Source of the DNA: Paenarthrobacter sp. GOM3
GTDB lineage: Bacteria; Actinomycetota; Actinomycetes; Actinomycetales; Micrococcaceae
Direction: 5' to 3'
NCBI RefSeq assembly: GCF_018215265.2
Contig: NZ_CP136562.1
Location: forward strand, 3,968,001-4,032,000
Length of the DNA: 64,000 nucleotides
Shown: positions 1-64,000 of the stretch, piece after piece
Layout of the letters: every line of letters starts with the position of its first letter
Numbering within the stretch: the stretch's first letter is position 1
Notes under the pieces: generated by a model
Seen by the model: the letters and a program-made list of their open reading frames with translations, nothing else
Databases searched by the model: none
What the model was told of the DNA's origin: nothing
Program-made: the position numbers and the translations under genes

Positions 1-1
1 C

Positions 2-673
2 TTCGAAGATCTGGGCGAACTGCGCCAGCTCCCCGGCATGGCGGTCCAGCGGCTCATGGCCGACGGCTACGGCTTTGGCGCGGAGGGTGACTGGAAGACC
101 GCCATCCTGGTCCGCGCGGCCAAGGTCATGGGCGGGGACCTGCCCGGCGGCGCGTCGCTGATGGAGGACTACACGTATCACTTGGAGCCCGGCAGCGAGA
201 AGATCCTGGGCGCGCACATGTTGGAGGTTTGCCCGTCGCTGACCGCCAAGAAGCCGCGCGTGGAGATCCACCCGCTGGGTATTGGCGGCAAGGAAGACCC
301 CGTCCGCATGGTCTTCGACACCGACGCCGGCCCGGGCATCGTCGTCGCCTTGTCTGATATGCGCGATCGGTTCCGACTGGTGGCGAACGTGGTGGACGTC
401 GTCGACCTCGACCAGCCGCTGCCCAACCTGCCTGTGGCGCGCGCACTCTGGGAGCCCAAGCCCAACTTCGCCACCTCGGCCGCCGCGTGGCTCACCGCCG
501 GCGCCGCGCACCACACGGTATTGTCCACGCAGGTGGACCTGGAAGTGTTCGAGGACTTCGCCGAAATCGCCAAGACCGAACTCCTCACCATCGACGAAGG
601 CACCACCATCAAACAGTTCAAGAAGGAACTCAACTGGAACGCCGCGTACTACAAGCTGGCCGGCGGCCTGTGA
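2..673 (+). CDS. araA: L-arabinose isomerase, C-terminal part (5' end outside window)
   Basis: Converts L-arabinose to L-ribulose, the first step of bacterial arabinose catabolism in the cytoplasm. The frame is open from base 2 and codes about 223 residues; the family is usually about 500 residues, so roughly the N-terminal half lies outside the window. Family-like segments are [16 protein letters not shown] near the start of the visible part, [11 protein letters not shown] and HMLEVCPS in the middle, and the C-terminal [13 protein letters not shown]. The stop codon overlaps the GTG start of the aldose epimerase gene, so the two are cotranscribed. The first in-frame ATG, at 38, is internal and not a real start. 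Recognition is by family resemblance. Confidence 0.93.
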
Positions 674-1566
674 GCACTGAATTCACGCTGAGCGCGGGCG
701 GTTACACGGCTGTTGTGACCGCCCGCGCGGCTGCCCTGCGCGTCCTCCGGTTCGATGGGCGCGACCTTATTGTCCCGTTCCCGGCCGGCGGCCCCATCCC
801 CGACTATCGCGGCATCATCGCCGCCCCGTGGCCTAACCGGATCGCGGACGGCACGTACACCTTCGACGGAGTCACGCACCAGCTGCCGGTCAACGAACCC
901 GAACGGCAAACGTCCTTGCATGGCCTCGCCTTCCCGCTCGACTGGACGTTGAAAGAGCACGACGCCGGTTCGCTCACCTTGACGTGCACGGTGGGACCCA
1001 GCGCGGGCTACCCGTTCGTCCTGGAACTTTCGGCCCGGTACGTGCTGGACGAAGCCGGGTTGCACACCTCCGTGACGGCTGTGAATGCTGCGGACGTGGC
1101 AGCCCCCTATGGCGTCTGCCAGCACCCGTACCTTGTGGCCGGTTCTTCGCCGCTGGATGAGTGGGTGCTCGAGTTTGCCGCGGATTCCTTCCTTGAAGTC
1201 ACCCCGGACAGGCTGTTGCCACTTTCGCTGGCACCCGTGGAAGGTTACGAGTTCGATTTCCGCGCGTCCCGCGCCATCGGCAGTACGGAGATGGACCACG
1301 CCTTCACAGGCCTGACGTTCGACGGCGGGCTGGCGAGGCTCTCCGTGCGGGACCCGGCGGGCACCGGCGTCGGAATGTCCTGGGACGAAAGCTGCCAGTG
1401 GCTGCAGATCCATACGGCTGACAAACCAGCACCGATTCCGAGCCGGATTGGCCTGGCTGTGGAACCTATGACCTGCCCACCGGATGCGTTCAACAGCGAA
1501 ACGAACCTGATCCGGATTGAGCCCGGCGCTGAGCACACCGCGTCCTGGAGCATCTACGCCCTGTAG
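670..1566 (+). CDS. aldose 1-epimerase (galactose mutarotase-like)
   Basis: Interconverts alpha and beta anomers of aldoses, presumably arabinose here, so that the isomerase receives the right anomer. The protein is 298 residues, normal for the aldose 1-epimerase superfamily. Visible family features are the early segment with APWPNRI, a histidine in [16 protein letters not shown] with the conserved histidine in the middle, and a C-terminal [13 protein letters not shown] that carries the catalytic-type glutamate. The GTG start at 670 was chosen because it overlaps the araA stop (GTGA, translational coupling). A longer open frame upstream runs inside araA and is not coding. The product class is clear; sugar specificity is inferred from context. 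Confidence 0.9.
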
Positions 1567-1568
1567 CC

Positions 1569-1638
1569 CACCCAACTAGGGGACAGCAAACGCTCTACTG
1601 GGCGCTCAGTGGAACGTTTACTGTCCCCTACTTGGGTG
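1569..1638. terminator. long inverted repeat between convergent genes (bidirectional terminator or REP-like palindrome)
   Basis: Two 24-base arms (1569-1592 and 1615-1638) are complementary with only two mismatches. The core is TAGGGGACAG followed by AAACG, and its complement. The 22-base loop can itself fold partly (CTACTG against CAGTGG). It fills the gap between the stop of the aldose epimerase and the stop of the convergent LacI-family gene, so it can end transcription in both directions. The unusual length and near-perfect symmetry also fit a dispersed palindromic repeat. Confidence 0.7.
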
Positions 1639-1647
1639 TGGCGGGCG

Positions 1648-2664
1648 CTAACTGTCAGCGCCCGCAGTGCTTTGACGGACCACGAGTTCGGGCGTGAACA
1701 CCACGGCCCGGTGCTTGGTGCCGCCACTGTCCTGTTCCTCGGCGAGCAGCTCGATCGCCGTACGGCCCAAGGCCTCGGTCGGCTGGCGGATCGAGGACAA
1801 CGGCACTACAGCAGACACGGCGAAGTCGATGTCGTCGTACCCAATGAGGGCTATGTCCTCCGGAATCCGCACGGTTCGCAGCATGGTCAGTGATTGCATG
1901 ACGCCCAGGGCCAGGAGGTCGTTGGAGCAGAACACAGCTTCGGGGCGCTTGTCCGGAGAACGCTCCACCAGTTTGTTGCCCACCTGCCGCCCTGCGAGGA
2001 CTGTTTGCCCGGCAGAGTCGAGCACCTCGATCGACGCGCCGTCCACTTCGGAAACGGCACGCTGCGCACCCTTGAGTCGGCTTGCCACCTGACGGATGGA
2101 GGGAGTGCCAACAAAAGCCAGACGACGGCGGCCCAGGTCAAGCAGGTGCTTGGCGGCCAAAAAGCCGCCTTCCTGGTCATCAACGGACACTGAGCTGCAC
2201 CGCTCGGTGTCGGCCAATTCATCCACCAGGACGGTGGGCACGCCGCGCTCACGGAGGGTATCGATCCGATGGGCCACATCACCGACGGGCGAGATCAGCA
2301 GGCCTTGGACCCGCTGTTCCTGGAATAGGTCCATGTAGTGCGCTTCGCGGGACGCATCCTGGCCACTGTCCCCTACCAGCACCACGCTTCCCAGAGCCGC
2401 AGCGGCATCTTCAGCAGCACGTGCCACCGACGAGAAGAAGGGGTTTCCGACGTCGAGCACAATCAGGCCGATGGTCCGGCTTTGTCCCGCGCGGAGCTGG
2501 CGGGCGGCATCGTTGCGTACGAAGCCGAGTTCGGCAATGGATTTGAGGACACGTTCCTTGGTCCGCTGTGAAACGCGGTCCGGATAATTCAGCACGTTCG
2601 AAACAGTTCCCACGGCTACCTGCGCATGGGTGGCAACGTCTTTGATGCTGGCTGTCGTGGACAT
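1648..2664 (-). CDS. LacI-family transcriptional regulator, probable rhamnose operon repressor
   Basis: DNA-binding regulator of 338 residues, typical LacI/GalR length. The N-terminus holds the helix-turn-helix and hinge helix (SIKDVATHAQVAVGTVSNVL, then RVSQRTKERV and AARQLRAG). The rest is a periplasmic-binding-protein-like effector domain with SRTIGLIV, the YMDLFQEQRVQGLLISP region and IALIGYDDIDFA. The start at 2664 was preferred over one 17 codons upstream because it follows GGAAAG and leaves the usual short tail before the HTH. It is divergent from the rhamnose genes with a palindromic operator between them, so it most likely represses that operon and responds to rhamnose or a phosphorylated intermediate. 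Ligand and target are inferred from position. Confidence 0.88.
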   Translation of the reverse strand: MSTTASIKDVATHAQVAVGTVSNVLNYPDRVSQRTKERVLKSIAELGFVRNDAARQLRAGQSRTIGLIVLDVGNPFFSSVARAAEDAAAALGSVVLVGDSGQDASREAHYMDLFQEQRVQGLLISPVGDVAHRIDTLRERGVPTVLVDELADTERCSSVSVDDQEGGFLAAKHLLDLGRRRLAFVGTPSIRQVASRLKGAQRAVSEVDGASIEVLDSAGQTVLAGRQVGNKLVERSPDKRPEAVFCSNDLLALGVMQSLTMLRTVRIPEDIALIGYDDIDFAVSAVVPLSSIRQPTEALGRTAIELLAEEQDSGGTKHRAVVFTPELVVRQSTAGADS

Positions 2665-2708
2665 GCTTTCCGATCTCCGTGGGCCGAAGTCAAAGGGCTG
2701 GAAACGCC

Positions 2709-2738
2709 TTGACACCCTCCGGTTTCCGAGGGTAATTT
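2709..2738 (+). promoter_or_regulatory. sigma-70-type promoter of the rhamnose operon
   Basis: TTGACA at 2709-2714, an 18-base spacer, and TAATTT at 2733-2738, about 50 bases upstream of the rhaM start. It is one of the few near-consensus housekeeping promoters in the window and overlaps the operator that follows. Confidence 0.6.
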
Positions 2739-2765
2739 GAATCGTAACAAATGAAACGATTCAAA
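2736..2765. promoter_or_regulatory. LacI-type operator upstream of rhaM
   Basis: A perfect 10-base inverted repeat, TTTGAATCGT at 2736-2745 and ACGATTCAAA at 2756-2765. Each half contains a CG-centred LacI-like box; the right one, TGAAACGATTCA, is itself nearly palindromic, so two adjacent dimer sites are possible. It overlaps the -10 box and expected start of transcription, a classic position for repression, and lies between the LacI-family gene and its presumed target operon. Confidence 0.65.
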
Positions 2766-2788
2766 GACGAGTAGCCCGGAGATCTCAT

Positions 2789-3196
2789 ATGAGGGTTTGT
2801 TTCCGCTCTTCAGTCCAGCCGGAACTGATGGACGAGTACAAGGAGCGCCACGCCGCCGTATGGCCGGAAATGCTGGCAGCGCTGAAGAGCGCGGGGTGGA
2901 ACAACTACTCCTTGTTCCTCGCCCCTGATGGCCAACTGATCGGCTACTTGGAATGCGAAGACTACGAGGCAGCGCAGGCGCAGATGGCCCTGACCGAGGT
3001 CAACGCCCGCTGGCAGGCAGAGATGGCAAACCTCTTCGCGGACAGCGACCTCCCTCCAGACCAAGGTTTCGAGATCATCGACGAAGTTTTCAACCTCGAA
3101 GATCAACTGGCCGCAGCGGGAACCGTCACGGAGCCGGCCGGCGCCGCACACATAGACAAAGATCCAGCCCACGAATACCAAAAGGAACAAGCATGA
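2789..3196 (+). CDS. rhaM: L-rhamnose mutarotase
   Basis: Interconverts rhamnose anomers before isomerisation. The first 105 or so residues match the RhaM/YiiL family: MRVCFRSSVQP, the EYKERHAAVWPEM helix with its conserved histidine, WNNYSLFL and LIGYLECEDY. At 135 residues it is about 25-30 longer than the usual enzyme because of a low-complexity Ala/Glu-rich C-terminal tail. It is the first gene of the rhamnose operon and follows the promoter/operator at 2709-2765. GGAGAT precedes the ATG. The stop overlaps the next start (ATGA). Confidence 0.93.
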   Translation: MRVCFRSSVQPELMDEYKERHAAVWPEMLAALKSAGWNNYSLFLAPDGQLIGYLECEDYEAAQAQMALTEVNARWQAEMANLFADSDLPPDQGFEIIDEVFNLEDQLAAAGTVTEPAGAAHIDKDPAHEYQKEQA

Positions 3197-4359
3197 ACAC
3201 CACAGAATCGGCCCTGGGCCGTCTCGGGGAACTGGCCATTGAAGTGCCGTCCTGGGCCTACGGAAATTCAGGGACCCGGTTCAAGGTGTTCGGCACCCCG
3301 GGCACGCCGCGCACCGTTCAGGAAAAGATCGCCGACGCCGCCAAGGTCCACGAGCTGACGGGGCTGGCTCCCACCGTTGCCCTGCACATTCCGTGGGACA
3401 AAGTGGATGACTACTCCGCGCTTCGCGAGTATGCCGAAGGGCTGGGCGTGGGGCTGGGCACCATCAACTCCAACACCTTCCAGGATGACGAGTACAAGTT
3501 CGGGTCACTGACCTCATCCAGCGAGTCCGTTCGCCGTCGCGCCATCGATCACCACCTGGAGTGCATCGACATCATGCATGCCACGGGGTCCAAGGACCTG
3601 AAGATCTGGCTGGCTGACGGCACCAACTACCCTGGCCAGGACGATATGCGGGGTCGCCAGGACCGCCTCGCCGAATCCTTGCAGGAAATCTACGCGGCCC
3701 TCGGCGATGAGCAACGCCTGGTTCTGGAGTACAAGTTCTTCGAGCCCGCTTTCTACCACACCGACGTCCCGGACTGGGGTACTTCTTACGCGCAGACCCT
3801 GGCGTTGGGCGAGAAGGCGTTCGTTTGCCTGGACACCGGCCACCACGCACCGGGCACCAACATCGAGTTCATCGTGATGCAGCTCCTGCGTCTGGGCAAG
3901 CTCGGTTCCTTCGACTTCAACTCCCGCTTCTACGCCGACGATGACCTGATTGTTGGCGCCGCTGACCCGTTCCAGCTGTTCCGCATCATGCACGAGGTGA
4001 TCCGTGGCGGTGGCTTCGTTAAGGACTCCGGGGTTGCCCTGATGCTGGATCAATGCCACAACCTGGAAGAGAAGATCCCGGGCCAGATCCGCTCGGTGTT
4101 GAACGTCCAGGAGATGACCGCGCGTGCCCTGCTCGTGGACACGGCAGCCCTCACCGAGGCCCAGCGTGCCGGGGATGTACTGGCCGCCAACGGCATCTTC
4201 AACGATGCCTTCTACACCGATGTCCGCCCGGTCCTAGCGCAGTGGCGCGAGTCCCGCGGCCTGCCCGCCGACCCAATGGCCGCGTACAAGGCCAGCGGAT
4301 ACCAGAAGAAGATCAACGAGGACCGCGCAGGCGGCCAGCAAGCCGGATGGGGCGCGTAA
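3193..4359 (+). CDS. rhaI: L-rhamnose isomerase
   Basis: Converts L-rhamnose to L-rhamnulose. It is a 388-residue TIM-barrel isomerase of the xylose-isomerase-like superfamily, the Pseudomonas stutzeri RhaI type rather than E. coli RhaA. Candidate metal and catalytic segments are LEYKFFEPAFYHTD, FVCLDTGHHAPGTN and LGSFDFNSRFYADDDL, where Glu, Asp and His residues recur at metal-ligand positions. The ATG at 3193 overlaps the mutarotase stop by four bases, which fixes the start; a longer upstream frame is a shadow of rhaM. It is followed two bases later by the aldolase/dehydrogenase gene. Enzymes of this type can act on several aldoses, but the context points to rhamnose. Confidence 0.93.
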   Translation: MNTTESALGRLGELAIEVPSWAYGNSGTRFKVFGTPGTPRTVQEKIADAAKVHELTGLAPTVALHIPWDKVDDYSALREYAEGLGVGLGTINSNTFQDDEYKFGSLTSSSESVRRRAIDHHLECIDIMHATGSKDLKIWLADGTNYPGQDDMRGRQDRLAESLQEIYAALGDEQRLVLEYKFFEPAFYHTDVPDWGTSYAQTLALGEKAFVCLDTGHHAPGTNIEFIVMQLLRLGKLGSFDFNSRFYADDDLIVGAADPFQLFRIMHEVIRGGGFVKDSGVALMLDQCHNLEEKIPGQIRSVLNVQEMTARALLVDTAALTEAQRAGDVLAANGIFNDAFYTDVRPVLAQWRESRGLPADPMAAYKASGYQKKINEDRAGGQQAGWGA

Positions 4360-4361
4360 GC

Positions 4362-6401
4362 ATGACTACCAACACCACTGTTGAAGAGCTGATCAACCGT
4401 TCCAACCGACTCGGCGCGGACAAGCGGAACACCAACTTCGCCGGCGGCAACACCTCCGCCAAGGGCACCGAAAAGGACCCCGTTACGGGCCAGGACGTCG
4501 AACTCCTCTGGGTCAAAGGCTCCGGCGGCGACCTCGGCACCCTCAAAGCTGAGAACCTTGCTGTACTCCGGCTGGACCGGCTGCAGGCACTCAAGTCCGT
4601 TTACCCCGGCGTCGAACGTGAAGACGAAATGGTGGCCGCCTTCGATTACTGCCTCCACGGCAAGGGCGGAGCGGCGCCGTCGATCGATACCGCGATGCAC
4701 GGCCTGGTGGACGCCGCGCACGTTGACCACCTACACCCGGACTCGGGCATCGCGATTGCGACGGCGGTGGACGGCGAGGCGCTGACCTCCAAGGTGTTCG
4801 GCGACAAAGTGGTGTGGGTTCCGTGGCGCCGCCCCGGTTTCCAGCTGGGCCTGGACATCGCTGCTATCAAGGAAGCCAACCCGCAGGCCATCGGCACCAT
4901 CCTGGGCGGCCACGGCATCACCGCCTGGGGCGCCGCCAGCGAGGAGGCCGAAGCCAACTCGCTGTGGATTATCGATCAGGCCGAGAATTACATCAAGGAC
5001 AACGGCAAATCCGAGCCCTTCGGCCCCGCACTCCCCGGCTACGCCCCGCTCCCCGAGGCGGAGCGCCGCGCCAAAGCCGCAGCCCTCGCGCCGGTGATCC
5101 GCGGTCTGGCCTCCACGGACAAACCGCAACTGGGGCACTTCAGCGATGACGACGCAGTGCTTGAGTTCCTTGCCTCAACCGAGCACCCGCGGCTCGGCGC
5201 GCTGGGGACCTCCTGTCCAGACCACTTCCTGCGCACCAAGGTCAAACCCCTGATCCTGGACCTGCCGGCCGACGCCTCCATCGAGGAATCGGTCACCCGC
5301 CTGAAGGAACTCCACGACACGTACCGCGAGGACTACCAGGCGTACTACGACCGCCACGCAACCCCGGACAGCCCCGCACTTCGCGGCGCTGACCCGGCGA
5401 TCGTGTTGGTCCCGGGCGTGGGCATGTTCTCCTTCGGCAAGGACAAGCAGACCGCACGCGTGGCCGGCGAGTTCTACCTCAACGCCATCAACGTGATGCG
5501 CGGCGCAGAGGCCATCTCCACGTACGCCCCGATCGAGGAATCCGAGAAGTTCCGCATCGAATACTGGGCGCTGGAAGAAGCCAAGCTCGCCCGGATGCCC
5601 AAGCCCAAGTCCCACGCCACCCGCATCGCGCTGGTGACCGGTGCGGCGTCGGGCATCGGCAAGGCGATCGCTACCCGTTTGGCGTCCGACGGCGCGTGCG
5701 TCGTCATTGCCGACCTGAACCTTGAGAACGCCCAAAAGGTAGCCGAGGAACTGGGCGGCTCCGACGTCGCCATCGGCGTCCAGGCTGACGTGACCGATGA
5801 GGCCCAGATCGCTGCCGCCATCGCCGAAGCCGTGCTCGCCTTCGGCGGCCTGGACCTGGTGGTCAACAACGCCGGCCTGTCCATCTCCAAACCGTTGCTG
5901 GAAACCACGGAGAAGGACTGGGACCTCCAGCACAACGTCATGGCCAAGGGCTCGTTCCTGGTCTCCAAGGCCGCAGCGAAGGTCATGATCGATCAGGGCC
6001 TGGGCGGAGACATCATCTACATCTCCTCCAAGAACTCCGTGTTCGCCGGCCCCAACAACATCGCTTACTCCGCCACCAAGGCAGACCAAGCACACCAGGT
6101 CCGCCTGCTGGCCGCGGAACTTGGCGATCACGGCATCCGCGTCAACGGCATCAACCCCGACGGCGTGGTCCGCGGCTCGGGTATCTTCGCCGGCGGCTGG
6201 GGCGCCAAACGAGCTGCCGTGTATGGCGTGGACGAGCAGGAACTGGGCAAGTACTACGCCCAGCGCACGCTCCTCAAGCGCGAAGTCCTCCCCGAGCACG
6301 TCGCCAACGCCGCGTCCGTGCTCACCAGCAACGAACTCTCCCACACCACCGGCCTCCACATCCCCGTGGACGCCGGCGTGGCAGCTGCCTTCCTGCGCTA
6401 G
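4362..6401 (+). CDS. bifunctional rhamnulose-1-phosphate aldolase / short-chain dehydrogenase (lactaldehyde-oxidising)
   Basis: A 679-residue fusion. The N-terminal two-thirds is a class II aldolase domain that cleaves rhamnulose 1-phosphate to dihydroxyacetone phosphate and L-lactaldehyde; FAGGNTSAKG and the metal-binding DHLHPDSGIA are visible. The C-terminal third (from about residue 420) is a short-chain dehydrogenase with the nucleotide motif TGAASGIG, NNAG, a serine in YISSKNS and the catalytic YSATK. It probably oxidises lactaldehyde, so the toxic aldehyde is handled by the same polypeptide. Such fusions are known in rhamnose operons of actinobacteria and Bacillus. The start at 4362 sits two bases after the rhaI stop; upstream codons in the frame overlap rhaI. 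Confidence 0.92.
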   Translation: MTTNTTVEELINRSNRLGADKRNTNFAGGNTSAKGTEKDPVTGQDVELLWVKGSGGDLGTLKAENLAVLRLDRLQALKSVYPGVEREDEMVAAFDYCLHGKGGAAPSIDTAMHGLVDAAHVDHLHPDSGIAIATAVDGEALTSKVFGDKVVWVPWRRPGFQLGLDIAAIKEANPQAIGTILGGHGITAWGAASEEAEANSLWIIDQAENYIKDNGKSEPFGPALPGYAPLPEAERRAKAAALAPVIRGLASTDKPQLGHFSDDDAVLEFLASTEHPRLGALGTSCPDHFLRTKVKPLILDLPADASIEESVTRLKELHDTYREDYQAYYDRHATPDSPALRGADPAIVLVPGVGMFSFGKDKQTARVAGEFYLNAINVMRGAEAISTYAPIEESEKFRIEYWALEEAKLARMPKPKSHATRIALVTGAASGIGKAIATRLASDGACVVIADLNLENAQKVAEELGGSDVAIGVQADVTDEAQIAAAIAEAVLAFGGLDLVVNNAGLSISKPLLETTEKDWDLQHNVMAKGSFLVSKAAAKVMIDQGLGGDIIYISSKNSVFAGPNNIAYSATKADQAHQVRLLAAELGDHGIRVNGINPDGVVRGSGIFAGGWGAKRAAVYGVDEQELGKYYAQRTLLKREVLPEHVANAASVLTSNELSHTTGLHIPVDAGVAAAFLR

Positions 6402-6409
6402 GCCCAACC

Positions 6410-7903
6410 GTGACAAACGAAGCATCCACGGACACCGTCCCGGCACACGTCGGGACGGTGTCCTCTCACACGGTGTTTGCCGCCATCGATATTGGGGCCT
6501 CCTCCGGCCGCGTCATGCTGGGCCGTATTTCGCCGACGTCCGGCGTCTCGCTGGAAACGATCCATCGGTTCCCCAACGGCGTCATCGGGCTCGACGGCGG
6601 CCTCCACTGGGATTTCGACGCCCTGTTCGCTGAGGTACTGAGCGGCCTCGCGGCTGCCGCTTCCGTGGCTGCAGGGAAAGGCGAGCGCATCGCAAGCATC
6701 GGCATCGACACGTGGGCGGTGGATTACGGTCTCATCAATAAAGACGGCAACCTCACCTCGGTGCCGTTCAGCTACCGGGACGAGCGCAGCCGCGCCGCCG
6801 TTGGACGCGTCCACTCCGTCATTTCGGCGGAAAAACTGTATGCCACCACCGGCCTGCAGTACCTGCAGTTCAATACGCTGTACCAACTTGCGGCCGAGCC
6901 GAAATTGGACGGGTTGCAAGCTCTCCTCATCCCGGACCTCATTGCTTTCCTGCTCACCGGTGAACGCCGGACCGAGGCCACCAACGCTTCCACCACCGGG
7001 CTTTTCGACGCCGTTGCGGGCCAGTGGGCATTGGGGTTCCTTGATGCGTTGGGCTTGCCCCGGGATATCTTCCCGCCGCTCGTTCAGCCCGGCGAGACCG
7101 TTGGTACCTTGCTGCCCTCCGTTGTTGAGCGGACCGGCCTTTCAGCTGGCACCAAGGTGGTGGCTGTTGGTTCGCACGACACCGCCTCCGCCGTGGCCGC
7201 AGTCCCCGCTGAGGGCCAGGACTTTGCCTACATCTCCTCCGGGACGTGGTCCTTGGTGGGAGTGGAACTCTCCTCGCCCGTGCTCTCCGAGGCCAGCCGC
7301 CAAGCCAACTTCACCAACGAGCGTGGAGTTGATGGCACCATCCGGTACCTGCGCAATGTTGGTGGCCTGTGGTTGTTAAGCGAATGCCAGCGTTCCTGGG
7401 CCGCGCAGGGTTTCAACCAGTCCCTGCCGGCTTTGCTCGACTCTGCAGCGGCACTCCCCGACGGCGGGCCGCAGATCAACGCCGACAATCCCTCTTTCAC
7501 CGCACCGGATGACATGCCGGACCGAATCCGCGCTGCCGTTCGAAACACCGGCGCGGTGCTCGCGGACCGGCCTGCCGCCGTCGTGCGTTGCATTATGGAT
7601 AGCCTCGCCGCTGGTTACGCACGTACACTGGCCGACGCCGAACGGCTCACCGGCCGCAGCACCACAGTGGTGCACATCGTGGGCGGTGGCTCGCAAAACC
7701 GGCTCCTCTGCCAACTGACTGCGAACGCCACCGGAAAGCCCGTCATTGCCGGTCCCGTGGAGGCCACTGCATTGGGCAATGTCCTGGTGCAGGCGCGGGC
7801 AGGCGGCGTGGTGCGAGGCGGCTTGGCTGAGCTGAGATCGCTGGTGGCTTCGGGCGTTGAGCTGGAAAAATACCTGCCTGCGCTAATGAGCGACCCAGTC
7901 TAG
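6410..7903 (+). CDS. rhaB: rhamnulokinase (FGGY family)
   Basis: Phosphorylates L-rhamnulose with ATP to rhamnulose 1-phosphate, the substrate of the preceding aldolase. It has 497 residues, usual for FGGY kinases. The N-terminal phosphate-binding motif AIDIGASSGRVML, the sugar-binding GIDTWAVDYGL, the second-domain GSHDTASAVAAVP with the catalytic-type aspartate, SSGTWSLVGVE, and the C-terminal HIVGGGSQN adenosine motif are all present. It starts at a GTG eight bases after the aldolase stop and is last in the operon. The first 20 residues before the conserved beta strand are a little long; no better start is seen. Confidence 0.93.
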   Translation: MTNEASTDTVPAHVGTVSSHTVFAAIDIGASSGRVMLGRISPTSGVSLETIHRFPNGVIGLDGGLHWDFDALFAEVLSGLAAAASVAAGKGERIASIGIDTWAVDYGLINKDGNLTSVPFSYRDERSRAAVGRVHSVISAEKLYATTGLQYLQFNTLYQLAAEPKLDGLQALLIPDLIAFLLTGERRTEATNASTTGLFDAVAGQWALGFLDALGLPRDIFPPLVQPGETVGTLLPSVVERTGLSAGTKVVAVGSHDTASAVAAVPAEGQDFAYISSGTWSLVGVELSSPVLSEASRQANFTNERGVDGTIRYLRNVGGLWLLSECQRSWAAQGFNQSLPALLDSAAALPDGGPQINADNPSFTAPDDMPDRIRAAVRNTGAVLADRPAAVVRCIMDSLAAGYARTLADAERLTGRSTTVVHIVGGGSQNRLLCQLTANATGKPVIAGPVEATALGNVLVQARAGGVVRGGLAELRSLVASGVELEKYLPALMSDPV

Positions 7904-7912
7904 CTCGAAGCC

Positions 7913-8605
7913 TCAGAGTGGCCCGTACGCCGTACTTCCGCCGTGCGGGTCCCTCCACGTGGCCATGTCCGCCTCCACCGCGCGGCGGAGGGCAGGATCC
8001 ACCAGCAGCCTCTCCCGGAAGGACTCACGCGCCCTGCCCATGACTGCGGAAGGGACCAGGATGCCCGCCACCAACAGGAGCACCATCATGAAGTAGACCG
8101 CCAACAGGGTGGGGAGTGATCCTTGCTCGAGGGCCGAAGGGACCGCCAAAGCGAAAGCAGCAGCTAGCAGGCCTGCCATCCCCAGAGTCGCCCACACACC
8201 GCCCCTTGTAGATCCCGGTCCGCGGTTAATGAGCAGCCTGTTGGTGTCCGGCAATCTGCTGCGGACCCTTTTCCAGCCGCGCCAACCCAGCAGGCACAGA
8301 ACTATTCCCGGCAAGCCCATTGACAGTACCCACGCGGGGTTACCGGTCAGCGTGGAGACAACGGCACCAGTGAGGAGCATCAACGGCCCAAAGCCGAGTG
8401 CACTGCTCCAGGCGGCGGCCATGGCACCCTGCGCATCTGCAAGCTGGCGCAAACGGGATGGGGCCTGGGGAGGACTGACCCTTGCCAGATCGGCCGAGAG
8501 CCAATACTCCAGCGGCCGTCCCTGCGCGTAGGACTCCAGCACGCTTCGAGCCTTTCGATCGGGGTCAGTAACCGCAGAAGACGTTACCGCATCGCCGGGC
8601 ACCAC
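7913..8605 (-). CDS. hypothetical membrane protein
   Basis: Unrecognised 230-residue protein. The soluble N-terminal 65 residues contain a helix (DPDRKARSVLESYAQG) and are followed by two hydrophobic segments (around SALGFGPLMLLTGAVVSTL and WVLSMGLPGIVLCLLGW). A basic stretch comes next, then two more hydrophobic segments (AGLLAAAFALAVPSAL and LLAVYFMMVLLLVAGILV). The C-terminus is charged and probably cytoplasmic. It converges on rhaB with a 9-base gap and is divergent from panD. The GTG start follows a G-rich run (GGGGGG). No enzymatic motif is seen. Confidence 0.7.
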   Translation of the reverse strand: MVPGDAVTSSAVTDPDRKARSVLESYAQGRPLEYWLSADLARVSPPQAPSRLRQLADAQGAMAAAWSSALGFGPLMLLTGAVVSTLTGNPAWVLSMGLPGIVLCLLGWRGWKRVRSRLPDTNRLLINRGPGSTRGGVWATLGMAGLLAAAFALAVPSALEQGSLPTLLAVYFMMVLLLVAGILVPSAVMGRARESFRERLLVDPALRRAVEADMATWRDPHGGSTAYGPL

Positions 8606-8660
8606 CCCCCCAAGGGCCTCGGAGTCTGGTACGTCACAGCGCTGGATGAGGGTGCCGCGC

Positions 8661-8675
8661 TAAACTGGTCGCATT
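8661..8675 (+). promoter_or_regulatory. candidate -10 box very close to the panD start
   Basis: TAAACT at 8661-8666 lies nine bases before the panD ATG and there is no Shine-Dalgarno in between. A transcript starting about seven bases after this box would have almost no 5' leader. This is a sequence-only call. Confidence 0.35.
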
Positions 8676-9107
8676 ATGATCCGCACAATGTTCAAGTCCA
8701 AGATTCACCGCGCAACGGTGACCCACGCCGACCTCCACTACGTCGGTTCGGTCACTGTCGACCTGGACCTCCTGGACGCGGCGGACATCCTTCCCGGCGA
8801 GCTCGTCTCCATTGTGGACATCACCAACGGTGCCCGCCTGGAGACGTACACCATCGCCGGCGAGCGCGGTTCCGGCGTGATCGGGATCAACGGTGCCGCT
8901 GCCCACCAAGTCCACGTGGGCGATCTGGTGATCCTGATTACCTACGCGCAGATGACCACCGAAGAGGCCAAGTCATACCAGCCCAAGGTGGTCCATGTCG
9001 GCACGGACAACCAAATCCTCCAGCTGGGTAACGACCCCGCCGAGGCCCACACGCCCGGACTCATGCGCCCACCCCACGCGCTGAGCAACGCGGCGCACCT
9101 CAGCTAG
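8676..9107 (+). CDS. panD: aspartate 1-decarboxylase (pyruvoyl enzyme proprotein)
   Basis: Makes beta-alanine from L-aspartate for pantothenate and coenzyme A. The 143-residue proprotein has the self-cleavage site Gly24-Ser25 in HYVGSVTVD; the serine becomes the pyruvoyl group after cleavage into beta and alpha chains. Lys9 and the His/Arg of [10 protein letters not shown], plus [18 protein letters not shown], are classic PanD features. The C-terminal 25 residues (after about 118) are a variable extension seen in actinobacterial enzymes. The ATG at 8676 gives the canonical short N-terminus. It is monocistronic, followed by a strong hairpin at 9121-9160. Confidence 0.96.
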
Positions 9108-9120
9108 GCCCCAACAGCAA

Positions 9121-9160
9121 CGCTCGACGCCGGCACCCACCTGGGCGCCGGCGTCGAGCG
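9121..9160 (+). terminator. terminator hairpin after panD
   Basis: CGCTCGACGCCGGC at 9121-9134 pairs with GCCGGCGTCGAGCG at 9147-9160, a 14-base perfect stem with a 12-base loop that itself adds C/G pairs. No T-run follows, as is common for strong high-GC actinobacterial hairpins. Confidence 0.75.
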
Positions 9161-9224
9161 CGTTGTGGGCGTCCGCATGACGGAACTCTTGCCAGAAAAC
9201 GCTTACTCACAGGGCGGTGTTGGC

Positions 9225-9230
9225 TAGGCT
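9225..9230 (+). promoter_or_regulatory. candidate -10 box for a leaderless transcript of the AEC carrier
   Basis: TAGGCT ends seven bases before a GTG at 9238, the spacing expected when transcription begins at the start codon. A weak -35-like TTACTC lies at 9203-9208. The transcript would open directly with the 11-codon upstream ORF at 9238-9273. Confidence 0.45.
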
Positions 9231-9237
9231 GTAGTTC

Positions 9238-9273
9238 GTGACCCTAAGAGCCCCCGCCCGCACGCTGCCATGA
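9238..9273 (+). CDS. 11-codon leader ORF coupled to the AEC carrier gene
   Basis: GTG at 9238 opens an 11-codon frame (VTLRAPARTLP) whose TGA overlaps the ATG of the carrier gene (ATGA at 9270-9273). The carrier ATG has no Shine-Dalgarno, so ribosomes finishing this mini-ORF could re-initiate on the overlapping start. The GTG itself sits seven bases after a -10-like TAGGCT, fitting leaderless initiation. Alternatively the overlap is chance and the carrier is translated by another route. Confidence 0.4.
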   Translation: MTLRAPARTLP

Positions 9274-10196
9274 TCGGCGTCTTGTCGGGGTTCTTCGTGG
9301 TGTGGGCCATCATCCTGGTGGGCATGTTCGTGGGACGCCGCAACATTCTGGGCGGGAACGCCCGGTCCGTCCTGAGTTCGCTGACGTTCTTCGTGGCGAG
9401 CCCCGCGCTCCTCTTTGAAACCCTGAGTAAGGCCAGGCTGCACGACGTGTTCGCTGCACCGCTTCTGGTCACGGCTGCGGGCGCTGTCATCACCGGCCTC
9501 CTGTTCTTCCTGATCGTGAAGTTCTGGCTCAAGCGTTCGATGCCCGAAGCACTCATGTCCTCCATGAGCGCGTCCTTGGCGAACTCCGCGAACCTGGGCA
9601 TCCCCATAGCTGTGTTTGTCCTGGGCGATGCGAGCTATGTGGCCCCGCTGTTGATCTTCCAGTTGGCGTTCTTCACACCGATGTACCTGATGGCACTGGA
9701 TGCCAGCACCAGCTCGCACCGGACCACTCCCCTGCGCTTCCTACTGATGATCGTGAAGAACCCCATGATCGTCGGCTCCGCGCTCGGCCTGCTGGTGGCG
9801 GGGACCGGATTCCAAGTGCCCAGGCTGATTTTGGAACCCATCCACCTGATCGGTGGAGCAGCGATCCCGGCCATGCTGATGGCGTTCGGCATGAGCCTCA
9901 ACGGCTCCAAACCCCTCCAGAAAGACACCGGGCGGAGACTGGACACCTTGTTGGCCAGCGGCTTCAAACTGGTGGTGCATCCTTTGATCGCGTACTTGTT
10001 CGCCCGGTTCGCCCTGGGGATGGACGGGCACGCGCTGTTCGCCGTCGTCGTGACATCAGCGCTGCCGACAGCCCAGAACGTTTTCGTCGCGGCCAATCGG
10101 TACCAGGCCGGGATCACCGTGGCCAAGGACACCGTGCTGATCACCACCATCGTGGCCGTGCCGGCCATGATCGCTGTGGCACTACTGCTCAACTAG
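9270..10196 (+). CDS. AEC-family (auxin efflux carrier-like) transporter
   Basis: Integral membrane carrier of 308 residues with about ten hydrophobic segments in two five-helix halves, the layout of the AEC family (PF03547). Members export or exchange organic acids such as malate or malonate; the substrate cannot be read here. Segments recognised include the N-terminal FFVVWAIILVGMFVGR, SLANSANLGIPIAVFVLG with the conserved Asn-Pro-type break around residue 110, KNPMIVGSALGLLV, and SALPTAQNVFVAANRY near the end. The gene stands alone between panD and the convergent GH15 fusion. Its start overlaps a short leader ORF and lacks a ribosome site. Confidence 0.85.
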   Translation: MIGVLSGFFVVWAIILVGMFVGRRNILGGNARSVLSSLTFFVASPALLFETLSKARLHDVFAAPLLVTAAGAVITGLLFFLIVKFWLKRSMPEALMSSMSASLANSANLGIPIAVFVLGDASYVAPLLIFQLAFFTPMYLMALDASTSSHRTTPLRFLLMIVKNPMIVGSALGLLVAGTGFQVPRLILEPIHLIGGAAIPAMLMAFGMSLNGSKPLQKDTGRRLDTLLASGFKLVVHPLIAYLFARFALGMDGHALFAVVVTSALPTAQNVFVAANRYQAGITVAKDTVLITTIVAVPAMIAVALLLN

Positions 10197-10252
10197 TCGG
10201 CGCCCCGGAGGGGTTTGCAGCCTCACCCCAATGGCTGGTTCGGACCGTTGGG

Positions 10253-12889
10253 TTACTCCACGTCAGCGCTTGCCAAATAGTGGTCCAGGAGCTGCGCGCA
10301 ACGGATAAAGCCCAGGTGTGAATACGCCTGCGGATGATTCCCCAGGTGTGTTTCGGTGCCGGGGTCGTACTCTTCCGGCAGCAGGCCCGTGGGCCCGAAC
10401 AGGGCCACCAACTGGTTGAACAGCTCCAGCGCATCGTCCAGGCGGCCTACAGCCAGATAAGCCTCGATCAGCCAGGTGGTGCAGATGTGGAAGCCACCCT
10501 CCAAACCCGGCAGACCGTCGTCGTACCTGTAGCGGAAGACCGTAGGTCCCACTCGCAACTCCCGCTCCACGGCAGTAACGGTGTCCAGGAAACGCTGGTC
10601 CTGGACGTCAAGGAGGCCCGAGAGGCCGATGTGCAGGACGGCGGCATCGAGGTCGGGGCTGTCGTAGGCCACCGTGTACGACGCGGCCGAACCGTCCCAG
10701 CCTTCTCGGAGAACTTCCTCACGGATGGTCCGAGCCTCAGGCTCCCAATCCGGGTGAGGTTCGCGGCCGTGCAGCGCCGCAGCCCGGAGCGCGCGGTCCA
10801 GCGTGACCCAGCACATGACCTTTGTGTACACATGATGCCTGGGGGCGCGGCGGGCTTCCCAGATACCATGGTCGGGTTCGTGCCAGCGCGCCATGACTGC
10901 GTGCGCCATCTGCTCCGCGAGGAACCAATGGTCGTCCGGCAGGAAACCCCGCCGTTCGGCGAGATCATGGATCAGCTCCGCAATTGGACCGAACACGTCC
11001 AACTGAACCTGGTGGTCTGCTGCGTTGCCGATCCGCACGGGCCGCGAACCCGCGTAGCCTGGCAAGCTCTCAACGATCGCCTCCGTTGACAGTGGAGCCC
11101 CTGTCACCGAGTAGAGCGGGTGCAACCATTCCGGCCCCGGCGCGTTCTCCAGGATCCCACCCAGCCAGCTGAGGAATCCTTCAGCTTCCTCGGTTGAGCC
11201 CAGGCTGACCAAGGCGTTGACCGTCATGGAACCGTCCCGGAGCCAGCAGTACCGGTAGTCCCAGTTCCGGGTTCCACCGATCCCCTCGGGCAGCGATGTT
11301 GTTGGGGCTGCGAGGACAGCACCGGTGGGCTCGTGGACCAGCGACTTCAGCACCAGTGCCGAGCGCCGCACCAGCGACGGTTTCATGGTGGGCAGCTGCA
11401 GCATTTTGACCCACTCGCGCGTGACGAGTCCGACGGCGGCGCGCCGGTGGGGCTCACCCACCGGGTCCGCGGGTGGCGGCTCGGTGTCACCGCAACGCAT
11501 GTTCAGCACCACGGGTCCGTTGTTCAGCGGCACTTCTGCTGTTGCCGTTGCGAACCTGCCGTCGCTGGTGACCTGGAAAACCACTCCCGGGGCGGAAAGA
11601 ATGATGGGGTCCGATGTGCCGATGATATGGACGTCATCGCCGCGGACGTCCATGTCGAACGGCGCATTGGCGTAGTCGGGCCTTGGCGCGAACACCACCC
11701 GTGCCGTGCCTGTTCCCGAAAGCACGCGAACCAGGCTGGTGATGCCTTCCGGTGCCGGCTCCAGATAGTCGGTCACTGTGACGTCGGCCCAGCGGGTTTC
11801 AACAATCATGGTGTTATCCACATAGCGCTGGGCCAGCACCGGTGAGGGCTTAACGGGCTCTACGCTGAAGTGGCCTGCTGGATCCCCGCCCAGGATGTGG
11901 GCAAACAATGATCCCGAGTCCGGCAGGGGGTGGCTCATCCAACAGACCTTCGCGTCGGGCGTGAGCAAAGCGGTGGAGCTGCCGTTGCCGATCATCGAAT
12001 GCCGTTCCAGGCCCACCGCGTCCTCGCCGAACAGCCACGCCCGCCGCAGTTCGAACAACACAGCCAGTACGTGCGCAAAGGCTTCCGGATCCGGAATGGT
12101 GTGCGGCGCCGTCGTGTCCCCCACCCCAACATGAAGGCCAAGGTCCGGGCCACGCAGGGTGGCGAGCGCCTTTTCGTCACTCTCGGCGTCGCCCGCGTAC
12201 AGCGCTGCACTGACCCCGAGCCGCGAGCGGAGCTGTTCCAGGGCTTGTCCCTTGGCTGGTTCTTCGACGGTCAGGTCCAGGACGGTTCCATCAATGATGA
12301 AGTACAGGCCAAACTCGATCGCGATTTTCTGCGATGCGAAGATCACCCGGTCTACGACTTCCGGTGTCGCCGGCCGGGTGTGCACGCCGACGCCCACGGG
12401 CTTGCGGACCACACTGATGCCCTTTTCGAACCCGACGGCTTCGGTCAACGCCGTGGCCACCTGTTGAAGCAACTGTTCCGTGGCGAGGGACAGGGTGTAG
12501 GCGTAGCCCATGTCGAACTCCACCCCGTGGGACCCCACCAGGTGCACCTCAGCCGGCAGCCGGGACACTGCCGCCAAATCCCTGAGCGACCGGCCGGAAA
12601 TGATGGCGGTGTGGGTGTTCGGCAAAGCTGCGAGCGCACGGAGCGCTACGGCTGCGCTGTCCAGAGGGAGCGTCTCCGTAGACACGCCCTCCGCCGAACA
12701 GAGAGTCCCGCCATAGTTGCAGGCCACCAGCAGGCCAGGCACCCGGGCCAGGACACGGAGCTCCGAGAACAGCTGCGGGGTGATGCCGTTTGGCGCGTCG
12801 GACTGAAGGGCAGTCCGGAGCAGGCCGAGCGGAAGCGACTTCATCAGCAGGGCTGAATCGGCAACCGACTGGTTCAAGGGCGTAGGCAT
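10253..12889 (-). CDS. trehalose-phosphatase-like (HAD) / GH15 glucoamylase-trehalase fusion
   Basis: An 878-residue two-domain protein. Residues about 30-270 resemble OtsB trehalose-6-phosphate phosphatase; the remainder is a GH15 catalytic domain like actinobacterial trehalases and glucoamylases. GH15 signatures are intact: NWDYRYCWLRDGS, HGIWEARR (general acid region), and LPEEYDP with LGNHPQAYSHLGFI (general base region). In the HAD domain motif I reads NYGGTL (residues 58-63) instead of DxDGTL, so both catalytic aspartates are changed; motif II (IISGRS), motif III lysine (PAKGQ) and motif IV (GDAESDE) remain. It may therefore be a trehalose hydrolase with a non-catalytic regulatory domain. 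The start at 12889 follows GGAAGG; an upstream ATG at 12946 has no good site. Confidence 0.85.
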   Translation of the reverse strand: MPTPLNQSVADSALLMKSLPLGLLRTALQSDAPNGITPQLFSELRVLARVPGLLVACNYGGTLCSAEGVSTETLPLDSAAVALRALAALPNTHTAIISGRSLRDLAAVSRLPAEVHLVGSHGVEFDMGYAYTLSLATEQLLQQVATALTEAVGFEKGISVVRKPVGVGVHTRPATPEVVDRVIFASQKIAIEFGLYFIIDGTVLDLTVEEPAKGQALEQLRSRLGVSAALYAGDAESDEKALATLRGPDLGLHVGVGDTTAPHTIPDPEAFAHVLAVLFELRRAWLFGEDAVGLERHSMIGNGSSTALLTPDAKVCWMSHPLPDSGSLFAHILGGDPAGHFSVEPVKPSPVLAQRYVDNTMIVETRWADVTVTDYLEPAPEGITSLVRVLSGTGTARVVFAPRPDYANAPFDMDVRGDDVHIIGTSDPIILSAPGVVFQVTSDGRFATATAEVPLNNGPVVLNMRCGDTEPPPADPVGEPHRRAAVGLVTREWVKMLQLPTMKPSLVRRSALVLKSLVHEPTGAVLAAPTTSLPEGIGGTRNWDYRYCWLRDGSMTVNALVSLGSTEEAEGFLSWLGGILENAPGPEWLHPLYSVTGAPLSTEAIVESLPGYAGSRPVRIGNAADHQVQLDVFGPIAELIHDLAERRGFLPDDHWFLAEQMAHAVMARWHEPDHGIWEARRAPRHHVYTKVMCWVTLDRALRAAALHGREPHPDWEPEARTIREEVLREGWDGSAASYTVAYDSPDLDAAVLHIGLSGLLDVQDQRFLDTVTAVERELRVGPTVFRYRYDDGLPGLEGGFHICTTWLIEAYLAVGRLDDALELFNQLVALFGPTGLLPEEYDPGTETHLGNHPQAYSHLGFIRCAQLLDHYLASADVE

Positions 12890-12982
12890 GGGGAATCCTT
12901 CCGAAGCGGATAGATCCAGTTTCCGCCCGTCCGGTTTCGCCGTCATGCTTTATTCGTTGCAAATGCGTAAAACCTTTGGCGT

Positions 12983-13029
12983 TGTCAGGTCCCGCCTTCC
13001 TCCACCCACACCGGGGACGGGACCTGACA
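12983..13029 (-). terminator. terminator hairpin after the aminotransferase gene
   Basis: TGTCAGGTCCCG at 12983-12994 and its exact complement CGGGACCTGACA at 13018-13029 form a 12-base perfect stem, just after the stop of the minus-strand aminotransferase gene and upstream of the GH15 fusion gene. The loop is 23 bases. Confidence 0.65.
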
Positions 13030-13035
13030 CCACAC

Positions 13036-14397
13036 CTATTCAGCGAACGTGTCCGCCAAGTCCAGGACCTCATCCAAAATCGCCAGGCCTGCCCGGGCAT
13101 CCTCGACGCTGATGTTGCACGGCGGAACCACATGGATACGGTTGAAATTCGCGAACGGTATGAGGCCGCGCGACTTACAAGCCGCCACGAGCTGGTTCAT
13201 CTCAGGGCTGGAGGAACCGTAAGGCGCCAGCGGCTCCCGCGTGGCACGATTCCTGACCAGCTCGATGGCCCAAAAAACGCCGCGACCCCGCACTTCGCCT
13301 ACGGAACGGTGACGTTCGACGAATCCCGCGAGCGCAGGACCGATCACGTCGGTGCCGAGGCTTTCCGCGTGCTGCACCATGCCTTCACGTTCCATGGCGT
13401 TGATGGTGGCGACTGCGGCGGCTGTGGCCAGTGGATGACCGGAGTAGGTCAAACCGCCGGGATAGGCCCTGGTACCAAAGGTGGCCGCGATCTCGGGGTT
13501 GATGGCCACGCCACCGAGCGGTACATAGCCGGAGTTCACGCCTTTCGCAAAGGTGAGCAGGTCAGGGACGACGTCAAAATGCTCGACGGCGAACCACTTG
13601 CCTGTGCGTCCAAAACCTGCCATAACCTCATCAGCAATGAAGACGATGCCGTGCTTCGTGCACAGCTCCCGAACGCCCTGCATGTAGCCTGCCGGCGGGA
13701 CGTAGATCCCCGCCGTTCCGGGGATGCTCTCCAACATGATCGCAGCGAAGCTGGAGGGACCTTCAAACTCGATCAGCTGTTCCAGGTGCTCCAGAGCCCG
13801 CTGGGATTCCTCTGCTTCCGTGGCCGAGTGGAAGGCCGTGCGGTAGAGGTAGGGCGGGAAGAAATGGATGGTGCCAGTGGACGCGTGGTCGCTGGCCCAC
13901 CTCCGTGGGTCGCCAGTGATGTTGACTGCCAAGTGTGTTCCGCCGTGGTACGAGCGGTAGGCGGAAAGGACCTTGTGCCTGCCCGTGTGCAGCCTGGCCA
14001 TCCGGACAGCGTGTTCGTTGGCATCCGCCCCACCGTTGGTGAAGAAGATCCGGTCCAGCTCGCCCGGGGTTCGCTCCGCGATCAGCCGTGCGGCCTCAGA
14101 TCGCGCGTCGTTGACATAGCTGGGAGCAATCGTGCACAGCTTGGCTGCCTGCGCGGCGATAGCCGCCACAACGGCAGGGTGCTGGTGGCCGATGTTCGTG
14201 TTGACCAGCTGGGAAGAGAAGTCCAGGTACTTGTTGCCCTCACCGTCCCAGATGTGCGACCCCTTTGCTGCGCTGATGACCATGGGATCCAGGGTGTCCT
14301 GCGCCGACCAGGAGTGGAAGACGTGCTTGCGGTCCAGCTCGTAGGCGCGTTGAGCTGCCCCGGAGTCCGTGAGTGATGGTTCAAGGATGGCGGTCAT
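13036..14397 (-). CDS. class III PLP-dependent omega-aminotransferase
   Basis: Transfers an amino group from an omega-amino acid such as beta-alanine, taurine or GABA to pyruvate or a keto acid; the semialdehyde product suits the dehydrogenase encoded upstream. It has 453 residues. Class III features: DGEGNKYLDFSSQLVNTNIG near the N-terminus, the FFTNGGADANEHAVRMAR cofactor-phosphate region, SYHGGTH, FIADEVMAGFGRTGKWFA with the PLP-contacting aspartate, and TFAKGVNSGYVPLGG with the Schiff-base lysine. The ATG at 14397 starts a normal-length protein; an upstream in-frame codon would overlap the preceding mmsA gene. It is cotranscribed with mmsA (26-base gap). Exact substrate is inferred, not shown. 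Confidence 0.87.
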   Translation of the reverse strand: MTAILEPSLTDSGAAQRAYELDRKHVFHSWSAQDTLDPMVISAAKGSHIWDGEGNKYLDFSSQLVNTNIGHQHPAVVAAIAAQAAKLCTIAPSYVNDARSEAARLIAERTPGELDRIFFTNGGADANEHAVRMARLHTGRHKVLSAYRSYHGGTHLAVNITGDPRRWASDHASTGTIHFFPPYLYRTAFHSATEAEESQRALEHLEQLIEFEGPSSFAAIMLESIPGTAGIYVPPAGYMQGVRELCTKHGIVFIADEVMAGFGRTGKWFAVEHFDVVPDLLTFAKGVNSGYVPLGGVAINPEIAATFGTRAYPGGLTYSGHPLATAAAVATINAMEREGMVQHAESLGTDVIGPALAGFVERHRSVGEVRGRGVFWAIELVRNRATREPLAPYGSSSPEMNQLVAACKSRGLIPFANFNRIHVVPPCNISVEDARAGLAILDEVLDLADTFAE

Positions 14398-14423
14398 GGT
14401 GGTTGTCCTGACGTCGTTGGCGC

Positions 14424-15911
14424 TTAGGAGTTCTGCGGGAATCCGAGGTTGATCCCGCCGTGGCTGGGATCCAACCAACGGGTGGTGACGGCCTTGCCCC
14501 GGGTGAAGAAGCCGACGCCCTCAGAGCCGTGGGCGTGCGTGTCGCCGAACAAGGAGTTCTTCCAGCCACCGAACGAGTAGTAGGCCATGGGTACCGGGAC
14601 GGGAACGTTGATGCCCACCATGCCCACCTCAACCTCGTTCTCGAAGCGGCGGGCGGCGCCGCCGTCGTTGGTGAAAATCGCCGTGCCGTTGCCGTACGGG
14701 TTGGCGTTGATGGTGGCGAGGGCGTCGTCGTAGCTGTCCACCCGCACCACCGAGAGCACCGGTCCGAAAATTTCGTCCTGGTAGATGGACATGTCGGTGG
14801 TGACGTGATCAAACAGAGTTGGGCCCACGAAGAAGCCGTCACCTTCAGCGTCTGGAACGACGCCGCGGCCATCGACCACCAGCGTGGCACCGGCCGCTTC
14901 ACCGGCGTCGACGTATCCCGACACCTTGTCCCTGTGCTGGGACGTCACCAAGGGCCCCATGTCGCAACCACGCAGGCCATCGCCGGTGCGCAGGCTGCGG
15001 GCGCGGTCAGCGATCCTGTCCACCAGCGCGTCTGCGATGTCGCCAACAGCCAGGAGCGCCGAGACAGCCATGCAGCGTTCCCCTGCGGAACCAAAGCCGG
15101 CGTTGATGGCGGCGTCGGCAGCGAGGTCAAGGTCGGCGTCGGGAAGGACAATCATGTGGTTCTTCGCCCCACCCAAGGCCTGGACCCGCTTGCCGTGGGC
15201 GGTAGCGGTCTCGTAGACATACTTGGCAATCGGGGTGGAGCCCACGAAGGAGACGGCTTTGACGTCAGGGTGCGTCAGCAGGGTATCAACCGCCACCTTG
15301 TCGCCGTGCAGGACGTTGAATACGCCGTCAGGCAGGCCGGCTTCCTTCCACAGCTCGGCGATCCAGTTGACGGCCGAGGGGTCCTTTTCGCTCGGCTTGA
15401 TGATGACAGTGTTTCCTGCGGCGATTGCGATCGGGAAGAACCACATGGGGACCATCGCCGGGAAGTTGAACGGGCTGATGATGGCCACGGGGCCCAGGGC
15501 TTGCCGGATGGAGTGGATGTCCACTTTGGTGGAGGCGTTTTCGGTGTAGCTGCCCTTGAGCAGGTGCGGGATACCGCAAGCGAACTCCACCACTTCCTGT
15601 CCGCGGGTTACTTCGCCCAAGGCATCATCCAGGACCTTTCCGTGCTCGGAGGTGATGATCGCAGCGAGTTCGTCCTTGCGGGAGTTGAGGAGCTCACGGA
15701 AAGCGAAAAGGACCTGGGTGCGGCGCGCAAGGGAGGTTTCGCGCCATGCCGGGAAGGCGGCTTTCGCGGCGGCGACGGCGGCATTGCCCTCCTCGACGCT
15801 GGCCAAAGCAACCTGCCCGGTCACTTTCCCAGTGGCGGGGTTGGTGACAGAAGCGGTGCGGTCGCCGGCCGGGACGTAGCTGCCGTTGATCCAGTGCTCG
15901 ATGGTGTTCAA
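14424..15911 (-). CDS. mmsA: CoA-acylating methylmalonate-semialdehyde dehydrogenase
   Basis: Oxidises methylmalonate or malonate semialdehyde to propionyl- or acetyl-CoA with NAD and CoA. It is a 495-residue aldehyde dehydrogenase of the MmsA branch. Visible are ISPFNFPAMVPMWFFPIAIA, KPSEKDPS, the NAD-binding VSFVGSTPIAKYVYETA, the ALGGAKNHMIVLPDADLD stretch in which the usual Glu of ALDHs is absent, as in MmsA, and the catalytic cysteine in GSAGERCMAVSALL. The start is TTG at 15911 preceded by AAGGAGAAC. With the downstream aminotransferase it forms a route from beta-alanine-like amino acids to acyl-CoA; valine or inositol breakdown would be alternatives but no such genes are near. Confidence 0.9.
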   Translation of the reverse strand: MNTIEHWINGSYVPAGDRTASVTNPATGKVTGQVALASVEEGNAAVAAAKAAFPAWRETSLARRTQVLFAFRELLNSRKDELAAIITSEHGKVLDDALGEVTRGQEVVEFACGIPHLLKGSYTENASTKVDIHSIRQALGPVAIISPFNFPAMVPMWFFPIAIAAGNTVIIKPSEKDPSAVNWIAELWKEAGLPDGVFNVLHGDKVAVDTLLTHPDVKAVSFVGSTPIAKYVYETATAHGKRVQALGGAKNHMIVLPDADLDLAADAAINAGFGSAGERCMAVSALLAVGDIADALVDRIADRARSLRTGDGLRGCDMGPLVTSQHRDKVSGYVDAGEAAGATLVVDGRGVVPDAEGDGFFVGPTLFDHVTTDMSIYQDEIFGPVLSVVRVDSYDDALATINANPYGNGTAIFTNDGGAARRFENEVEVGMVGINVPVPVPMAYYSFGGWKNSLFGDTHAHGSEGVGFFTRGKAVTTRWLDPSHGGINLGFPQNS

Positions 15912-16002
15912 GAGTTCTCCTTGGTGGTCGGGGTCGGAATCAGTCTCCCCGCCGTCGAGTGCTCACAGAAGAAGGCATATGTAAAGGGATTCCGCTTGGC
16001 CC

Positions 16003-16015
16003 TTACACTGTGTAA
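16003..16015. promoter_or_regulatory. 13-base palindrome abutting the PucR-type start codon (operator and/or -10 box)
   Basis: TTACACTGTGTAA is a perfect palindrome around a central T and touches the ATG at 16016. It contains TACACT (16004-16009), which ends six bases before the ATG and would serve as the -10 box of a leaderless mRNA. It lies between mmsA and the divergent regulator gene, a natural place for an autoregulatory site. Confidence 0.5.
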
Positions 16016-17686
16016 ATGCTGCCTACTGTTAGTGCCGTCCTCGAGCTGCCCGTGCTGCGTGCCGCTGACCCCAGCGTGCTTGGCGGCACAGCGGGTCTGG
16101 ACACGCCCGTCCGTTGGGTGCACGTCAGCGAAATACTCGACGTCGGCGGCCTGCTGTCGGGTGGGGAACTGGTCCTCACTACCGGACTGGAGCTGGAAAA
16201 GTCACCGGAAGCGTCGGCGTCGTTCATTCACTCGTTGGAGGCGGCCGGAGCGGCCGGGTTAATCGTGGAACTCGTTGGCCAACGGCAACGCAGCCGGAAC
16301 GCCCTGGAGAAAGCAGCCCGCACAGCCTCCATGCCGGTGGTTATCGTGGAACGGCGAGTGCGGTTCGTCCAGGTCACGGAGATCGTCCACAGGATGATCG
16401 TCGCTGACCAACTGGAGCGCGTGGAACGGGCCCGGGACGTGCATGAAGCCTTTACGGTACTAAGCCTGGAAAGCGCAGACACCCAACGCGTCGTCGAGCA
16501 GGCGGCCACGATGATCGGTGCATCCGTCGTACTGGAGGACCTCTCGCACCTGGTGCTCGCATATGCCGGCCAGCACGTCACCACCACGGATCTCCTGGAC
16601 GATTGGGAGCGGCGCTCCCGGACCACGCCGTTCCCGTCACTCACCGGAAGGTCCGGGCCGGAGCAATGGCTGCAGGCAGCGGTGGGGGTAAGGCAACAGG
16701 TATGGGGCAGGCTGGTGGTGCCAATGCCTCCGGCAGCTGTTGGCGCCGATGAGGACATGGCCGTCATGGTTCTTGAGCGGGCCGCCCAGACCCTGGCGAT
16801 CAACCGCCTGGCGGACCGCGATCAGCGAGAGCTCAGCCACCATGCCCAAGCCGGACTCCTGAACTCACTGCGCCAGCCCCGCGGGCTCAGTGAGGCGGAG
16901 GCACTGGCACGTGCTGGTTCACTGGGCCTGAAACGCTCCTCCTACTACGTGCCGCTCGTTTACAGGACCGCTTTTCCGGCGTGGGGTTCGCCGGTGCTGC
17001 CCGCCGACCCCCTCGCTGGGCAGCAGGACGAACGAGAACTCCTGGAGCGGCTGGCCAAGGCGTTGAAGTCCACCGCCGGAACAGCCTTGGCGGCAAGCAT
17101 CCAGTCAGGTTCGGTCGGAATGATCCTTGCCCTCCCGGCCCGGCAGCAAGAGGAGACCACGCTGCGGATACTGGCCGAAGCCGCTGCGGGACCAGGGGTT
17201 GAGGCCAGCTCCGGCATCAGCCGGACGCCCGCAGTCCCCCCTGCCTGGATCATTGGAGTGGGCCGCATGAAATCCACGCTGCTGGAAGCCGCGGCGGGCA
17301 TTGACGAAGCCGCCCATATAGCTGAAAGTGCCGCCACGCTGCGGGAAACAGGCAAGCCCTACTACCGCGCCACGGATGTGCGCCTTCGCGGGCTGCTGGC
17401 CCTGTTGCGCAAGGATCCCCGCGTCCAGCAATTCGTGGAGTCCGAGTTGTCTGCCGTCCTACGCGCTGAAGCCGAAGGCAAAGGCGAATATTTGGAGCTG
17501 TTGGGCCGCTATCTCGGATCCGGCGGCAACAAAGCCGCTATGGCACGCAGCGGCTACCTTAGCCGGCCAACGCTTTATGCCCGGCTCGCCAAGCTGGAAG
17601 AACTGTTGGCTGTGGACCTGGACGACCCCGAATCGCGCACCTCACTGCACGTAGCCCTCCTGGCCCACCTGATCCGGGGACAGTAA
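16016..17686 (+). CDS. PucR-family transcriptional regulator
   Basis: A 556-residue regulator with the PucR N-terminal domain (residues 1-120, LPTVSAVLELPVLRAADPSV to VGQRQRS), a long central region resembling the GGDEF-like CdaR/PucR linker, and a C-terminal PucR helix-turn-helix (LGRYLGSGGNKAAMARSGYL, then SRPTLYARLAKLEELL). PucR-type proteins control purine, amino-acid and ureide catabolism. The gene is divergent from mmsA and the aminotransferase, the most likely targets. No Shine-Dalgarno precedes the ATG; a -10-like box six bases upstream suggests leaderless translation. The start is fixed by the N-terminal domain, which begins at once. Confidence 0.88.
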   Translation: MLPTVSAVLELPVLRAADPSVLGGTAGLDTPVRWVHVSEILDVGGLLSGGELVLTTGLELEKSPEASASFIHSLEAAGAAGLIVELVGQRQRSRNALEKAARTASMPVVIVERRVRFVQVTEIVHRMIVADQLERVERARDVHEAFTVLSLESADTQRVVEQAATMIGASVVLEDLSHLVLAYAGQHVTTTDLLDDWERRSRTTPFPSLTGRSGPEQWLQAAVGVRQQVWGRLVVPMPPAAVGADEDMAVMVLERAAQTLAINRLADRDQRELSHHAQAGLLNSLRQPRGLSEAEALARAGSLGLKRSSYYVPLVYRTAFPAWGSPVLPADPLAGQQDERELLERLAKALKSTAGTALAASIQSGSVGMILALPARQQEETTLRILAEAAAGPGVEASSGISRTPAVPPAWIIGVGRMKSTLLEAAAGIDEAAHIAESAATLRETGKPYYRATDVRLRGLLALLRKDPRVQQFVESELSAVLRAEAEGKGEYLELLGRYLGSGGNKAAMARSGYLSRPTLYARLAKLEELLAVDLDDPESRTSLHVALLAHLIRGQ

Positions 17687-17715
17687 AGCGCTGGCATTGG
17701 TGCGACCATGGACGG

Positions 17716-18633
17716 ATGGCCAAGCCCTTCACCCTCACGCAACTACGGTACTTCGCGGTCGTGGCCGAACTCGAGAACATGACGGCAGCGGCTCAGCGGC
17801 TGATGGTGACGCAGTCTGCACTATCAGCGGCCATGGCACAGTTGGAGACGAGCCTCGCAACGCAGCTGTTCGTTCGCCACAAGTCCCGGGGTCTGCGGTT
17901 GACGCAGAGCGGCCGGCAATTCGCCAAGGACATTAAGTCGTTCCTTGAGCAGGCGGATTCGCTGTATGAGTCCGCACGCGGCATGTCAGCAACGCTTGTG
18001 GGCGAGTTGAAAGTTGGCGTTTTCGCCCCGCTTGCCCCGTTCCGCCTTCCAGCGATCCTGCAAACCTTCGAAACCCGGCACCCCGGCGTCGAAGTCTCCA
18101 TTCTGGAAGCGGACCTGGCAACGTTGCAGGAGGCGCTCATGGATGGCCGTTGCGATGTGGCCCTCACCTACGGACTGGGCCTCGGCAAGGGATTCACGTA
18201 CAAGGTGGTGGAGCGCGTCCCGCCACACGTCCTGGTCCATGAGGGACATCCCGCCGCAGCTCGCCCGGAGCGCGAAATTTCGCTGAAGGAGCTCGACGGC
18301 GAGCCTTCAGTTGTGTTGGACCTTCCCCACAGCCGGGAGTACTACGAGCAGCTGTACGCCATGGCTGGGGTGGTCCAGAACGTCAGGCATAGGTTCGCAG
18401 GCTACGAGACAGTCCGTTCGTTTGTCGCGAAGGGCCATGGTTACGCGATCCTCAACCAGCGTCTGCACAGCGATGTCACTTACTCGGGCGGCAAGGTGGT
18501 GCTGTTGGCGCTGACGAACAACTTCCCGCCGATCGAAGTGATGCTGGTCCGACCCCAAGGGGTCCAAGCCACCAGGCGGGTGCTGGCCTTCGAAGAGACG
18601 TGCCTGACGCTGTATGGAGCGCCGCGAGACTAG
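17716..18633 (+). CDS. LysR-family transcriptional regulator
   Basis: A 305-residue LysR protein. The winged HTH is at residues 5-65 (FTLTQLRYFAVVAELENMTA, AAQRLMVTQSALSAAMAQLE), followed by the substrate-binding domain (GELKVGVFAPLAPFRLPAIL, FETRHPGVEV, ALMDGRCDVALTYG). It lies upstream of, and in the same direction as, the transporter-hydrolase-amidase genes with a 193-base gap to the leader ORF, so it probably activates them. The effector is unknown; a catabolic substrate of the hydrolase or amidase is the natural guess. Confidence 0.88.
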   Translation: MAKPFTLTQLRYFAVVAELENMTAAAQRLMVTQSALSAAMAQLETSLATQLFVRHKSRGLRLTQSGRQFAKDIKSFLEQADSLYESARGMSATLVGELKVGVFAPLAPFRLPAILQTFETRHPGVEVSILEADLATLQEALMDGRCDVALTYGLGLGKGFTYKVVERVPPHVLVHEGHPAAARPEREISLKELDGEPSVVLDLPHSREYYEQLYAMAGVVQNVRHRFAGYETVRSFVAKGHGYAILNQRLHSDVTYSGGKVVLLALTNNFPPIEVMLVRPQGVQATRRVLAFEETCLTLYGAPRD

Positions 18634-18694
18634 ATCTACTTCGAAAGCCATCGGAAAAAATGATTGCAGAAGCAAAAACAATCAATTGGACATG

Positions 18695-18710
18695 TGTGAT
18701 GTGGATCACC
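18695..18710. promoter_or_regulatory. CRP/FNR-like palindrome upstream of the transporter operon
   Basis: TGTGATGTGGATCACC has the TGTGA-N6-TCAC arrangement of a CRP-family site and lies in the leader between the LysR gene and the transporter genes. It could give carbon control of this catabolic operon. Sequence match only; no regulator is in the window. Confidence 0.4.
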
Positions 18711-18826
18711 GATGGTTGAACCAGTCCGGCACCTGCAGGACCCGGGTAGACCCCCTAAGAGCGCGCAATTGCAGGAAAGCGACCTCGGCCGGACCCCGGT
18801 TTGCCATCTTGATCAGAGGAGATTCG

Positions 18827-18976
18827 ATGGTACAGAACAGCGTCGAAAGTGTCTGGGCGGTTTCCCCGCACGGACCTACCCGCAACAGTGAAGCAATAAT
18901 TGACGAAATCATTTCCCACGGCCGCAACACTGCTTCGGCTACAGGAAACATGGACAACCTAGCGTGGCAGTCATGA
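18827..18976 (+). CDS. 49-residue small protein, translationally coupled to the transporter gene
   Basis: A short frame starting with ATG six bases after AGAGGAG, one of the better ribosome sites in the region. It codes for a polar 49-residue product with no membrane segment; it begins MVQNSVESVW, has an acidic/hydrophobic middle EAIIDEIISHG and ends NLAWQS. Its TGA overlaps the transporter ATG (ATGA at 18973-18976), and that ATG has no ribosome site of its own. It is either a real small protein or a leader peptide. No family is recognised. A longer frame reading back to 18614 overlaps the LysR gene and is not supported. Confidence 0.55.
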   Translation: MVQNSVESVWAVSPHGPTRNSEAIIDEIISHGRNTASATGNMDNLAWQS

Positions 18977-20322
18977 CCCTCAACAAGATCGCCGAACAAG
19001 ATCCCGCCCAGGTGCCCACGCCTTCAGCGGCCACAGCTGAAGACAAAACCACGTCCTCGAGAATGCAGCGGCGTGTCTTGGCTGGCGGCAGCGTCGGCCA
19101 GTTCATCGAGTTCTACGACTTCACCCTTTACGGCCTCACCGCCGTGGTGTTCTCCCAACTTTTCTTCCCGGGCAGCAACCCGCTGACAGCGATGCTGGCA
19201 ACGTTCGCCACCTTTGGCGTGGCTTTCGTGGTCCGACCCCTCGGCGGCCTCTTCTTCGGCGCTTTGGGCGACCGGATCGGCCGACGCCGCGTTCTCACCA
19301 TCACCCTCGTCGCAATCGGCGGAGCTACAGCCCTCATGGGGTTGCTCCCCACATACGCCCAAATTGGAGCCTGGGCCCCGACCCTCCTGGTTCTCTGCCG
19401 ACTGATCCAAGGCTTCTCTGCGGGTGGCGAATCCGTTGGCGCCCCGTCTTTCGTGTTTGAGCACGCGCCGGTCAACAAACGGGGTTTCTGGCTCAACATC
19501 ACCATCGCAGCGACAGCTCTGCCCTCGGTGGTTGCAGGGTCCATGATCCTGATCCTCAGTCAATCCATGCCCAACTCAGCCTTCATGGAATGGGGGTGGC
19601 GCCTCCCGTTCCTGCTGGCCCTCCCGTTGGCTTTGTTCGGAGTCTGGATCCGCAGCCGCACAGAGGAAAGCGAAGTCTTCAAGAAGGCACAGTCCGGCCA
19701 GACCAAGGAATTCAGCCCTATTCGTCAGGCATTCCGTGAAAACAAGCTCCGAATGGTGCAAGTCATCTTTGTGATGGGCCTGACAGCCATGGGCTTCTAC
19801 TTCCTCTCCGCCTACTTCGTCTCTTATGTTCAGACGACAGGGAAGCTGAGCCGCGAACAGTCACTCATGGTCAACGCAGCAGCACTGGCGCTCTATGCGA
19901 TCCTCCTGCCCATCGGCGGGCGGCTCGGGGATCGATTCGGCCGGAAGCCCATGCTGATCGCCGGTTCCGCTTCCTTGGCTTTGCTGTCCATCCCGAGCTT
20001 CATGCTCGTGACCAGCGGCAGCCTCCCCCTTGCACTGCTCGGCCAGTCGATCTTCGTGGTGGCGCTCTGCATCTACGGTGGCGGCTGCTATACGTTCTTT
20101 GTCGAGATCTTCACAACCAATACCCGCTTCACCTCCGCAGCAGTTAGCTACAACGGGGCATACGCGATCTTTGGAGGCACTGCCCCGCTGATCGGCACCG
20201 CACTCGTAGGGGCTACGGGTGTGCCACACGCGCCGGGCCTGTACATGGCGGCAGCCGCCGGCGTCGTACTTCTGCTGATTCTCTTCACCAAAGTGCCGGA
20301 GACCCGCGGCCGTATGGGCTGA
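18973..20322 (+). CDS. MFS transporter, metabolite:H+ symporter (MHS) subfamily
   Basis: Cytoplasmic-membrane transporter of 449 residues with 12 predicted helices. The MHS signatures are clear: the first helix region GQFIEFYDFTLYG, VVRPLGGLFFGALGDRIGRR (the loop 2-3 motif GxLxDRxGRR), RLIQGFSAGGESVGAPSF in helix 4-5 and the second-half copy GGRLGDRFGRKPML. Relatives carry shikimate, proline/betaine, citrate or other organic acids; the substrate here probably matches the hydrolase and amidase that follow. The ATG at 18973 overlaps the stop of the 49-residue ORF; a GTG at 18964 is the alternative. The next gene starts 44 bases after the stop. Confidence 0.9.
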   Translation: MTLNKIAEQDPAQVPTPSAATAEDKTTSSRMQRRVLAGGSVGQFIEFYDFTLYGLTAVVFSQLFFPGSNPLTAMLATFATFGVAFVVRPLGGLFFGALGDRIGRRRVLTITLVAIGGATALMGLLPTYAQIGAWAPTLLVLCRLIQGFSAGGESVGAPSFVFEHAPVNKRGFWLNITIAATALPSVVAGSMILILSQSMPNSAFMEWGWRLPFLLALPLALFGVWIRSRTEESEVFKKAQSGQTKEFSPIRQAFRENKLRMVQVIFVMGLTAMGFYFLSAYFVSYVQTTGKLSREQSLMVNAAALALYAILLPIGGRLGDRFGRKPMLIAGSASLALLSIPSFMLVTSGSLPLALLGQSIFVVALCIYGGGCYTFFVEIFTTNTRFTSAAVSYNGAYAIFGGTAPLIGTALVGATGVPHAPGLYMAAAAGVVLLLILFTKVPETRGRMG

Positions 20323-20366
20323 AACCCACCGAGCCCGCCGCACTTCATAGCATCCTAAGGACTTCA

Positions 20367-21599
20367 ATGACTTCCTCAACTTTTCTCCAGGACTTCCACC
20401 ACGTGGCCACTATTGGCGCGACAGCCAACCACGGCGTTGATCGCCAAGCCGCGACGCCGGATGATGCCAGGACCCGTGACTGGTTCGGCCAATGGATTCA
20501 CGACGCCGGATGGCAGCTGCAGGTGGACGGCATTGGCAATATGTTCGGGCTGCTTGAGTGGACACCCGGGGCCCCTTTTATCCTGATCGGTTCCCATCTG
20601 GACAGCCAGCCACTCGGTGGCCGGTTCGACGGAGCCTACGGTGTGGTTGCGGCCCTGCACGCCGCCCGCGCCATCGACCTGGAAGTCACCGCCACAGGCA
20701 GTGCACCCCGGTTCAACCTGGCCGTCGTTAACTGGTTCAACGAGGAGGGGGGCCGGTTCGCGCCGTCCGTCATGGGGAGTTCCGTTTTCACGGGGCTGTT
20801 TGACCTTGAACAGATGCTTTCCGTCAGGGATCTGCAGGGCGTCTCGGTCCGTGACGCCCTGGACGGCATCGGATACCTTGGCACAGATGCGGGTCCGGAG
20901 GCTGCAGGCTACGCGGAAATCCATATAGAGCAGGGACGCATCCTGGAACGTGAAGGCATCAGCATAGGTTTGGTGGACAGCAGCTGGTACACGCAGAAGC
21001 TGGATATCGAAGTGCTCGGCGAGCAGTCCCACACTGGTGCAACCGCCATGGCAGACAGGCACGACGCGCTGGTGGCGGCATCGAAAATCATCCTCATGAT
21101 CCATGAGGTCACCAAGGACTTCGACGAGGAAGCGTTGGTCTCTTCCGTGGGGCAGCTTACCTTGGAGCCCAACTCCCCCATCGTCGTAGCACGCCGGGTG
21201 CACCTGGTCGCTGATCTGAGGTCCGGCGACCCGGAGATCGTCAATACGGCCCGGGCCACTTTGCTGGCGGCTATCGAGACGCTGGCCGTTGACCATGACA
21301 TCAAGGTCAACGTCAAGGACTTTGACATCCGTCCCATCAGGCGATTCCCGGAAGCCGGACTGGAACTGTCAGCCAAGATCGCCGCCAACCTTGGGCTGTC
21401 TTCCCGCCGCATCCAGACAATGGCCGGGCATGACTCCGTGGCCATGAACACCGCAGTTCCGTCCGTGATGCTGTTTGTCCCGAGTGTGGACGGCGTATCG
21501 CACTGCGAGCGCGAGTTCACCACAGATCAGGACATGGTGACGGGAGTGGAGATGCTGACGGGTGTTGCCCGTGAGCTTTTGCAGGGAGCACTGGCATGA
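20367..21599 (+). CDS. M20-family Zn-dependent amidohydrolase (N-carbamoyl-amino-acid hydrolase / ureidopropionase-like)
   Basis: Hydrolyses N-carbamoyl amino acids, beta-ureidopropionate or allantoate with release of ammonia and CO2. It has 410 residues, normal for the AmaB/allantoate amidohydrolase group. Metal-binding motifs: GSHLDSQPLGGRFDGAYG (His and Asp ligands), NEEGGRFAPSVMGS with the catalytic/metal glutamates, EIHIEQGRILE with a His ligand, and AGHDSVAMNT near the C-terminus. The dimerisation domain lies at about 210-320 (GEQSHTGATAMADRHDAL). AAGGA precedes the ATG. It sits between the transporter and the amidase and shares an ATGA overlap with the latter. The choice of substrate within the family is open. 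Confidence 0.88.
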   Translation: MTSSTFLQDFHHVATIGATANHGVDRQAATPDDARTRDWFGQWIHDAGWQLQVDGIGNMFGLLEWTPGAPFILIGSHLDSQPLGGRFDGAYGVVAALHAARAIDLEVTATGSAPRFNLAVVNWFNEEGGRFAPSVMGSSVFTGLFDLEQMLSVRDLQGVSVRDALDGIGYLGTDAGPEAAGYAEIHIEQGRILEREGISIGLVDSSWYTQKLDIEVLGEQSHTGATAMADRHDALVAASKIILMIHEVTKDFDEEALVSSVGQLTLEPNSPIVVARRVHLVADLRSGDPEIVNTARATLLAAIETLAVDHDIKVNVKDFDIRPIRRFPEAGLELSAKIAANLGLSSRRIQTMAGHDSVAMNTAVPSVMLFVPSVDGVSHCEREFTTDQDMVTGVEMLTGVARELLQGALA

Positions 21600-23032
21600 C
21601 CGGATTGCACTACCTCGACGCCACCACGGCCTTGGGCCTGTTCCGGCGCCGTGAGCTCTCTCCGGTTGAACTGTTGGAGGCCACGATCGGACGCATTGAA
21701 GAGGTAAACGGAGGCATCAATGCGCTGACGGAGACGCTCTTTGAGGAAGCCTTGCCAGCGGCGCGAAAGGCAGCCAACCAGTATGCGCGCGGACGTGACC
21801 TCACTCCACTGCTGGGATTGCCAGTGGCCGCGAAGGAAAAGCATGGGATCCAAGGGCGAACACTCTCCCAGGGACTGGTCGCGAGGAAGGACTCCGTCGC
21901 AGCGGCCGACCACCCCGTCACTGCCAGGATCCGCAGCGCAGGCGGCATAATTCATGCGCGAACCACTACACCGGAATTGAGCTGCGCGACGGTCACGCAC
22001 AGCCCGCTATGGGGCGTCACAAGAAACCCGTGGAATCCGAAGTTCTCCCCCGGCGGGTCGTCCGGGGGTTCCGGGGCGGCGTTGGCTGCAGGATTCGCGC
22101 CGCTGGCAAGCGCGTCCGACATCGCAGGATCAACGCGGTTGCCGGCATCGTTCACGGGGACGGTGGGTTACAAGGCGCCGTACGGAAGGATCCCGGGGCT
22201 GGCCCCGTTGTCAGCGGACCACTACCGTGGTGACGGACCCATGGCACGTACCGTGGCAGACACTGCACTGCTGGCGAACATTATGTCCGGGCGGCACCCC
22301 GGTGATCACACCACAGTGGCCGACGGGTCGTGGATTACTCCCGATCCCGGATCGGTGGCGGGTTTGCGGATAGCACTTTGTATAAACCTGGGTAATTATC
22401 CTGTGGCCCCCGATGTCGAGATCAACACCAGGCGAGTGGCAGAAGCCCTCAAAGCGGCCGGTGCTGTGGTGGAGGAGATCACCCTGCCTTGGACCGTCGA
22501 GGTGATCAGCGAAACCATGTTCACGCACTTCGGATATTTGTTGGGTCCGGCAATGGAGGATGAAACGGCTGGCAGCGAGGCTCAACTTGCCACCTACACG
22601 AGACGCTTCATGGCTGACGCCCGCGCAGCAGCACAGGCTAACCGATACATCGACGGACTTCGGGCCGAGACCCTCCTGCAAGCGCAGCTCGCAGAGGCCA
22701 TGACCGGGTTCAGCGCCTTGCTGTGCCCGGCGTCGGCCATCCCGGCCTTGGAGGCGGACGGCGATTACCTGGACGGAATCGACGCCCGCGGCCAACAGCT
22801 CAGCCATTACTGGCAGGCGCATATGACCGCGCCGTTCAACATCGCCAACCGGTGCCCGGTCCTGGCTGTGCCCAGTGGCATGGCGGACTGCGGCATCCCC
22901 ACAGGAGTGCAGATCGTGGGTCACCCCTTCGAGGATGCAACGGTGTTCAACGTCGGGGCGGCCGTGGAATCCGTGCTTCCCTGGGCTGATCGCCACCCCA
23001 TGGCCCCTGAGCTGACCGGGCTTCCACTGTAG
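21596..23032 (+). CDS. amidase, amidase-signature family
   Basis: Hydrolyses an amide to a carboxylate and ammonia. It has 478 residues. The Ser-cisSer-Lys catalytic set is visible: lysine in GLPVAAKEKHG (about residue 82), the glycine/serine-rich signature PGGSSGGSGAALAAGFAPLA (about 140-160), and the nucleophile region DIAGSTRLPASFTGTVGYK (about 165-185). The C-terminal part follows the fold seen in GatA-like and aryl-acylamidases. Its start overlaps the hydrolase stop by four bases, so the pair is translationally coupled; both release ammonia from C-N bonds. It is unlikely to be GatA, which would sit with gatB/gatC. Substrate unknown. Confidence 0.88.
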   Translation: MTGLHYLDATTALGLFRRRELSPVELLEATIGRIEEVNGGINALTETLFEEALPAARKAANQYARGRDLTPLLGLPVAAKEKHGIQGRTLSQGLVARKDSVAAADHPVTARIRSAGGIIHARTTTPELSCATVTHSPLWGVTRNPWNPKFSPGGSSGGSGAALAAGFAPLASASDIAGSTRLPASFTGTVGYKAPYGRIPGLAPLSADHYRGDGPMARTVADTALLANIMSGRHPGDHTTVADGSWITPDPGSVAGLRIALCINLGNYPVAPDVEINTRRVAEALKAAGAVVEEITLPWTVEVISETMFTHFGYLLGPAMEDETAGSEAQLATYTRRFMADARAAAQANRYIDGLRAETLLQAQLAEAMTGFSALLCPASAIPALEADGDYLDGIDARGQQLSHYWQAHMTAPFNIANRCPVLAVPSGMADCGIPTGVQIVGHPFEDATVFNVGAAVESVLPWADRHPMAPELTGLPL

Positions 23033-23057
23033 CGAAGGGCAGGCAGCCCCTCGAAGC

Positions 23058-24047
23058 CTAGGCCGGAATGAGCCCTGCAACCTTGGCCACCAGTTCAACC
23101 GAGCGAAGGCGTTCCTCGGTACCGATGCTCTGGTGGGCCACGATCAGTTCATCGGCATCGGCGAACGCCGCGAACTCGTCAAGGTAGTCGTGCACCACGT
23201 CAGGGGTGCCGACGGCGGAGAACTTCATCATTTGGGCAATGTGCTGCCCCTGCGGGGAGTCGAGGACCATATCCGCTTCGTCGTCCGTGAACTCTCGGCC
23301 GCCGCCAAAGAACAGCGAAACGCGGGCGCGCTTCACCGCGAGATGGATGGCCTGCGCTTCGGCATTGCTGTCCGCGGCAGTGACGTTCACGCCGGCGATC
23401 ACGTGTGGCTCGGACAATTGCTCCGACGGCTTGAACTCACGCCGGTAGATGGCCACGGCGTCCTGCAAGGCGGCGGGCGCAAAATGTGATGCGAATGCGT
23501 ACGGGAGACCGAGCTGTGCGGCCAGCTGGGCACCAAAGAGCGAGGATCCAAGAATGTACAGGGGTACGTTGGTGCCCTTGCCCGGGGTGGCTTCCACGCC
23601 TTGGATCCGGGTGGGCCCTGTCAGGTATCCCTGCAGTTCCAGGACGTCCTGCGGGAACCTGTCCGAGGACGTGTGGTCCCGGCGAAGGGCCCGCATGGTG
23701 TTCTGGTCACTGCCGGGGGCGCGTCCGAGCCCGAGGTCGATCCGGCCTGGGTGGAGGGTCTCCAGCGTACCGAACTGCTCGGCTATGGTCAGCGGCGAGT
23801 GGTTGGGCAGCATGACGCCGCCGGCACCGAGGCGGATGGTGTTGGTGTGAGCAGCGACGTGTGCGATCAACACGCTGGTGGCAGAGGAAGCAATGGCCGA
23901 CATGTTGTGGTGCTCGGCGTACCAGACCCGGCGGTAGCCGAGTTCTTCGGCTTTCTGCGCCATGGCAACGCTGCCCGCGAGGCTTTCCGCCACCGTCTGG
24001 CCCTTCCCGATGGTTGCCAGGTCGAGGATGGAAAGAGGAACAGTCAC
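23058..24047 (-). CDS. LLM-class flavin-dependent oxidoreductase
   Basis: Bacterial luciferase-like TIM-barrel protein of 329 residues, of the short 'MsnO8-like' type. It uses reduced FMN or F420; substrate unknown. Features: [12 protein letters not shown] at the N-terminus, [19 protein letters not shown] (the conserved AEHH), [33 protein letters not shown], and YAFASHFAP. The GTG start at 24047 follows AAAGG and was preferred over an ATG 24 codons upstream, whose added residues look non-coding. It converges on the amidase gene (25-base gap) and is divergent from a substrate-binding protein, suggesting a shared organosulfur or organonitrogen substrate. Confidence 0.85.
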
Positions 24048-24330
24048 AAGAAAGGCCTTTCGGTACGTTTCGCGGTGCCGGCACGGTTGATCGCCGGGCA
24101 CTCTATCGACAACCACCACAATGGCCGCCTTATTTCTGTGAGTTGCGTCGCGCCCCCTTTTTCCCGGCGCGCATGGCCCGCTTTATGACCCTGTTCGACG
24201 CCCGATTAACCGCCATGAACCCCTGTATCCCAGCGTTTCAGCGTGCTTTGACCGAGGTTGCGGACCTACCGGATAGTTGCAGCCACAAGCACGCATCAGA
24301 CCTCCCGATGAGGGAACACGAGGAGTACAC

Positions 24331-25323
24331 ATGGCACGTTTTGCAGGCAAGACCGGCGTCACCGCGGCGCTGGCCGCTACCGCCCTGCTGGGGCTCGCGG
24401 CCTGCTCGGATCCCGGTGCGACGGCCGCCACGAACGCGACTGCCCCGTCGTCGAACGCTTCGTCCGGCTCCACGACCAAAGAGTTCAACCTGACGCCCCA
24501 GCAGGACCGCATCAAAGTCACGGTCGATTCGGCGGCCGCCGCGCTGGTCCCTGACGCCATCAAGGCTGATGGCAAGTTGACGGTGGTGACCACCGGAGGC
24601 ACCCCGCCCCTGAGCACGTTTGCCACGGACAACAAGACGCTCATCGGCAGCGAAGTGGATATCGCCTACGCCGTTGGTGAGACCTTGGGCCTTCAGGTCG
24701 AAGTCCTTCCGGTGGCCTGGGCGGACTGGCCGCTGGGCGTTGAATCGGGCAAGTATGAGGCGGTTCTTTCCAACGTCACCGTCACAGAAGCCCGCAAGGA
24801 AAAGTTCGACTTCGCTACCTACCGCAACGACCTCCTGGGCTTCTACGCCAAGAGCGACTCGGACATCGGTGAGATCAAGGAAGCCAAGGACGTCGCAGGC
24901 AAGCGCATCATCGTCGGTTCGGGCACCAACCAGGAGGCCATCCTGGTGCGCTGGGACGAGGAGAACAAAAAGAACGGCCTGCAGCCGGTCGCTTTCCAGT
25001 ATTACGACGACGACTCCGCCTCCCAGCTCGCACTTCAGTCGGGCCGTGCGGACCTGACGTTTGGTCCCAACGCCTCGGCAGCCTACAAGGCCGCGAAGGA
25101 TGGAAAGACGAAGCAGGTAGGCACCTTGGAAGGCGGCTGGCCGTTGAAGGCCGAGATCGCGTTCACCACCCAGAAGGGCAACGGCTTGGCAGTAGCGGCC
25201 CAGGCTGCGCTGAACACCCTCATCAAGGACGGCGATTACGGCAAGATCCTGGACCGTTGGGGGCTGTCATCCGAGGCTATCCCGGCGTCCGAACTGAACC
25301 CGGCGGGTCTGCCTAAGAAGTAG
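24331..25323 (+). CDS. amino-acid ABC transporter substrate-binding lipoprotein (orphan)
   Basis: Extracytoplasmic solute-binding protein family 3, 330 residues. It has a lipoprotein signal peptide with a basic start (MARFAGKTG), a hydrophobic core and the lipobox LAAC at about residue 24. The mature part shows GKLTVVTTGGTPPLST, LIGSEVDIAYAVGETLGL and the GSGTNQE ligand-phase loop. The start at 24331 follows GAGGAG; a longer frame from 24277 would push the signal peptide inward. No permease or ATPase gene is adjacent. It is clearly similar to the binding protein at 32670-33689, so it may feed that transporter. A strong terminator follows. Confidence 0.9.
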   Translation: MARFAGKTGVTAALAATALLGLAACSDPGATAATNATAPSSNASSGSTTKEFNLTPQQDRIKVTVDSAAAALVPDAIKADGKLTVVTTGGTPPLSTFATDNKTLIGSEVDIAYAVGETLGLQVEVLPVAWADWPLGVESGKYEAVLSNVTVTEARKEKFDFATYRNDLLGFYAKSDSDIGEIKEAKDVAGKRIIVGSGTNQEAILVRWDEENKKNGLQPVAFQYYDDDSASQLALQSGRADLTFGPNASAAYKAAKDGKTKQVGTLEGGWPLKAEIAFTTQKGNGLAVAAQAALNTLIKDGDYGKILDRWGLSSEAIPASELNPAGLPKK

Positions 25324-25359
25324 GACGCCCGCTGTGGCAGGGCAGACCTGCCGACGCCG

Positions 25360-25390
25360 AATCCCCGCCGGATACCAACCGGCGGGGATT
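25360..25390. terminator. bidirectional terminator between convergent genes
   Basis: AATCCCCGCCGG at 25360-25371 and its exact complement at 25379-25390 give a 12-base stem with a 7-base loop; TTCTTG follows on the plus side. It serves the binding-protein gene and the convergent dehydratase gene. Confidence 0.85.
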
Positions 25391-25407
25391 CTTGCGCGAT
25401 GGCTCTA

Positions 25408-26337
25408 TCAGAAGTGCGCGGGATCAGTGTTGGCGCCGCAGAGAATGACCGCCACCGTTTCGCCGTCGTGCGGTTTATATGCTCCGGAGAGCAACGCCGC
25501 GTAAGCTGCGGCCGCACCGTGCTCCACCACGATCCTGTGGTTTTCCCATAAGCTGCGTCGGGCTTGGATGATGTCCTCATCGCTGACAAGCACACTGTGC
25601 ACGCCGGTCCGGCGGGCAACCCCGAAGCCAATCTCCCCAATGCGCCGGGCGCCCAGGGAGTCGGCGGCGATTCCTGATACGGGTACGTCCACGGGTTTAC
25701 CTTGGGCGAGCGCTGTGTGCAGGGTGGGGACCGTTTCCGGTTCCACGCCAACCACGCGTGCCCTGCCCTCGGTGGCGGCGGCGATCCCGCCTATCAGCCC
25801 GCCGCCGCCGACAGCAACGAGGATGGTGTCGACGTCGGGCAGTTCGTCCAGCAACTCAAGCCCCACACCACCGGCGCCCGCGACGATCTCGAGCTGATCA
25901 TAGGCGTGGCAGTAGACGGCGCCCTTCTCTTCCGCGAAACGAACGGCCGCCGCGTAAGCTTCCGCGTACTCCGCGCCACCCTGGACCACGGTGGCACCGA
26001 TGGCATATAGCTTGTGCACCTTGTTGGCCGGCGCGGATTCGGGGACGAACACGGTTGCTGGTACGCCCAGCTTGGCCGCGGCGTAGGCGTTGGCCAGCCC
26101 GGCGTTACCCCCGGAGGCAACCACAATTCCGACCTCGGGATCCAGTTCGCCGTTTTCCTTCGCCGTCAGCAGCCGGTTGAACGCACCGCGGGCCTTGAAG
26201 GAGCCTGTGTGTTGCATGTATTCGCATTTGAACCACAGGTGGTAAGGCTCGGCGCTCCCGCTTTCGGCCACGGGCGTGTGGCGAACCCAGCTAGATGTCC
26301 GGGAATATGCGGCTTCAACTTCTTCGCGTGTGACCAT
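25408..26337 (-). CDS. threonine/serine dehydratase-like PLP enzyme
   Basis: PLP-dependent fold-type II enzyme of 309 residues, probably deaminating L-threonine or L-serine, or acting as a serine racemase-like enzyme. The Schiff-base lysine is in GSFKARGAFN (about residue 50). ASGGNAGLANAYAAAKLG (cofactor asparagine loop) and VAVGGGGLIGGIAAA (the tetraglycine loop that holds the phosphate) are clear. It lacks the C-terminal ACT-like regulatory domain of biosynthetic IlvA, so it is of the catabolic or general type. The ATG at 26337 follows AAAGGTG; an ATG nine codons upstream is less well placed. It stands alone between two terminated units. Confidence 0.86.
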   Translation of the reverse strand: MVTREEVEAAYSRTSSWVRHTPVAESGSAEPYHLWFKCEYMQHTGSFKARGAFNRLLTAKENGELDPEVGIVVASGGNAGLANAYAAAKLGVPATVFVPESAPANKVHKLYAIGATVVQGGAEYAEAYAAAVRFAEEKGAVYCHAYDQLEIVAGAGGVGLELLDELPDVDTILVAVGGGGLIGGIAAATEGRARVVGVEPETVPTLHTALAQGKPVDVPVSGIAADSLGARRIGEIGFGVARRTGVHSVLVSDEDIIQARRSLWENHRIVVEHGAAAAYAALLSGAYKPHDGETVAVILCGANTDPAHF

Positions 26338-26409
26338 GTGGGCGGCACCTTTCGTCCGTTTCATCCTAAGGTCGCTTGGGTGAAGCCGCTGTCATGGGCA
26401 GCGAGCGCA

Positions 26410-26415
26410 TAGGCT
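26410..26415 (+). promoter_or_regulatory. candidate -10 box for a leaderless GNAT transcript
   Basis: TAGGCT, identical to the box before the AEC leader ORF at 9225, ends seven bases before the ATG at 26423; no Shine-Dalgarno is present. Confidence 0.4.
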
Positions 26416-26422
26416 GGTTCGC

Positions 26423-26863
26423 ATGGCTGATTTCATTCTTCGTCCCTGCGTAGTCTCCGACGCGGCGTGGATCGCCGAGCTTCGTGCGGTGGTGATGCGC
26501 CCGGACCTGGAGCGCCTTGGAAGATTCGATCCCGTGCGGGTCCGCGAGCGTTTCCTGAAGGGATTCCAGCCGGAACATACCTCGGTGATCCATTCCGATG
26601 GCGTGGATGCCGGGGTGATCGCAGTCCGCCCGGAAGCGGATGCGTTGTGGATTGAACACTTTTACGTGGCTCCCACCCATCAGGGCAAAGGCTTGGGCGG
26701 GGCCGTGCTCCGGCATGTCATGGCAGCTTCGGCGGATCACCGGCCGTTCCGCCTGGACGTCCTGCAGGGCAGTCCTGCCCGGCGTCTCTATGAACGCCAT
26801 GGGTTCGTGTTGGAATCCGAGGATCCCATCGACGTTTTCATGGTCGCCGCCGCAACCCCCTGA
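26423..26863 (+). CDS. GNAT-family N-acetyltransferase
   Basis: A 146-residue GCN5-related acetyltransferase. The acetyl-CoA pyrophosphate loop is HQGKGLGGAVLRHVM (about residues 90-105), preceded by the beta-bulge strand LWIEHFYVAP and followed by LDVLQGSPARRLYERHGFVL, the typical motif B. Acceptor unknown. The gene is divergent from the dehydratase and has a TAGGCT box seven bases before the start, suggesting a leaderless mRNA. Confidence 0.82.
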   Translation: MADFILRPCVVSDAAWIAELRAVVMRPDLERLGRFDPVRVRERFLKGFQPEHTSVIHSDGVDAGVIAVRPEADALWIEHFYVAPTHQGKGLGGAVLRHVMAASADHRPFRLDVLQGSPARRLYERHGFVLESEDPIDVFMVAAATP

Positions 26864-26936
26864 CTGGACCCCCGCAAGTGCGGTAGCCTCAGCACAAACC
26901 TACGCACCATCGATGCCGGCTTCCGGGGGGAAACAA

Positions 26937-28133
26937 ATGGGGATTATTCGAGCGCGCACTGTCAGGTTTGCCTCGGCGGCCGTCTTGGGCTTGGCGGCGG
27001 GACTGTTGGGCACGGGCCCTTCCGAAGCAGCGTCCCAGCCAACACCGTACATCGACGGCGTCCCATACGTGGGTGCCGAAATGCGCCGCCAATACGACTA
27101 CAGCTACAACGGTTGCCGAAACCCTGACGGTTCAGGCGACGGGATCACGCTTGAATGGTTGCGGGACGGTGTTCCCCTTCCCCAGGAGCGGCAGGGCGAC
27201 GTCCTGAAAGTCCTTCCCGAGGACAAGGACGGCCGGATATCGCTGAGGGTGCACCCGCTCACTCCAGGCGCAACCGGTTGTCCCACAGGCACCCAACTGA
27301 GCGCGGAAACACGGCCGATCAAAGCGTCCAGCCGGGCGATGGGATGGACGGGGCGCGGCAACTTCGAGCCCCTGGCCCGGACCAACGACGGCAGGCTCAT
27401 CCTTTACCCACGGACCTACACGTACTACAAGGGCATGTGCGAAGGCCCTTGCCCTGCGTACTGGGGTTCCTGGGACGAACCCCAGCAAGTGGGGCAGGGC
27501 TGGAATGTCTTTGACATCGTGTTCTCCCCGGGCGACTTCGACGGCGACGGTTTCAACGATCTCCTGGGCCGGGACGCCGCGGGCAAGCTCTTCCTGTACC
27601 CCGGCGATGGTGAGGGCGGTTGGCTGGCCCGCCGGCAGGTAGGCCAAGGCTGGGGCATCTTCAATGCCATCGTGGGACCGGGTGACTTCAACGGCGATGG
27701 CACCAACGATGTGCTGGCACGCGACACCGGCGGCGGCCTCTTCCTTTACCCTGGCGACGGCGAAGGCGGCTGGCTTGAGCCCGAGCAGGTGGGGTGGGGT
27801 TGGCAGGTCATGAACAAGATCATCACAGGCGGTGATATGAACGCCGATGGTGCGGTGGATATTTTCGGCCGCGATCAGTCTGGCCGGTTGTACCAGTATC
27901 CCTCCGACGGCGAAGGTGGCTGGGAGCAGCCTGCACAGGTCGGCGTTGGGTGGGAGGCGTTCACCGTCGTGGCCGGACTCGGCAGCTCCGGCCACTCCAA
28001 ATACAACGAGCTCTCTGCAGTGGACGCCGACGGCAACCTTCTCGGCTACACCACAGGCGCGTCAACCGGAGCGTTGTACGGCCCGTACGGGCCGATAGGT
28101 AACGGTTGGAACGTCTTCAAGGATCTGCTCTAA
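26937..28133 (+). CDS. secreted VCBS/FG-GAP repeat protein
   Basis: Exported protein of 398 residues with a Sec signal peptide (RARTVRFASAAVLGLAAG, cleavage likely after EAAS at about 32). Residues 35-125 look like an Ig/'cell wall surface' type module with a cysteine pair (NGCRNPDG and TGCPTG). The C-terminal 270 residues hold about four tandem beta-propeller-like repeats, each with a calcium-binding DxDxDG-type loop (DFDGDGFNDLLGRD, DFNGDGTNDVLARD, DMNADGAVDIFGRD) followed by a strand like LFLYPGDGEGGW. Such repeats usually bind partners or glycans at the cell surface. The start follows GGGGGGA. It stands alone; function not recognised. Confidence 0.82.
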   Translation: MGIIRARTVRFASAAVLGLAAGLLGTGPSEAASQPTPYIDGVPYVGAEMRRQYDYSYNGCRNPDGSGDGITLEWLRDGVPLPQERQGDVLKVLPEDKDGRISLRVHPLTPGATGCPTGTQLSAETRPIKASSRAMGWTGRGNFEPLARTNDGRLILYPRTYTYYKGMCEGPCPAYWGSWDEPQQVGQGWNVFDIVFSPGDFDGDGFNDLLGRDAAGKLFLYPGDGEGGWLARRQVGQGWGIFNAIVGPGDFNGDGTNDVLARDTGGGLFLYPGDGEGGWLEPEQVGWGWQVMNKIITGGDMNADGAVDIFGRDQSGRLYQYPSDGEGGWEQPAQVGVGWEAFTVVAGLGSSGHSKYNELSAVDADGNLLGYTTGASTGALYGPYGPIGNGWNVFKDLL

Positions 28134-28189
28134 AGCGGCTGCCCCAGCACCGTCAACTGAAGGCTGATGGTCCCACGCGAAGGGTCGAC

Positions 28190-28216
28190 GACGGCGGCAG
28201 GCGCCTCGCCGCCGTC
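28190..28216. terminator. candidate bidirectional terminator
   Basis: GACGGCGGC at 28190-28198 pairs perfectly with GCCGCCGTC at 28208-28216 around a 9-base loop, in the gap between the VCBS protein gene and the convergent monooxygenase operon. Confidence 0.6.
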
Positions 28217-28287
28217 AGGCGCCTTGCCGCGCCGGTCCGGCGTGAAACCAAACCAGCGACCGCAAAGCTGCAGCAAGAGCCCCGTGT

Positions 28288-29634
28288 TCACGAGACCCGT
28301 ACCGACTCTTCGGAACGCACCGGCGTCTCAAGCCCCAGGTTTTCCCGGAGCGTGGTCCCGCGGTACTCCGTCGGGTACACGCCGCGTTCCTGGAGCTCGG
28401 GCACCAAGTGGTTCACGATGTCGTCCAAGCCAGTGGGGATGAGCCACGGCGAGATGTTGAACCCGTCCACGGCACCCACCCGTGCGTACTCGGCCAGGTG
28501 GTCTGCCACTGCGGTGTACGAACCCGTGAACGTTGAGTCGATGCGCGCCGTCTTGGACGTAACGAACCCACGGATGGACAGGCCCTTGTCCTTGGCCTCT
28601 GCACGCCACTGATCGGCGAGCTGCCGGGCTTTTGCGCCATGGAATCCACTGCCGCGGGTCTCGGACGTTTCCTCGACCACGGGATCGATCTCCGGTAGGG
28701 GACCGTCAGGATCGTAGGAGGATAGCTCCCGGCCCCAGAACTGTTCCAGGTATGCGATGGCCTGCTGCGGACCGATCTGCAGGCTGCGGACCCAGGCCTT
28801 TTTCTCCTGTGCCTCCTGCTCGGTGGCGGCGAGGATGAACTCGCTGGCGGGCATGATCTGCACGGCATTGGCACCGCGTCCGGCAGCTACGGAGCGCGTC
28901 ACAATGTCACGCCGGAACTCCACGGCGTCATCGAACTTGGGGTGTGCCGAGAAGATCACGTCGGCTTGGCGGGCAGCGAAATCGCGGCCTTCGGGAGAGT
29001 CGCCCGCTTGGAAGAGCACCGGCCGGTACTGGGCGCTGCGCGGCAAACGCGGCGTGACGTCCACGGTGTAGTGCTGGCCCTCGTGCCTGACGTGACGGGC
29101 GGGACCGGTGGCTGTCTCCCACGAGTCCCAGATGCGCTTGGCCGTTTCGACGAATGCTTCCGCGTGCTTGTAGCGGTCGGCATGGTCCAGGTACCCACCC
29201 CGGCGGAAGTTGGCTCCGGTCCAGGCGTTGTCCGTGGTCACCACGTTCCACGCGGCCCGGCCGCCGGAGATCAGGTCCAGCGACGACAAGCGGTGAGCCA
29301 GGTCGGCGGGATCGTTGTACGTGGTGTTTTGGGTGGCAACGAGGCCGATGTTCCGGGTGACGGCCGCAAGCGCGGCGAGCATCGTCTGCGCGTCGGGCCG
29401 GCCCACCACGTCCAGCGCATGGGGGCGCCCCAGGTGCTCGCGCAGCCGCAATCCTTCGCCGAGGAAGAAGGCCGCGAATTTTCCGCGTTCGGCGGTCTGG
29501 ACGATGTGGCGGAAGGACTCGAAGTCCGTTTGTGAGCCCGATTCATCCGCCTTCCAGATGGTGCCGGAGTTGACGCCTTGGAAGAAGATGCCGAACTGGA
29601 TCTGGCCGCTCGGCTGGAAAATATCTCGTGTCAT
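28288..29634 (-). CDS. LLM-class flavin-dependent monooxygenase, NtaA/SnaA/DszA type
   Basis: FMNH2-dependent monooxygenase of 448 residues, the length of the NtaA/SnaA/SoxA/DszA family, which cleaves C-N or C-S bonds in chelators, sulfides and sulfones. Visible features: IQFGIFFQGVNSGTIWK, FAAFFLGEGLRLREH, TRNIGLVATQNTTYNDP, SGGRAAWNVVTTDNAW (the family signature) and FQAGDSPEGRDFAARQADVI. It is the last gene of a seven-gene operon, nine bases after the preceding monooxygenase. The ATG follows AGGGGA. A reductase supplying reduced flavin is not adjacent; it may be encoded elsewhere. Confidence 0.87.
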   Translation of the reverse strand: MTRDIFQPSGQIQFGIFFQGVNSGTIWKADESGSQTDFESFRHIVQTAERGKFAAFFLGEGLRLREHLGRPHALDVVGRPDAQTMLAALAAVTRNIGLVATQNTTYNDPADLAHRLSSLDLISGGRAAWNVVTTDNAWTGANFRRGGYLDHADRYKHAEAFVETAKRIWDSWETATGPARHVRHEGQHYTVDVTPRLPRSAQYRPVLFQAGDSPEGRDFAARQADVIFSAHPKFDDAVEFRRDIVTRSVAAGRGANAVQIMPASEFILAATEQEAQEKKAWVRSLQIGPQQAIAYLEQFWGRELSSYDPDGPLPEIDPVVEETSETRGSGFHGAKARQLADQWRAEAKDKGLSIRGFVTSKTARIDSTFTGSYTAVADHLAEYARVGAVDGFNISPWLIPTGLDDIVNHLVPELQERGVYPTEYRGTTLRENLGLETPVRSEESVRVS

Positions 29635-29643
29635 GGTGGTCCC

Positions 29644-30705
29644 CTACTTTCCGGCGGCGGTGGCCGCGGCAGATGTCGAATAGCGGTTATCTGCCGGCCC
29701 CAGCCCCAGCACGTCGCGGAACGACCCGTCCTGGATGGGCGCCCGCAGCGAACCACGGCGCCTGAGTTCCGGAAGGACCAGACGTGACAGTTCCTCCAGG
29801 TCCACGTCCACCTCAGCGGGGTGGACGCGAACGCCGTCGGCCTCCTGCAGAAGCGAGTCCAAGAGTTCCGTCAGGTCGGCTGCGGTGCCAGCGAACCGCG
29901 CGCGTCCGCTTTCCGTGGAAGCCGCCAAGCGCGCTGCGGCGTCCTGCCCGCGTGAGTCCAGGACGACGTCGAGCTCCGCAACGACCGCAACAGCGGCACC
30001 AAGCCGGGCCCGCACGTCCCGGACCTCGGCAGCCAGCAGCTCCGCGGTAGGCGCGGAGACGAGGACTGCGTCCACAGCATCCACGGGGACCAAGCCCTCG
30101 CCCACCAGCGACGCCGCAGCGAGCACGGGCAGCTGGCCCTGGAGGGGCCTCGGGATGATGGACGGGCCCTTTACCGAATATGGCGTCCCGGCAAAGTCCG
30201 CGGGTGTTTCAAAGTCGACGTAGTGCAGTTTGTCGACGTCAATGTAACGCCCGGTAGCGACGTCGCGGATGACGGCGTCGTCCTCCCAGGAATCCCACAA
30301 ACGGCGGCCCACCTCGATGGAGGCGGCAGCTTCCTGCGCCAGGACGTCACCTTCAACAAAGGCGCGTCCGACGGCGGCGGCCGCCTCAGGCGATTCCGCT
30401 GCGGTAGCGATCCAGCCGGCACGCCCACCGGAGACGTAGTCCAGGCTGGCAAGCTGAGTGGAAATGTGGAACGGCTCCGTATAGACGGTGTCCACTTCCG
30501 GCACCACAGCGATGGTGCGCGTGATGGGCCCGGCGAAAGCTGCCCGCTGGAGTGCGTTGACCCGACCGGCAGCGGGTGCGTCTTTGAATGTTGCCACGTG
30601 GAATCCCGCGGACTCGGCGGCGAGGACGGCAGCGGAGAGGTTCCAGTAGCCCGCCCCGTCCAATTCGATGGCCAGGAACCCGGCTTGGTTGTTGTTGCTG
30701 CTCAC
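29644..30705 (-). CDS. LLM-class flavin-dependent oxidoreductase (divergent)
   Basis: A 353-residue luciferase-like protein. The family order is kept: FLAIELDGAGYWN at the N-terminus, TRTIAVVPEVDTVYTEP, LDYVSGGRAGWIATAAES and GRRLWDSWEDDAV. The C-terminal half is degenerate and rich in Ala/Asp/Glu, and the sequence is shorter than its neighbour. Substrate unknown. The GTG at 30705 overlaps the DUF1684 stop (GTGA), so the start is fixed; the longer upstream frame overlaps DUF1684 coding sequence. It belongs to the same operon as two other LLM proteins. Confidence 0.82.
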   Translation of the reverse strand: MSSNNNQAGFLAIELDGAGYWNLSAAVLAAESAGFHVATFKDAPAAGRVNALQRAAFAGPITRTIAVVPEVDTVYTEPFHISTQLASLDYVSGGRAGWIATAAESPEAAAAVGRAFVEGDVLAQEAAASIEVGRRLWDSWEDDAVIRDVATGRYIDVDKLHYVDFETPADFAGTPYSVKGPSIIPRPLQGQLPVLAAASLVGEGLVPVDAVDAVLVSAPTAELLAAEVRDVRARLGAAVAVVAELDVVLDSRGQDAAARLAASTESGRARFAGTAADLTELLDSLLQEADGVRVHPAEVDVDLEELSRLVLPELRRRGSLRAPIQDGSFRDVLGLGPADNRYSTSAAATAAGK

Positions 30706-31523
30706 TTCTGGTCCTGACGTTCGTAGGGGATCTTTTCGCCGGCTTCGATAGCCACAGGAAGCCGGTTTTCGGCCGGCGGCAGCGGGCAGGTCGCAAGGTC
30801 GGTGTAGGCGCAAGGGAGGTTCACGGCCCGATTGAAGTCGAGCTGGACAGTTCCGTCGGCGGCCGGAACAACGGACAGCGAGCGGTTGGCCGCGTAGGTG
30901 GTCTTACCGGAGGTCTGGTCGGTGAACAGCACGGACAGCGAGCCCGGCGCGTAGCCGTTGAACGCGGTCAGCGCCAACTCCTCGCCGGCCAACCTGAAGC
31001 GGATCTCACCCGGAGCTTCGTACACATGCTGGATGCCTTCCACCGCGGCCCCCACCGTGGTGGCGCGCGGTGTCTCGAACGGCACGAAGGTACCAGCCAC
31101 GGCAAAGGCGGCATTGGGCGTGTAGGCGGGCGTCCCTTGGTACTGCTTCAGCAGCTGGTTTTCGGGATTCCGCGGGCGCACGATGTACTCGCCGCCGCGC
31201 TTGGCAACCTCGATCACGGTGTCGCCAGAAACCAGGTTGATCCCGCCGCGTTCCTCGATTGGTCCCAACGCTACGCTGCCGCTGAGCTGGACACCGTCCC
31301 GCTCCAGGCTCTCCCCCGGTTCCAGGACAACCCGTACGACGTCGTCATCCGCACTCCAGATGCCCGGCGCACCTTCCAGCCGGGTCGCCTCGCTGCTGAG
31401 CCAGTGCAGGTGGGTCACAGCGAGGAAGCCATGCGGGTGGGCCCGGTTGCGCTCGTGGGCAGCGTGCCATTCCTGCCATTCCTCGTCAAAGGCTTCGAGT
31501 GCTGTTTCAGTGTGCAAAGACAT
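30702..31523 (-). CDS. DUF1684-family protein
   Basis: Conserved protein of 273 residues from a family without a settled function (DUF1684). Typical parts are the N-terminal helix EEWQEWHAAHERNRAHPHGF, the WLSSEATRLEGAPGIW strand region, and a conserved C-terminal block NRAVNLPCAYTDLATCPLPP with AIEAGEKIPYE. No signal peptide or membrane segment is seen, so it is cytoplasmic. The ATG at 31523 lies 17 bases inside the upstream monooxygenase gene. Its place between two flavin-dependent oxygenases suggests it handles their product or substrate. Confidence 0.8.
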   Translation of the reverse strand: MSLHTETALEAFDEEWQEWHAAHERNRAHPHGFLAVTHLHWLSSEATRLEGAPGIWSADDDVVRVVLEPGESLERDGVQLSGSVALGPIEERGGINLVSGDTVIEVAKRGGEYIVRPRNPENQLLKQYQGTPAYTPNAAFAVAGTFVPFETPRATTVGAAVEGIQHVYEAPGEIRFRLAGEELALTAFNGYAPGSLSVLFTDQTSGKTTYAANRSLSVVPAADGTVQLDFNRAVNLPCAYTDLATCPLPPAENRLPVAIEAGEKIPYERQDQK

Positions 31524-32673
31524 GGGCGTTGTCCGTCCTGTTGAAGGCATGGTCGGCGGTGACTGCGGCTGCGGCGTCCGGTTCGGTGGACCCGGCGAAT
31601 TCCGGGCGGCCGCCGAAGGGGTCCCCGGCTTCCCACAGCGTGGTGGGGGCCGCAGCCCGGACGGCGGGGATGACCTCCAGGGCGAAGCGCTCCAGGATGT
31701 CCAGCTGCTGTTCGAACGGCAACGTGGTGGGCAGGGAGATCGATTGGAGATCGTGGCCGTACAGGGAGTGGTAGCTGAGGATCTTGTCGATCACCTGTTC
31801 CGGGCTTCCCACCAGAGCGGGGCCCTCAGCCACGGCGTGCTCAATGTCGCGGAAAGGCGAGTTGTTCCCCGGAACGTTGCGGCCGGCGGTCAGGCCCTCA
31901 TACACGGGACCGTACTGCCGGATGGCTTCCTGGGTGGTGTCCGCGATGAACACTCCACCAGCGCCGCTGCCCGAGCCAAGGTATTGGTGCCGTGGATCAT
32001 GGCCGTGGCGCTCGTACTCTTCGCGGTAATGGTCGATCAGGACCTTGTAGTTTTCCCGCGGCTGGATGGCGTTGGCCGTGAACAACGGATCGCCCCACTT
32101 GGCGGCGAGCGCAGCCGACGTCAGGGTTGTAGCCGAGCCGTGCCAAATCCGGGGCGACCCCGCAAAGGGGCGTGGCGTCGTCGTCGTTGGTTCGGTGAGG
32201 GCGGGCCGGAAACGACCGGACCAGGTGACGCTTTCCTTGCGCCACAGCGTGCGCAGCAGCGCATACTTTTCGGCGAGCAGGTCCCATTGATCGTCCAGGG
32301 AAAGGCCGAACAACGGGTACTGCAGCACCTCGTTGCCCTTGCCAATCACCAGTTCCAGGCGTCCACGGCTCAGCTGGTCGATCGTGGCGTAGTCCTCGGC
32401 CACACGCACGGGATCCAGCACGGAGAGCACGGTGACACCGGTCTGGAGGCGGATGCGGCTGGTGACGGCAGCGATCGCGGCGAGGACCGTCGTCGGGGAT
32501 GACGAGACGAACTCACCGGCGTGGCGTTCCCCCACCGAGAAGCTGTCGAAGCCGAGCTCCTCTGCGCGGCGGGCCGTCTCAACTACCTGGTTGAGCCGAT
32601 CAGCAGTGGACACGATTTCCCCGGTGACCGGGTTCTTCAAGTGGGGAATGATGTCCAGGACCTGGAACTTCAT
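31507..32673 (-). CDS. LLM-class flavin-dependent oxidoreductase
   Basis: A luciferase-like monooxygenase of 388 residues. Features: MKFQVLDIIPHLKN, LGFDSFSVGERHAGEFVSSS (conserved ExH), IRLQTGVTVLSVLDPVRVAE, LSRGRLELVIGKGNE, and WGDPLFTANAIQP. The C-terminal 40 residues (GGRPEFAGSTEPDAAAAV to HVFAH) look variable. It starts four bases inside the end of the ABC binding-protein gene (ATGA) and ends inside the DUF1684 gene, so expression is tightly linked to the transporter. Probably oxidises the compound that the transporter imports. Confidence 0.86.
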   Translation of the reverse strand: MKFQVLDIIPHLKNPVTGEIVSTADRLNQVVETARRAEELGFDSFSVGERHAGEFVSSSPTTVLAAIAAVTSRIRLQTGVTVLSVLDPVRVAEDYATIDQLSRGRLELVIGKGNEVLQYPLFGLSLDDQWDLLAEKYALLRTLWRKESVTWSGRFRPALTEPTTTTPRPFAGSPRIWHGSATTLTSAALAAKWGDPLFTANAIQPRENYKVLIDHYREEYERHGHDPRHQYLGSGSGAGGVFIADTTQEAIRQYGPVYEGLTAGRNVPGNNSPFRDIEHAVAEGPALVGSPEQVIDKILSYHSLYGHDLQSISLPTTLPFEQQLDILERFALEVIPAVRAAAPTTLWEAGDPFGGRPEFAGSTEPDAAAAVTADHAFNRTDNAHVFAH

Positions 32674-33689
32674 TTGCCGGTACCGAACGTCGCTTCGGTG
32701 ACGGTCTTCGATTCCGTGACGGCTTCTTCGGAAAGGCCCCAGCGTTCCAGGACCTTGGCGTAGGAACCGTCCTTAATGGTGGAGTTCAGTGCGTCGGTGA
32801 TGGCCGGGGCCAGTCCGTTGCCCTTGAGCGTGGTGGCGGCAACCAGGGTTTCAGAGGGCCAACCGGCGTTGACCTTTCCCACTACCTTGAGGTCGTCACG
32901 GGTGTTTTCGCGGTACGTGACGGACGGGTACGGCGCCAGGTTCAGGTCGGTGCGGCCGGAGGACAGCGCCAGGATGGTGTCGGCGTCGGAGGAGTAGTAC
33001 TGCAACGTGGCCGGCGCCTTGCCCTTGCCTTCAAGTTCCTTGTTCCACGCCAGCAGGATCTTCTCCTGGTTGGTGCCGGACCCTACGGAGACCTTCAACC
33101 CGGAAATGTCGTCCGAGCCCTTGATGTCGTAGCTGGAGCTCTTCTTCGCTTCAAACCCCATGTAGGCGGCGCGGTACGTGGAGAAGTCGAACAGCTTTAC
33201 GCGGGCGGCGTTGATGCCCACATTGGAGAACACGGCCTCGAAGTCGCCTGACTGCGTCTTCAGCGGCCAGTTCTCCCACGAGGTCACCTGGAGGTCCAGT
33301 TCCAGCCCGAGCTTGTCGGCCACGAGCTGGGCGATGTCCACCTCCACGCCAATGGGGGTCTTGTCATCCGTGGCGTGGAAGGACAGTGGGATGGAGCCCG
33401 CCGTGGTGGCCACGGTCAGCTTGCCGTCCTTGGCGATGGCGGCAGGTACCTTGGCGGACGCTGCGGCGTCCTTCTCATCTCGGATCCGGTTCTGGTCAAC
33501 CGAGGTGTTGTACACAATGCCGTTCTTGGCGGCCGCCGATTCCGGCTTGGCTGCCGACGCCCCGGGATCGGAGCACCCGGCCAACACCGGAAGCACGACG
33601 GCGGGAAGTACAGCCAGTGCCAGGAGCTTGGTTTTGGTGGGACGCAGCGTGGTTTCATGTGCGGCGAAGGCGTGGGTCTTGCGAAGCAT
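32670..33689 (-). CDS. amino-acid ABC transporter substrate-binding lipoprotein
   Basis: Family 3 solute-binding protein of 339 residues. The N-terminus has a long basic region, a hydrophobic core and the lipobox LAGC (about residue 39). The mature part shows GKLTVATTAGSIPLSF, PIGVEVDIAQLVADKLGLEL, the VGSGTNQEKIL loop and AGWPSETLVAATTLKGNG. The SBP, ATPase and permease genes together form a complete polar amino-acid importer; context with flavin monooxygenases suggests a sulfur-containing amino acid derivative. The protein strongly resembles the orphan binding protein at 24331-25323. Confidence 0.9.
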   Translation of the reverse strand: MLRKTHAFAAHETTLRPTKTKLLALAVLPAVVLPVLAGCSDPGASAAKPESAAAKNGIVYNTSVDQNRIRDEKDAAASAKVPAAIAKDGKLTVATTAGSIPLSFHATDDKTPIGVEVDIAQLVADKLGLELDLQVTSWENWPLKTQSGDFEAVFSNVGINAARVKLFDFSTYRAAYMGFEAKKSSSYDIKGSDDISGLKVSVGSGTNQEKILLAWNKELEGKGKAPATLQYYSSDADTILALSSGRTDLNLAPYPSVTYRENTRDDLKVVGKVNAGWPSETLVAATTLKGNGLAPAITDALNSTIKDGSYAKVLERWGLSEEAVTESKTVTEATFGTGK

Positions 33690-33699
33690 GGAGGGAGTC

Positions 33700-34635
33700 C
33701 TAGATGTTGAAAGCTGGTTCGATGACTTTGGAGAAGAAGCTCCGGGTGCGTTCCTCGCGCGGGTTGGCGAAGATGTCCTGGGGTGAGCCGGATTCGATGA
33801 TCAGCCCGTCATCCATGAACACCACGGTGTCTGCCACGTCCCGGGCAAAGCCCATCTCGTGGGTCACGATGATCAGTGTGGTGCCGGACTTGGCCAGCTC
33901 CCGGATAACGTCCAGGACCTCGTTGACCAGTTCAGGGTCCAAGGCGGAAGTGGGCTCATCGAAAAGCAGGATCTTCGGATCGAGCGCCAACGCACGGGCA
34001 ATTGCGACGCGCTGCTGCTGGCCGCCGGAGAGCTGGCGAGGGTAGGCGTCGGCGCGGTCCTTCAGTCCCACCCGGTCCAGGAGTTCCAAGCCACGCTTCC
34101 GGGCTTCGGCCTTGGAGCGCTTCTGCGCCACGATCGGCGCCTCGATGACGTTCTCCAGGGCCGTGAGGTGCGGGAACAGGTTGAAGCTCTGGAACACCAT
34201 GCCGATATTGGTGCGCTGCTTGAGGATGTCCTTCTCGCGCAGTTCGTGGAGTTTGTTGCCACGGACCTCGTAGCCCACCAGTTCGCCGTCGATGGTGATG
34301 TAGCCGCCGTCGACCTTTTCGAGGTGGTTGATGGTTCGCAGGAGCGTGGACTTGCCGGAACCGGACGGTCCAACGATCACAGCCACGCCGCCAGGCCGGA
34401 CGGAGAGGGAAACACCTTTGAGGACCTCGGTGGCGCCGAAGGACTTCCGGACGTTGGCGATATCCACCTGTCCACGGGTTGCTGTGGTGTCTACGGAAGC
34501 GGCAACGGCGGCAGCTTGGGTTCCGTCCGGGGTTCCGCCCTGCGGTTCGCCTGGCGTTTTGCCCTGGGTTTTGCCTGCGGCGCGGGCGGCCTGGGCGGCC
34601 TTCGCGGATTCTTTGCGTGCTGCGATGATGCTCAT
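33700..34635 (-). CDS. amino-acid ABC transporter ATP-binding protein
   Basis: ATPase of a polar amino-acid importer, 311 residues. Walker [11 protein letters not shown]-loop [12 protein letters not shown], signature [15 protein letters not shown], Walker [14 protein letters not shown] and the switch histidine in IIVTHEMGF are all intact. The first 55 residues are an unusual low-complexity extension with repeated GKTxG/GxPxG units before the domain proper ([11 protein letters not shown]). The start overlaps the permease stop by four bases. The extension makes the protein longer than the usual 245-260 residues; an internal start is possible but none is well placed. Confidence 0.92.
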
Positions 34636-35597
34636 CGGGCGTCCTTCGTGGGAGAAGCGGCAACGTGGGTGGCGAAGAACTTCCGGGCCTTCTGCAACGG
34701 CGTGAGCGGCAAGGTCCGGAGGGCGCCCTTGGAGAAGTGGCGCTCAATGTAGTACTGGAAAACGCTCAGCACCGAAGTGATCACCACGTACCAGAGGGTG
34801 GCCACCAGGAGCAGCGGCAGCACCTGCTGGGTCCGGTTGTAGATGACCTGGACGGTGTAGAAAAGCTCGGAGTAAGCCAGGACGTAAACGATCGATGTCC
34901 CCTTGACCAAGCCGATGATCTCGTTGAAGGCGTTGGGCAGGATGGCGCGCATGGCCTGGGGCAGCACGATCCGGGTGGAACGCTTCCACGCCGGGATGCC
35001 CAAAGCGGACGCAGCTTCCAGCTGGCCCTGGTCAACGGAGAGGATGCCGCCTCGGATGATCTCGGCGGAGTAGGCGGCCTGGTTCAGCGTGAGGCCAAGA
35101 ACCGCAGCCGCGAACTGGCTGATGAGCGTGGTGGTCTGGGCTTCGAAGAAGCGGACGTCCGTGAAGGGGATGCCCAGGCTGATCTTCTCGTAAAGGTAGC
35201 CCAGGTTGTACCAAAGGAGGAGCTGGACCAGCAGCGGGGTGGAACGGAAGATCCAGGAGAACGTCCAGGACACCGAGACCAGCAACGGCGAGGCAGACAG
35301 GCGCATGAGGGCCAGGATGAACCCAAGCACAAAGCCGAGGACACCGGAGATGGCCGTCAGTTTGAGGGTCTCCACCAAACCGTTGACAACGGACTGGGCG
35401 GTGAACCATTGGGCCACCACGCCCCACTCCCAGCGGGGGTTGGTCACCAGCGACCAGGCGATGGCTGCGACGCCGGCGGCAACCAGCACCGTGCCCACCC
35501 AACGCCAGGGGTGACGGGCCGGGACCAGCTTGTACTCGGAGTAGTCCGGGGTGGGCGGTGCGGTGTCCGCCGTGGCAGGCGGTGCGATTGCACTCAT
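34632..35597 (-). CDS. amino-acid ABC transporter permease
   Basis: His/Glu/Gln/Arg-family permease of 321 residues. A cytoplasmic N-terminal tail and one extra N-terminal helix (RWVGTVLVAAGVAAIAWSL) precede the core of about five helices. The EAA loop that contacts the ATPase is clear: EAASALGIPAWKRSTRIVLP. The early segment GLVETLKLTAISGVLGFVLG is typical. First gene of the seven-gene operon; the ATG at 35597 follows GAGGTG. A single permease gene implies a homodimeric channel. Confidence 0.91.
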   Translation of the reverse strand: MSAIAPPATADTAPPTPDYSEYKLVPARHPWRWVGTVLVAAGVAAIAWSLVTNPRWEWGVVAQWFTAQSVVNGLVETLKLTAISGVLGFVLGFILALMRLSASPLLVSVSWTFSWIFRSTPLLVQLLLWYNLGYLYEKISLGIPFTDVRFFEAQTTTLISQFAAAVLGLTLNQAAYSAEIIRGGILSVDQGQLEAASALGIPAWKRSTRIVLPQAMRAILPNAFNEIIGLVKGTSIVYVLAYSELFYTVQVIYNRTQQVLPLLLVATLWYVVITSVLSVFQYYIERHFSKGALRTLPLTPLQKARKFFATHVAASPTKDAR

Positions 35598-35728
35598 GCG
35601 CCACCTCATTTCAGTTCGGTTGTTGTCTATTGGATGGCTGCCAATCTATGGGCGCGCCGAAGCCGCCAGCAAGGCAGCAATTTGCACTTCTTCACCCGGC
35701 TTAGCGCGACTTCTCGGGGCTTCGCATG

Positions 35729-35796
35729 GCGTCACAAAATCCTTCACCAACCGTTAAATGCGTCTCTTCTTTGCCTGCGTTAACGCGGTGTGACGC
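35729..35796. promoter_or_regulatory. spaced 8-base inverted repeat in the divergent control region
   Basis: GCGTCACA at 35729-35736 and TGTGACGC at 35789-35796 lie in the 288-base gap between the transporter/monooxygenase operon and the divergent FAD-binding protein gene. A second, shorter pair ATTGG/CCAAT is at 35629-35633 and 35641-35645. Either could be an operator for a regulator encoded elsewhere. Confidence 0.3.
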
Positions 35797-35885
35797 GTAG
35801 TGAACGGCCGTTACCCGCTCCTCGACCGGCGTGCCCGGGGGTCCCTAGATTGGACTGCACCAACCACTGTTTGCCAGGAGATCCC

Positions 35886-37799
35886 ATGCCGTCACGAGTT
35901 CCAGCCGTCGCCTTTATTGGCGGCGGCCCGCGCACGGCCGGCGTCCTCGAACGGCTCGCCGCCAACCGCCCAGCGCTGTTCGATGGTCCGTTGGACATCC
36001 ACGTGATCGAGCCGCACCAGCCGGGCTCGGGCAGGATCTGGCGTTACGACCAGGACCCCGGCCTGCTGCTCAACTCAACAGCCGCGGACGTCACCATGTT
36101 CACGGACGCTTCGGTGGCCTGCGACGGTCCAACGGTTGATGGCCCGGGCCTCTCTACCTGGGCCGCGGGTGTGCTGGACGGCACCATCCGGGACGTTCCT
36201 GCCCTGGAGCCGCACCTGCTCGAGCAGCTCCGTTCGCTGACTCCTGCGTCCTTCCCCACCCGCCAGCTCCAGAGCAAGTACCTTGAGTGGTTCTTCCGCC
36301 GGGCAGTCTCCTCCCTCGGCCCGGATGTGACAGTCACGGTCCATCGGGACACGGCAACCGCCGTCGAACGCGCTTCCGACGACGGTTCCCACCACGTCAG
36401 GCTGGCTTCCGGCGCTGAGGTGATTGCCGACGTCGTGGTTTACGCACTGGGCCACACCGATTCTTTGCTGGATCCTGAGTCCGCCCGCCTCAGCGACTTT
36501 GCTGCCACGCATGGCGGGTTCCATGCGCCGCCGTCGTACACCACGGATGTGGACTACTCCGCGGTGGAGGCAGGCCAGGACGTGATCGTCTCCGGAATGG
36601 GGCTCGCGTTCGTTGACCTGTTGGTGCTGTTGTTTCAGGGCCGCGGTGGGCGTTTCGAGGAAAGGCCCGACGGCGAACTCGACTACGTTCCGTCCGGCGC
36701 CGAGCCACGGGTCTGGGCAGGGTCGCGGCGAGGGGTGCCGTACCACTCCAAAATCTCCTCGGAGCTGCGCGGTGAGCCGGTTGCCCGCCCCCGATATTTC
36801 ACTGCAGAGGCTGTCCAGGCGTTGTTGGCAGAGCATCAGGAGCTCGATTTCCGGACGCAGCTGTGGCCGCTCATCGCCAAGGATGCCGGCTACGCCTACT
36901 ACCGGGAACTGTTCACCGGCTACCCATCACGGGTGCTGGGGACGTGGGAAAGCTTCGAAGCCCATTTTGACGCCGCCCCCTGGTACAGCTCCGCGCGGGA
37001 AGAACTGGTGGCCGTCTCTATCCCGGATCCGGCACTCCGCCTGGACCTGGAGAAGCTCGACCGCCCCTTGAGCGGATGCGCTTTCGCCGACCACGACGCG
37101 GTGCAGCGCTCCGTTGCCGCGTACATCCAGAACGACCTCAACCTCCGCACCAGCAGCGACCACTCGGAAACCCTCGCGTTGTTCACCGCGCTCCTGTTTG
37201 TATACATGGATCTCGGCCGGCTTGTCCCGCAGGAGCGGCTCAACGCCCGCTCCCAGCAGGCGATCCACGGCTGGTGGCACGGCTTCTTCAGCTTCGTTGA
37301 CTCCGGGCCCCCTTCCCACCGCCTCCGTGAGATGCTCGCGCTGCACAGGGCCGGACTCCTGAAATTCCTGGGCCCGGGTATGTGGGTGCGCGCTGATGAA
37401 ACCCTCGGACGGTTCGTTGCGGGCTCCTTCCAGTCGCCGGTGGTGGTGGACGCGTCCGCCTACATCGAGGCACGGCTGCCTTCGGCCTCGGTGGAGCGGT
37501 CCGCCAACCCGGCCCTGCTGCACCTGCACGACGCCGGATGGGGCACCGAACAGCGGCTGCTCACCTCCGAAGGAGCCCACTCCACGGGGAAACTCCTGGT
37601 CTCCGGGAATCACGAAGTATTGTCCCCTGTTGGTACTCCACAGAAGGGTCTGTTTGCGGTGGGTCCGTGGACGTCGGGGTGGGGCGCGGGGGCCTTTGCC
37701 CGTCCCAACACCAACGCAGCTCCGTTCCGGGAAAACGACGCCCTGGCACGGAGGATCCTGTCCACGGTTGCCGTCGTCCCAGCGCTCCAACCCAACTAG
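35886..37799 (+). CDS. FAD/NAD(P)-binding protein (FAD-NAD(P)-binding PF13454 type)
   Basis: A 637-residue flavoprotein-like protein. The N-terminal Rossmann motif is AVAFIGGGPRTAGVLERL, a GxGPRG variant typical of this family. IHVIEPHQPGSGRIWR and GLLLNSTAADVTMFTD follow, and a second dinucleotide-binding stretch QDVIVSGMGLAFVDLLVLL is at about residue 235. The C-terminal third ends with GLFAVGPWTSGWGAGAFARP, the FAD-closing motif. Probably an NAD(P)H-dependent monooxygenase or reductase; substrate unknown. The start at 35886 follows AGGAG. It is divergent from the LLM operon and followed by a GNAT gene, a set-up consistent with a shared pathway. Confidence 0.83.
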   Translation: MPSRVPAVAFIGGGPRTAGVLERLAANRPALFDGPLDIHVIEPHQPGSGRIWRYDQDPGLLLNSTAADVTMFTDASVACDGPTVDGPGLSTWAAGVLDGTIRDVPALEPHLLEQLRSLTPASFPTRQLQSKYLEWFFRRAVSSLGPDVTVTVHRDTATAVERASDDGSHHVRLASGAEVIADVVVYALGHTDSLLDPESARLSDFAATHGGFHAPPSYTTDVDYSAVEAGQDVIVSGMGLAFVDLLVLLFQGRGGRFEERPDGELDYVPSGAEPRVWAGSRRGVPYHSKISSELRGEPVARPRYFTAEAVQALLAEHQELDFRTQLWPLIAKDAGYAYYRELFTGYPSRVLGTWESFEAHFDAAPWYSSAREELVAVSIPDPALRLDLEKLDRPLSGCAFADHDAVQRSVAAYIQNDLNLRTSSDHSETLALFTALLFVYMDLGRLVPQERLNARSQQAIHGWWHGFFSFVDSGPPSHRLREMLALHRAGLLKFLGPGMWVRADETLGRFVAGSFQSPVVVDASAYIEARLPSASVERSANPALLHLHDAGWGTEQRLLTSEGAHSTGKLLVSGNHEVLSPVGTPQKGLFAVGPWTSGWGAGAFARPNTNAAPFRENDALARRILSTVAVVPALQPN

Positions 37800-37824
37800 G
37801 GTTTCCACCTACGAAAGGCATGAC

Positions 37825-38343
37825 ATGACCACCTCGCCGACCCTCCCGACGTCGGGCCTCACCGTCCTGAGCCTGCCTATGGACGATCCCCGCGTCCGCC
37901 CGCTCCTGGACGAGCTCGCCGTCGAATACGAGGCACGCTATGGGGATCTGTTCAGCAGCGAGGGCGCGGCCGAGGAACTTAACCGGTACCCCGCCGAAGA
38001 GTTCGCGGCTCCGCACGGTGCGCTCATCATCATCCAGGAGAACGGCGAATCCGTGGCCGGCGGCGCCTTCCGCCGCTACGACCAGGACACAGCCGAGCTC
38101 AAGAGGATTTGGACCCACTCCGCCCATCGCCGTCGCGGATTGGCACGTCGCGTTCTCGTCGAGCTCGAAGCCGAGGCCCGGCGCCGCGGCTACACCAAGC
38201 TCTACCTGACCACAGGACCGCGCCAGCCGGAAGCCAAGAACCTGTACCTGGCCACAGGGTACACGGCGCTTTTCGACCTCGACGCGGACCCCGAGGAAAT
38301 CATGCATTTGGCGTTCAGCAAGGATCTTGCCCCGCACAGCTAA
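37825..38343 (+). CDS. GNAT-family N-acetyltransferase
   Basis: A 172-residue acetyltransferase. The acetyl-CoA loop is HRRRGLARRVLVELEAEARR (about residues 105-125), preceded by LKRIWTHSA and followed by KLYLTTGPRQPEAKNLYLATGY. The start at 37825 follows GAAAGG, 25 bases after the FAD protein. In known S-alkyl-cysteine degradation clusters a GNAT N-acetylates the substrate before a flavin monooxygenase acts, which would fit here, but the acceptor is not shown by the sequence. Confidence 0.84.
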   Translation: MTTSPTLPTSGLTVLSLPMDDPRVRPLLDELAVEYEARYGDLFSSEGAAEELNRYPAEEFAAPHGALIIIQENGESVAGGAFRRYDQDTAELKRIWTHSAHRRRGLARRVLVELEAEARRRGYTKLYLTTGPRQPEAKNLYLATGYTALFDLDADPEEIMHLAFSKDLAPHS

Positions 38344-38352
38344 GCTATGCGC

Positions 38353-40047
38353 ATGGCCAACAAAAGCACTGCCGAAAAACTCGCCACCATCCAGCAGGGG
38401 TACACCCTGGAAGGCGCCACTATTGAGCTTGGTGCCGCGATCGTGGACGGCGAAGTCCACAAGGAAGCGCAGGTCCGGCTCCCGCTGGCCATGATGAACC
38501 GGCATGGCCTGGTGGCCGGAGCCACCGGTACCGGCAAAACCGTCACCCTCCACATGATTGCCGAACAGCTCTCGACGGCGGGTGTTCCGGTTTTCCTCGC
38601 CGACATCAAGGGCGATCTGTCCGGGCTGGCCACGCCCGCTACCGGGAGTGAGAAGCTGACGGCCCGCACGTCCGCGCTGGGCCAGCAGTGGGAAGCCAAG
38701 AACTTCCCGGTGGAGTTCCTCTCACTCGGTGGGGACGGGAACGGCATCCCGGTCCGCGCCACCATCACCTCGTTCGGGCCCATATTGCTCTCCCGCATCA
38801 TGGACCTCAACGACACCCAGGAATCCAGCCTCCAGCTGATCTTCCACTTCGCCGACCAGAAGAACCTTGAACTGATCGACCTTAAGGACCTCCGCGCCGT
38901 CATCCAGTTCCTCACCTCGGACGAAGGCAAAGCCGAACTCGAGAAGCTGGGCGGCCTCTCCAAAGCCACGGCCGGTGTGATCCTGCGCGAACTGGTGGGG
39001 TTGGAAGCGCAGGGCATGGAGAAATTCTTCGGCGAACCGGAGTTCGATACCGCCGAACTGCTCCGCACAGCACCCGACGGCCGCGGAGTGGTCAGCTGTC
39101 TGGAGCTCCCCACGCTGCAGACCAAGCCTCTGCTGTTTTCAACCTTCCTGATGTGGCTCCTCGCCGACCTCTTTGAAGACCTGCCCGAAGCCGGCGACCT
39201 GGACAAGCCCAAGCTCGTCTTCTTCCTGGACGAGGCACATCTGCTCTTCAACGACGCTTCCAAGGCCTTCCTTGAAGCCATCACCACCACGGTCCGGCTC
39301 ATCCGGTCCAAGGGCGTGGGCATCTTCTTCGTCACCCAAACACCCAAAGACGTTCCCGCCGACATCCTGGGCCAGCTCGCCAACAGGGTGCAGCACGCCT
39401 TGCGGGCCTTCACCCCAGAGGACGCCAAGGCGCTGAAGGCAACCGTGTCCACATTCCCGGTCAGCGACTACGACCTGGAGAAGACACTCACCTCAGCTGG
39501 CATCGGCGAAGCCGTCATCACCGTCATGAACGAAAAAGGCGCTCCCACGCCTGTCGCCCTGACCCGGCTCCGGGCGCCCGAATCCGTCATGGGACCCAGT
39601 ACTGACGAGCTCATCCGGAGCACCGTGGCTGCGTCCTCCTTGCTGGTCAAATACGGCACCGCGGTGGACAACGTCTCCGCCTACGAGAAGTTGAACGGCC
39701 AGGTCGCTGCCTCCACAGGCGACCCCGCACCGGGACTGCCTCCTGTTCCCTCATCCGCTACGGGAGCATCGCAGGCAGACATCGACGCCGAAGCCCGCCG
39801 TATCGAGGAGGAAATCCTGGGCCGTCCAAGCTCGCGGGCATCCACCCCTGAGTCCTACCCGGCCCCGCCCGCGCCCGCCCCGGCTCCCGCGCCCGCCCCA
39901 CAGGACGGGATGTTCGGCGACATAGCCGGCGCCTTGGGAGGTGCATTGGGCGGTGGCCTCAAGAGCATGGTCCGCTCCATGGGCACCCAGCTCGGCCGAG
40001 ACCTCATGCGCGGAGTCTTCGGCACTTCCTCGCGTCGCCGTCGCTAG
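38353..40047 (+). CDS. HerA-like helicase/ATPase (DUF853 family)
   Basis: P-loop ATPase of 564 residues of the HerA-FtsK superfamily, DUF853 branch. Walker A is GATGTGKT (about residue 57), followed by VFLADIKGDLSGL. Walker B LVFFLDEAHLLF is at about residue 295, and an arginine-finger-like region IFFVTQTPKDVPADILGQLA follows. The C-terminal 100 residues are Pro/Ala-rich (APAPAPAPAP) and end with a Gly-rich amphipathic segment and RRRR. Role in DNA handling or secretion is unclear. The ATG at 38353 is six bases after TAAGCT, fitting a leaderless start; an ATG at 38347 would add two residues. Confidence 0.85.
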   Translation: MANKSTAEKLATIQQGYTLEGATIELGAAIVDGEVHKEAQVRLPLAMMNRHGLVAGATGTGKTVTLHMIAEQLSTAGVPVFLADIKGDLSGLATPATGSEKLTARTSALGQQWEAKNFPVEFLSLGGDGNGIPVRATITSFGPILLSRIMDLNDTQESSLQLIFHFADQKNLELIDLKDLRAVIQFLTSDEGKAELEKLGGLSKATAGVILRELVGLEAQGMEKFFGEPEFDTAELLRTAPDGRGVVSCLELPTLQTKPLLFSTFLMWLLADLFEDLPEAGDLDKPKLVFFLDEAHLLFNDASKAFLEAITTTVRLIRSKGVGIFFVTQTPKDVPADILGQLANRVQHALRAFTPEDAKALKATVSTFPVSDYDLEKTLTSAGIGEAVITVMNEKGAPTPVALTRLRAPESVMGPSTDELIRSTVAASSLLVKYGTAVDNVSAYEKLNGQVAASTGDPAPGLPPVPSSATGASQADIDAEARRIEEEILGRPSSRASTPESYPAPPAPAPAPAPAPQDGMFGDIAGALGGALGGGLKSMVRSMGTQLGRDLMRGVFGTSSRRRR

Positions 40048-40180
40048 CCCTGTTCAGCAGCGCTGGGCGGCGGCATGCGTTGCTGCCGCCCGCCGTCGCG
40101 CCTTCTCCAAACGGTGGATATAAGACGTTCCGACGCCTTCGTGCACAGTGATTGCAGCTGCGGCAGGTAACGTAAAGGGC

Positions 40181-41179
40181 GTGCAGTTGAGTCAAGCGAT
40201 GGTCAAGACCGCAGCCGGGTGGCTGCTCGGTCTGATGCTTGCTGCCGCCGGAGCCATCGTGTGCATCAATCTGGTGAGCTCCTCGGTGGCCAGCCCCCAG
40301 CAGCCCGTCAAGGAATACCTGGAAGCCCTGCAAAAGGGCGAAGGCGAAGAAGCACTGGGGCTGTTGAGGGCCAAAGTTCCCAGCGCCAACGCCGCGATGC
40401 TGGACGGAACCGCGTTACAAACCGCCGCCTCCAAGATGTCAGACGTCAAGGTGGGGAACCCCGAAGCGCGTGGCAGCAACCGGATGGCCGTGCCCGTGGA
40501 ATACACCTTGGACGGCAACCGCCTCCACACCGAGTTCCTGATGGAGCGCACCGGAACCCAGTGGCTGTTCTTCACCAAGTGGGCCTTCGTGCCCACCACT
40601 CTGCCCACCATTGACGTCACCGTAGTGAATGCCAGCGAAGCAACGCTCAACGGCGTCCCCGTCAACATGCCCAACGGCCGCAACACCTTCGCCGTTTTCT
40701 TCCCCGGCAAATACGAAGCAAGCCTGAACGGCACCTATTTCGAGGCTCCGCCGGCATCGGCCCTCGTGTCCTCCCGCGACGGCGGCCAAGCGCCCCTGAA
40801 CCTGCAGACACGCTCCACAAAAGCCATGAATGAAGCCGTGGCGGGCAAAGTCCGGGAATTCCTGGACACGTGCGCCGCCCAGGCCACGGAACAGCAGCGA
40901 CTCCAGCCGGACTGCCCCTTCTACCATGTCAGCAACGCGCGGGTAGTGGACGGAACCATCAAGTGGGCCATTACGGAATACCCCAAGATCACCATTGAGC
41001 CCTTTGGCGGCAAGTGGGTTGTGGCGCCTCTGAACGGCAAGGCGACGTTGACCGCCCGCGAAATCGACCTCTTCACGGGCTACGGCAAAGACCTGAGCGT
41101 CGAGCACGATTTCAGCTTCACCACCCAGCTGGACATCTCCGGCGACACTGTCACCGTGACGCCACTCCTGACGTTCTAG
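40181..41179 (+). CDS. hypothetical membrane-anchored protein
   Basis: Unrecognised 332-residue protein. One N-terminal hydrophobic segment (AAGWLLGLMLAAAGAIVCINLV) acts as a signal anchor, leaving about 295 residues outside the membrane. The exported part begins with an NTF2-like helix pair (PVKEYLEALQKGEGEEALGLL), a layout seen in lipoprotein-like stress or lumazine-binding-type domains, and has strands such as VPVEYTLDGNRLHTEFLMER and a cysteine pair (DTCAAQ, PDCPFYH). The GTG at 40181 lies seven bases after TAACGT, suggesting leaderless initiation; a GTG at 40148 and an ATG at 40199 are alternatives. Confidence 0.7.
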   Translation: MQLSQAMVKTAAGWLLGLMLAAAGAIVCINLVSSSVASPQQPVKEYLEALQKGEGEEALGLLRAKVPSANAAMLDGTALQTAASKMSDVKVGNPEARGSNRMAVPVEYTLDGNRLHTEFLMERTGTQWLFFTKWAFVPTTLPTIDVTVVNASEATLNGVPVNMPNGRNTFAVFFPGKYEASLNGTYFEAPPASALVSSRDGGQAPLNLQTRSTKAMNEAVAGKVREFLDTCAAQATEQQRLQPDCPFYHVSNARVVDGTIKWAITEYPKITIEPFGGKWVVAPLNGKATLTAREIDLFTGYGKDLSVEHDFSFTTQLDISGDTVTVTPLLTF

Positions 41180-41244
41180 GGCTTTCCGGGCGTTCTTCGC
41201 CGCGCACGTTTTCGGCCTCCACGCCTGGAGGATTTCCTGGGGCA

Positions 41245-41289
41245 CTGCTGAAATGAGTGGCTTAAACCTGCTGAAATGAGTGGCTTAAA
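41245..41289. repeat. two-copy tandem repeat, 23-base period
   Basis: CTGCTGAAATGAGTGGCTTA and two more bases (AA) occur at 41245-41266 and again at 41268-41289 with no mismatch. The pair lies in the 163-base gap between convergent genes. It looks like a recent slippage or insertion scar; no function is evident. Confidence 0.7.
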
Positions 41290-41342
41290 AGGGAATGGCC
41301 CGGGTCCCTCCTCAGTGGCAGACGCGGGCCTATCCGACGGAC

Positions 41343-43316
41343 CTAGTCCATTCCTCGCAAGTCCAGAACCAGCTCCGATTCGCCGTCAGCCTGCAGGACC
41401 ACCGGAATGCCCCAGTCCTGTTGGTAGAGGTGGCAGGCGGCGTGATCCGGGATCTCGCCGTCCTCTGTCTCGGGGCCATCGCAAGCCGCGGCGCGGGCCG
41501 TGATGTGAAGGATTCCCTCGGGAACGTCCGCTGACAGTTCAAGGGTGCGGAGCAAGCCCACCGACGTTCCTCCACCGGAGACCAGCAGTTCCGGCGGTGT
41601 GGAGGAGATTTTCAACTGCGTCGGGTCGCCCCAGCGGTCGTCAAGCTTCTGGCCCGTGGGAGCCTTGAAACGCACTGCCAGCTCAAGGTTTCCCGGCGTG
41701 ACGGGGCTCTTGGGGCGGTGCGTTTGCGACGCGCCCTCGTCCACTTGCTGGGCTTCCTTCGGGATGGGAACCAAGACCAGCTGGTGCTTGTTCGACTCCA
41801 CCACTACAAGAAGCGGCTCGCTGCCTTCCACCTGGACCACGACGACGTCACTCGGCTCAGCGAGGCCCCTCGCCAACGTGGACACAGACTTGGTGGAGGG
41901 GTCGTACCGGCGAACGGCACCGTTGTACGTATCGGCGATGGCCACCGAACCGTCAGGGAGAACCGTGACGCCCAGTGGGTGCTGGAGACGCGCCTCAGCG
42001 GAATCACCGTCGCGGAACCCGAAATCGAACAGCCCCTTCCCCACTGCGGTCTCGACCGTCACGCCGGAATCGCTGACAACCAGCCGGCGCAGGGACGACG
42101 TCTCGGAATCGGCAACCCAGATGTTGTCATCCGCATCGATCGCGAGGCCCGACGACTGGGCGAACCAGGCTTCCTCGGCTTTGCCGTCCAACAGGCCCTC
42201 AAGCCCGGAACCGGCAAGGATGGAGACCTCATTGCTCAGGGGGTCGAAGGCGAAGATCTGGTGGGTACCTGCCATGGCGATAACCACGCGCTGCAGCTTC
42301 CCGCTCCACACCACATCCCAAGGGGAGGACAGCGAAACTTCAGCACCAAGTCCCAGCGCTCCAACGTCCACGGAGTCCGCCGCGAAGTCGGCCGGACCGT
42401 CGTCGTGGTGTTCGGACCACGTACCGGCACCAGTGTCCGTCACGCGTGCGGGACCGGCATCGAGCAGGCGCTGCACTCCGTTACCCGCGACGGTCTGCAC
42501 GTAACCGGAGCTGAGCGTCACGCCACGCAGTCGGTGGTTCACCGTATCGGTCACCACTGCGTCGTAACCGAGCTTCCAGGCGAGCTCAGACGGGAGCAAA
42601 GCTACGCCCTGCGGCTCGTTGAACTGGGCGATCTCAGCTTGTCCGTCCAGGTACCCCTTGGTCCCCGAGCCAATAACGCGCTCCACGGTCTCAAGGTCCG
42701 GGCGGAGCTCCACCAGCCGGTGGTGGCCGGAGTCCACTACGAGGTAGTTGCCATTGGCCAGTTGGGTGGCCTTCCCGGGGAAGCGCAACGTGCCCGACGT
42801 CGGCTCTGGAGCCACGTATGGACCATTGCCGCGGTGGAGGGTTCCCTTGGCTTCGTGCTCGGCTACGAGCTCCTCCAGCAGCACGGCGAGGCCGCCGGCG
42901 TGGCCCTCACCCGAAAGGTGGGCCACGATGTAGCCCTCAGGGTCAACCACAACAAGCGTGGGCCATGCGCGGGCCGTGTAGGCCTTCCACGTTGCGAGCT
43001 CGGGGTCGTCCAGGACCGGGTGGTGGATTTCGTAGCGCTCAACGGCTGAAGCCAATGCCACGGGATCGGCCTCATGCTCGAACTTGGGCGAGTGCACGCC
43101 TACCGTCACCAGGACGTCCGAGTACTTTTCCTCGAGCGGGCGGAGCTCATCCAGGACGTGCAGGCAATTGATGCAGCAGAAGGTCCAGAAGTCGAGCAGC
43201 ACGATCTTTCCCCGCAGGGATTCGAGATCCAGTGATTTGCCGCCCGTGTTGAGCCAGCCGCGGCCCTCCAGTTCGGAGGCCCGGACCCGGAGTTGGGTGC
43301 GTACGGTTTCGCTCAT
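41343..43316 (-). CDS. thioredoxin-like NHL-repeat protein (NHLRC2-like)
   Basis: A 657-residue protein. The N-terminal thioredoxin-like domain (about 1-150) has GKIVLLDFWTFCCINCLHVL with the CCINC redox motif typical of NHLRC2-like proteins. It is followed by an NHL beta-propeller of about six blades (for example NEPQGVALLP, SSPWDVVW, SSGLAIDADDNIWVADS, QHPLGVTVLPDGSVAIAD). The C-terminal 130 residues are a beta-rich domain with DHAACHLYQQDWGIPVVL. No signal peptide is seen, so it is probably cytoplasmic. Its start overlaps the CopD-CtaG stop by one base (TGATG), so both belong to one operon, perhaps linked to redox or copper handling. Confidence 0.85.
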   Translation of the reverse strand: MSETVRTQLRVRASELEGRGWLNTGGKSLDLESLRGKIVLLDFWTFCCINCLHVLDELRPLEEKYSDVLVTVGVHSPKFEHEADPVALASAVERYEIHHPVLDDPELATWKAYTARAWPTLVVVDPEGYIVAHLSGEGHAGGLAVLLEELVAEHEAKGTLHRGNGPYVAPEPTSGTLRFPGKATQLANGNYLVVDSGHHRLVELRPDLETVERVIGSGTKGYLDGQAEIAQFNEPQGVALLPSELAWKLGYDAVVTDTVNHRLRGVTLSSGYVQTVAGNGVQRLLDAGPARVTDTGAGTWSEHHDDGPADFAADSVDVGALGLGAEVSLSSPWDVVWSGKLQRVVIAMAGTHQIFAFDPLSNEVSILAGSGLEGLLDGKAEEAWFAQSSGLAIDADDNIWVADSETSSLRRLVVSDSGVTVETAVGKGLFDFGFRDGDSAEARLQHPLGVTVLPDGSVAIADTYNGAVRRYDPSTKSVSTLARGLAEPSDVVVVQVEGSEPLLVVVESNKHQLVLVPIPKEAQQVDEGASQTHRPKSPVTPGNLELAVRFKAPTGQKLDDRWGDPTQLKISSTPPELLVSGGGTSVGLLRTLELSADVPEGILHITARAAACDGPETEDGEIPDHAACHLYQQDWGIPVVLQADGESELVLDLRGMD

Positions 43317-45526
43317 CAGCGTCCTTCCAGCTTGGTATGTGGTTCAGTCTGCCCGGCAGGGTCCGTAGTGGTGTCCGTCCGGGTGGGTTGCGTGCTCCGG
43401 CCCGCCATCTTGGCGTCGCGATCAGCCAGGCGGGCAAACATATCGTTGTAAGCACTGAGATCGGCGTCGTTATTCCTATCGGCCGCCCGATCCACCCTGC
43501 GGGTCTCGCGCTCATCCGAGCGGGACCACATGACAGCCACCCCGATTGCGACCAGCAGCGTGGGTATTTCGCCGATGCCCCAAGCTACGGCTCCACCCAG
43601 TTGCTGGTCTCCCAGGGCCGACGGACCCCATGAACGGCCGAGGTTTCCGAAGTAGTCCGCAGCGAGCAGCCCCGTACCACCCATGATGGCCACGCCAAAG
43701 AAAGCGTGGAAGCCCATGGTGGCCAGCAGCAGGAGCAGGCGCATCGGATACGGGGCACGGCGTGGCAGCGGATCGCTGCCGATCATGCTGAGCACAAAAA
43801 TGTAGCCCGTTAACAGGAAGTGGACATTCATGAGCTCGTGGCCAACGTGCTCGCGCATCGCCAAGCCGAAGAGATCCGAGTAATAGAACAAAACGATCGA
43901 GCCTGCGAAGTTCGCAGCAGCGAACAGCGGGTGGGTGACGATCTGCGAGAACCTGGAGTGGACAAACAGCAACAACCATTCGCGCAATCCCCGTGAGCCA
44001 TGGGCGCCTTCGCCCCTGGCAGGGAGAGCGCGCAAGGCGAGGGTCACCGGCGCACCCAGGACCAGGAAGATCGGCGCCACCATGGTGAGGGCCATGTGGT
44101 CCACCATGTGCGCGGAAAACAGAACCCTGCCGTAAACAGCGGGCGGGCCGGAAGTGATGTAGGTGAGCACCACCAGGCCGATCATCCAGTTCACGGCCCG
44201 GAACCAGGACCACTTGTCCCCTCGCCTGCGGACCTTCACGATGCCCATGATGTAGGAGACCGCGCCAAATAGCGCCACACCTACCCACAGCCAGTCGAAA
44301 CGCCATTCAGTGAGCCATCGCTCGGGGGTCAGTTCGGGTGGCAGTTCGTAGCCGGAAAGGATGAACGACGGCGATGCGTCCGGCGCGTAGGTGGTGGGCT
44401 GCGGCGGGGCCGAGCGCCCAAGCGCAACGGCGAGTCCCGACGTCGCACCCATTACGAGCAGCTCAACCAAAATCAACTGCCACAGCACCCGGCGCGCAGA
44501 CATGGAGCCGCTCTTGCCGAGCTGGGGGATGACCCATTGGCGGTGCATGAAACCAATGCCGCCCAACACCAGAGTGGCCAGCGCCTTGGCAACAATCAGC
44601 TGGCCGTAGGGCGAACCGAACAGGTCCGCTGGGTTGGTTACGCGGATTGCTGCGTTGATGACACCCGAGGCGAACACCAGGACGAACGCGAAACCTGCCA
44701 GGGCGGAGAAGCGCCGCAGCGTCTGCTCCGTGATATCGGGGCTCCCCTTGCTTCGCGAACCCGTAAGGAGTCCGGACAGGACGGCGAGCATGATGATGCC
44801 GCCCACCCATGTTGAGACTCCAACCAAGTGAAGGCCCAGTGAGTTGATGGCACCTTCATGGTCGCTGGAACTTGAAGAGTGCCCAATAAGGGCAGTAGGA
44901 ACGAGTCCAATGAGGGCCAAAAGCAGTGTGAAGGCCAGACCCGTCAGGGACCTGACGCCGAACAATGCCGTCGTTACCACCGCGGCGATAATGGTGACGG
45001 CGAGCCACGCCTTACCGGTGTCGATGTCGGTCATGAAGTACACCAAGGACTTGGTGAACTCCGCATCTCCCGAGAGTGCCTGTCCAGCAACATCCGCATA
45101 CGTCAGGACGAGAACAGCTACGGCCGACAACGTCCATGCGGCACCGGCTGCTGCGGCGACCGCAAGTGCCCGGGCAAACGCGGGATGCTCCGGAGCGTCC
45201 AGATCCTTTTCACGTGATCGGGATCCGCCGAGGTTCTTGGGCAGAATGCCGACGGCGAAAATCAGTCCACCAACGACGGTGGCCACGGATACGTTGTGTA
45301 CGGCTTTCGCGATGGGAAGGCCCCACCGCACCAAGGCGCCGGGGTCGGAGACTTGCCGGGCCGCCGAAGCTCCTGAGAAGATCAGGGCCGCGGTCAGAAC
45401 CAGGAACAACACCGCCAAGCCGGCCAATTGCCACGGAAGGGAAATTCCCGCGACGGAATCGCCTCCACGCGGTCCCGGCTTGGGAACGGGCGAAGGGGCA
45501 GTTGCGGAGCTTCTTGCTGATGGCAC
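43316..45526 (-). CDS. CopD-CtaG fusion: copper-resistance D / cytochrome c oxidase assembly membrane protein
   Basis: Large polytopic membrane protein of 736 residues. The first 370 residues resemble CopD, with about nine helices and histidines in KAVHNVSVATVVGGL and LHLVGVSTWVGGIIML. The second half is the Caa3-type CtaG domain, with SAHMVDHMALTMVAPIFLVLGAP, HPLFAAANFAGSIVLFYYS, MNVHFLLTGYIFV and LLATMGFHAFFGVAIM carrying conserved copper-ligand-like histidines. A polar C-terminal tail of about 70 residues follows. It probably brings copper across the membrane for oxidase assembly. The GTG start at 45526 has only a weak ribosome site. Confidence 0.86.
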   Translation of the reverse strand: MPSARSSATAPSPVPKPGPRGGDSVAGISLPWQLAGLAVLFLVLTAALIFSGASAARQVSDPGALVRWGLPIAKAVHNVSVATVVGGLIFAVGILPKNLGGSRSREKDLDAPEHPAFARALAVAAAAGAAWTLSAVAVLVLTYADVAGQALSGDAEFTKSLVYFMTDIDTGKAWLAVTIIAAVVTTALFGVRSLTGLAFTLLLALIGLVPTALIGHSSSSSDHEGAINSLGLHLVGVSTWVGGIIMLAVLSGLLTGSRSKGSPDITEQTLRRFSALAGFAFVLVFASGVINAAIRVTNPADLFGSPYGQLIVAKALATLVLGGIGFMHRQWVIPQLGKSGSMSARRVLWQLILVELLVMGATSGLAVALGRSAPPQPTTYAPDASPSFILSGYELPPELTPERWLTEWRFDWLWVGVALFGAVSYIMGIVKVRRRGDKWSWFRAVNWMIGLVVLTYITSGPPAVYGRVLFSAHMVDHMALTMVAPIFLVLGAPVTLALRALPARGEGAHGSRGLREWLLLFVHSRFSQIVTHPLFAAANFAGSIVLFYYSDLFGLAMREHVGHELMNVHFLLTGYIFVLSMIGSDPLPRRAPYPMRLLLLLATMGFHAFFGVAIMGGTGLLAADYFGNLGRSWGPSALGDQQLGGAVAWGIGEIPTLLVAIGVAVMWSRSDERETRRVDRAADRNNDADLSAYNDMFARLADRDAKMAGRSTQPTRTDTTTDPAGQTEPHTKLEGR

Positions 45527-45597
45527 TTATCCATTGTCCGCTACCCGCTGCCGGGCTGCGAATCGTAAGTGGCGCTATGTGCATTAACTAACAGCAA

Positions 45598-45629
45598 AAG
45601 GGACGGCAACCAACAGGTTGCCGTCCCTT
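45598..45629 (-). terminator. intrinsic terminator of the HU gene
   Basis: Read on the minus strand, AAGGGACGGCAACC pairs exactly with GGTTGCCGTCCCTT around a 4-base loop and is followed by further Ts. It starts 22 bases after the HU stop and is symmetrical enough to work for both strands. Confidence 0.9.
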
Positions 45630-45651
45630 CAAGGCGTTCGCCGAAGAGTAG

Positions 45652-45939
45652 TTACTTCTTCTTGGCGACAGCAGCCTTCAGCTTGGAGCCTGCGGTCAGC
45701 TTGACGCTGTGGCCGGCTGCGATCTGGATGGTTTCGCCGGTCTGCGGGTTGCGGCCGGTGCGAGCTGCACGGTCGGTGCGCTCAACTGCGAGCCAGCCCG
45801 GGATGGTGATCTTTTCGCCAGCGGCGACAGAAGTCTCGAAAACTTCGAACAGTGCATCGAGCACGGAGTTGACTGCTGCCTGGCTGGTGCCAGCCTTGCC
45901 TGCTACCTCTGCAACGAGTTCACTACGGTTCTTAGCCAT
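45652..45939 (-). CDS. hup: HU-family DNA-binding protein
   Basis: Small histone-like nucleoid protein of 95 residues. It has the HU/IHF fold order: helical N-terminus MAKNRSELVAEVAGKAGTSQ, VLDALFEVFETSVAAGEKIT, and the DNA-binding beta-arm region around RTDRAARTGRNPQTGETIQI with the intercalating-type proline, then AGHSVKLTAGSKLKAAV and a KKK tail. It lacks the long Lys/Pro/Ala-rich tail of mycobacterial HupB. The ATG follows AGGAGGACGTAA. It is monocistronic with its own terminator. The upstream gap to the GNAT gene (215 bases) should hold its promoter. Confidence 0.95.
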   Translation of the reverse strand: MAKNRSELVAEVAGKAGTSQAAVNSVLDALFEVFETSVAAGEKITIPGWLAVERTDRAARTGRNPQTGETIQIAAGHSVKLTAGSKLKAAVAKKK

Positions 45940-46154
45940 TTACGTCCTCCTGGACTCATACGTTTTTGAGCTTTCAAGCGGAATGCGAGCAAGCCACTGT
46001 TCGAAAACTTACCAGCTTGGGCAGCCATGGCCAGCAAATTCCGCGTGTTTCCGCGCCTTTTTGACCAAAATCACCGGTTTTTCGCGGTTTTTGGGACCGG
46101 TTTACGCCCTTGGCGTACCCTGCGCCGTTGGCTGGGACCCATTGCCCTGCCCGG

Positions 46155-46724
46155 TCAGAACAGGATGCGTTGGAACAGGACGTGGTCCTGCCACTCCCCG
46201 GCGATCTGCAGATAGTCGGGCGCCATCCCGATCCGCTCGAAACCAGACCTCTTGAGTACCGCCTGCGAGGCCAGGTTATGGACCAGGGTGGCGGCCTGAA
46301 CGCGATGGAGTCCGAGGTCATCCGCAGCCATGGTGAGGACTTGTCCCACTGCGGCCGATGCAAGGCCCCTGCCAGTGAACTCCTGGTCAATCCAATAACC
46401 CATATTCGCGCTGAGAAAGGGTCCGCGGACGACGCCCGTGAGCGTGATTCTTCCGATGATCCTTTCGCCAGCGGTAAGGACCCACGGCACCTCGCTGCCG
46501 GCTGCGAACAGGTTCAGCTTGATTGCCACATCTTTAGCCTGACCGGCTGCGCTGAAGAACTCGTCGCTGCGTTGAGGGTCCCACGGGGCCAGGTGGTCGC
46601 GGTTCCGTGCGTAGGCGGCGGCCAGGGGGCCGGCATCCTGGGATTCCAACGGGCGGAGGGTCAGCAACCCGTGGCTGGCGGGGGTACCGGTGGCGTCAAA
46701 AAGGAGGCTCCGGGTGAGATTCAT
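46155..46724 (-). CDS. RimJ/RimL-like GNAT acetyltransferase
   Basis: A 189-residue acetyltransferase of the ribosomal-protein N-alpha-acetyltransferase type. Family parts: LLTLRPLESQDAGPLAAAY, YWIDQEFTGRGLASAAVGQV (acetyl-CoA loop GRGLAS), LHRVQAATLVHNLASQAVL and KRSGFERIGMAPDYLQIAG with the final DHVLFQRIL. It may acetylate a protein N-terminus or a small amine. The ATG is preceded by TATTGT-CATGGG (46725-46736, minus strand), a -10 box six bases from the start and no Shine-Dalgarno, so a leaderless mRNA is likely. This box lies right at the edge of the first rRNA duplication. Confidence 0.83.
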   Translation of the reverse strand: MNLTRSLLFDATGTPASHGLLTLRPLESQDAGPLAAAYARNRDHLAPWDPQRSDEFFSAAGQAKDVAIKLNLFAAGSEVPWVLTAGERIIGRITLTGVVRGPFLSANMGYWIDQEFTGRGLASAAVGQVLTMAADDLGLHRVQAATLVHNLASQAVLKRSGFERIGMAPDYLQIAGEWQDHVLFQRILF

Positions 46725-46766
46725 CCCATGACAATACCTGTGTTGTGTTGTGTGGGTTAAATGGGT

Positions 46767-46795
46767 GGAGCCCCGACCGTGGTGGTCGGGGCTCC
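46767..46795 (-). terminator. terminator of rRNA operon 1
   Basis: GGAGCCCCGACC at 46767-46778 pairs exactly with GGTCGGGGCTCC at 46784-46795 around a 5-base loop, 14 bases beyond the 5S 3' end. The same hairpin closes operon 2. Confidence 0.9.
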
Positions 46796-46808
46796 CCGTT
46801 AATGTGTG

Positions 46809-46926
46809 TCCGGCGGTGTCCTACTCTCCCACACCCTCCCGGGTGCAGTACCATCGGCGCTGTGGGTCTTAGCTTCCGGGTTCGGAATGGGACCGGGCGT
46901 TTCCCCCACGCTATGACCGCCGTAAC
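46809..46926 (-). rRNA. rrf: 5S ribosomal RNA, copy 1
   Basis: About 118 bases. On the minus strand it begins GTTACGGCGGTCATAGCG and ends ...GACACCGCCGGA; the two ends pair, forming helix I. The conserved CCGAACCCGGAAGCTAAG loop is present. Ends are set by homology and accurate to a few bases. Confidence 0.93.
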
Positions 46927-47043
46927 CTTGTTACCCGTCCCGGCCCCCGTGTGTGGGGGGTGGGTGGGAAGTGTGTGGTTACAACTGTGGTGCTTGGTTG
47001 TTATTTAGTTTTGGTTCCTGTGAACGGTTGTTGTTCGGGAACC

Positions 47044-47057
47044 ACATAGTGGACGCG
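47044..47057 (-). other. 23S processing stem, 3' half, operon 1
   Basis: ACATAGTGGACGCG (plus strand) is the exact complement of CGCGTCCACTATGT at 50327-50340 across the whole 23S gene. In the transcript the two flanks pair into a 14-base stem, the expected RNase III substrate that frees pre-23S rRNA. Confidence 0.75.
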
Positions 47058-47073
47058 TGCAGTGTGTTGTGTG

Positions 47074-52266
<5,193 letters not shown>

Positions 52267-52443
52267 ACAAAAAAATCAAACAGACACAACCACACCCACC
52301 GGAAATAACGGTAAAACGCGGCTGCACAAAATTCGAAACCAGCTGAAAACCAGACCACCACACACGGGGGTGCATGACAGAACTGGCATAAATTCAACCA
52401 ATTGATAAAACAATCGGTATCAACAAACTTGGCACACTATTGA

Positions 52444-52456
52444 GTTCTCAAACAAC
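52444..52456 (-). promoter_or_regulatory. rRNA antitermination boxA-like element, operon 1 leader
   Basis: GTTGTTTGAGAAC on the minus strand, followed by TCAATAGTGTGCC, the arrangement found in actinobacterial rRNA leaders. The same box recurs in both 16S-23S spacers and in the operon 2 leader (50342, 57821, 59920). Confidence 0.7.
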
Positions 52457-52601
52457 AGACCCCCCAAAACATCACCCCACCGGAACACCACACAAAGCAG
52501 CGCACCACAACAGGGCCATTGGAAAAGAAGAGTTATTTTTGGCCGCCTACCGAACCGTACACACCTTCCGGCTTTCCGTTTCGCACCCGGCGACTCAGAA
52601 A

Positions 52602-52630
52602 ACAATACACGCCCCACACCCCCAACGCAA
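52602..52630 (-). promoter_or_regulatory. candidate promoter of rRNA operon 1
   Basis: On the minus strand, TTGCGT (52630-52625), a 17-base spacer, and TATTGT (52607-52602), followed by a block TTCTGAGTCGCC that is shared with operon 2 at the same distance. It lies just downstream of the sigma-factor gene. The rest of the gap 52459-52727 shows only GT-rich sequence. Confidence 0.55.
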
Positions 52631-52727
52631 ATCCACCCCCACACCCCACCCCAACCACCCACCAAACCCCCACCAAACCGCCGTCGAACCTTCATTCCTG
52701 GACAACGCGGCCGGGCTCGATGCCCCT

Positions 52728-53684
52728 TCACTCGAGAAGGTCGGGCGCCCCCAAATGCCTGTGAAATCCGTCGTCAAGGATCCGCATGATTGAGGCGATC
52801 TTGCTGCCGTCCCATGTCGGTTCAATAATCAACAGCCCCCGGGCACGGCCGGCGAGGTAGCAGACAAACGCCGGCCTGCCTCCTGCCCTGACTGCAGACA
52901 GCGCGTAGCTGCCGCCGGGCCGCCCCGCCGCACTTGCGCGCAGGAAACTCCCGACGGCGGTACGGCCAACGTAGCGTTCGGTTGCCGGCGGCATAGCAAG
53001 CCAGCACTGATCAGTAAGAAGCCCAACGAGGGCATCAATATCATCCCGGGAGAAGGCCTCGGCAAACTTGCGGGCGATGTCCTGTTGCGCCGCTTCCGTG
53101 CCCTGGGGAGGAGAAGAAGGCCGTCCAGCGCGAGCCCTCTGCAAAAGACCCTTGGCTGCACTTTTACCAATCGAAAGCATCTCGGCAGCCTCACTGACGG
53201 TGAAATCCAATACGTCGCACAGCATCAGCACCGCAGCCTGGCGCGGAGGCATGCGTTGAAGAGCCAGCACAAAGGCAAGCGCAACACTTTCACGGGCAAT
53301 TGCCTGCGCAGCGGGATCAAGTTCGTTGACCCAAGCATCCGGGTACGGCTGGAAATGTGGTTGATCGAACAGATCGCTTGGAGTCGGCGGATCGAACGGG
53401 GGAAGGGGTGCCGGACGAGGTCGACGGCCGCGATCCCGCAGAAGGTTCAACGAACGGGTGGTCGCAATCCGATACAGCCACGTCCGCAACGATGATCGCC
53501 CGGAAAAACCACGAAGGCCCTTCCACGCCGCGAGCAAAACCTCCTGCAGAACGTCGTCGGCATCATCAACGGAGCCAGTGATCCTGTAACAGTGCACGTG
53601 GAGTTCCCGCAGGAAGGGGGACATGAGTGAAGCGAATGCCCTTTCATCGCCGGCCCAGGCGGCTTCCAACTCCGCAGATGTCAC
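52728..53684 (-). CDS. ECF sigma factor with C-terminal SnoaL-like domain
   Basis: RNA polymerase sigma factor of 318 residues. Region 2 is at about 10-75 (LMSPFLRELHVHCYRITGSV, DDADDVLQEVLLAAWKGL, SLRTWLYRIATTRSLNLLRD) and region 4 at about 135-190 (ALQRMPPRQAAVLMLCDVLD, TVSEAAEMLSIGKSAAKGLL). From about 200 to the end an NTF2/SnoaL-like domain follows (KFAEAFSRDDIDALVGLL and IEPTWDGSKIASIMRI). Such fused domains replace an anti-sigma factor in regulating activity. The GTG start follows GGAG. The gene is divergent from a separate NTF2-like gene, a likely target. Its place between two rRNA operons is unusual. Confidence 0.87.
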   Translation of the reverse strand: MTSAELEAAWAGDERAFASLMSPFLRELHVHCYRITGSVDDADDVLQEVLLAAWKGLRGFSGRSSLRTWLYRIATTRSLNLLRDRGRRPRPAPLPPFDPPTPSDLFDQPHFQPYPDAWVNELDPAAQAIARESVALAFVLALQRMPPRQAAVLMLCDVLDFTVSEAAEMLSIGKSAAKGLLQRARAGRPSSPPQGTEAAQQDIARKFAEAFSRDDIDALVGLLTDQCWLAMPPATERYVGRTAVGSFLRASAAGRPGGSYALSAVRAGGRPAFVCYLAGRARGLLIIEPTWDGSKIASIMRILDDGFHRHLGAPDLLE

Positions 53685-53739
53685 GTCTCCATCCTGACAC
53701 GCGCTCCCGAAGCAGCGTTCCGATCTGCCTGGCCGCGGT

Positions 53740-53751
53740 GTCTATACAGAC
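53740..53751. promoter_or_regulatory. near-palindrome in the sigma/NTF2 divergent promoter region
   Basis: GTCTATACAGAC is palindromic except at the centre and lies 28 bases before the NTF2-like gene, where a promoter is expected. It could be an operator or part of an ECF promoter (GTC... and ...CGTAAC). Weak evidence. Confidence 0.3.
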
Positions 53752-53779
53752 GTAACCATCTACGAAAGGAAAACCAGCC

Positions 53780-54157
53780 ATGACCGACAAGAAAGGCACC
53801 GCCGTCGATATCTCCGTTGCGTACTACCGCTCCTGGACAGCCGGCATGCTCGACTCAGCGTCCTCATACTTGGCCGGGAATGTCATCTGCCACGCACCCG
53901 CAGGCGAACTGAACGGCAGGGACGCCGTACGTGCGTTTATGGAACCCTTCGCTGCCTCGCTTACAGGATCCACGCTCTTGGCAGCATTCGGCGCCGACGA
54001 CGAAGCGCTCCTTATGTACAGCACAGGAAATGACGCGGTGCCGAGCGCCCCCGGCGCTGAACTCCATCGAGTCCAGGACGGCCGGATCGTAGAGATTCGA
54101 ATCATCTTCGACCGCTTGCCTTTCGCATTGGCGCGGGGCGACGTCGTGAAAGCATGA
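53780..54157 (+). CDS. NTF2/SnoaL-like protein
   Basis: A 125-residue cone-shaped-fold protein of the SnoaL/NTF2 superfamily: VAYYRSWTAGMLDSASSYLA (helix 1), CHAPAGELNGRDAVRAFMEP (the GxxAVRxF helix) and the final strand VQDGRIVEIRIIFDR. Members are polyketide cyclases, isomerases or ligand binders; no catalytic set can be assigned. The ATG follows GAAAGGA. It is divergent from the SnoaL-fused sigma factor and both sit between the rRNA repeats. Confidence 0.82.
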   Translation: MTDKKGTAVDISVAYYRSWTAGMLDSASSYLAGNVICHAPAGELNGRDAVRAFMEPFAASLTGSTLLAAFGADDEALLMYSTGNDAVPSAPGAELHRVQDGRIVEIRIIFDRLPFALARGDVVKA

Positions 54158-54246
54158 CGGCGGAAAGCCCGTCCTGCGATTAAGCGGCCGGGGGCTTCCC
54201 TGATGGTGAGCTCATACCTGTGTTGTGTTGTGTGGGTTAAATGGGT

Positions 54247-54275
54247 GGAGCCCCGACCGTGGTGGTCGGGGCTCC
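54247..54275 (-). terminator. terminator of rRNA operon 2
   Basis: Identical to the operon 1 hairpin: a 12-base GGAGCCCCGACC stem with a 5-base loop, 13 bases beyond the 5S gene. Confidence 0.9.
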
Positions 54276-54288
54276 CCGTTAATGTGTG

Positions 54289-54406
54289 TCCGGCGGTGTC
54301 CTACTCTCCCACACCCTCCCGGGTGCAGTACCATCGGCGCTGTGGGTCTTAGCTTCCGGGTTCGGAATGGGACCGGGCGTTTCCCCCACGCTATGACCGC
54401 CGTAAC
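54289..54406 (-). rRNA. rrf: 5S ribosomal RNA, copy 2
   Basis: Identical to the copy at 46809-46926 over its full length as read here, with the same helix I ends. Followed by the shared terminator. Confidence 0.93.
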
Positions 54407-54523
54407 CTTGTTACCCGTCCCGGCCCCCGTGTGTGGGGTGGGTGGGAAGTGTGTGGTTACAACTGTGGTGCTTGGTTGTTTATTTTGTTGTTGGTTCCTG
54501 TGAACGGTTGTTGTTCGGGAACC

Positions 54524-54537
54524 ACATAGTGGACGCG
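54524..54537 (-). other. 23S processing stem, 3' half, operon 2
   Basis: ACATAGTGGACGCG (plus strand), the exact complement of CGCGTCCACTATGT at 57806-57819. The stem is the same as in operon 1. Confidence 0.75.
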
Positions 54538-54553
54538 TGCAGTGTGTTGTGTG

Positions 54554-59742
<5,189 letters not shown>

Positions 59743-59919
59743 ACAAAAAAAATCAAACAGACACAACCACACCCACCGGAAATAACGGTAAAACGCGGCT
59801 GCACAAAATTCGAAACCAGCTGAAAACCAGACCACCACACACGGGGGTGCATGACAGAACTGGCATAATTCAACCAATTGATAAAACAATCGGTATCAAC
59901 AAACTTGGCACACTATTGA

Positions 59920-59932
59920 GTTCTCAAACAAC
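59920..59932 (-). promoter_or_regulatory. rRNA antitermination boxA-like element, operon 2 leader
   Basis: GTTGTTTGAGAAC on the minus strand, identical to the operon 1 box; copy identity ends two bases upstream of it. Confidence 0.7.
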
Positions 59933-60169
59933 AGGTCACTATTCCAAAGCAGTACCACCAGCCTCAACTGGATCGCTCCGGAGCAACTTTTCAAACTTAC
60001 CCGATCAACCAGCCCTATGCAAATCAGCGTTTCCGCGTTCGCAAGCCAATCAATCGACCCCACCCGACCGTGGCGCACTCGGAAGCACACCATATTTCAG
60101 GCTGTTTTGAAGGGGGTTGGCCTCCGCGGCTTCCAGCTTCAGGCTGTCTCACTCGCGGCGACTCAGAAG

Positions 60170-60198
60170 ACATTACACGTCAACGACCCCGCACACAA
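60170..60198 (-). promoter_or_regulatory. candidate promoter of rRNA operon 2
   Basis: On the minus strand, TTGTGT (60198-60193), a 17-base spacer and TAATGT (60175-60170), followed by CTTCTGAGTCGCCG as in operon 1. A second, weaker set (TTGAGG, 18 bases, AATAGT) lies close to the boxA at about 59941-59970. Confidence 0.55.
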
Positions 60199-60367
60199 AT
60201 CGCCCCAACACCCAGCTCCTCCCCGCAAACAAAGGCCAAAACCCCCAAACCGCCTCCCCATCACCAAAAACAACCCCACAACAGAAGAAGTGAAGCCCGT
60301 CACAACAGTCGCCGCCCACCACACCGCACGCCAAAAGCGAACCACCCCACCGCCGTCGAACACCAAA

Positions 60368-60448
60368 GGACGTGAAAGAGCATCCGGCCCAAACCGGCGG
60401 GACGTGAGCGAGCGTTGCTTGGAAGGGGGCGGGTCGTGAGAGAGCGTC
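60368..60448. repeat. three imperfect direct repeats with exact 32-base period
   Basis: GGACGTGAAAGAGCATC at 60368, GGACGTGAGCGAGCGTT at 60400 and GGTCGTGAGAGAGCGTC at 60432 share the pattern GGwCGTGAnnGAGCrTy. Starts are exactly 32 bases apart, about three helical turns. They lie between the operon 2 promoter and the rpsN terminator, in a gap without genes (59743-60609). Confidence 0.65.
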
Positions 60449-60560
60449 GGAAGACGGGGGGTTATCCGGCAGCGCGCGTCCAAGGGAGGAACGACCGAGC
60501 GCGCCGAGGATCACCGCCACCGTCGTTGCTGCGCCTACGCACGAAAACACGCATAAACAC

Positions 60561-60596
60561 AAAAAGGCCGACAACCATAACGGTTGCCGGCCCTTT
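60561..60596 (-). terminator. intrinsic terminator of the rpmB-rpmG-rpsN operon
   Basis: On the minus strand, AAAGGGCCGGCAACC pairs with GGTTGTCGGCCTTT (one mismatch) around a 5-base loop and runs into TTTTTG. It starts 14 bases after the rpsN stop. Confidence 0.85.
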
Positions 60597-60609
60597 CAGA
60601 GCTTCGTGA

Positions 60610-60915
60610 TTACCAGGAAGACTTGGTGATGCCCGGGAGCTCACCACGGTGAGCCATGTCGCGGAAGCGAACACGGGAGATACCGAACTTCTGGAGCGTG
60701 CCGCGGGGACGGCCGTCGATCTGGTCGCGGTTACGCAGACGGATCGGGGAGGCGTTGCGGGGCAGCTTCTGCAGGCCGAGGCGTGCAGCTTCGCGTGCTT
60801 CGTCAGTCGCGTTGGGGTCAACCAGGGTCTTCTTCAGTTCGAGACGCTTGGCAGCGTAACGCTCAACAATGACCTTGCGCTGCTCGTTGCGAGCAATCTT
60901 GGACTTCTTTGCCAT
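60610..60915 (-). CDS. rpsN: 30S ribosomal protein S14, cysteine-free long form
   Basis: Component of the small-subunit head, 101 residues. Sequence [34 protein letters not shown] and the C-terminal [18 protein letters not shown] are standard. It is the long, zinc-independent form: the CxxC pairs of the short zinc form are absent. It is the last gene of rpmB-rpmG-rpsN, four bases after rpmG. Such C-minus paralogue sets are often induced by zinc lack in actinobacteria, but no clear Zur site is seen upstream, so this set may be the housekeeping one. Confidence 0.96.
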
Positions 60916-60919
60916 GTGT

Positions 60920-61087
60920 TTAGCGCTCCTCTCGGAATTCGACGTGCTGGCGGATCTTGGGGTCGTACTTCTTCAAGACCAGGCGGTCAGGGTCGTTACG
61001 ACGGTTCTTGCGGGTTACGTAGGTGTAACCGGTGCCCGCGGTGGACTTCAGCTTGATGATCGGACGTACGTCCTTGTCCTTTGCCAT
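60920..61087 (-). CDS. rpmG: 50S ribosomal protein L33, cysteine-free form
   Basis: Large-subunit protein of 55 residues: [36 protein letters not shown] and [16 protein letters not shown]. The four zinc-ligand cysteines of the C-plus form are missing. Its ATG overlaps the rpmB stop by one base (TAATG). The GAGGAG within its own 3' end provides the ribosome site for rpsN. Confidence 0.95.
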
Positions 61088-61323
61088 TAGAGCTTTACTC
61101 CTCGTGCCAGGATGTCAGCAACGACTGAGTCGATGCCGCGTACGTCGATGGTCTTGATGCCACGGGCTGACAGGGTCAGCGTGACATTACGGCGCAGGGA
61201 CGGAACCCAGTAGCGCTTCTTCTGAATGTTCGGGTCGAACCGACGCTTGTTGCGACGGTGCGAGTGCGAAATGCTGTGTCCAAAGCCCGGCTCGGCTCCG
61301 GTCACTTGGCAGTGTGCTGCCAT
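61087..61323 (-). CDS. rpmB: 50S ribosomal protein L28, C-minus type
   Basis: Large-subunit protein of 78 residues: [59 protein letters not shown]. Only one cysteine remains, so the two CxxC zinc pairs of the C-plus form are lost. It is the first gene of the operon; the ATG follows GGAGGAGAGTC. An upstream extension of the frame is not supported. A 290-base leader probably precedes it. Confidence 0.95.
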
Positions 61324-61551
61324 GACTCTCCTCCAAAGTTTGAATGTAACGGCGTGCAGATGTTCCTGCGTTACCGTGCGACAGGCAGTGTCCGCATCCG
61401 GTCCAAACCATTTCGGTAGTTTCCGCAGCAACTGCGGCGAAGAAGGTTGGCCTCAGGACAGAGCAGTGGAAACCACTGAATCGGAACCTGGGATACCGGG
61501 CGAATACAGGAATGCACGCAACTTGAGCCCCTAACTACCGGCCACCGGGAG

Positions 61552-61566
61552 GTCAGTCAGACTGAC
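61552..61566. promoter_or_regulatory. 15-base perfect palindrome
   Basis: GTCAGTCAGACTGAC is perfectly symmetrical about a central base. It lies in the leader of rpmB (230 bases upstream of the ATG) and 153 bases upstream of the ferric-reductase-like gene. It can be an operator or, as RNA, a short hairpin. Confidence 0.45.
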
Positions 61567-61620
61567 ACTCACCACCAACCGGAGCAATTGCACACGATCC
61601 GCACTACCTAGCGCCTAACT

Positions 61621-61650
61621 ATTCTACGGGTCAGGCCAAATTAAGACCAA
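61621..61650 (-). promoter_or_regulatory. candidate promoter of the rpmB operon
   Basis: On the minus strand TTGGTC (61650-61645), an 18-base spacer and TAGAAT (61626-61621). A start near 61614 would give an mRNA leader of about 290 bases with several small hairpins (for example CAGTGG-TTT-CCACTG and CCGCAG-TTG-CTGCGG). The rest of 61324-61718 holds no gene of its own. Confidence 0.5.
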
Positions 61651-61701
61651 TCCGGCATCATACGCCCCCTATAGCCCTTTCACAGCAGAATGAAAGGAAT
61701 C

Positions 61702-61722
61702 ATGGCGAGTCTTGATTCATGA
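61702..61722 (+). CDS. 6-codon leader ORF coupled to the ferric-reductase-like gene
   Basis: ATG at 61702 follows GAAAGGA at a normal spacing and opens MASLDS; its TGA overlaps the next ATG (ATGA at 61719-61722). The downstream start has no separate ribosome site, so the mini-ORF likely loads the ribosome for it. Similar arrangements occur at 9238 and 18827. Confidence 0.45.
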   Translation: MASLDS

Positions 61723-63179
61723 CCTCGCTACTTACCTCCGGCTCACCGGTGAAAAGCGCTCCGGAAGGGGCCAAAGGGAAGCCGCCCACCGCCGTCGAAC
61801 GTTTCCATTCGCAGGCACGACGGCGGCTGGCCCGGGCCGACATCCTGGGCGGCCTCGCGTGGTTGTCGGGTGCAGCTTCGGTGGCCCTGTGGCTGGCCGA
61901 CGGCGGGGCGAACGGTTTCTCGAGCTTCGCGGGAACGATGACCGCGCTCGGGATCGTTGCCGGCTTGATTGGCATGGATATCGTCCTTCTGATGTTGCTG
62001 CTGGCCGCCAGGATTCCGTTCGTTGACAACACCATCGGACACGACCGTGCCTTGGAGGTCCACAAAACCCTGGGCAAGCCGGCGCTTTATCTTCTGCTGG
62101 CCCACGGTGCGCTCTTGGCCATCGGGTACGGCGCTGCTGAGGGACTGGATCCTGTCAGTGAGTCGATCTCACTGTGGGTGAATGTTCCGGACATGTGGCT
62201 CGCCTTCGTCTCAACGGCGCTGTTCATTGCGGTGGTGGTGACGTCCTTGGTGGCTGTCCGGCGCAAGTTCCCCTACGAATTTTGGTACGCAATACACCTG
62301 CTCACTTACGCGGCGGTGGGGACTGCCATCCCGCACCAGTTCAGCGTGGGCGGGCTGTTTGCTGAGGGCACGTGGCAGCGCTGGTACTGGCTGGTGCTTT
62401 GCGTGGGTACCGGCGCGGCCCTGCTCTGGTTCCGGATCTGGCAGCCCGTCGCGGCTACTTTCAGGCATCAAATCACCGTGAGCAGGGTGGTCCGGGTTTC
62501 CCCGGGTGTCTTCAGCATCGAAATGACGGGCCGCAACCTTGCGCGGCTGGCAGGTTCCGGCGGCCGGTTCTTCTTCTGGCGCTTCCTGGCGCCAGGCCAA
62601 TGGTGGCAACCGCATCCGTTCAGCCTGTCCGCCGAGCCCTTTACCGGACAGGGCAACCAGCCCGGGAAACTCCGCATCACTGTCCGCGCACTTGGCAAAG
62701 GCACAGCCAACCTGGAGCACATCAAACCCGGCACCAGGGTGGCCATCGAGGGACCCTACGGCATGTTCAGCACGGCCGCCAGGACCCGCAATAAGGTGGT
62801 AATGATCGGCGCCGGAATTGGCATTACTCCCCTGCGCTCGTTGCTTGAATCAACGCCATTCCAGCCCGGCGACGCAACCGTGCTGCTCCGCGGCCACGAC
62901 GAAACCGAACTCTTCCTCGACCGGGAAATCATGGCCCTGTGCCAAACCCGGGGCGCCACCCTTTTCCACCTGCTGGGGCCACGGTCCCAGGGCGATCACG
63001 CGTGGCTACCCAAAGACGCGGTCCGGGACGGTTACACCCTCAGCTCCTACGCCCCGGACATCGCGGACGCCGACGTCTACATTTGCGGGCCCGCTCCCTG
63101 GGCGGCGTCAGTGATCCGGGACGTCCGCTCCGCAGGTGTCCCAACGGAACAACTCCACTACGAAAGGTTCGACTGGTGA
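61719..63179 (+). CDS. ferric-reductase-like transmembrane flavoprotein (ferredoxin reductase-type domain)
   Basis: A 486-residue flavocytochrome-like electron-transfer protein. The N-terminal 235 residues have six hydrophobic helices of the ferric-reductase domain with histidine pairs for haem (EVHKTLGKPALYLLLAHGAL and WYAIHLLTYAAVGTAIPHQF). The C-terminal half is a ferredoxin-NADP reductase-like module: FAD-binding HPFSLSAEPF (RxYS variant), AIEGPYGMFST, NAD(P)-binding MIGAGIGITPLRSLLES and the terminal YICGPAPWAASVI. It probably moves electrons from NAD(P)H across the membrane to the FMN-binding protein that follows, whose GTG start overlaps its stop. The start overlaps a six-codon leader ORF. 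Confidence 0.88.
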   Translation: MTSLLTSGSPVKSAPEGAKGKPPTAVERFHSQARRRLARADILGGLAWLSGAASVALWLADGGANGFSSFAGTMTALGIVAGLIGMDIVLLMLLLAARIPFVDNTIGHDRALEVHKTLGKPALYLLLAHGALLAIGYGAAEGLDPVSESISLWVNVPDMWLAFVSTALFIAVVVTSLVAVRRKFPYEFWYAIHLLTYAAVGTAIPHQFSVGGLFAEGTWQRWYWLVLCVGTGAALLWFRIWQPVAATFRHQITVSRVVRVSPGVFSIEMTGRNLARLAGSGGRFFFWRFLAPGQWWQPHPFSLSAEPFTGQGNQPGKLRITVRALGKGTANLEHIKPGTRVAIEGPYGMFSTAARTRNKVVMIGAGIGITPLRSLLESTPFQPGDATVLLRGHDETELFLDREIMALCQTRGATLFHLLGPRSQGDHAWLPKDAVRDGYTLSSYAPDIADADVYICGPAPWAASVIRDVRSAGVPTEQLHYERFDW

Positions 63180-63658
63180 GAATTCGAGCAGCCCTCGCAA
63201 CCGCAGTGGCATCGGCGGGGGTCCTCCTGGCCGGCTGGCAGTCAGGGGCCCATATCGCCGAGACCGGCACAGCGACCACAACCAGCCTGAGCAGCACCGC
63301 CAGCAACGGAAGTACCGGGACCAGTGGGACAACCGGCAAGTCCGGAACCAGCAGTGGCAGCGGCAGCACCGGAAGTACGACGGCGGCAACTTTCGACGGC
63401 GCGCAGGTCCAGACCCGTTTCGGTACAGTCCAGGTTCGGGTCACCATCCAGGACGGCAAGATTACCGAAGTCACACCCCTTCAGCTCACGGATGCGGAAC
63501 GGAAATCCGCGCAGATCAGCAGCCGGGCAGCGCCTGTGCTGAGGTCTGAAGTCCTGCAAGCCCAATCAGCCAACGTCCAAACCATCGGCGGCGCGACTGT
63601 CACCAGCGACGCTTACCTGACTTCTCTCCAGGCGGCCCTCGATGCAGCGAACTTCTAA
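63176..63658 (+). CDS. exported FMN-binding domain protein (flavinylated)
   Basis: A 160-residue exported protein: an N-terminal signal or anchor segment (RAALATAVASAGVLLAGWQ), a Ser/Thr/Gly-rich linker of about 50 residues, and an FMN-binding domain from about residue 75 (RFGTVQVRVTIQDGKITEVT). The end holds IGGATVTSDAYLTSLQ, the GATxT/S motif where ApbE attaches FMN to the hydroxyl residue. It probably accepts electrons from the preceding flavoprotein outside the membrane. The GTG overlaps the previous stop (GTGA); the stop lies inside the start of apbE. Confidence 0.9.
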   Translation: MRIRAALATAVASAGVLLAGWQSGAHIAETGTATTTSLSSTASNGSTGTSGTTGKSGTSSGSGSTGSTTAATFDGAQVQTRFGTVQVRVTIQDGKITEVTPLQLTDAERKSAQISSRAAPVLRSEVLQAQSANVQTIGGATVTSDAYLTSLQAALDAANF

Positions 63659-64000
63659 AGTGCAGCGGCTCCGGGCCCGGACGTTCCCCAGCATGGGCAC
63701 CGTGGTGAGCCTGACCGTGGCAAGCACAGCGCCTGCCGAGACCGCCGTCGATGAGGTCGAGTCCGCCGTCGAGGTCGTTGAAGGAATTTTCGCGCAGCTG
63801 GAGCTGACGTTCAGCCTTTACCGGGCAGGCTCGGAGGCGAGCCGCTTGGACCGCGGTGAGCTGACCCTGGCCCACGCCTCTGAATCAATGCAGGAGCTTT
63901 ACGCCGAGGCATCCGAGTGGCGGCTCGCGACGGAAGGGGCCTTCACGGCAGAGCGCCCTGATGGCGGTTTGGACCTGTCGGGAATCGTGAAAGCACATGC
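63642..64000 (+). CDS. apbE: FAD:protein FMN transferase, N-terminal part (3' end outside window)
   Basis: Transfers FMN from FAD to a Thr/Ser of target proteins such as the FMN-binding protein encoded just upstream. The frame is open to the end of the window, about 119 residues. ApbE features are RTFPSMGTVVSL at the N-terminus, ELTFSLYRAGSEASRL (the DxxFSxYxxxSExxRLN block) and LDLSGIVKAHA, matching the DxGGIAKGYA motif. ATG at 63642 overlaps the preceding gene by 17 bases; a GTG at 63660 is an alternative start. Confidence 0.9.
   Translation, partial: MQRTSKVQRLRARTFPSMGTVVSLTVASTAPAETAVDEVESAVEVVEGIFAQLELTFSLYRAGSEASRLDRGELTLAHASESMQELYAEASEWRLATEGAFTAERPDGGLDLSGIVKAH

Follow-up and report, generated by a model that had tools for sequence, protein, structure and literature searches.

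A cysteine- and methionine-poor importer and luciferase-family operon of Paenarthrobacter sp. GOM3 that probably scavenges organosulfur amino acids under sulfur starvation

What substrate would be served by an amino-acid importer that is encoded in one operon with three luciferase-fold proteins? The question is raised by a locus of Paenarthrobacter sp. GOM3, within a stretch of 64,000 nucleotides (hereafter, the window), for which a sequence-only reading had proposed an undescribed organosulfur or N-alkyl amino-acid pathway. The nine-gene layout and the family names given there were confirmed: all nine genes were found at the positions assigned to them, and a domain search returned the same families (three Bac_luciferase, DUF1684, SBP_bac_3, ABC_tran, BPD_transp_1, NAD_binding_9 and Acetyltransf_1). 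Seven co-directional genes on the minus strand, with overlaps at four of the six junctions, make up the operon. These encode an amino-acid ABC permease (PERM, 34632-35609, 325 aa; BPD_transp_1, 2e-21), an ABC ATPase of the polar amino-acid type (ATP, 33700-34635, 311 aa; ABC_tran, 2e-36), an amino-acid binding lipoprotein (SBP, 32670-33689, 339 aa; SBP_bac_3, 5e-21), a luciferase-like monooxygenase (LLM1, 31507-32673, 388 aa; Bac_luciferase, 3e-70), a DUF1684 protein (30702-31523, 273 aa), a luciferase-fold protein devoid of the FMN-site residues (LLM2, 29644-30705, 353 aa) and an NtaA/DmoA-family FMN monooxygenase with an intact FMN site (LLM3, 28288-29634, 448 aa). The junctions PERM/ATP, SBP/LLM1 and DUF1684/LLM2 (GTGA) overlap by 4 bp each and LLM1/DUF1684 by 17 bp; gaps of 10 bp and 9 bp separate ATP from SBP and LLM2 from LLM3, respectively. 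The start codons of DUF1684 (31523) and LLM2 (GTG at 30705) are probably not those of the longest ORFs listed, and the resulting lengths fit those of close relatives. Across a shared control region (35610-35885), two genes are divergent, on the plus strand: a class-B-like flavin monooxygenase (FAD, ATG at 35886, 35886-37799, 637 aa) and a GNAT acetyltransferase (37825-38343, 172 aa; Acetyltransf_1, 5e-15 on a longer ORF). The 4.46-Mb genome contains about 14 luciferase-family genes (15 matches, of which a pair are the halves of one ORF), so chance alone would not be expected to place three side by side.

The importer, DUF1684, LLM2, LLM3 and the divergent FAD gene occur together, with or without LLM1, in 27 other distinct Arthrobacter-type loci, so the grouping is more than chance. 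In the 27 Arthrobacter-type loci of an 80-locus DUF1684 set (two of these, L078 and L098, are contigs of less than 4 kb), LLM2 was found within ten genes of DUF1684 in 26 loci, LLM3 in 25, PERM in 25, SBP in 26, FAD in 25, GNAT in 23 and LLM1 in 15. Where a locus had more than one seed gene, only the first entered the neighborhood counts, and ORFs shorter than 80 aa were removed beforehand; 25 of the 26 further close DUF1684 loci and 12 of the 14 distant ones could be counted. One locus was fetched twice (L036 and L094), and both copies, as well as the window itself, are included in the 64 gene pairs, 36 FAD sequences, 93 DUF1684 proteins and 29 intergenic regions considered below, whereas L094 was excluded from residue sums over Arthrobacter-type loci. 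Random association of DUF1684 with luciferase-family genes, which would have spoken against a common pathway, is not what the survey returned for close relatives: LLM2 lies within ten genes of DUF1684 in 43 of 80 loci and, after removal of the Arthrobacter type, in 17 of 53, compared to 2 of 12 for distant paralogs. DUF1684 also occurs without LLM2 within ten genes (37/80 loci), and LLM2 without DUF1684 (35/40 loci).

The most informative property of these proteins is their composition. The ten proteins of the module, including a separate second binding lipoprotein of the same type as SBP (SBP2, 24331-25323, plus strand; SBP_bac_3, 3e-22 on a longer ORF), contain 22 cysteines and methionines in 3566 residues (0.62%) compared to 248 in 10430 (2.38%) for the other window proteins longer than 150 aa (binomial P = 2.7e-16; Mann-Whitney P = 4.5e-6). 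LLM1 and LLM2 have no cysteine or methionine beyond the start residue; the values are 0.30% for SBP2, 0.45% for LLM3, 0.59% for SBP, 0.93% for PERM and 0.97% for ATP. The same depletion is seen across the Arthrobacter-type loci (LLM2, 5 of 10745 residues; LLM1, 2 of 7157; SBP, 0.61%; SBP2, 0.44%), where 146 unlabeled neighbors have 2.30%; ORFs shorter than 150 aa or located at locus ends are excluded from these backgrounds. Depletion is no more than mild in FAD (1.10%) and GNAT (1.17%), which may, on this compositional ground, belong to a separate regulon. Luciferase-family paralogs elsewhere in the genome are often poor in these residues as well (0 to 2.5%; the LLM trio against ten paralogs, P = 0.025), so that the signal in the LLMs is in part a family trait in this genome. 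In Gordonia NB4-1Y, a low content of cysteine and methionine is reported to characterize oxygenases whose expression rises on poor sulfur sources (PMC7661421); the likeness to the present operon is one of composition.

Sulfur genes also adjoin the core in other lineages. Among the 25 further close DUF1684 loci, SufS-type genes are near the core in 8, SufU in 7 and MetZ in 5, although 7 of the 8 SufS-type and all 7 SufU loci come from one genus and thus amount to about one observation; in the 80-locus set, SsuD was found 6 times, MetZ 6 times, and two SsuE types 4 and 2 times. Because the proteins spare cysteine and methionine, organosulfur is favored over N-alkyl amino acids: of the two substrate classes originally offered, the first gains from this near-absence and from the neighboring sulfur genes, and the second recedes as the main reading. 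Taken together with the gene content, that is, an amino-acid importer, two binding proteins, three luciferase-fold proteins, a DUF1684 cysteine pair, a divergent NADPH/FAD-type monooxygenase and a GNAT, we consider it probable that this is a sulfur-starvation operon that scavenges organosulfur amino acids or their small derivatives.

The best NCBIfam model for PERM is a cystine permease, and ATP matches the EhuA and TcyN models, all below the cut-off. Of ten members of their family identified in this genome, SBP and SBP2 are the poorest in cysteine and methionine, and SBP2-type proteins, of which there are 15 over the 30 Arthrobacter-type loci counted, are probably extra receptors for the importer. 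In an alignment of 29 intergenic regions (including the window itself and one locus twice), three stretches of the control region are kept in most relatives, namely, TGGCTGC.AATCTA at 35635-35648, GTGACGCG..GT.AACGG at 35790-35807 and CTCGACC at 35821-35827; a simple scan of the region detected no sigma-70 consensus.

Among the closest known systems are the Bacillus clusters for S-modified cysteines, which reportedly include an importer. In Bacillus subtilis, the clusters scm (yxe), ytn and yha combine a GNAT with an LLM (PMC12757645), as is the case here, where the LLM is related to YtnJ, and the use of thioether amino acids is likely to be the purpose of the present operon, too. The operon differs in lacking a deacetylase and in encoding, additionally, an FMN-less LLM, DUF1684, LLM1 and the FAD monooxygenase. 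The proposed resemblance to ytm/ytn is reasonable for the mechanism, YtnJ being the best PDB relative of LLM3 in a near tie, but not for the N-acetylcysteine deacetylase that completes that pathway. The domain search detected no M20 enzyme among the nine genes, in agreement with the original remark that no deacylase is present.

Salvage of S-alkylcysteines strictly along the Bacillus route, in which the GNAT N-acetylates the substrate, LLM3 cleaves its C-S bond to give N-acetylcysteine and an M20 enzyme encoded elsewhere removes the acetyl group, would account for the importer, the GNAT and the YtnJ-like LLM, and TIGR01891-subfamily M20 enzymes are encoded in the genome. Two related loci (L037 and L120) have an M20 amidohydrolase gene next to both LLM2-LLM3 and DUF1684, and two others (L108 and L057) have one next to DUF1684 alone, which also speaks for the broader sulfur-scavenging reading; the one M20 protein from related loci that was tested scored over the TIGR01891 cut-off. 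However, for the 27 Arthrobacter-type loci of the 80-locus set, the ten-gene surroundings of DUF1684 gave no match to the M20 profile, and GNAT is present in only 6 of 40 LLM2 loci. The four homologs of the L120 protein in this genome (best identity, 41%; ORFs taken from the most upstream start) contain 3.1-4.2% cysteine and methionine and an M20-family gene at 20367-21599 encodes 2.69%, so neither shows depletion. Two more pairs of a Cys/Met-poor NtaA-type LLM and a GNAT, at 1.485 and 3.67 Mb, suit the Bacillus scheme better, and the scheme offers no role for LLM2, DUF1684, FAD or LLM1. We regard this strict version as fairly unlikely and as less probable than the broader sulfur-scavenging reading. 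The best PDB relative of the GNAT itself is YsnE (2e-8).

LLM3 belongs to the NtaA/DmoA family (TIGR03860, 351.7 bits against a cut-off of 279.7), with YtnJ (3e-65), an NtaA, nitrilotriacetate monooxygenase (3sdo, 2e-63), and NtfO2 (5e-62) as near-tied PDB relatives. Three different luciferase-like monooxygenases had been proposed; three Bac_luciferase genes are indeed present, but LLM2 (135.1 bits, below the 279.7-bit cut-off) is a degenerate NtaA-type protein without the FMN site, for which the predicted model (pLDDT 83.1) has a luciferase-like fold and a best structural match to BdsA. LLM1 falls between the CE1758 and 2I7G families, below both curated cut-offs, and is absent from the operon in some relatives. 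LLM2 and LLM3 are a near-obligate gene pair, adjacent in 37 of 40 LLM2-seeded loci, which were hand-picked, not drawn at random, from 102 listed matches above 270 bits and fetched with their flanks. Three loci depart from this: L192; L210, where the contig piece is cut; and L218, whose first LLM2 copy lies at the locus edge while its second copy has LLM3 next to it. A strong LLM2 match (best E < 1e-90) was found, among the matches listed, in 81 of 345 genomes of the class Actinomycetes.

Over 12 columns of the FMN site in 64 adjacent pairs (63 distinct loci), LLM3 keeps ten columns in 63-64 of the pairs, H151 in 47, and G or A at the position of A58. In LLM2, N130, T133, H151, Y155 and the loop Q are kept in none of the 64, F56 in one and T101 in 19. 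Judged by these residues, LLM3 retains nearly all of the FMN site and LLM2 has lost nearly all of it, as in the NtfO1-NtfO2 heterodimer. In NtfO1-NtfO2 and StmO1-StmO2 (PDB 7E36; PMC8027225), a luciferase-fold subunit with an FMN site is paired with a smaller partner, and FMN is placed in NtfO2 only, from which we infer that NtfO1 is without it. The match of LLM3 is to chain B, which its numbering identifies as NtfO2, and that of LLM2 is to chain A (1e-17), which would be NtfO1. The Ntf pair hydroxylates a polyketide, whereas the present pair resides in a sulfur-supply setting, and a common origin of LLM2 and NtfO1 lacks support because LLM2 matches ordinary NtaA-type enzymes better. LLM3 and LLM2 may nevertheless form a physical heterodimer that is required for activity, of which their adjacency is an indirect sign. 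Alternatively, LLM2 might not be a subunit of LLM3 but a protein that is decaying, or that acts independently with a different ligand. This seems doubtful: despite the loss of the FMN site, LLM2 is conserved in many families across the class and has its own set of invariant residues, and LLM3 adjoins it nearly throughout.

The same two proteins invite comparison with the 4S desulfurization pathway, given that DszA and BdsA share the fold and family of LLM3 and LLM2; the DszB desulfinase and DszC families, in contrast, are absent from the nine genes by domain search. Breakdown of sulfonates, sulfones or aromatic organosulfur compounds in the manner of Dsz, Sfn or Ssu, with a loosely specific amino-acid importer, is accordingly suggested by the resemblance of the pair to BdsA/DszA, by SsuD and SsuE types near some relatives and by the varied importers of the 40 LLM2 loci (oligopeptide type in 11, amino-acid permease in 13, both in 5 and neither in 21; the oligopeptide type was verified on one set). 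It appears unlikely, however, given that the window importer is of the polar amino-acid type, with PERM 87-99% identical among the other Arthrobacter-type loci that possess it, and that the GNAT would be left without an amine to act on.

The FAD protein is similar, almost over its whole length, to the FzmM-type L-aspartate N-hydroxylase (8cp2, 5e-78; PMC10404684). In 36 sequences, from which those of 500 aa or less had been dropped, the core residues W51, N62 and R577 of the FAD/NADPH class-B type are invariant and R13 is kept in 34, but the substrate pocket is altered: R409, R412, N413 and R416 are kept in none (R409 is replaced by L; R412 by Y, with one H; N413 by M, V, G or F; R416 by G, A, T or P), R266 is K in all sequences, and R276 is kept in 6. 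Alternatively, the operon might draw nitrogen from N-alkylated or N-oxygenated amino acids, with N-hydroxylation by FAD and C-N cleavage by the LLMs as in nitrilotriacetate monooxygenase. This reading could appeal to the N-hydroxylase kinship of FAD, to the proximity of LLM3 to 3sdo (2e-63) and to sarcosine-oxidase-like genes near some relatives (4 of 40 LLM2 and 4 of 80 DUF1684 loci, with none in this operon), yet it is improbable, inasmuch as the depletion saves sulfur, not nitrogen, sulfur genes are neighbors in other lineages, and the N-hydroxylase pocket is lost. In favor of the sulfur-scavenging reading, three consecutively numbered proteins of R. qingshengii IGTS8, namely, an ABC ATPase, a periplasmic binding protein and a sarcosine oxidase, are reported to be upregulated on dibenzothiophene (PMC8557817); by description, this set resembles the one beside relatives of the core in L072 and L224.

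The sulfur residues of the DUF1684 protein after the start are C238 and C246 only, in an invariant C-x7-C arrangement, and 89 of 93 close family members have exactly two cysteines, which suggests thiol chemistry. The relatives of known structure, Haloferax HVO_1043, whose gene is induced by hypochlorite, and Halobacterium Q9HRE7, are shorter (solved chains of 174-191 aa against 273 aa here; PDB 4fj4 and 4dlh; PMC9426492).

Under the favored sulfur-scavenging reading, the importer would take up an amino acid containing a thioether or S-oxide when sulfate is short, and the GNAT would acetylate the amine of this amino acid, a step that the Bacillus pathways for S-alkylcysteines also have. The FAD enzyme would then oxygenate the sulfur or, less likely, the nitrogen, and LLM3, which would depend on LLM2 as heterodimer partner for its activity, would split the C-S bond with FMNH2 from a reductase encoded elsewhere, the operon itself containing no flavin reductase. 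LLM1 would perform a second oxidative step, and the released sulfur would be passed on or reduced via the cysteine pair of DUF1684. Such a pathway would be undescribed in its unstudied parts, but not as a whole, as it varies known sulfur-scavenging systems; related clusters elsewhere have an oligopeptide importer in place of or besides the amino-acid one, or SufS, MetZ, SsuD, SsuE or an M20 hydrolase nearby.

To our knowledge, the use of soil organosulfur by actinobacteria has been characterized for few compounds. Organosulfur compounds are said to make up more than 95% of the sulfur available in aerobic soils (PMC3839906). The locus draws attention to a pair of enzymes of which one member is without a cofactor, provides DUF1684 with a testable setting and two residues open to mutation, and illustrates how cysteine and methionine content helps single out sulfur-scavenging genes in an unannotated genome. 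More tentatively, and with somewhat less than even confidence, LLM2-LLM3 could represent a widespread, unrecognized class of heterodimeric flavin monooxygenases in Actinomycetes. Recruitment of the partner without FMN would then have served C-S cleavage under sulfur starvation, DUF1684 would relay thiols or sulfur, and the aspartate N-hydroxylase relative would be a new S-oxygenase of thioether amino acids.

The seven-gene operon with divergent FAD and GNAT genes proposed in the sequence-only reading is borne out. On the minus strand, from 35609 to 28288, genes for the permease, ATPase and binding lipoprotein (SBP) of an amino-acid ABC importer are followed by those for LLM1, DUF1684, LLM2 and LLM3 (LLM1–3 being luciferase-like proteins), with overlaps at four of the six junctions and gaps of 9–10 bp at the remaining two. 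The genes for a flavin monooxygenase (FAD; 35886-37799) and an acetyltransferase (GNAT; 37825-38343) occupy the plus strand, and a second binding lipoprotein, SBP2 (24331-25323), is encoded away from the operon. Between SBP2 and LLM3, a threonine-dehydratase-like gene, a small GNAT and one further gene (25411-28133) are retained in the closest relatives and show no strong Cys/Met depletion. The GOM3 genome is one contig of 4.46 Mb, and the closest relatives listed for the window genes are Paenarthrobacter and Arthrobacter.

The operon is real and conserved. A DUF1684 profile scan returned at least 560 relatives, the best 80 of which were taken on. Among these, the 27 Arthrobacter-type loci carry within 10 genes of DUF1684 LLM2 (26), LLM3 (25), permease (25), FAD (25), GNAT (23) and LLM1 (15). 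LLM2 lies near DUF1684 in 17 of the 53 other loci among the best 80 and in 18 of 25 loci from a second close-relative set (three of these from the window's genus), compared with 2 of 12 loci of distant DUF1684 paralogs. Thus, the suggested association of DUF1684 with luciferase-like genes is non-random, and the tie to the LLM pair real, for one DUF1684 clade, but this does not extend to DUF1684 proteins as a whole.

LLM2 and LLM3 together form the actual core. Searched across 345 genomes of the class Actinomycetes, an LLM2 profile matched at 1e-20 in 152 and strongly (best E < 1e-90) in 81, with a clear gap between the strong matches and weaker, NtaA-type ones. In 37 of 40 hand-picked strong matches, taken with flanks as 20-kb pieces, LLM3 is co-directional and no more than two genes away; DUF1684, GNAT and FAD occur within 10 genes in 5, 6 and 4, respectively. 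Over the whole pieces, an amino-acid permease is present in 13, an oligopeptide-type importer (verified by Pfam on one set) in 11, both in 5 and neither in 21. Locus L212, from the window's own genus, has importer, FAD, GNAT, LLM2 and LLM3 without DUF1684 or LLM1. Given these variable partners, importer, DUF1684, LLM1, GNAT and FAD are modules around the pair. In three genomes of one family (L219, L220, L221), an MsnO8-type LLM gene separates LLM2 from LLM3, a GNAT gene adjoins LLM2, and MetZ is nearby.

In NtfO2, partner of NtfO1 in a heterodimer, FMN was docked on Q203, Y155, H151, T133, F222, F56, A58 and T101, and the enzyme lost nearly all activity when H151, T133, T101 or F56 was mutated (PMC8027225). 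Across 64 adjacent LLM2/LLM3 pairs, LLM3 (NtaA/DmoA family) retains F56, T101, N130 and T133 in all, Y155, the Q-x-G-x-S-x-x-G loop and the F222 column in 63, and H151 in 47; the A58 column is G (37) or A (27). In LLM2 the FMN site is lost: N130, T133, H151, Y155 and the loop Q are kept in 0/64, F56, the loop S and the last loop G in 1/64, the first loop G in 8, F222 in 13 and T101 in 19. Modelling nevertheless gives LLM2 a luciferase-family fold (pLDDT 83.1; best match BdsA, 2e-22). LLM2 and LLM3 may, by analogy, form a heterodimer like NtfO1-NtfO2.

The module is depleted in sulfur amino acids. Counted without initiator residues, Cys+Met is nil in LLM1 and LLM2 of the window, 0.30% in SBP2, 0.45% in LLM3, 0.59% in SBP, 0.74% in DUF1684, 0.93% in the permease, 0.97% in the ATPase, 1.10% in FAD and 1.17% in GNAT; the median is 2.44% in 22 other window proteins >150 aa, a set counted without the dehydratase-like protein or the LLM encoded at 23061. 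With these two included, the other window proteins >150 aa hold 248/10430 vs 22/3566 residues in the ten module proteins (binomial P 2.7e-16; Mann-Whitney P 4.5e-6). Across 30 Arthrobacter-type loci, window included, the counts are 2/7157 residues for LLM1 (20 proteins), 5/10745 for LLM2 (29), 53/13275 for LLM3 (30), 59/9718 for SBP (29) and 68/8625 for DUF1684 (30), with 1.18% in ATP, 1.21% in FAD and 0.89% in GNAT, and 1122/48829 (2.30%) in 146 unlabelled neighbours. Among family-matched controls from the same genome, Cys+Met is 2.1 and 3.2% in two DUF1684 paralogs, 0.74-3.68% in eight other binding proteins and 0-2.5% in ten other luciferase-family genes. Because these last are often low too, the LLM share of the depletion is common to other LLM genes of the genome; several of them sit in further Cys/Met-poor islands. 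Sulfur amino acids make up on average 0.88-1.33% of the oxygenases that increase in Gordonia NB4-1Y when the sulfur source is poor, vs 3.01% for the proteome (PMC7661421).

Both DUF1684 cysteines are present in 93/93 close family members, 89 of which have no third Cys and 64 no Met past the first residue. With nearly all other sulfur shed and these two retained, DUF1684 probably needs the pair. Haloferax HVO_1043 (DUF1684), up 10-40 fold under hypochlorite, was grouped with thiol-relay proteins for its conserved C-x7-C pair (PMC9426492).

Residues 8-627 of the 638 in FAD align with L-aspartate N-hydroxylase (8cp2, 5e-78), in which R409, R412, N413 and R416 bind sulfates or (R416, N413) aspartate (PMC10404684, also the source of positions). 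None of 36 FAD sequences has any of these four; W51, N62 and R577 are present in all 36, R593 in 35, R13 in 34, R276 in 6 and R597 in 2, and R266 is K in all. Judged by sequence, FAD is a class-B-type monooxygenase whose substrate probably differs from that of L-aspartate N-hydroxylase. Class-B-type monooxygenases are able to act on sulfur; garlic FMO, for example, oxygenates that of S-allylcysteine. In 35610-35885, four GTGAC/GTTAAC-like repeats, read by eye on the FAD side at ~10-11 bp spacing, fall within stretches conserved in most aligned relatives and likely mark a regulator site.

Bacillus clusters combine acetylation, monooxygenase C-S cleavage and deacetylation (PMC12757645); unlike them, the GOM3 operon has no deacetylation gene. 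M20 amidohydrolases (one profile; median Cys+Met 0.56%, 4 proteins) adjoin LLM2-LLM3 and DUF1684 in L037 and L120, and DUF1684 in L108 and L057. An M20-family hydrolase gene (PF01546; 20367-21599), six genes from LLM3, has normal Cys+Met (2.69%) and was not matched in a search with the M20 protein of L120. Better Bacillus-type candidates than the operon are two NtaA-type LLM + GNAT pairs elsewhere in the genome, both very poor in Cys+Met (1.485 Mb, 0.44 and 0.59%; 3.67 Mb, 0.22 and 0.00%). SufS, SufU, MetZ, SsuD and SsuE types occur near related loci in other lineages; all SufU and 7/8 SufS loci belong to one genus (g24), and the SufS-like protein of L109 scores under the family cut-off. In Rhodococcus IGTS8 on dibenzothiophene, proteins up more than fourfold include two whose annotation is nitrilotriacetate monooxygenase component A, together with a consecutively numbered ABC ATPase, binding protein and sarcosine oxidase (PMC8557817); by annotation, the latter set resembles genes next to some relatives of the core (L072, L224).

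At 1.485 Mb (L251:7973-10582), the LLM and GNAT are accompanied by a small protein, RidA-like by eye (Cys+Met each 0.4-0.8%). A second Cys/Met-poor island, at 3.664-3.674 Mb (L249:8987-18209), encodes an MsnO8-type LLM (0.00%), a rhodanese-like protein (0.69%), an SsuD-like LLM (0.78%), an NlpA-type binding lipoprotein (0.34%), and the NtaA-type LLM (0.22%) and GNAT (0.00%, none past the start). At 3.902-3.908 Mb (L252:5676-10593), a low-Cys/Met LLM is flanked by a 499-aa protein of the aromatic-amino-acid-lyase family (PF00221, 3e-108) that is free of Cys/Met past the start, with MetZ nearby; as a guess, this protein might act as a lyase on a sulfur compound, for instance ergothioneine. In the window, 46000-61000, where GC falls to ~0.55-0.60 with mostly strong skew and a codon model calls almost no genes, is perhaps acquired DNA.

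The operon is most likely a sulfur-scavenging system for sulfur-containing amino acids, and three of its parts merit bench study: the FMN-less partner LLM2, DUF1684, and the N-hydroxylase relative with an altered pocket.
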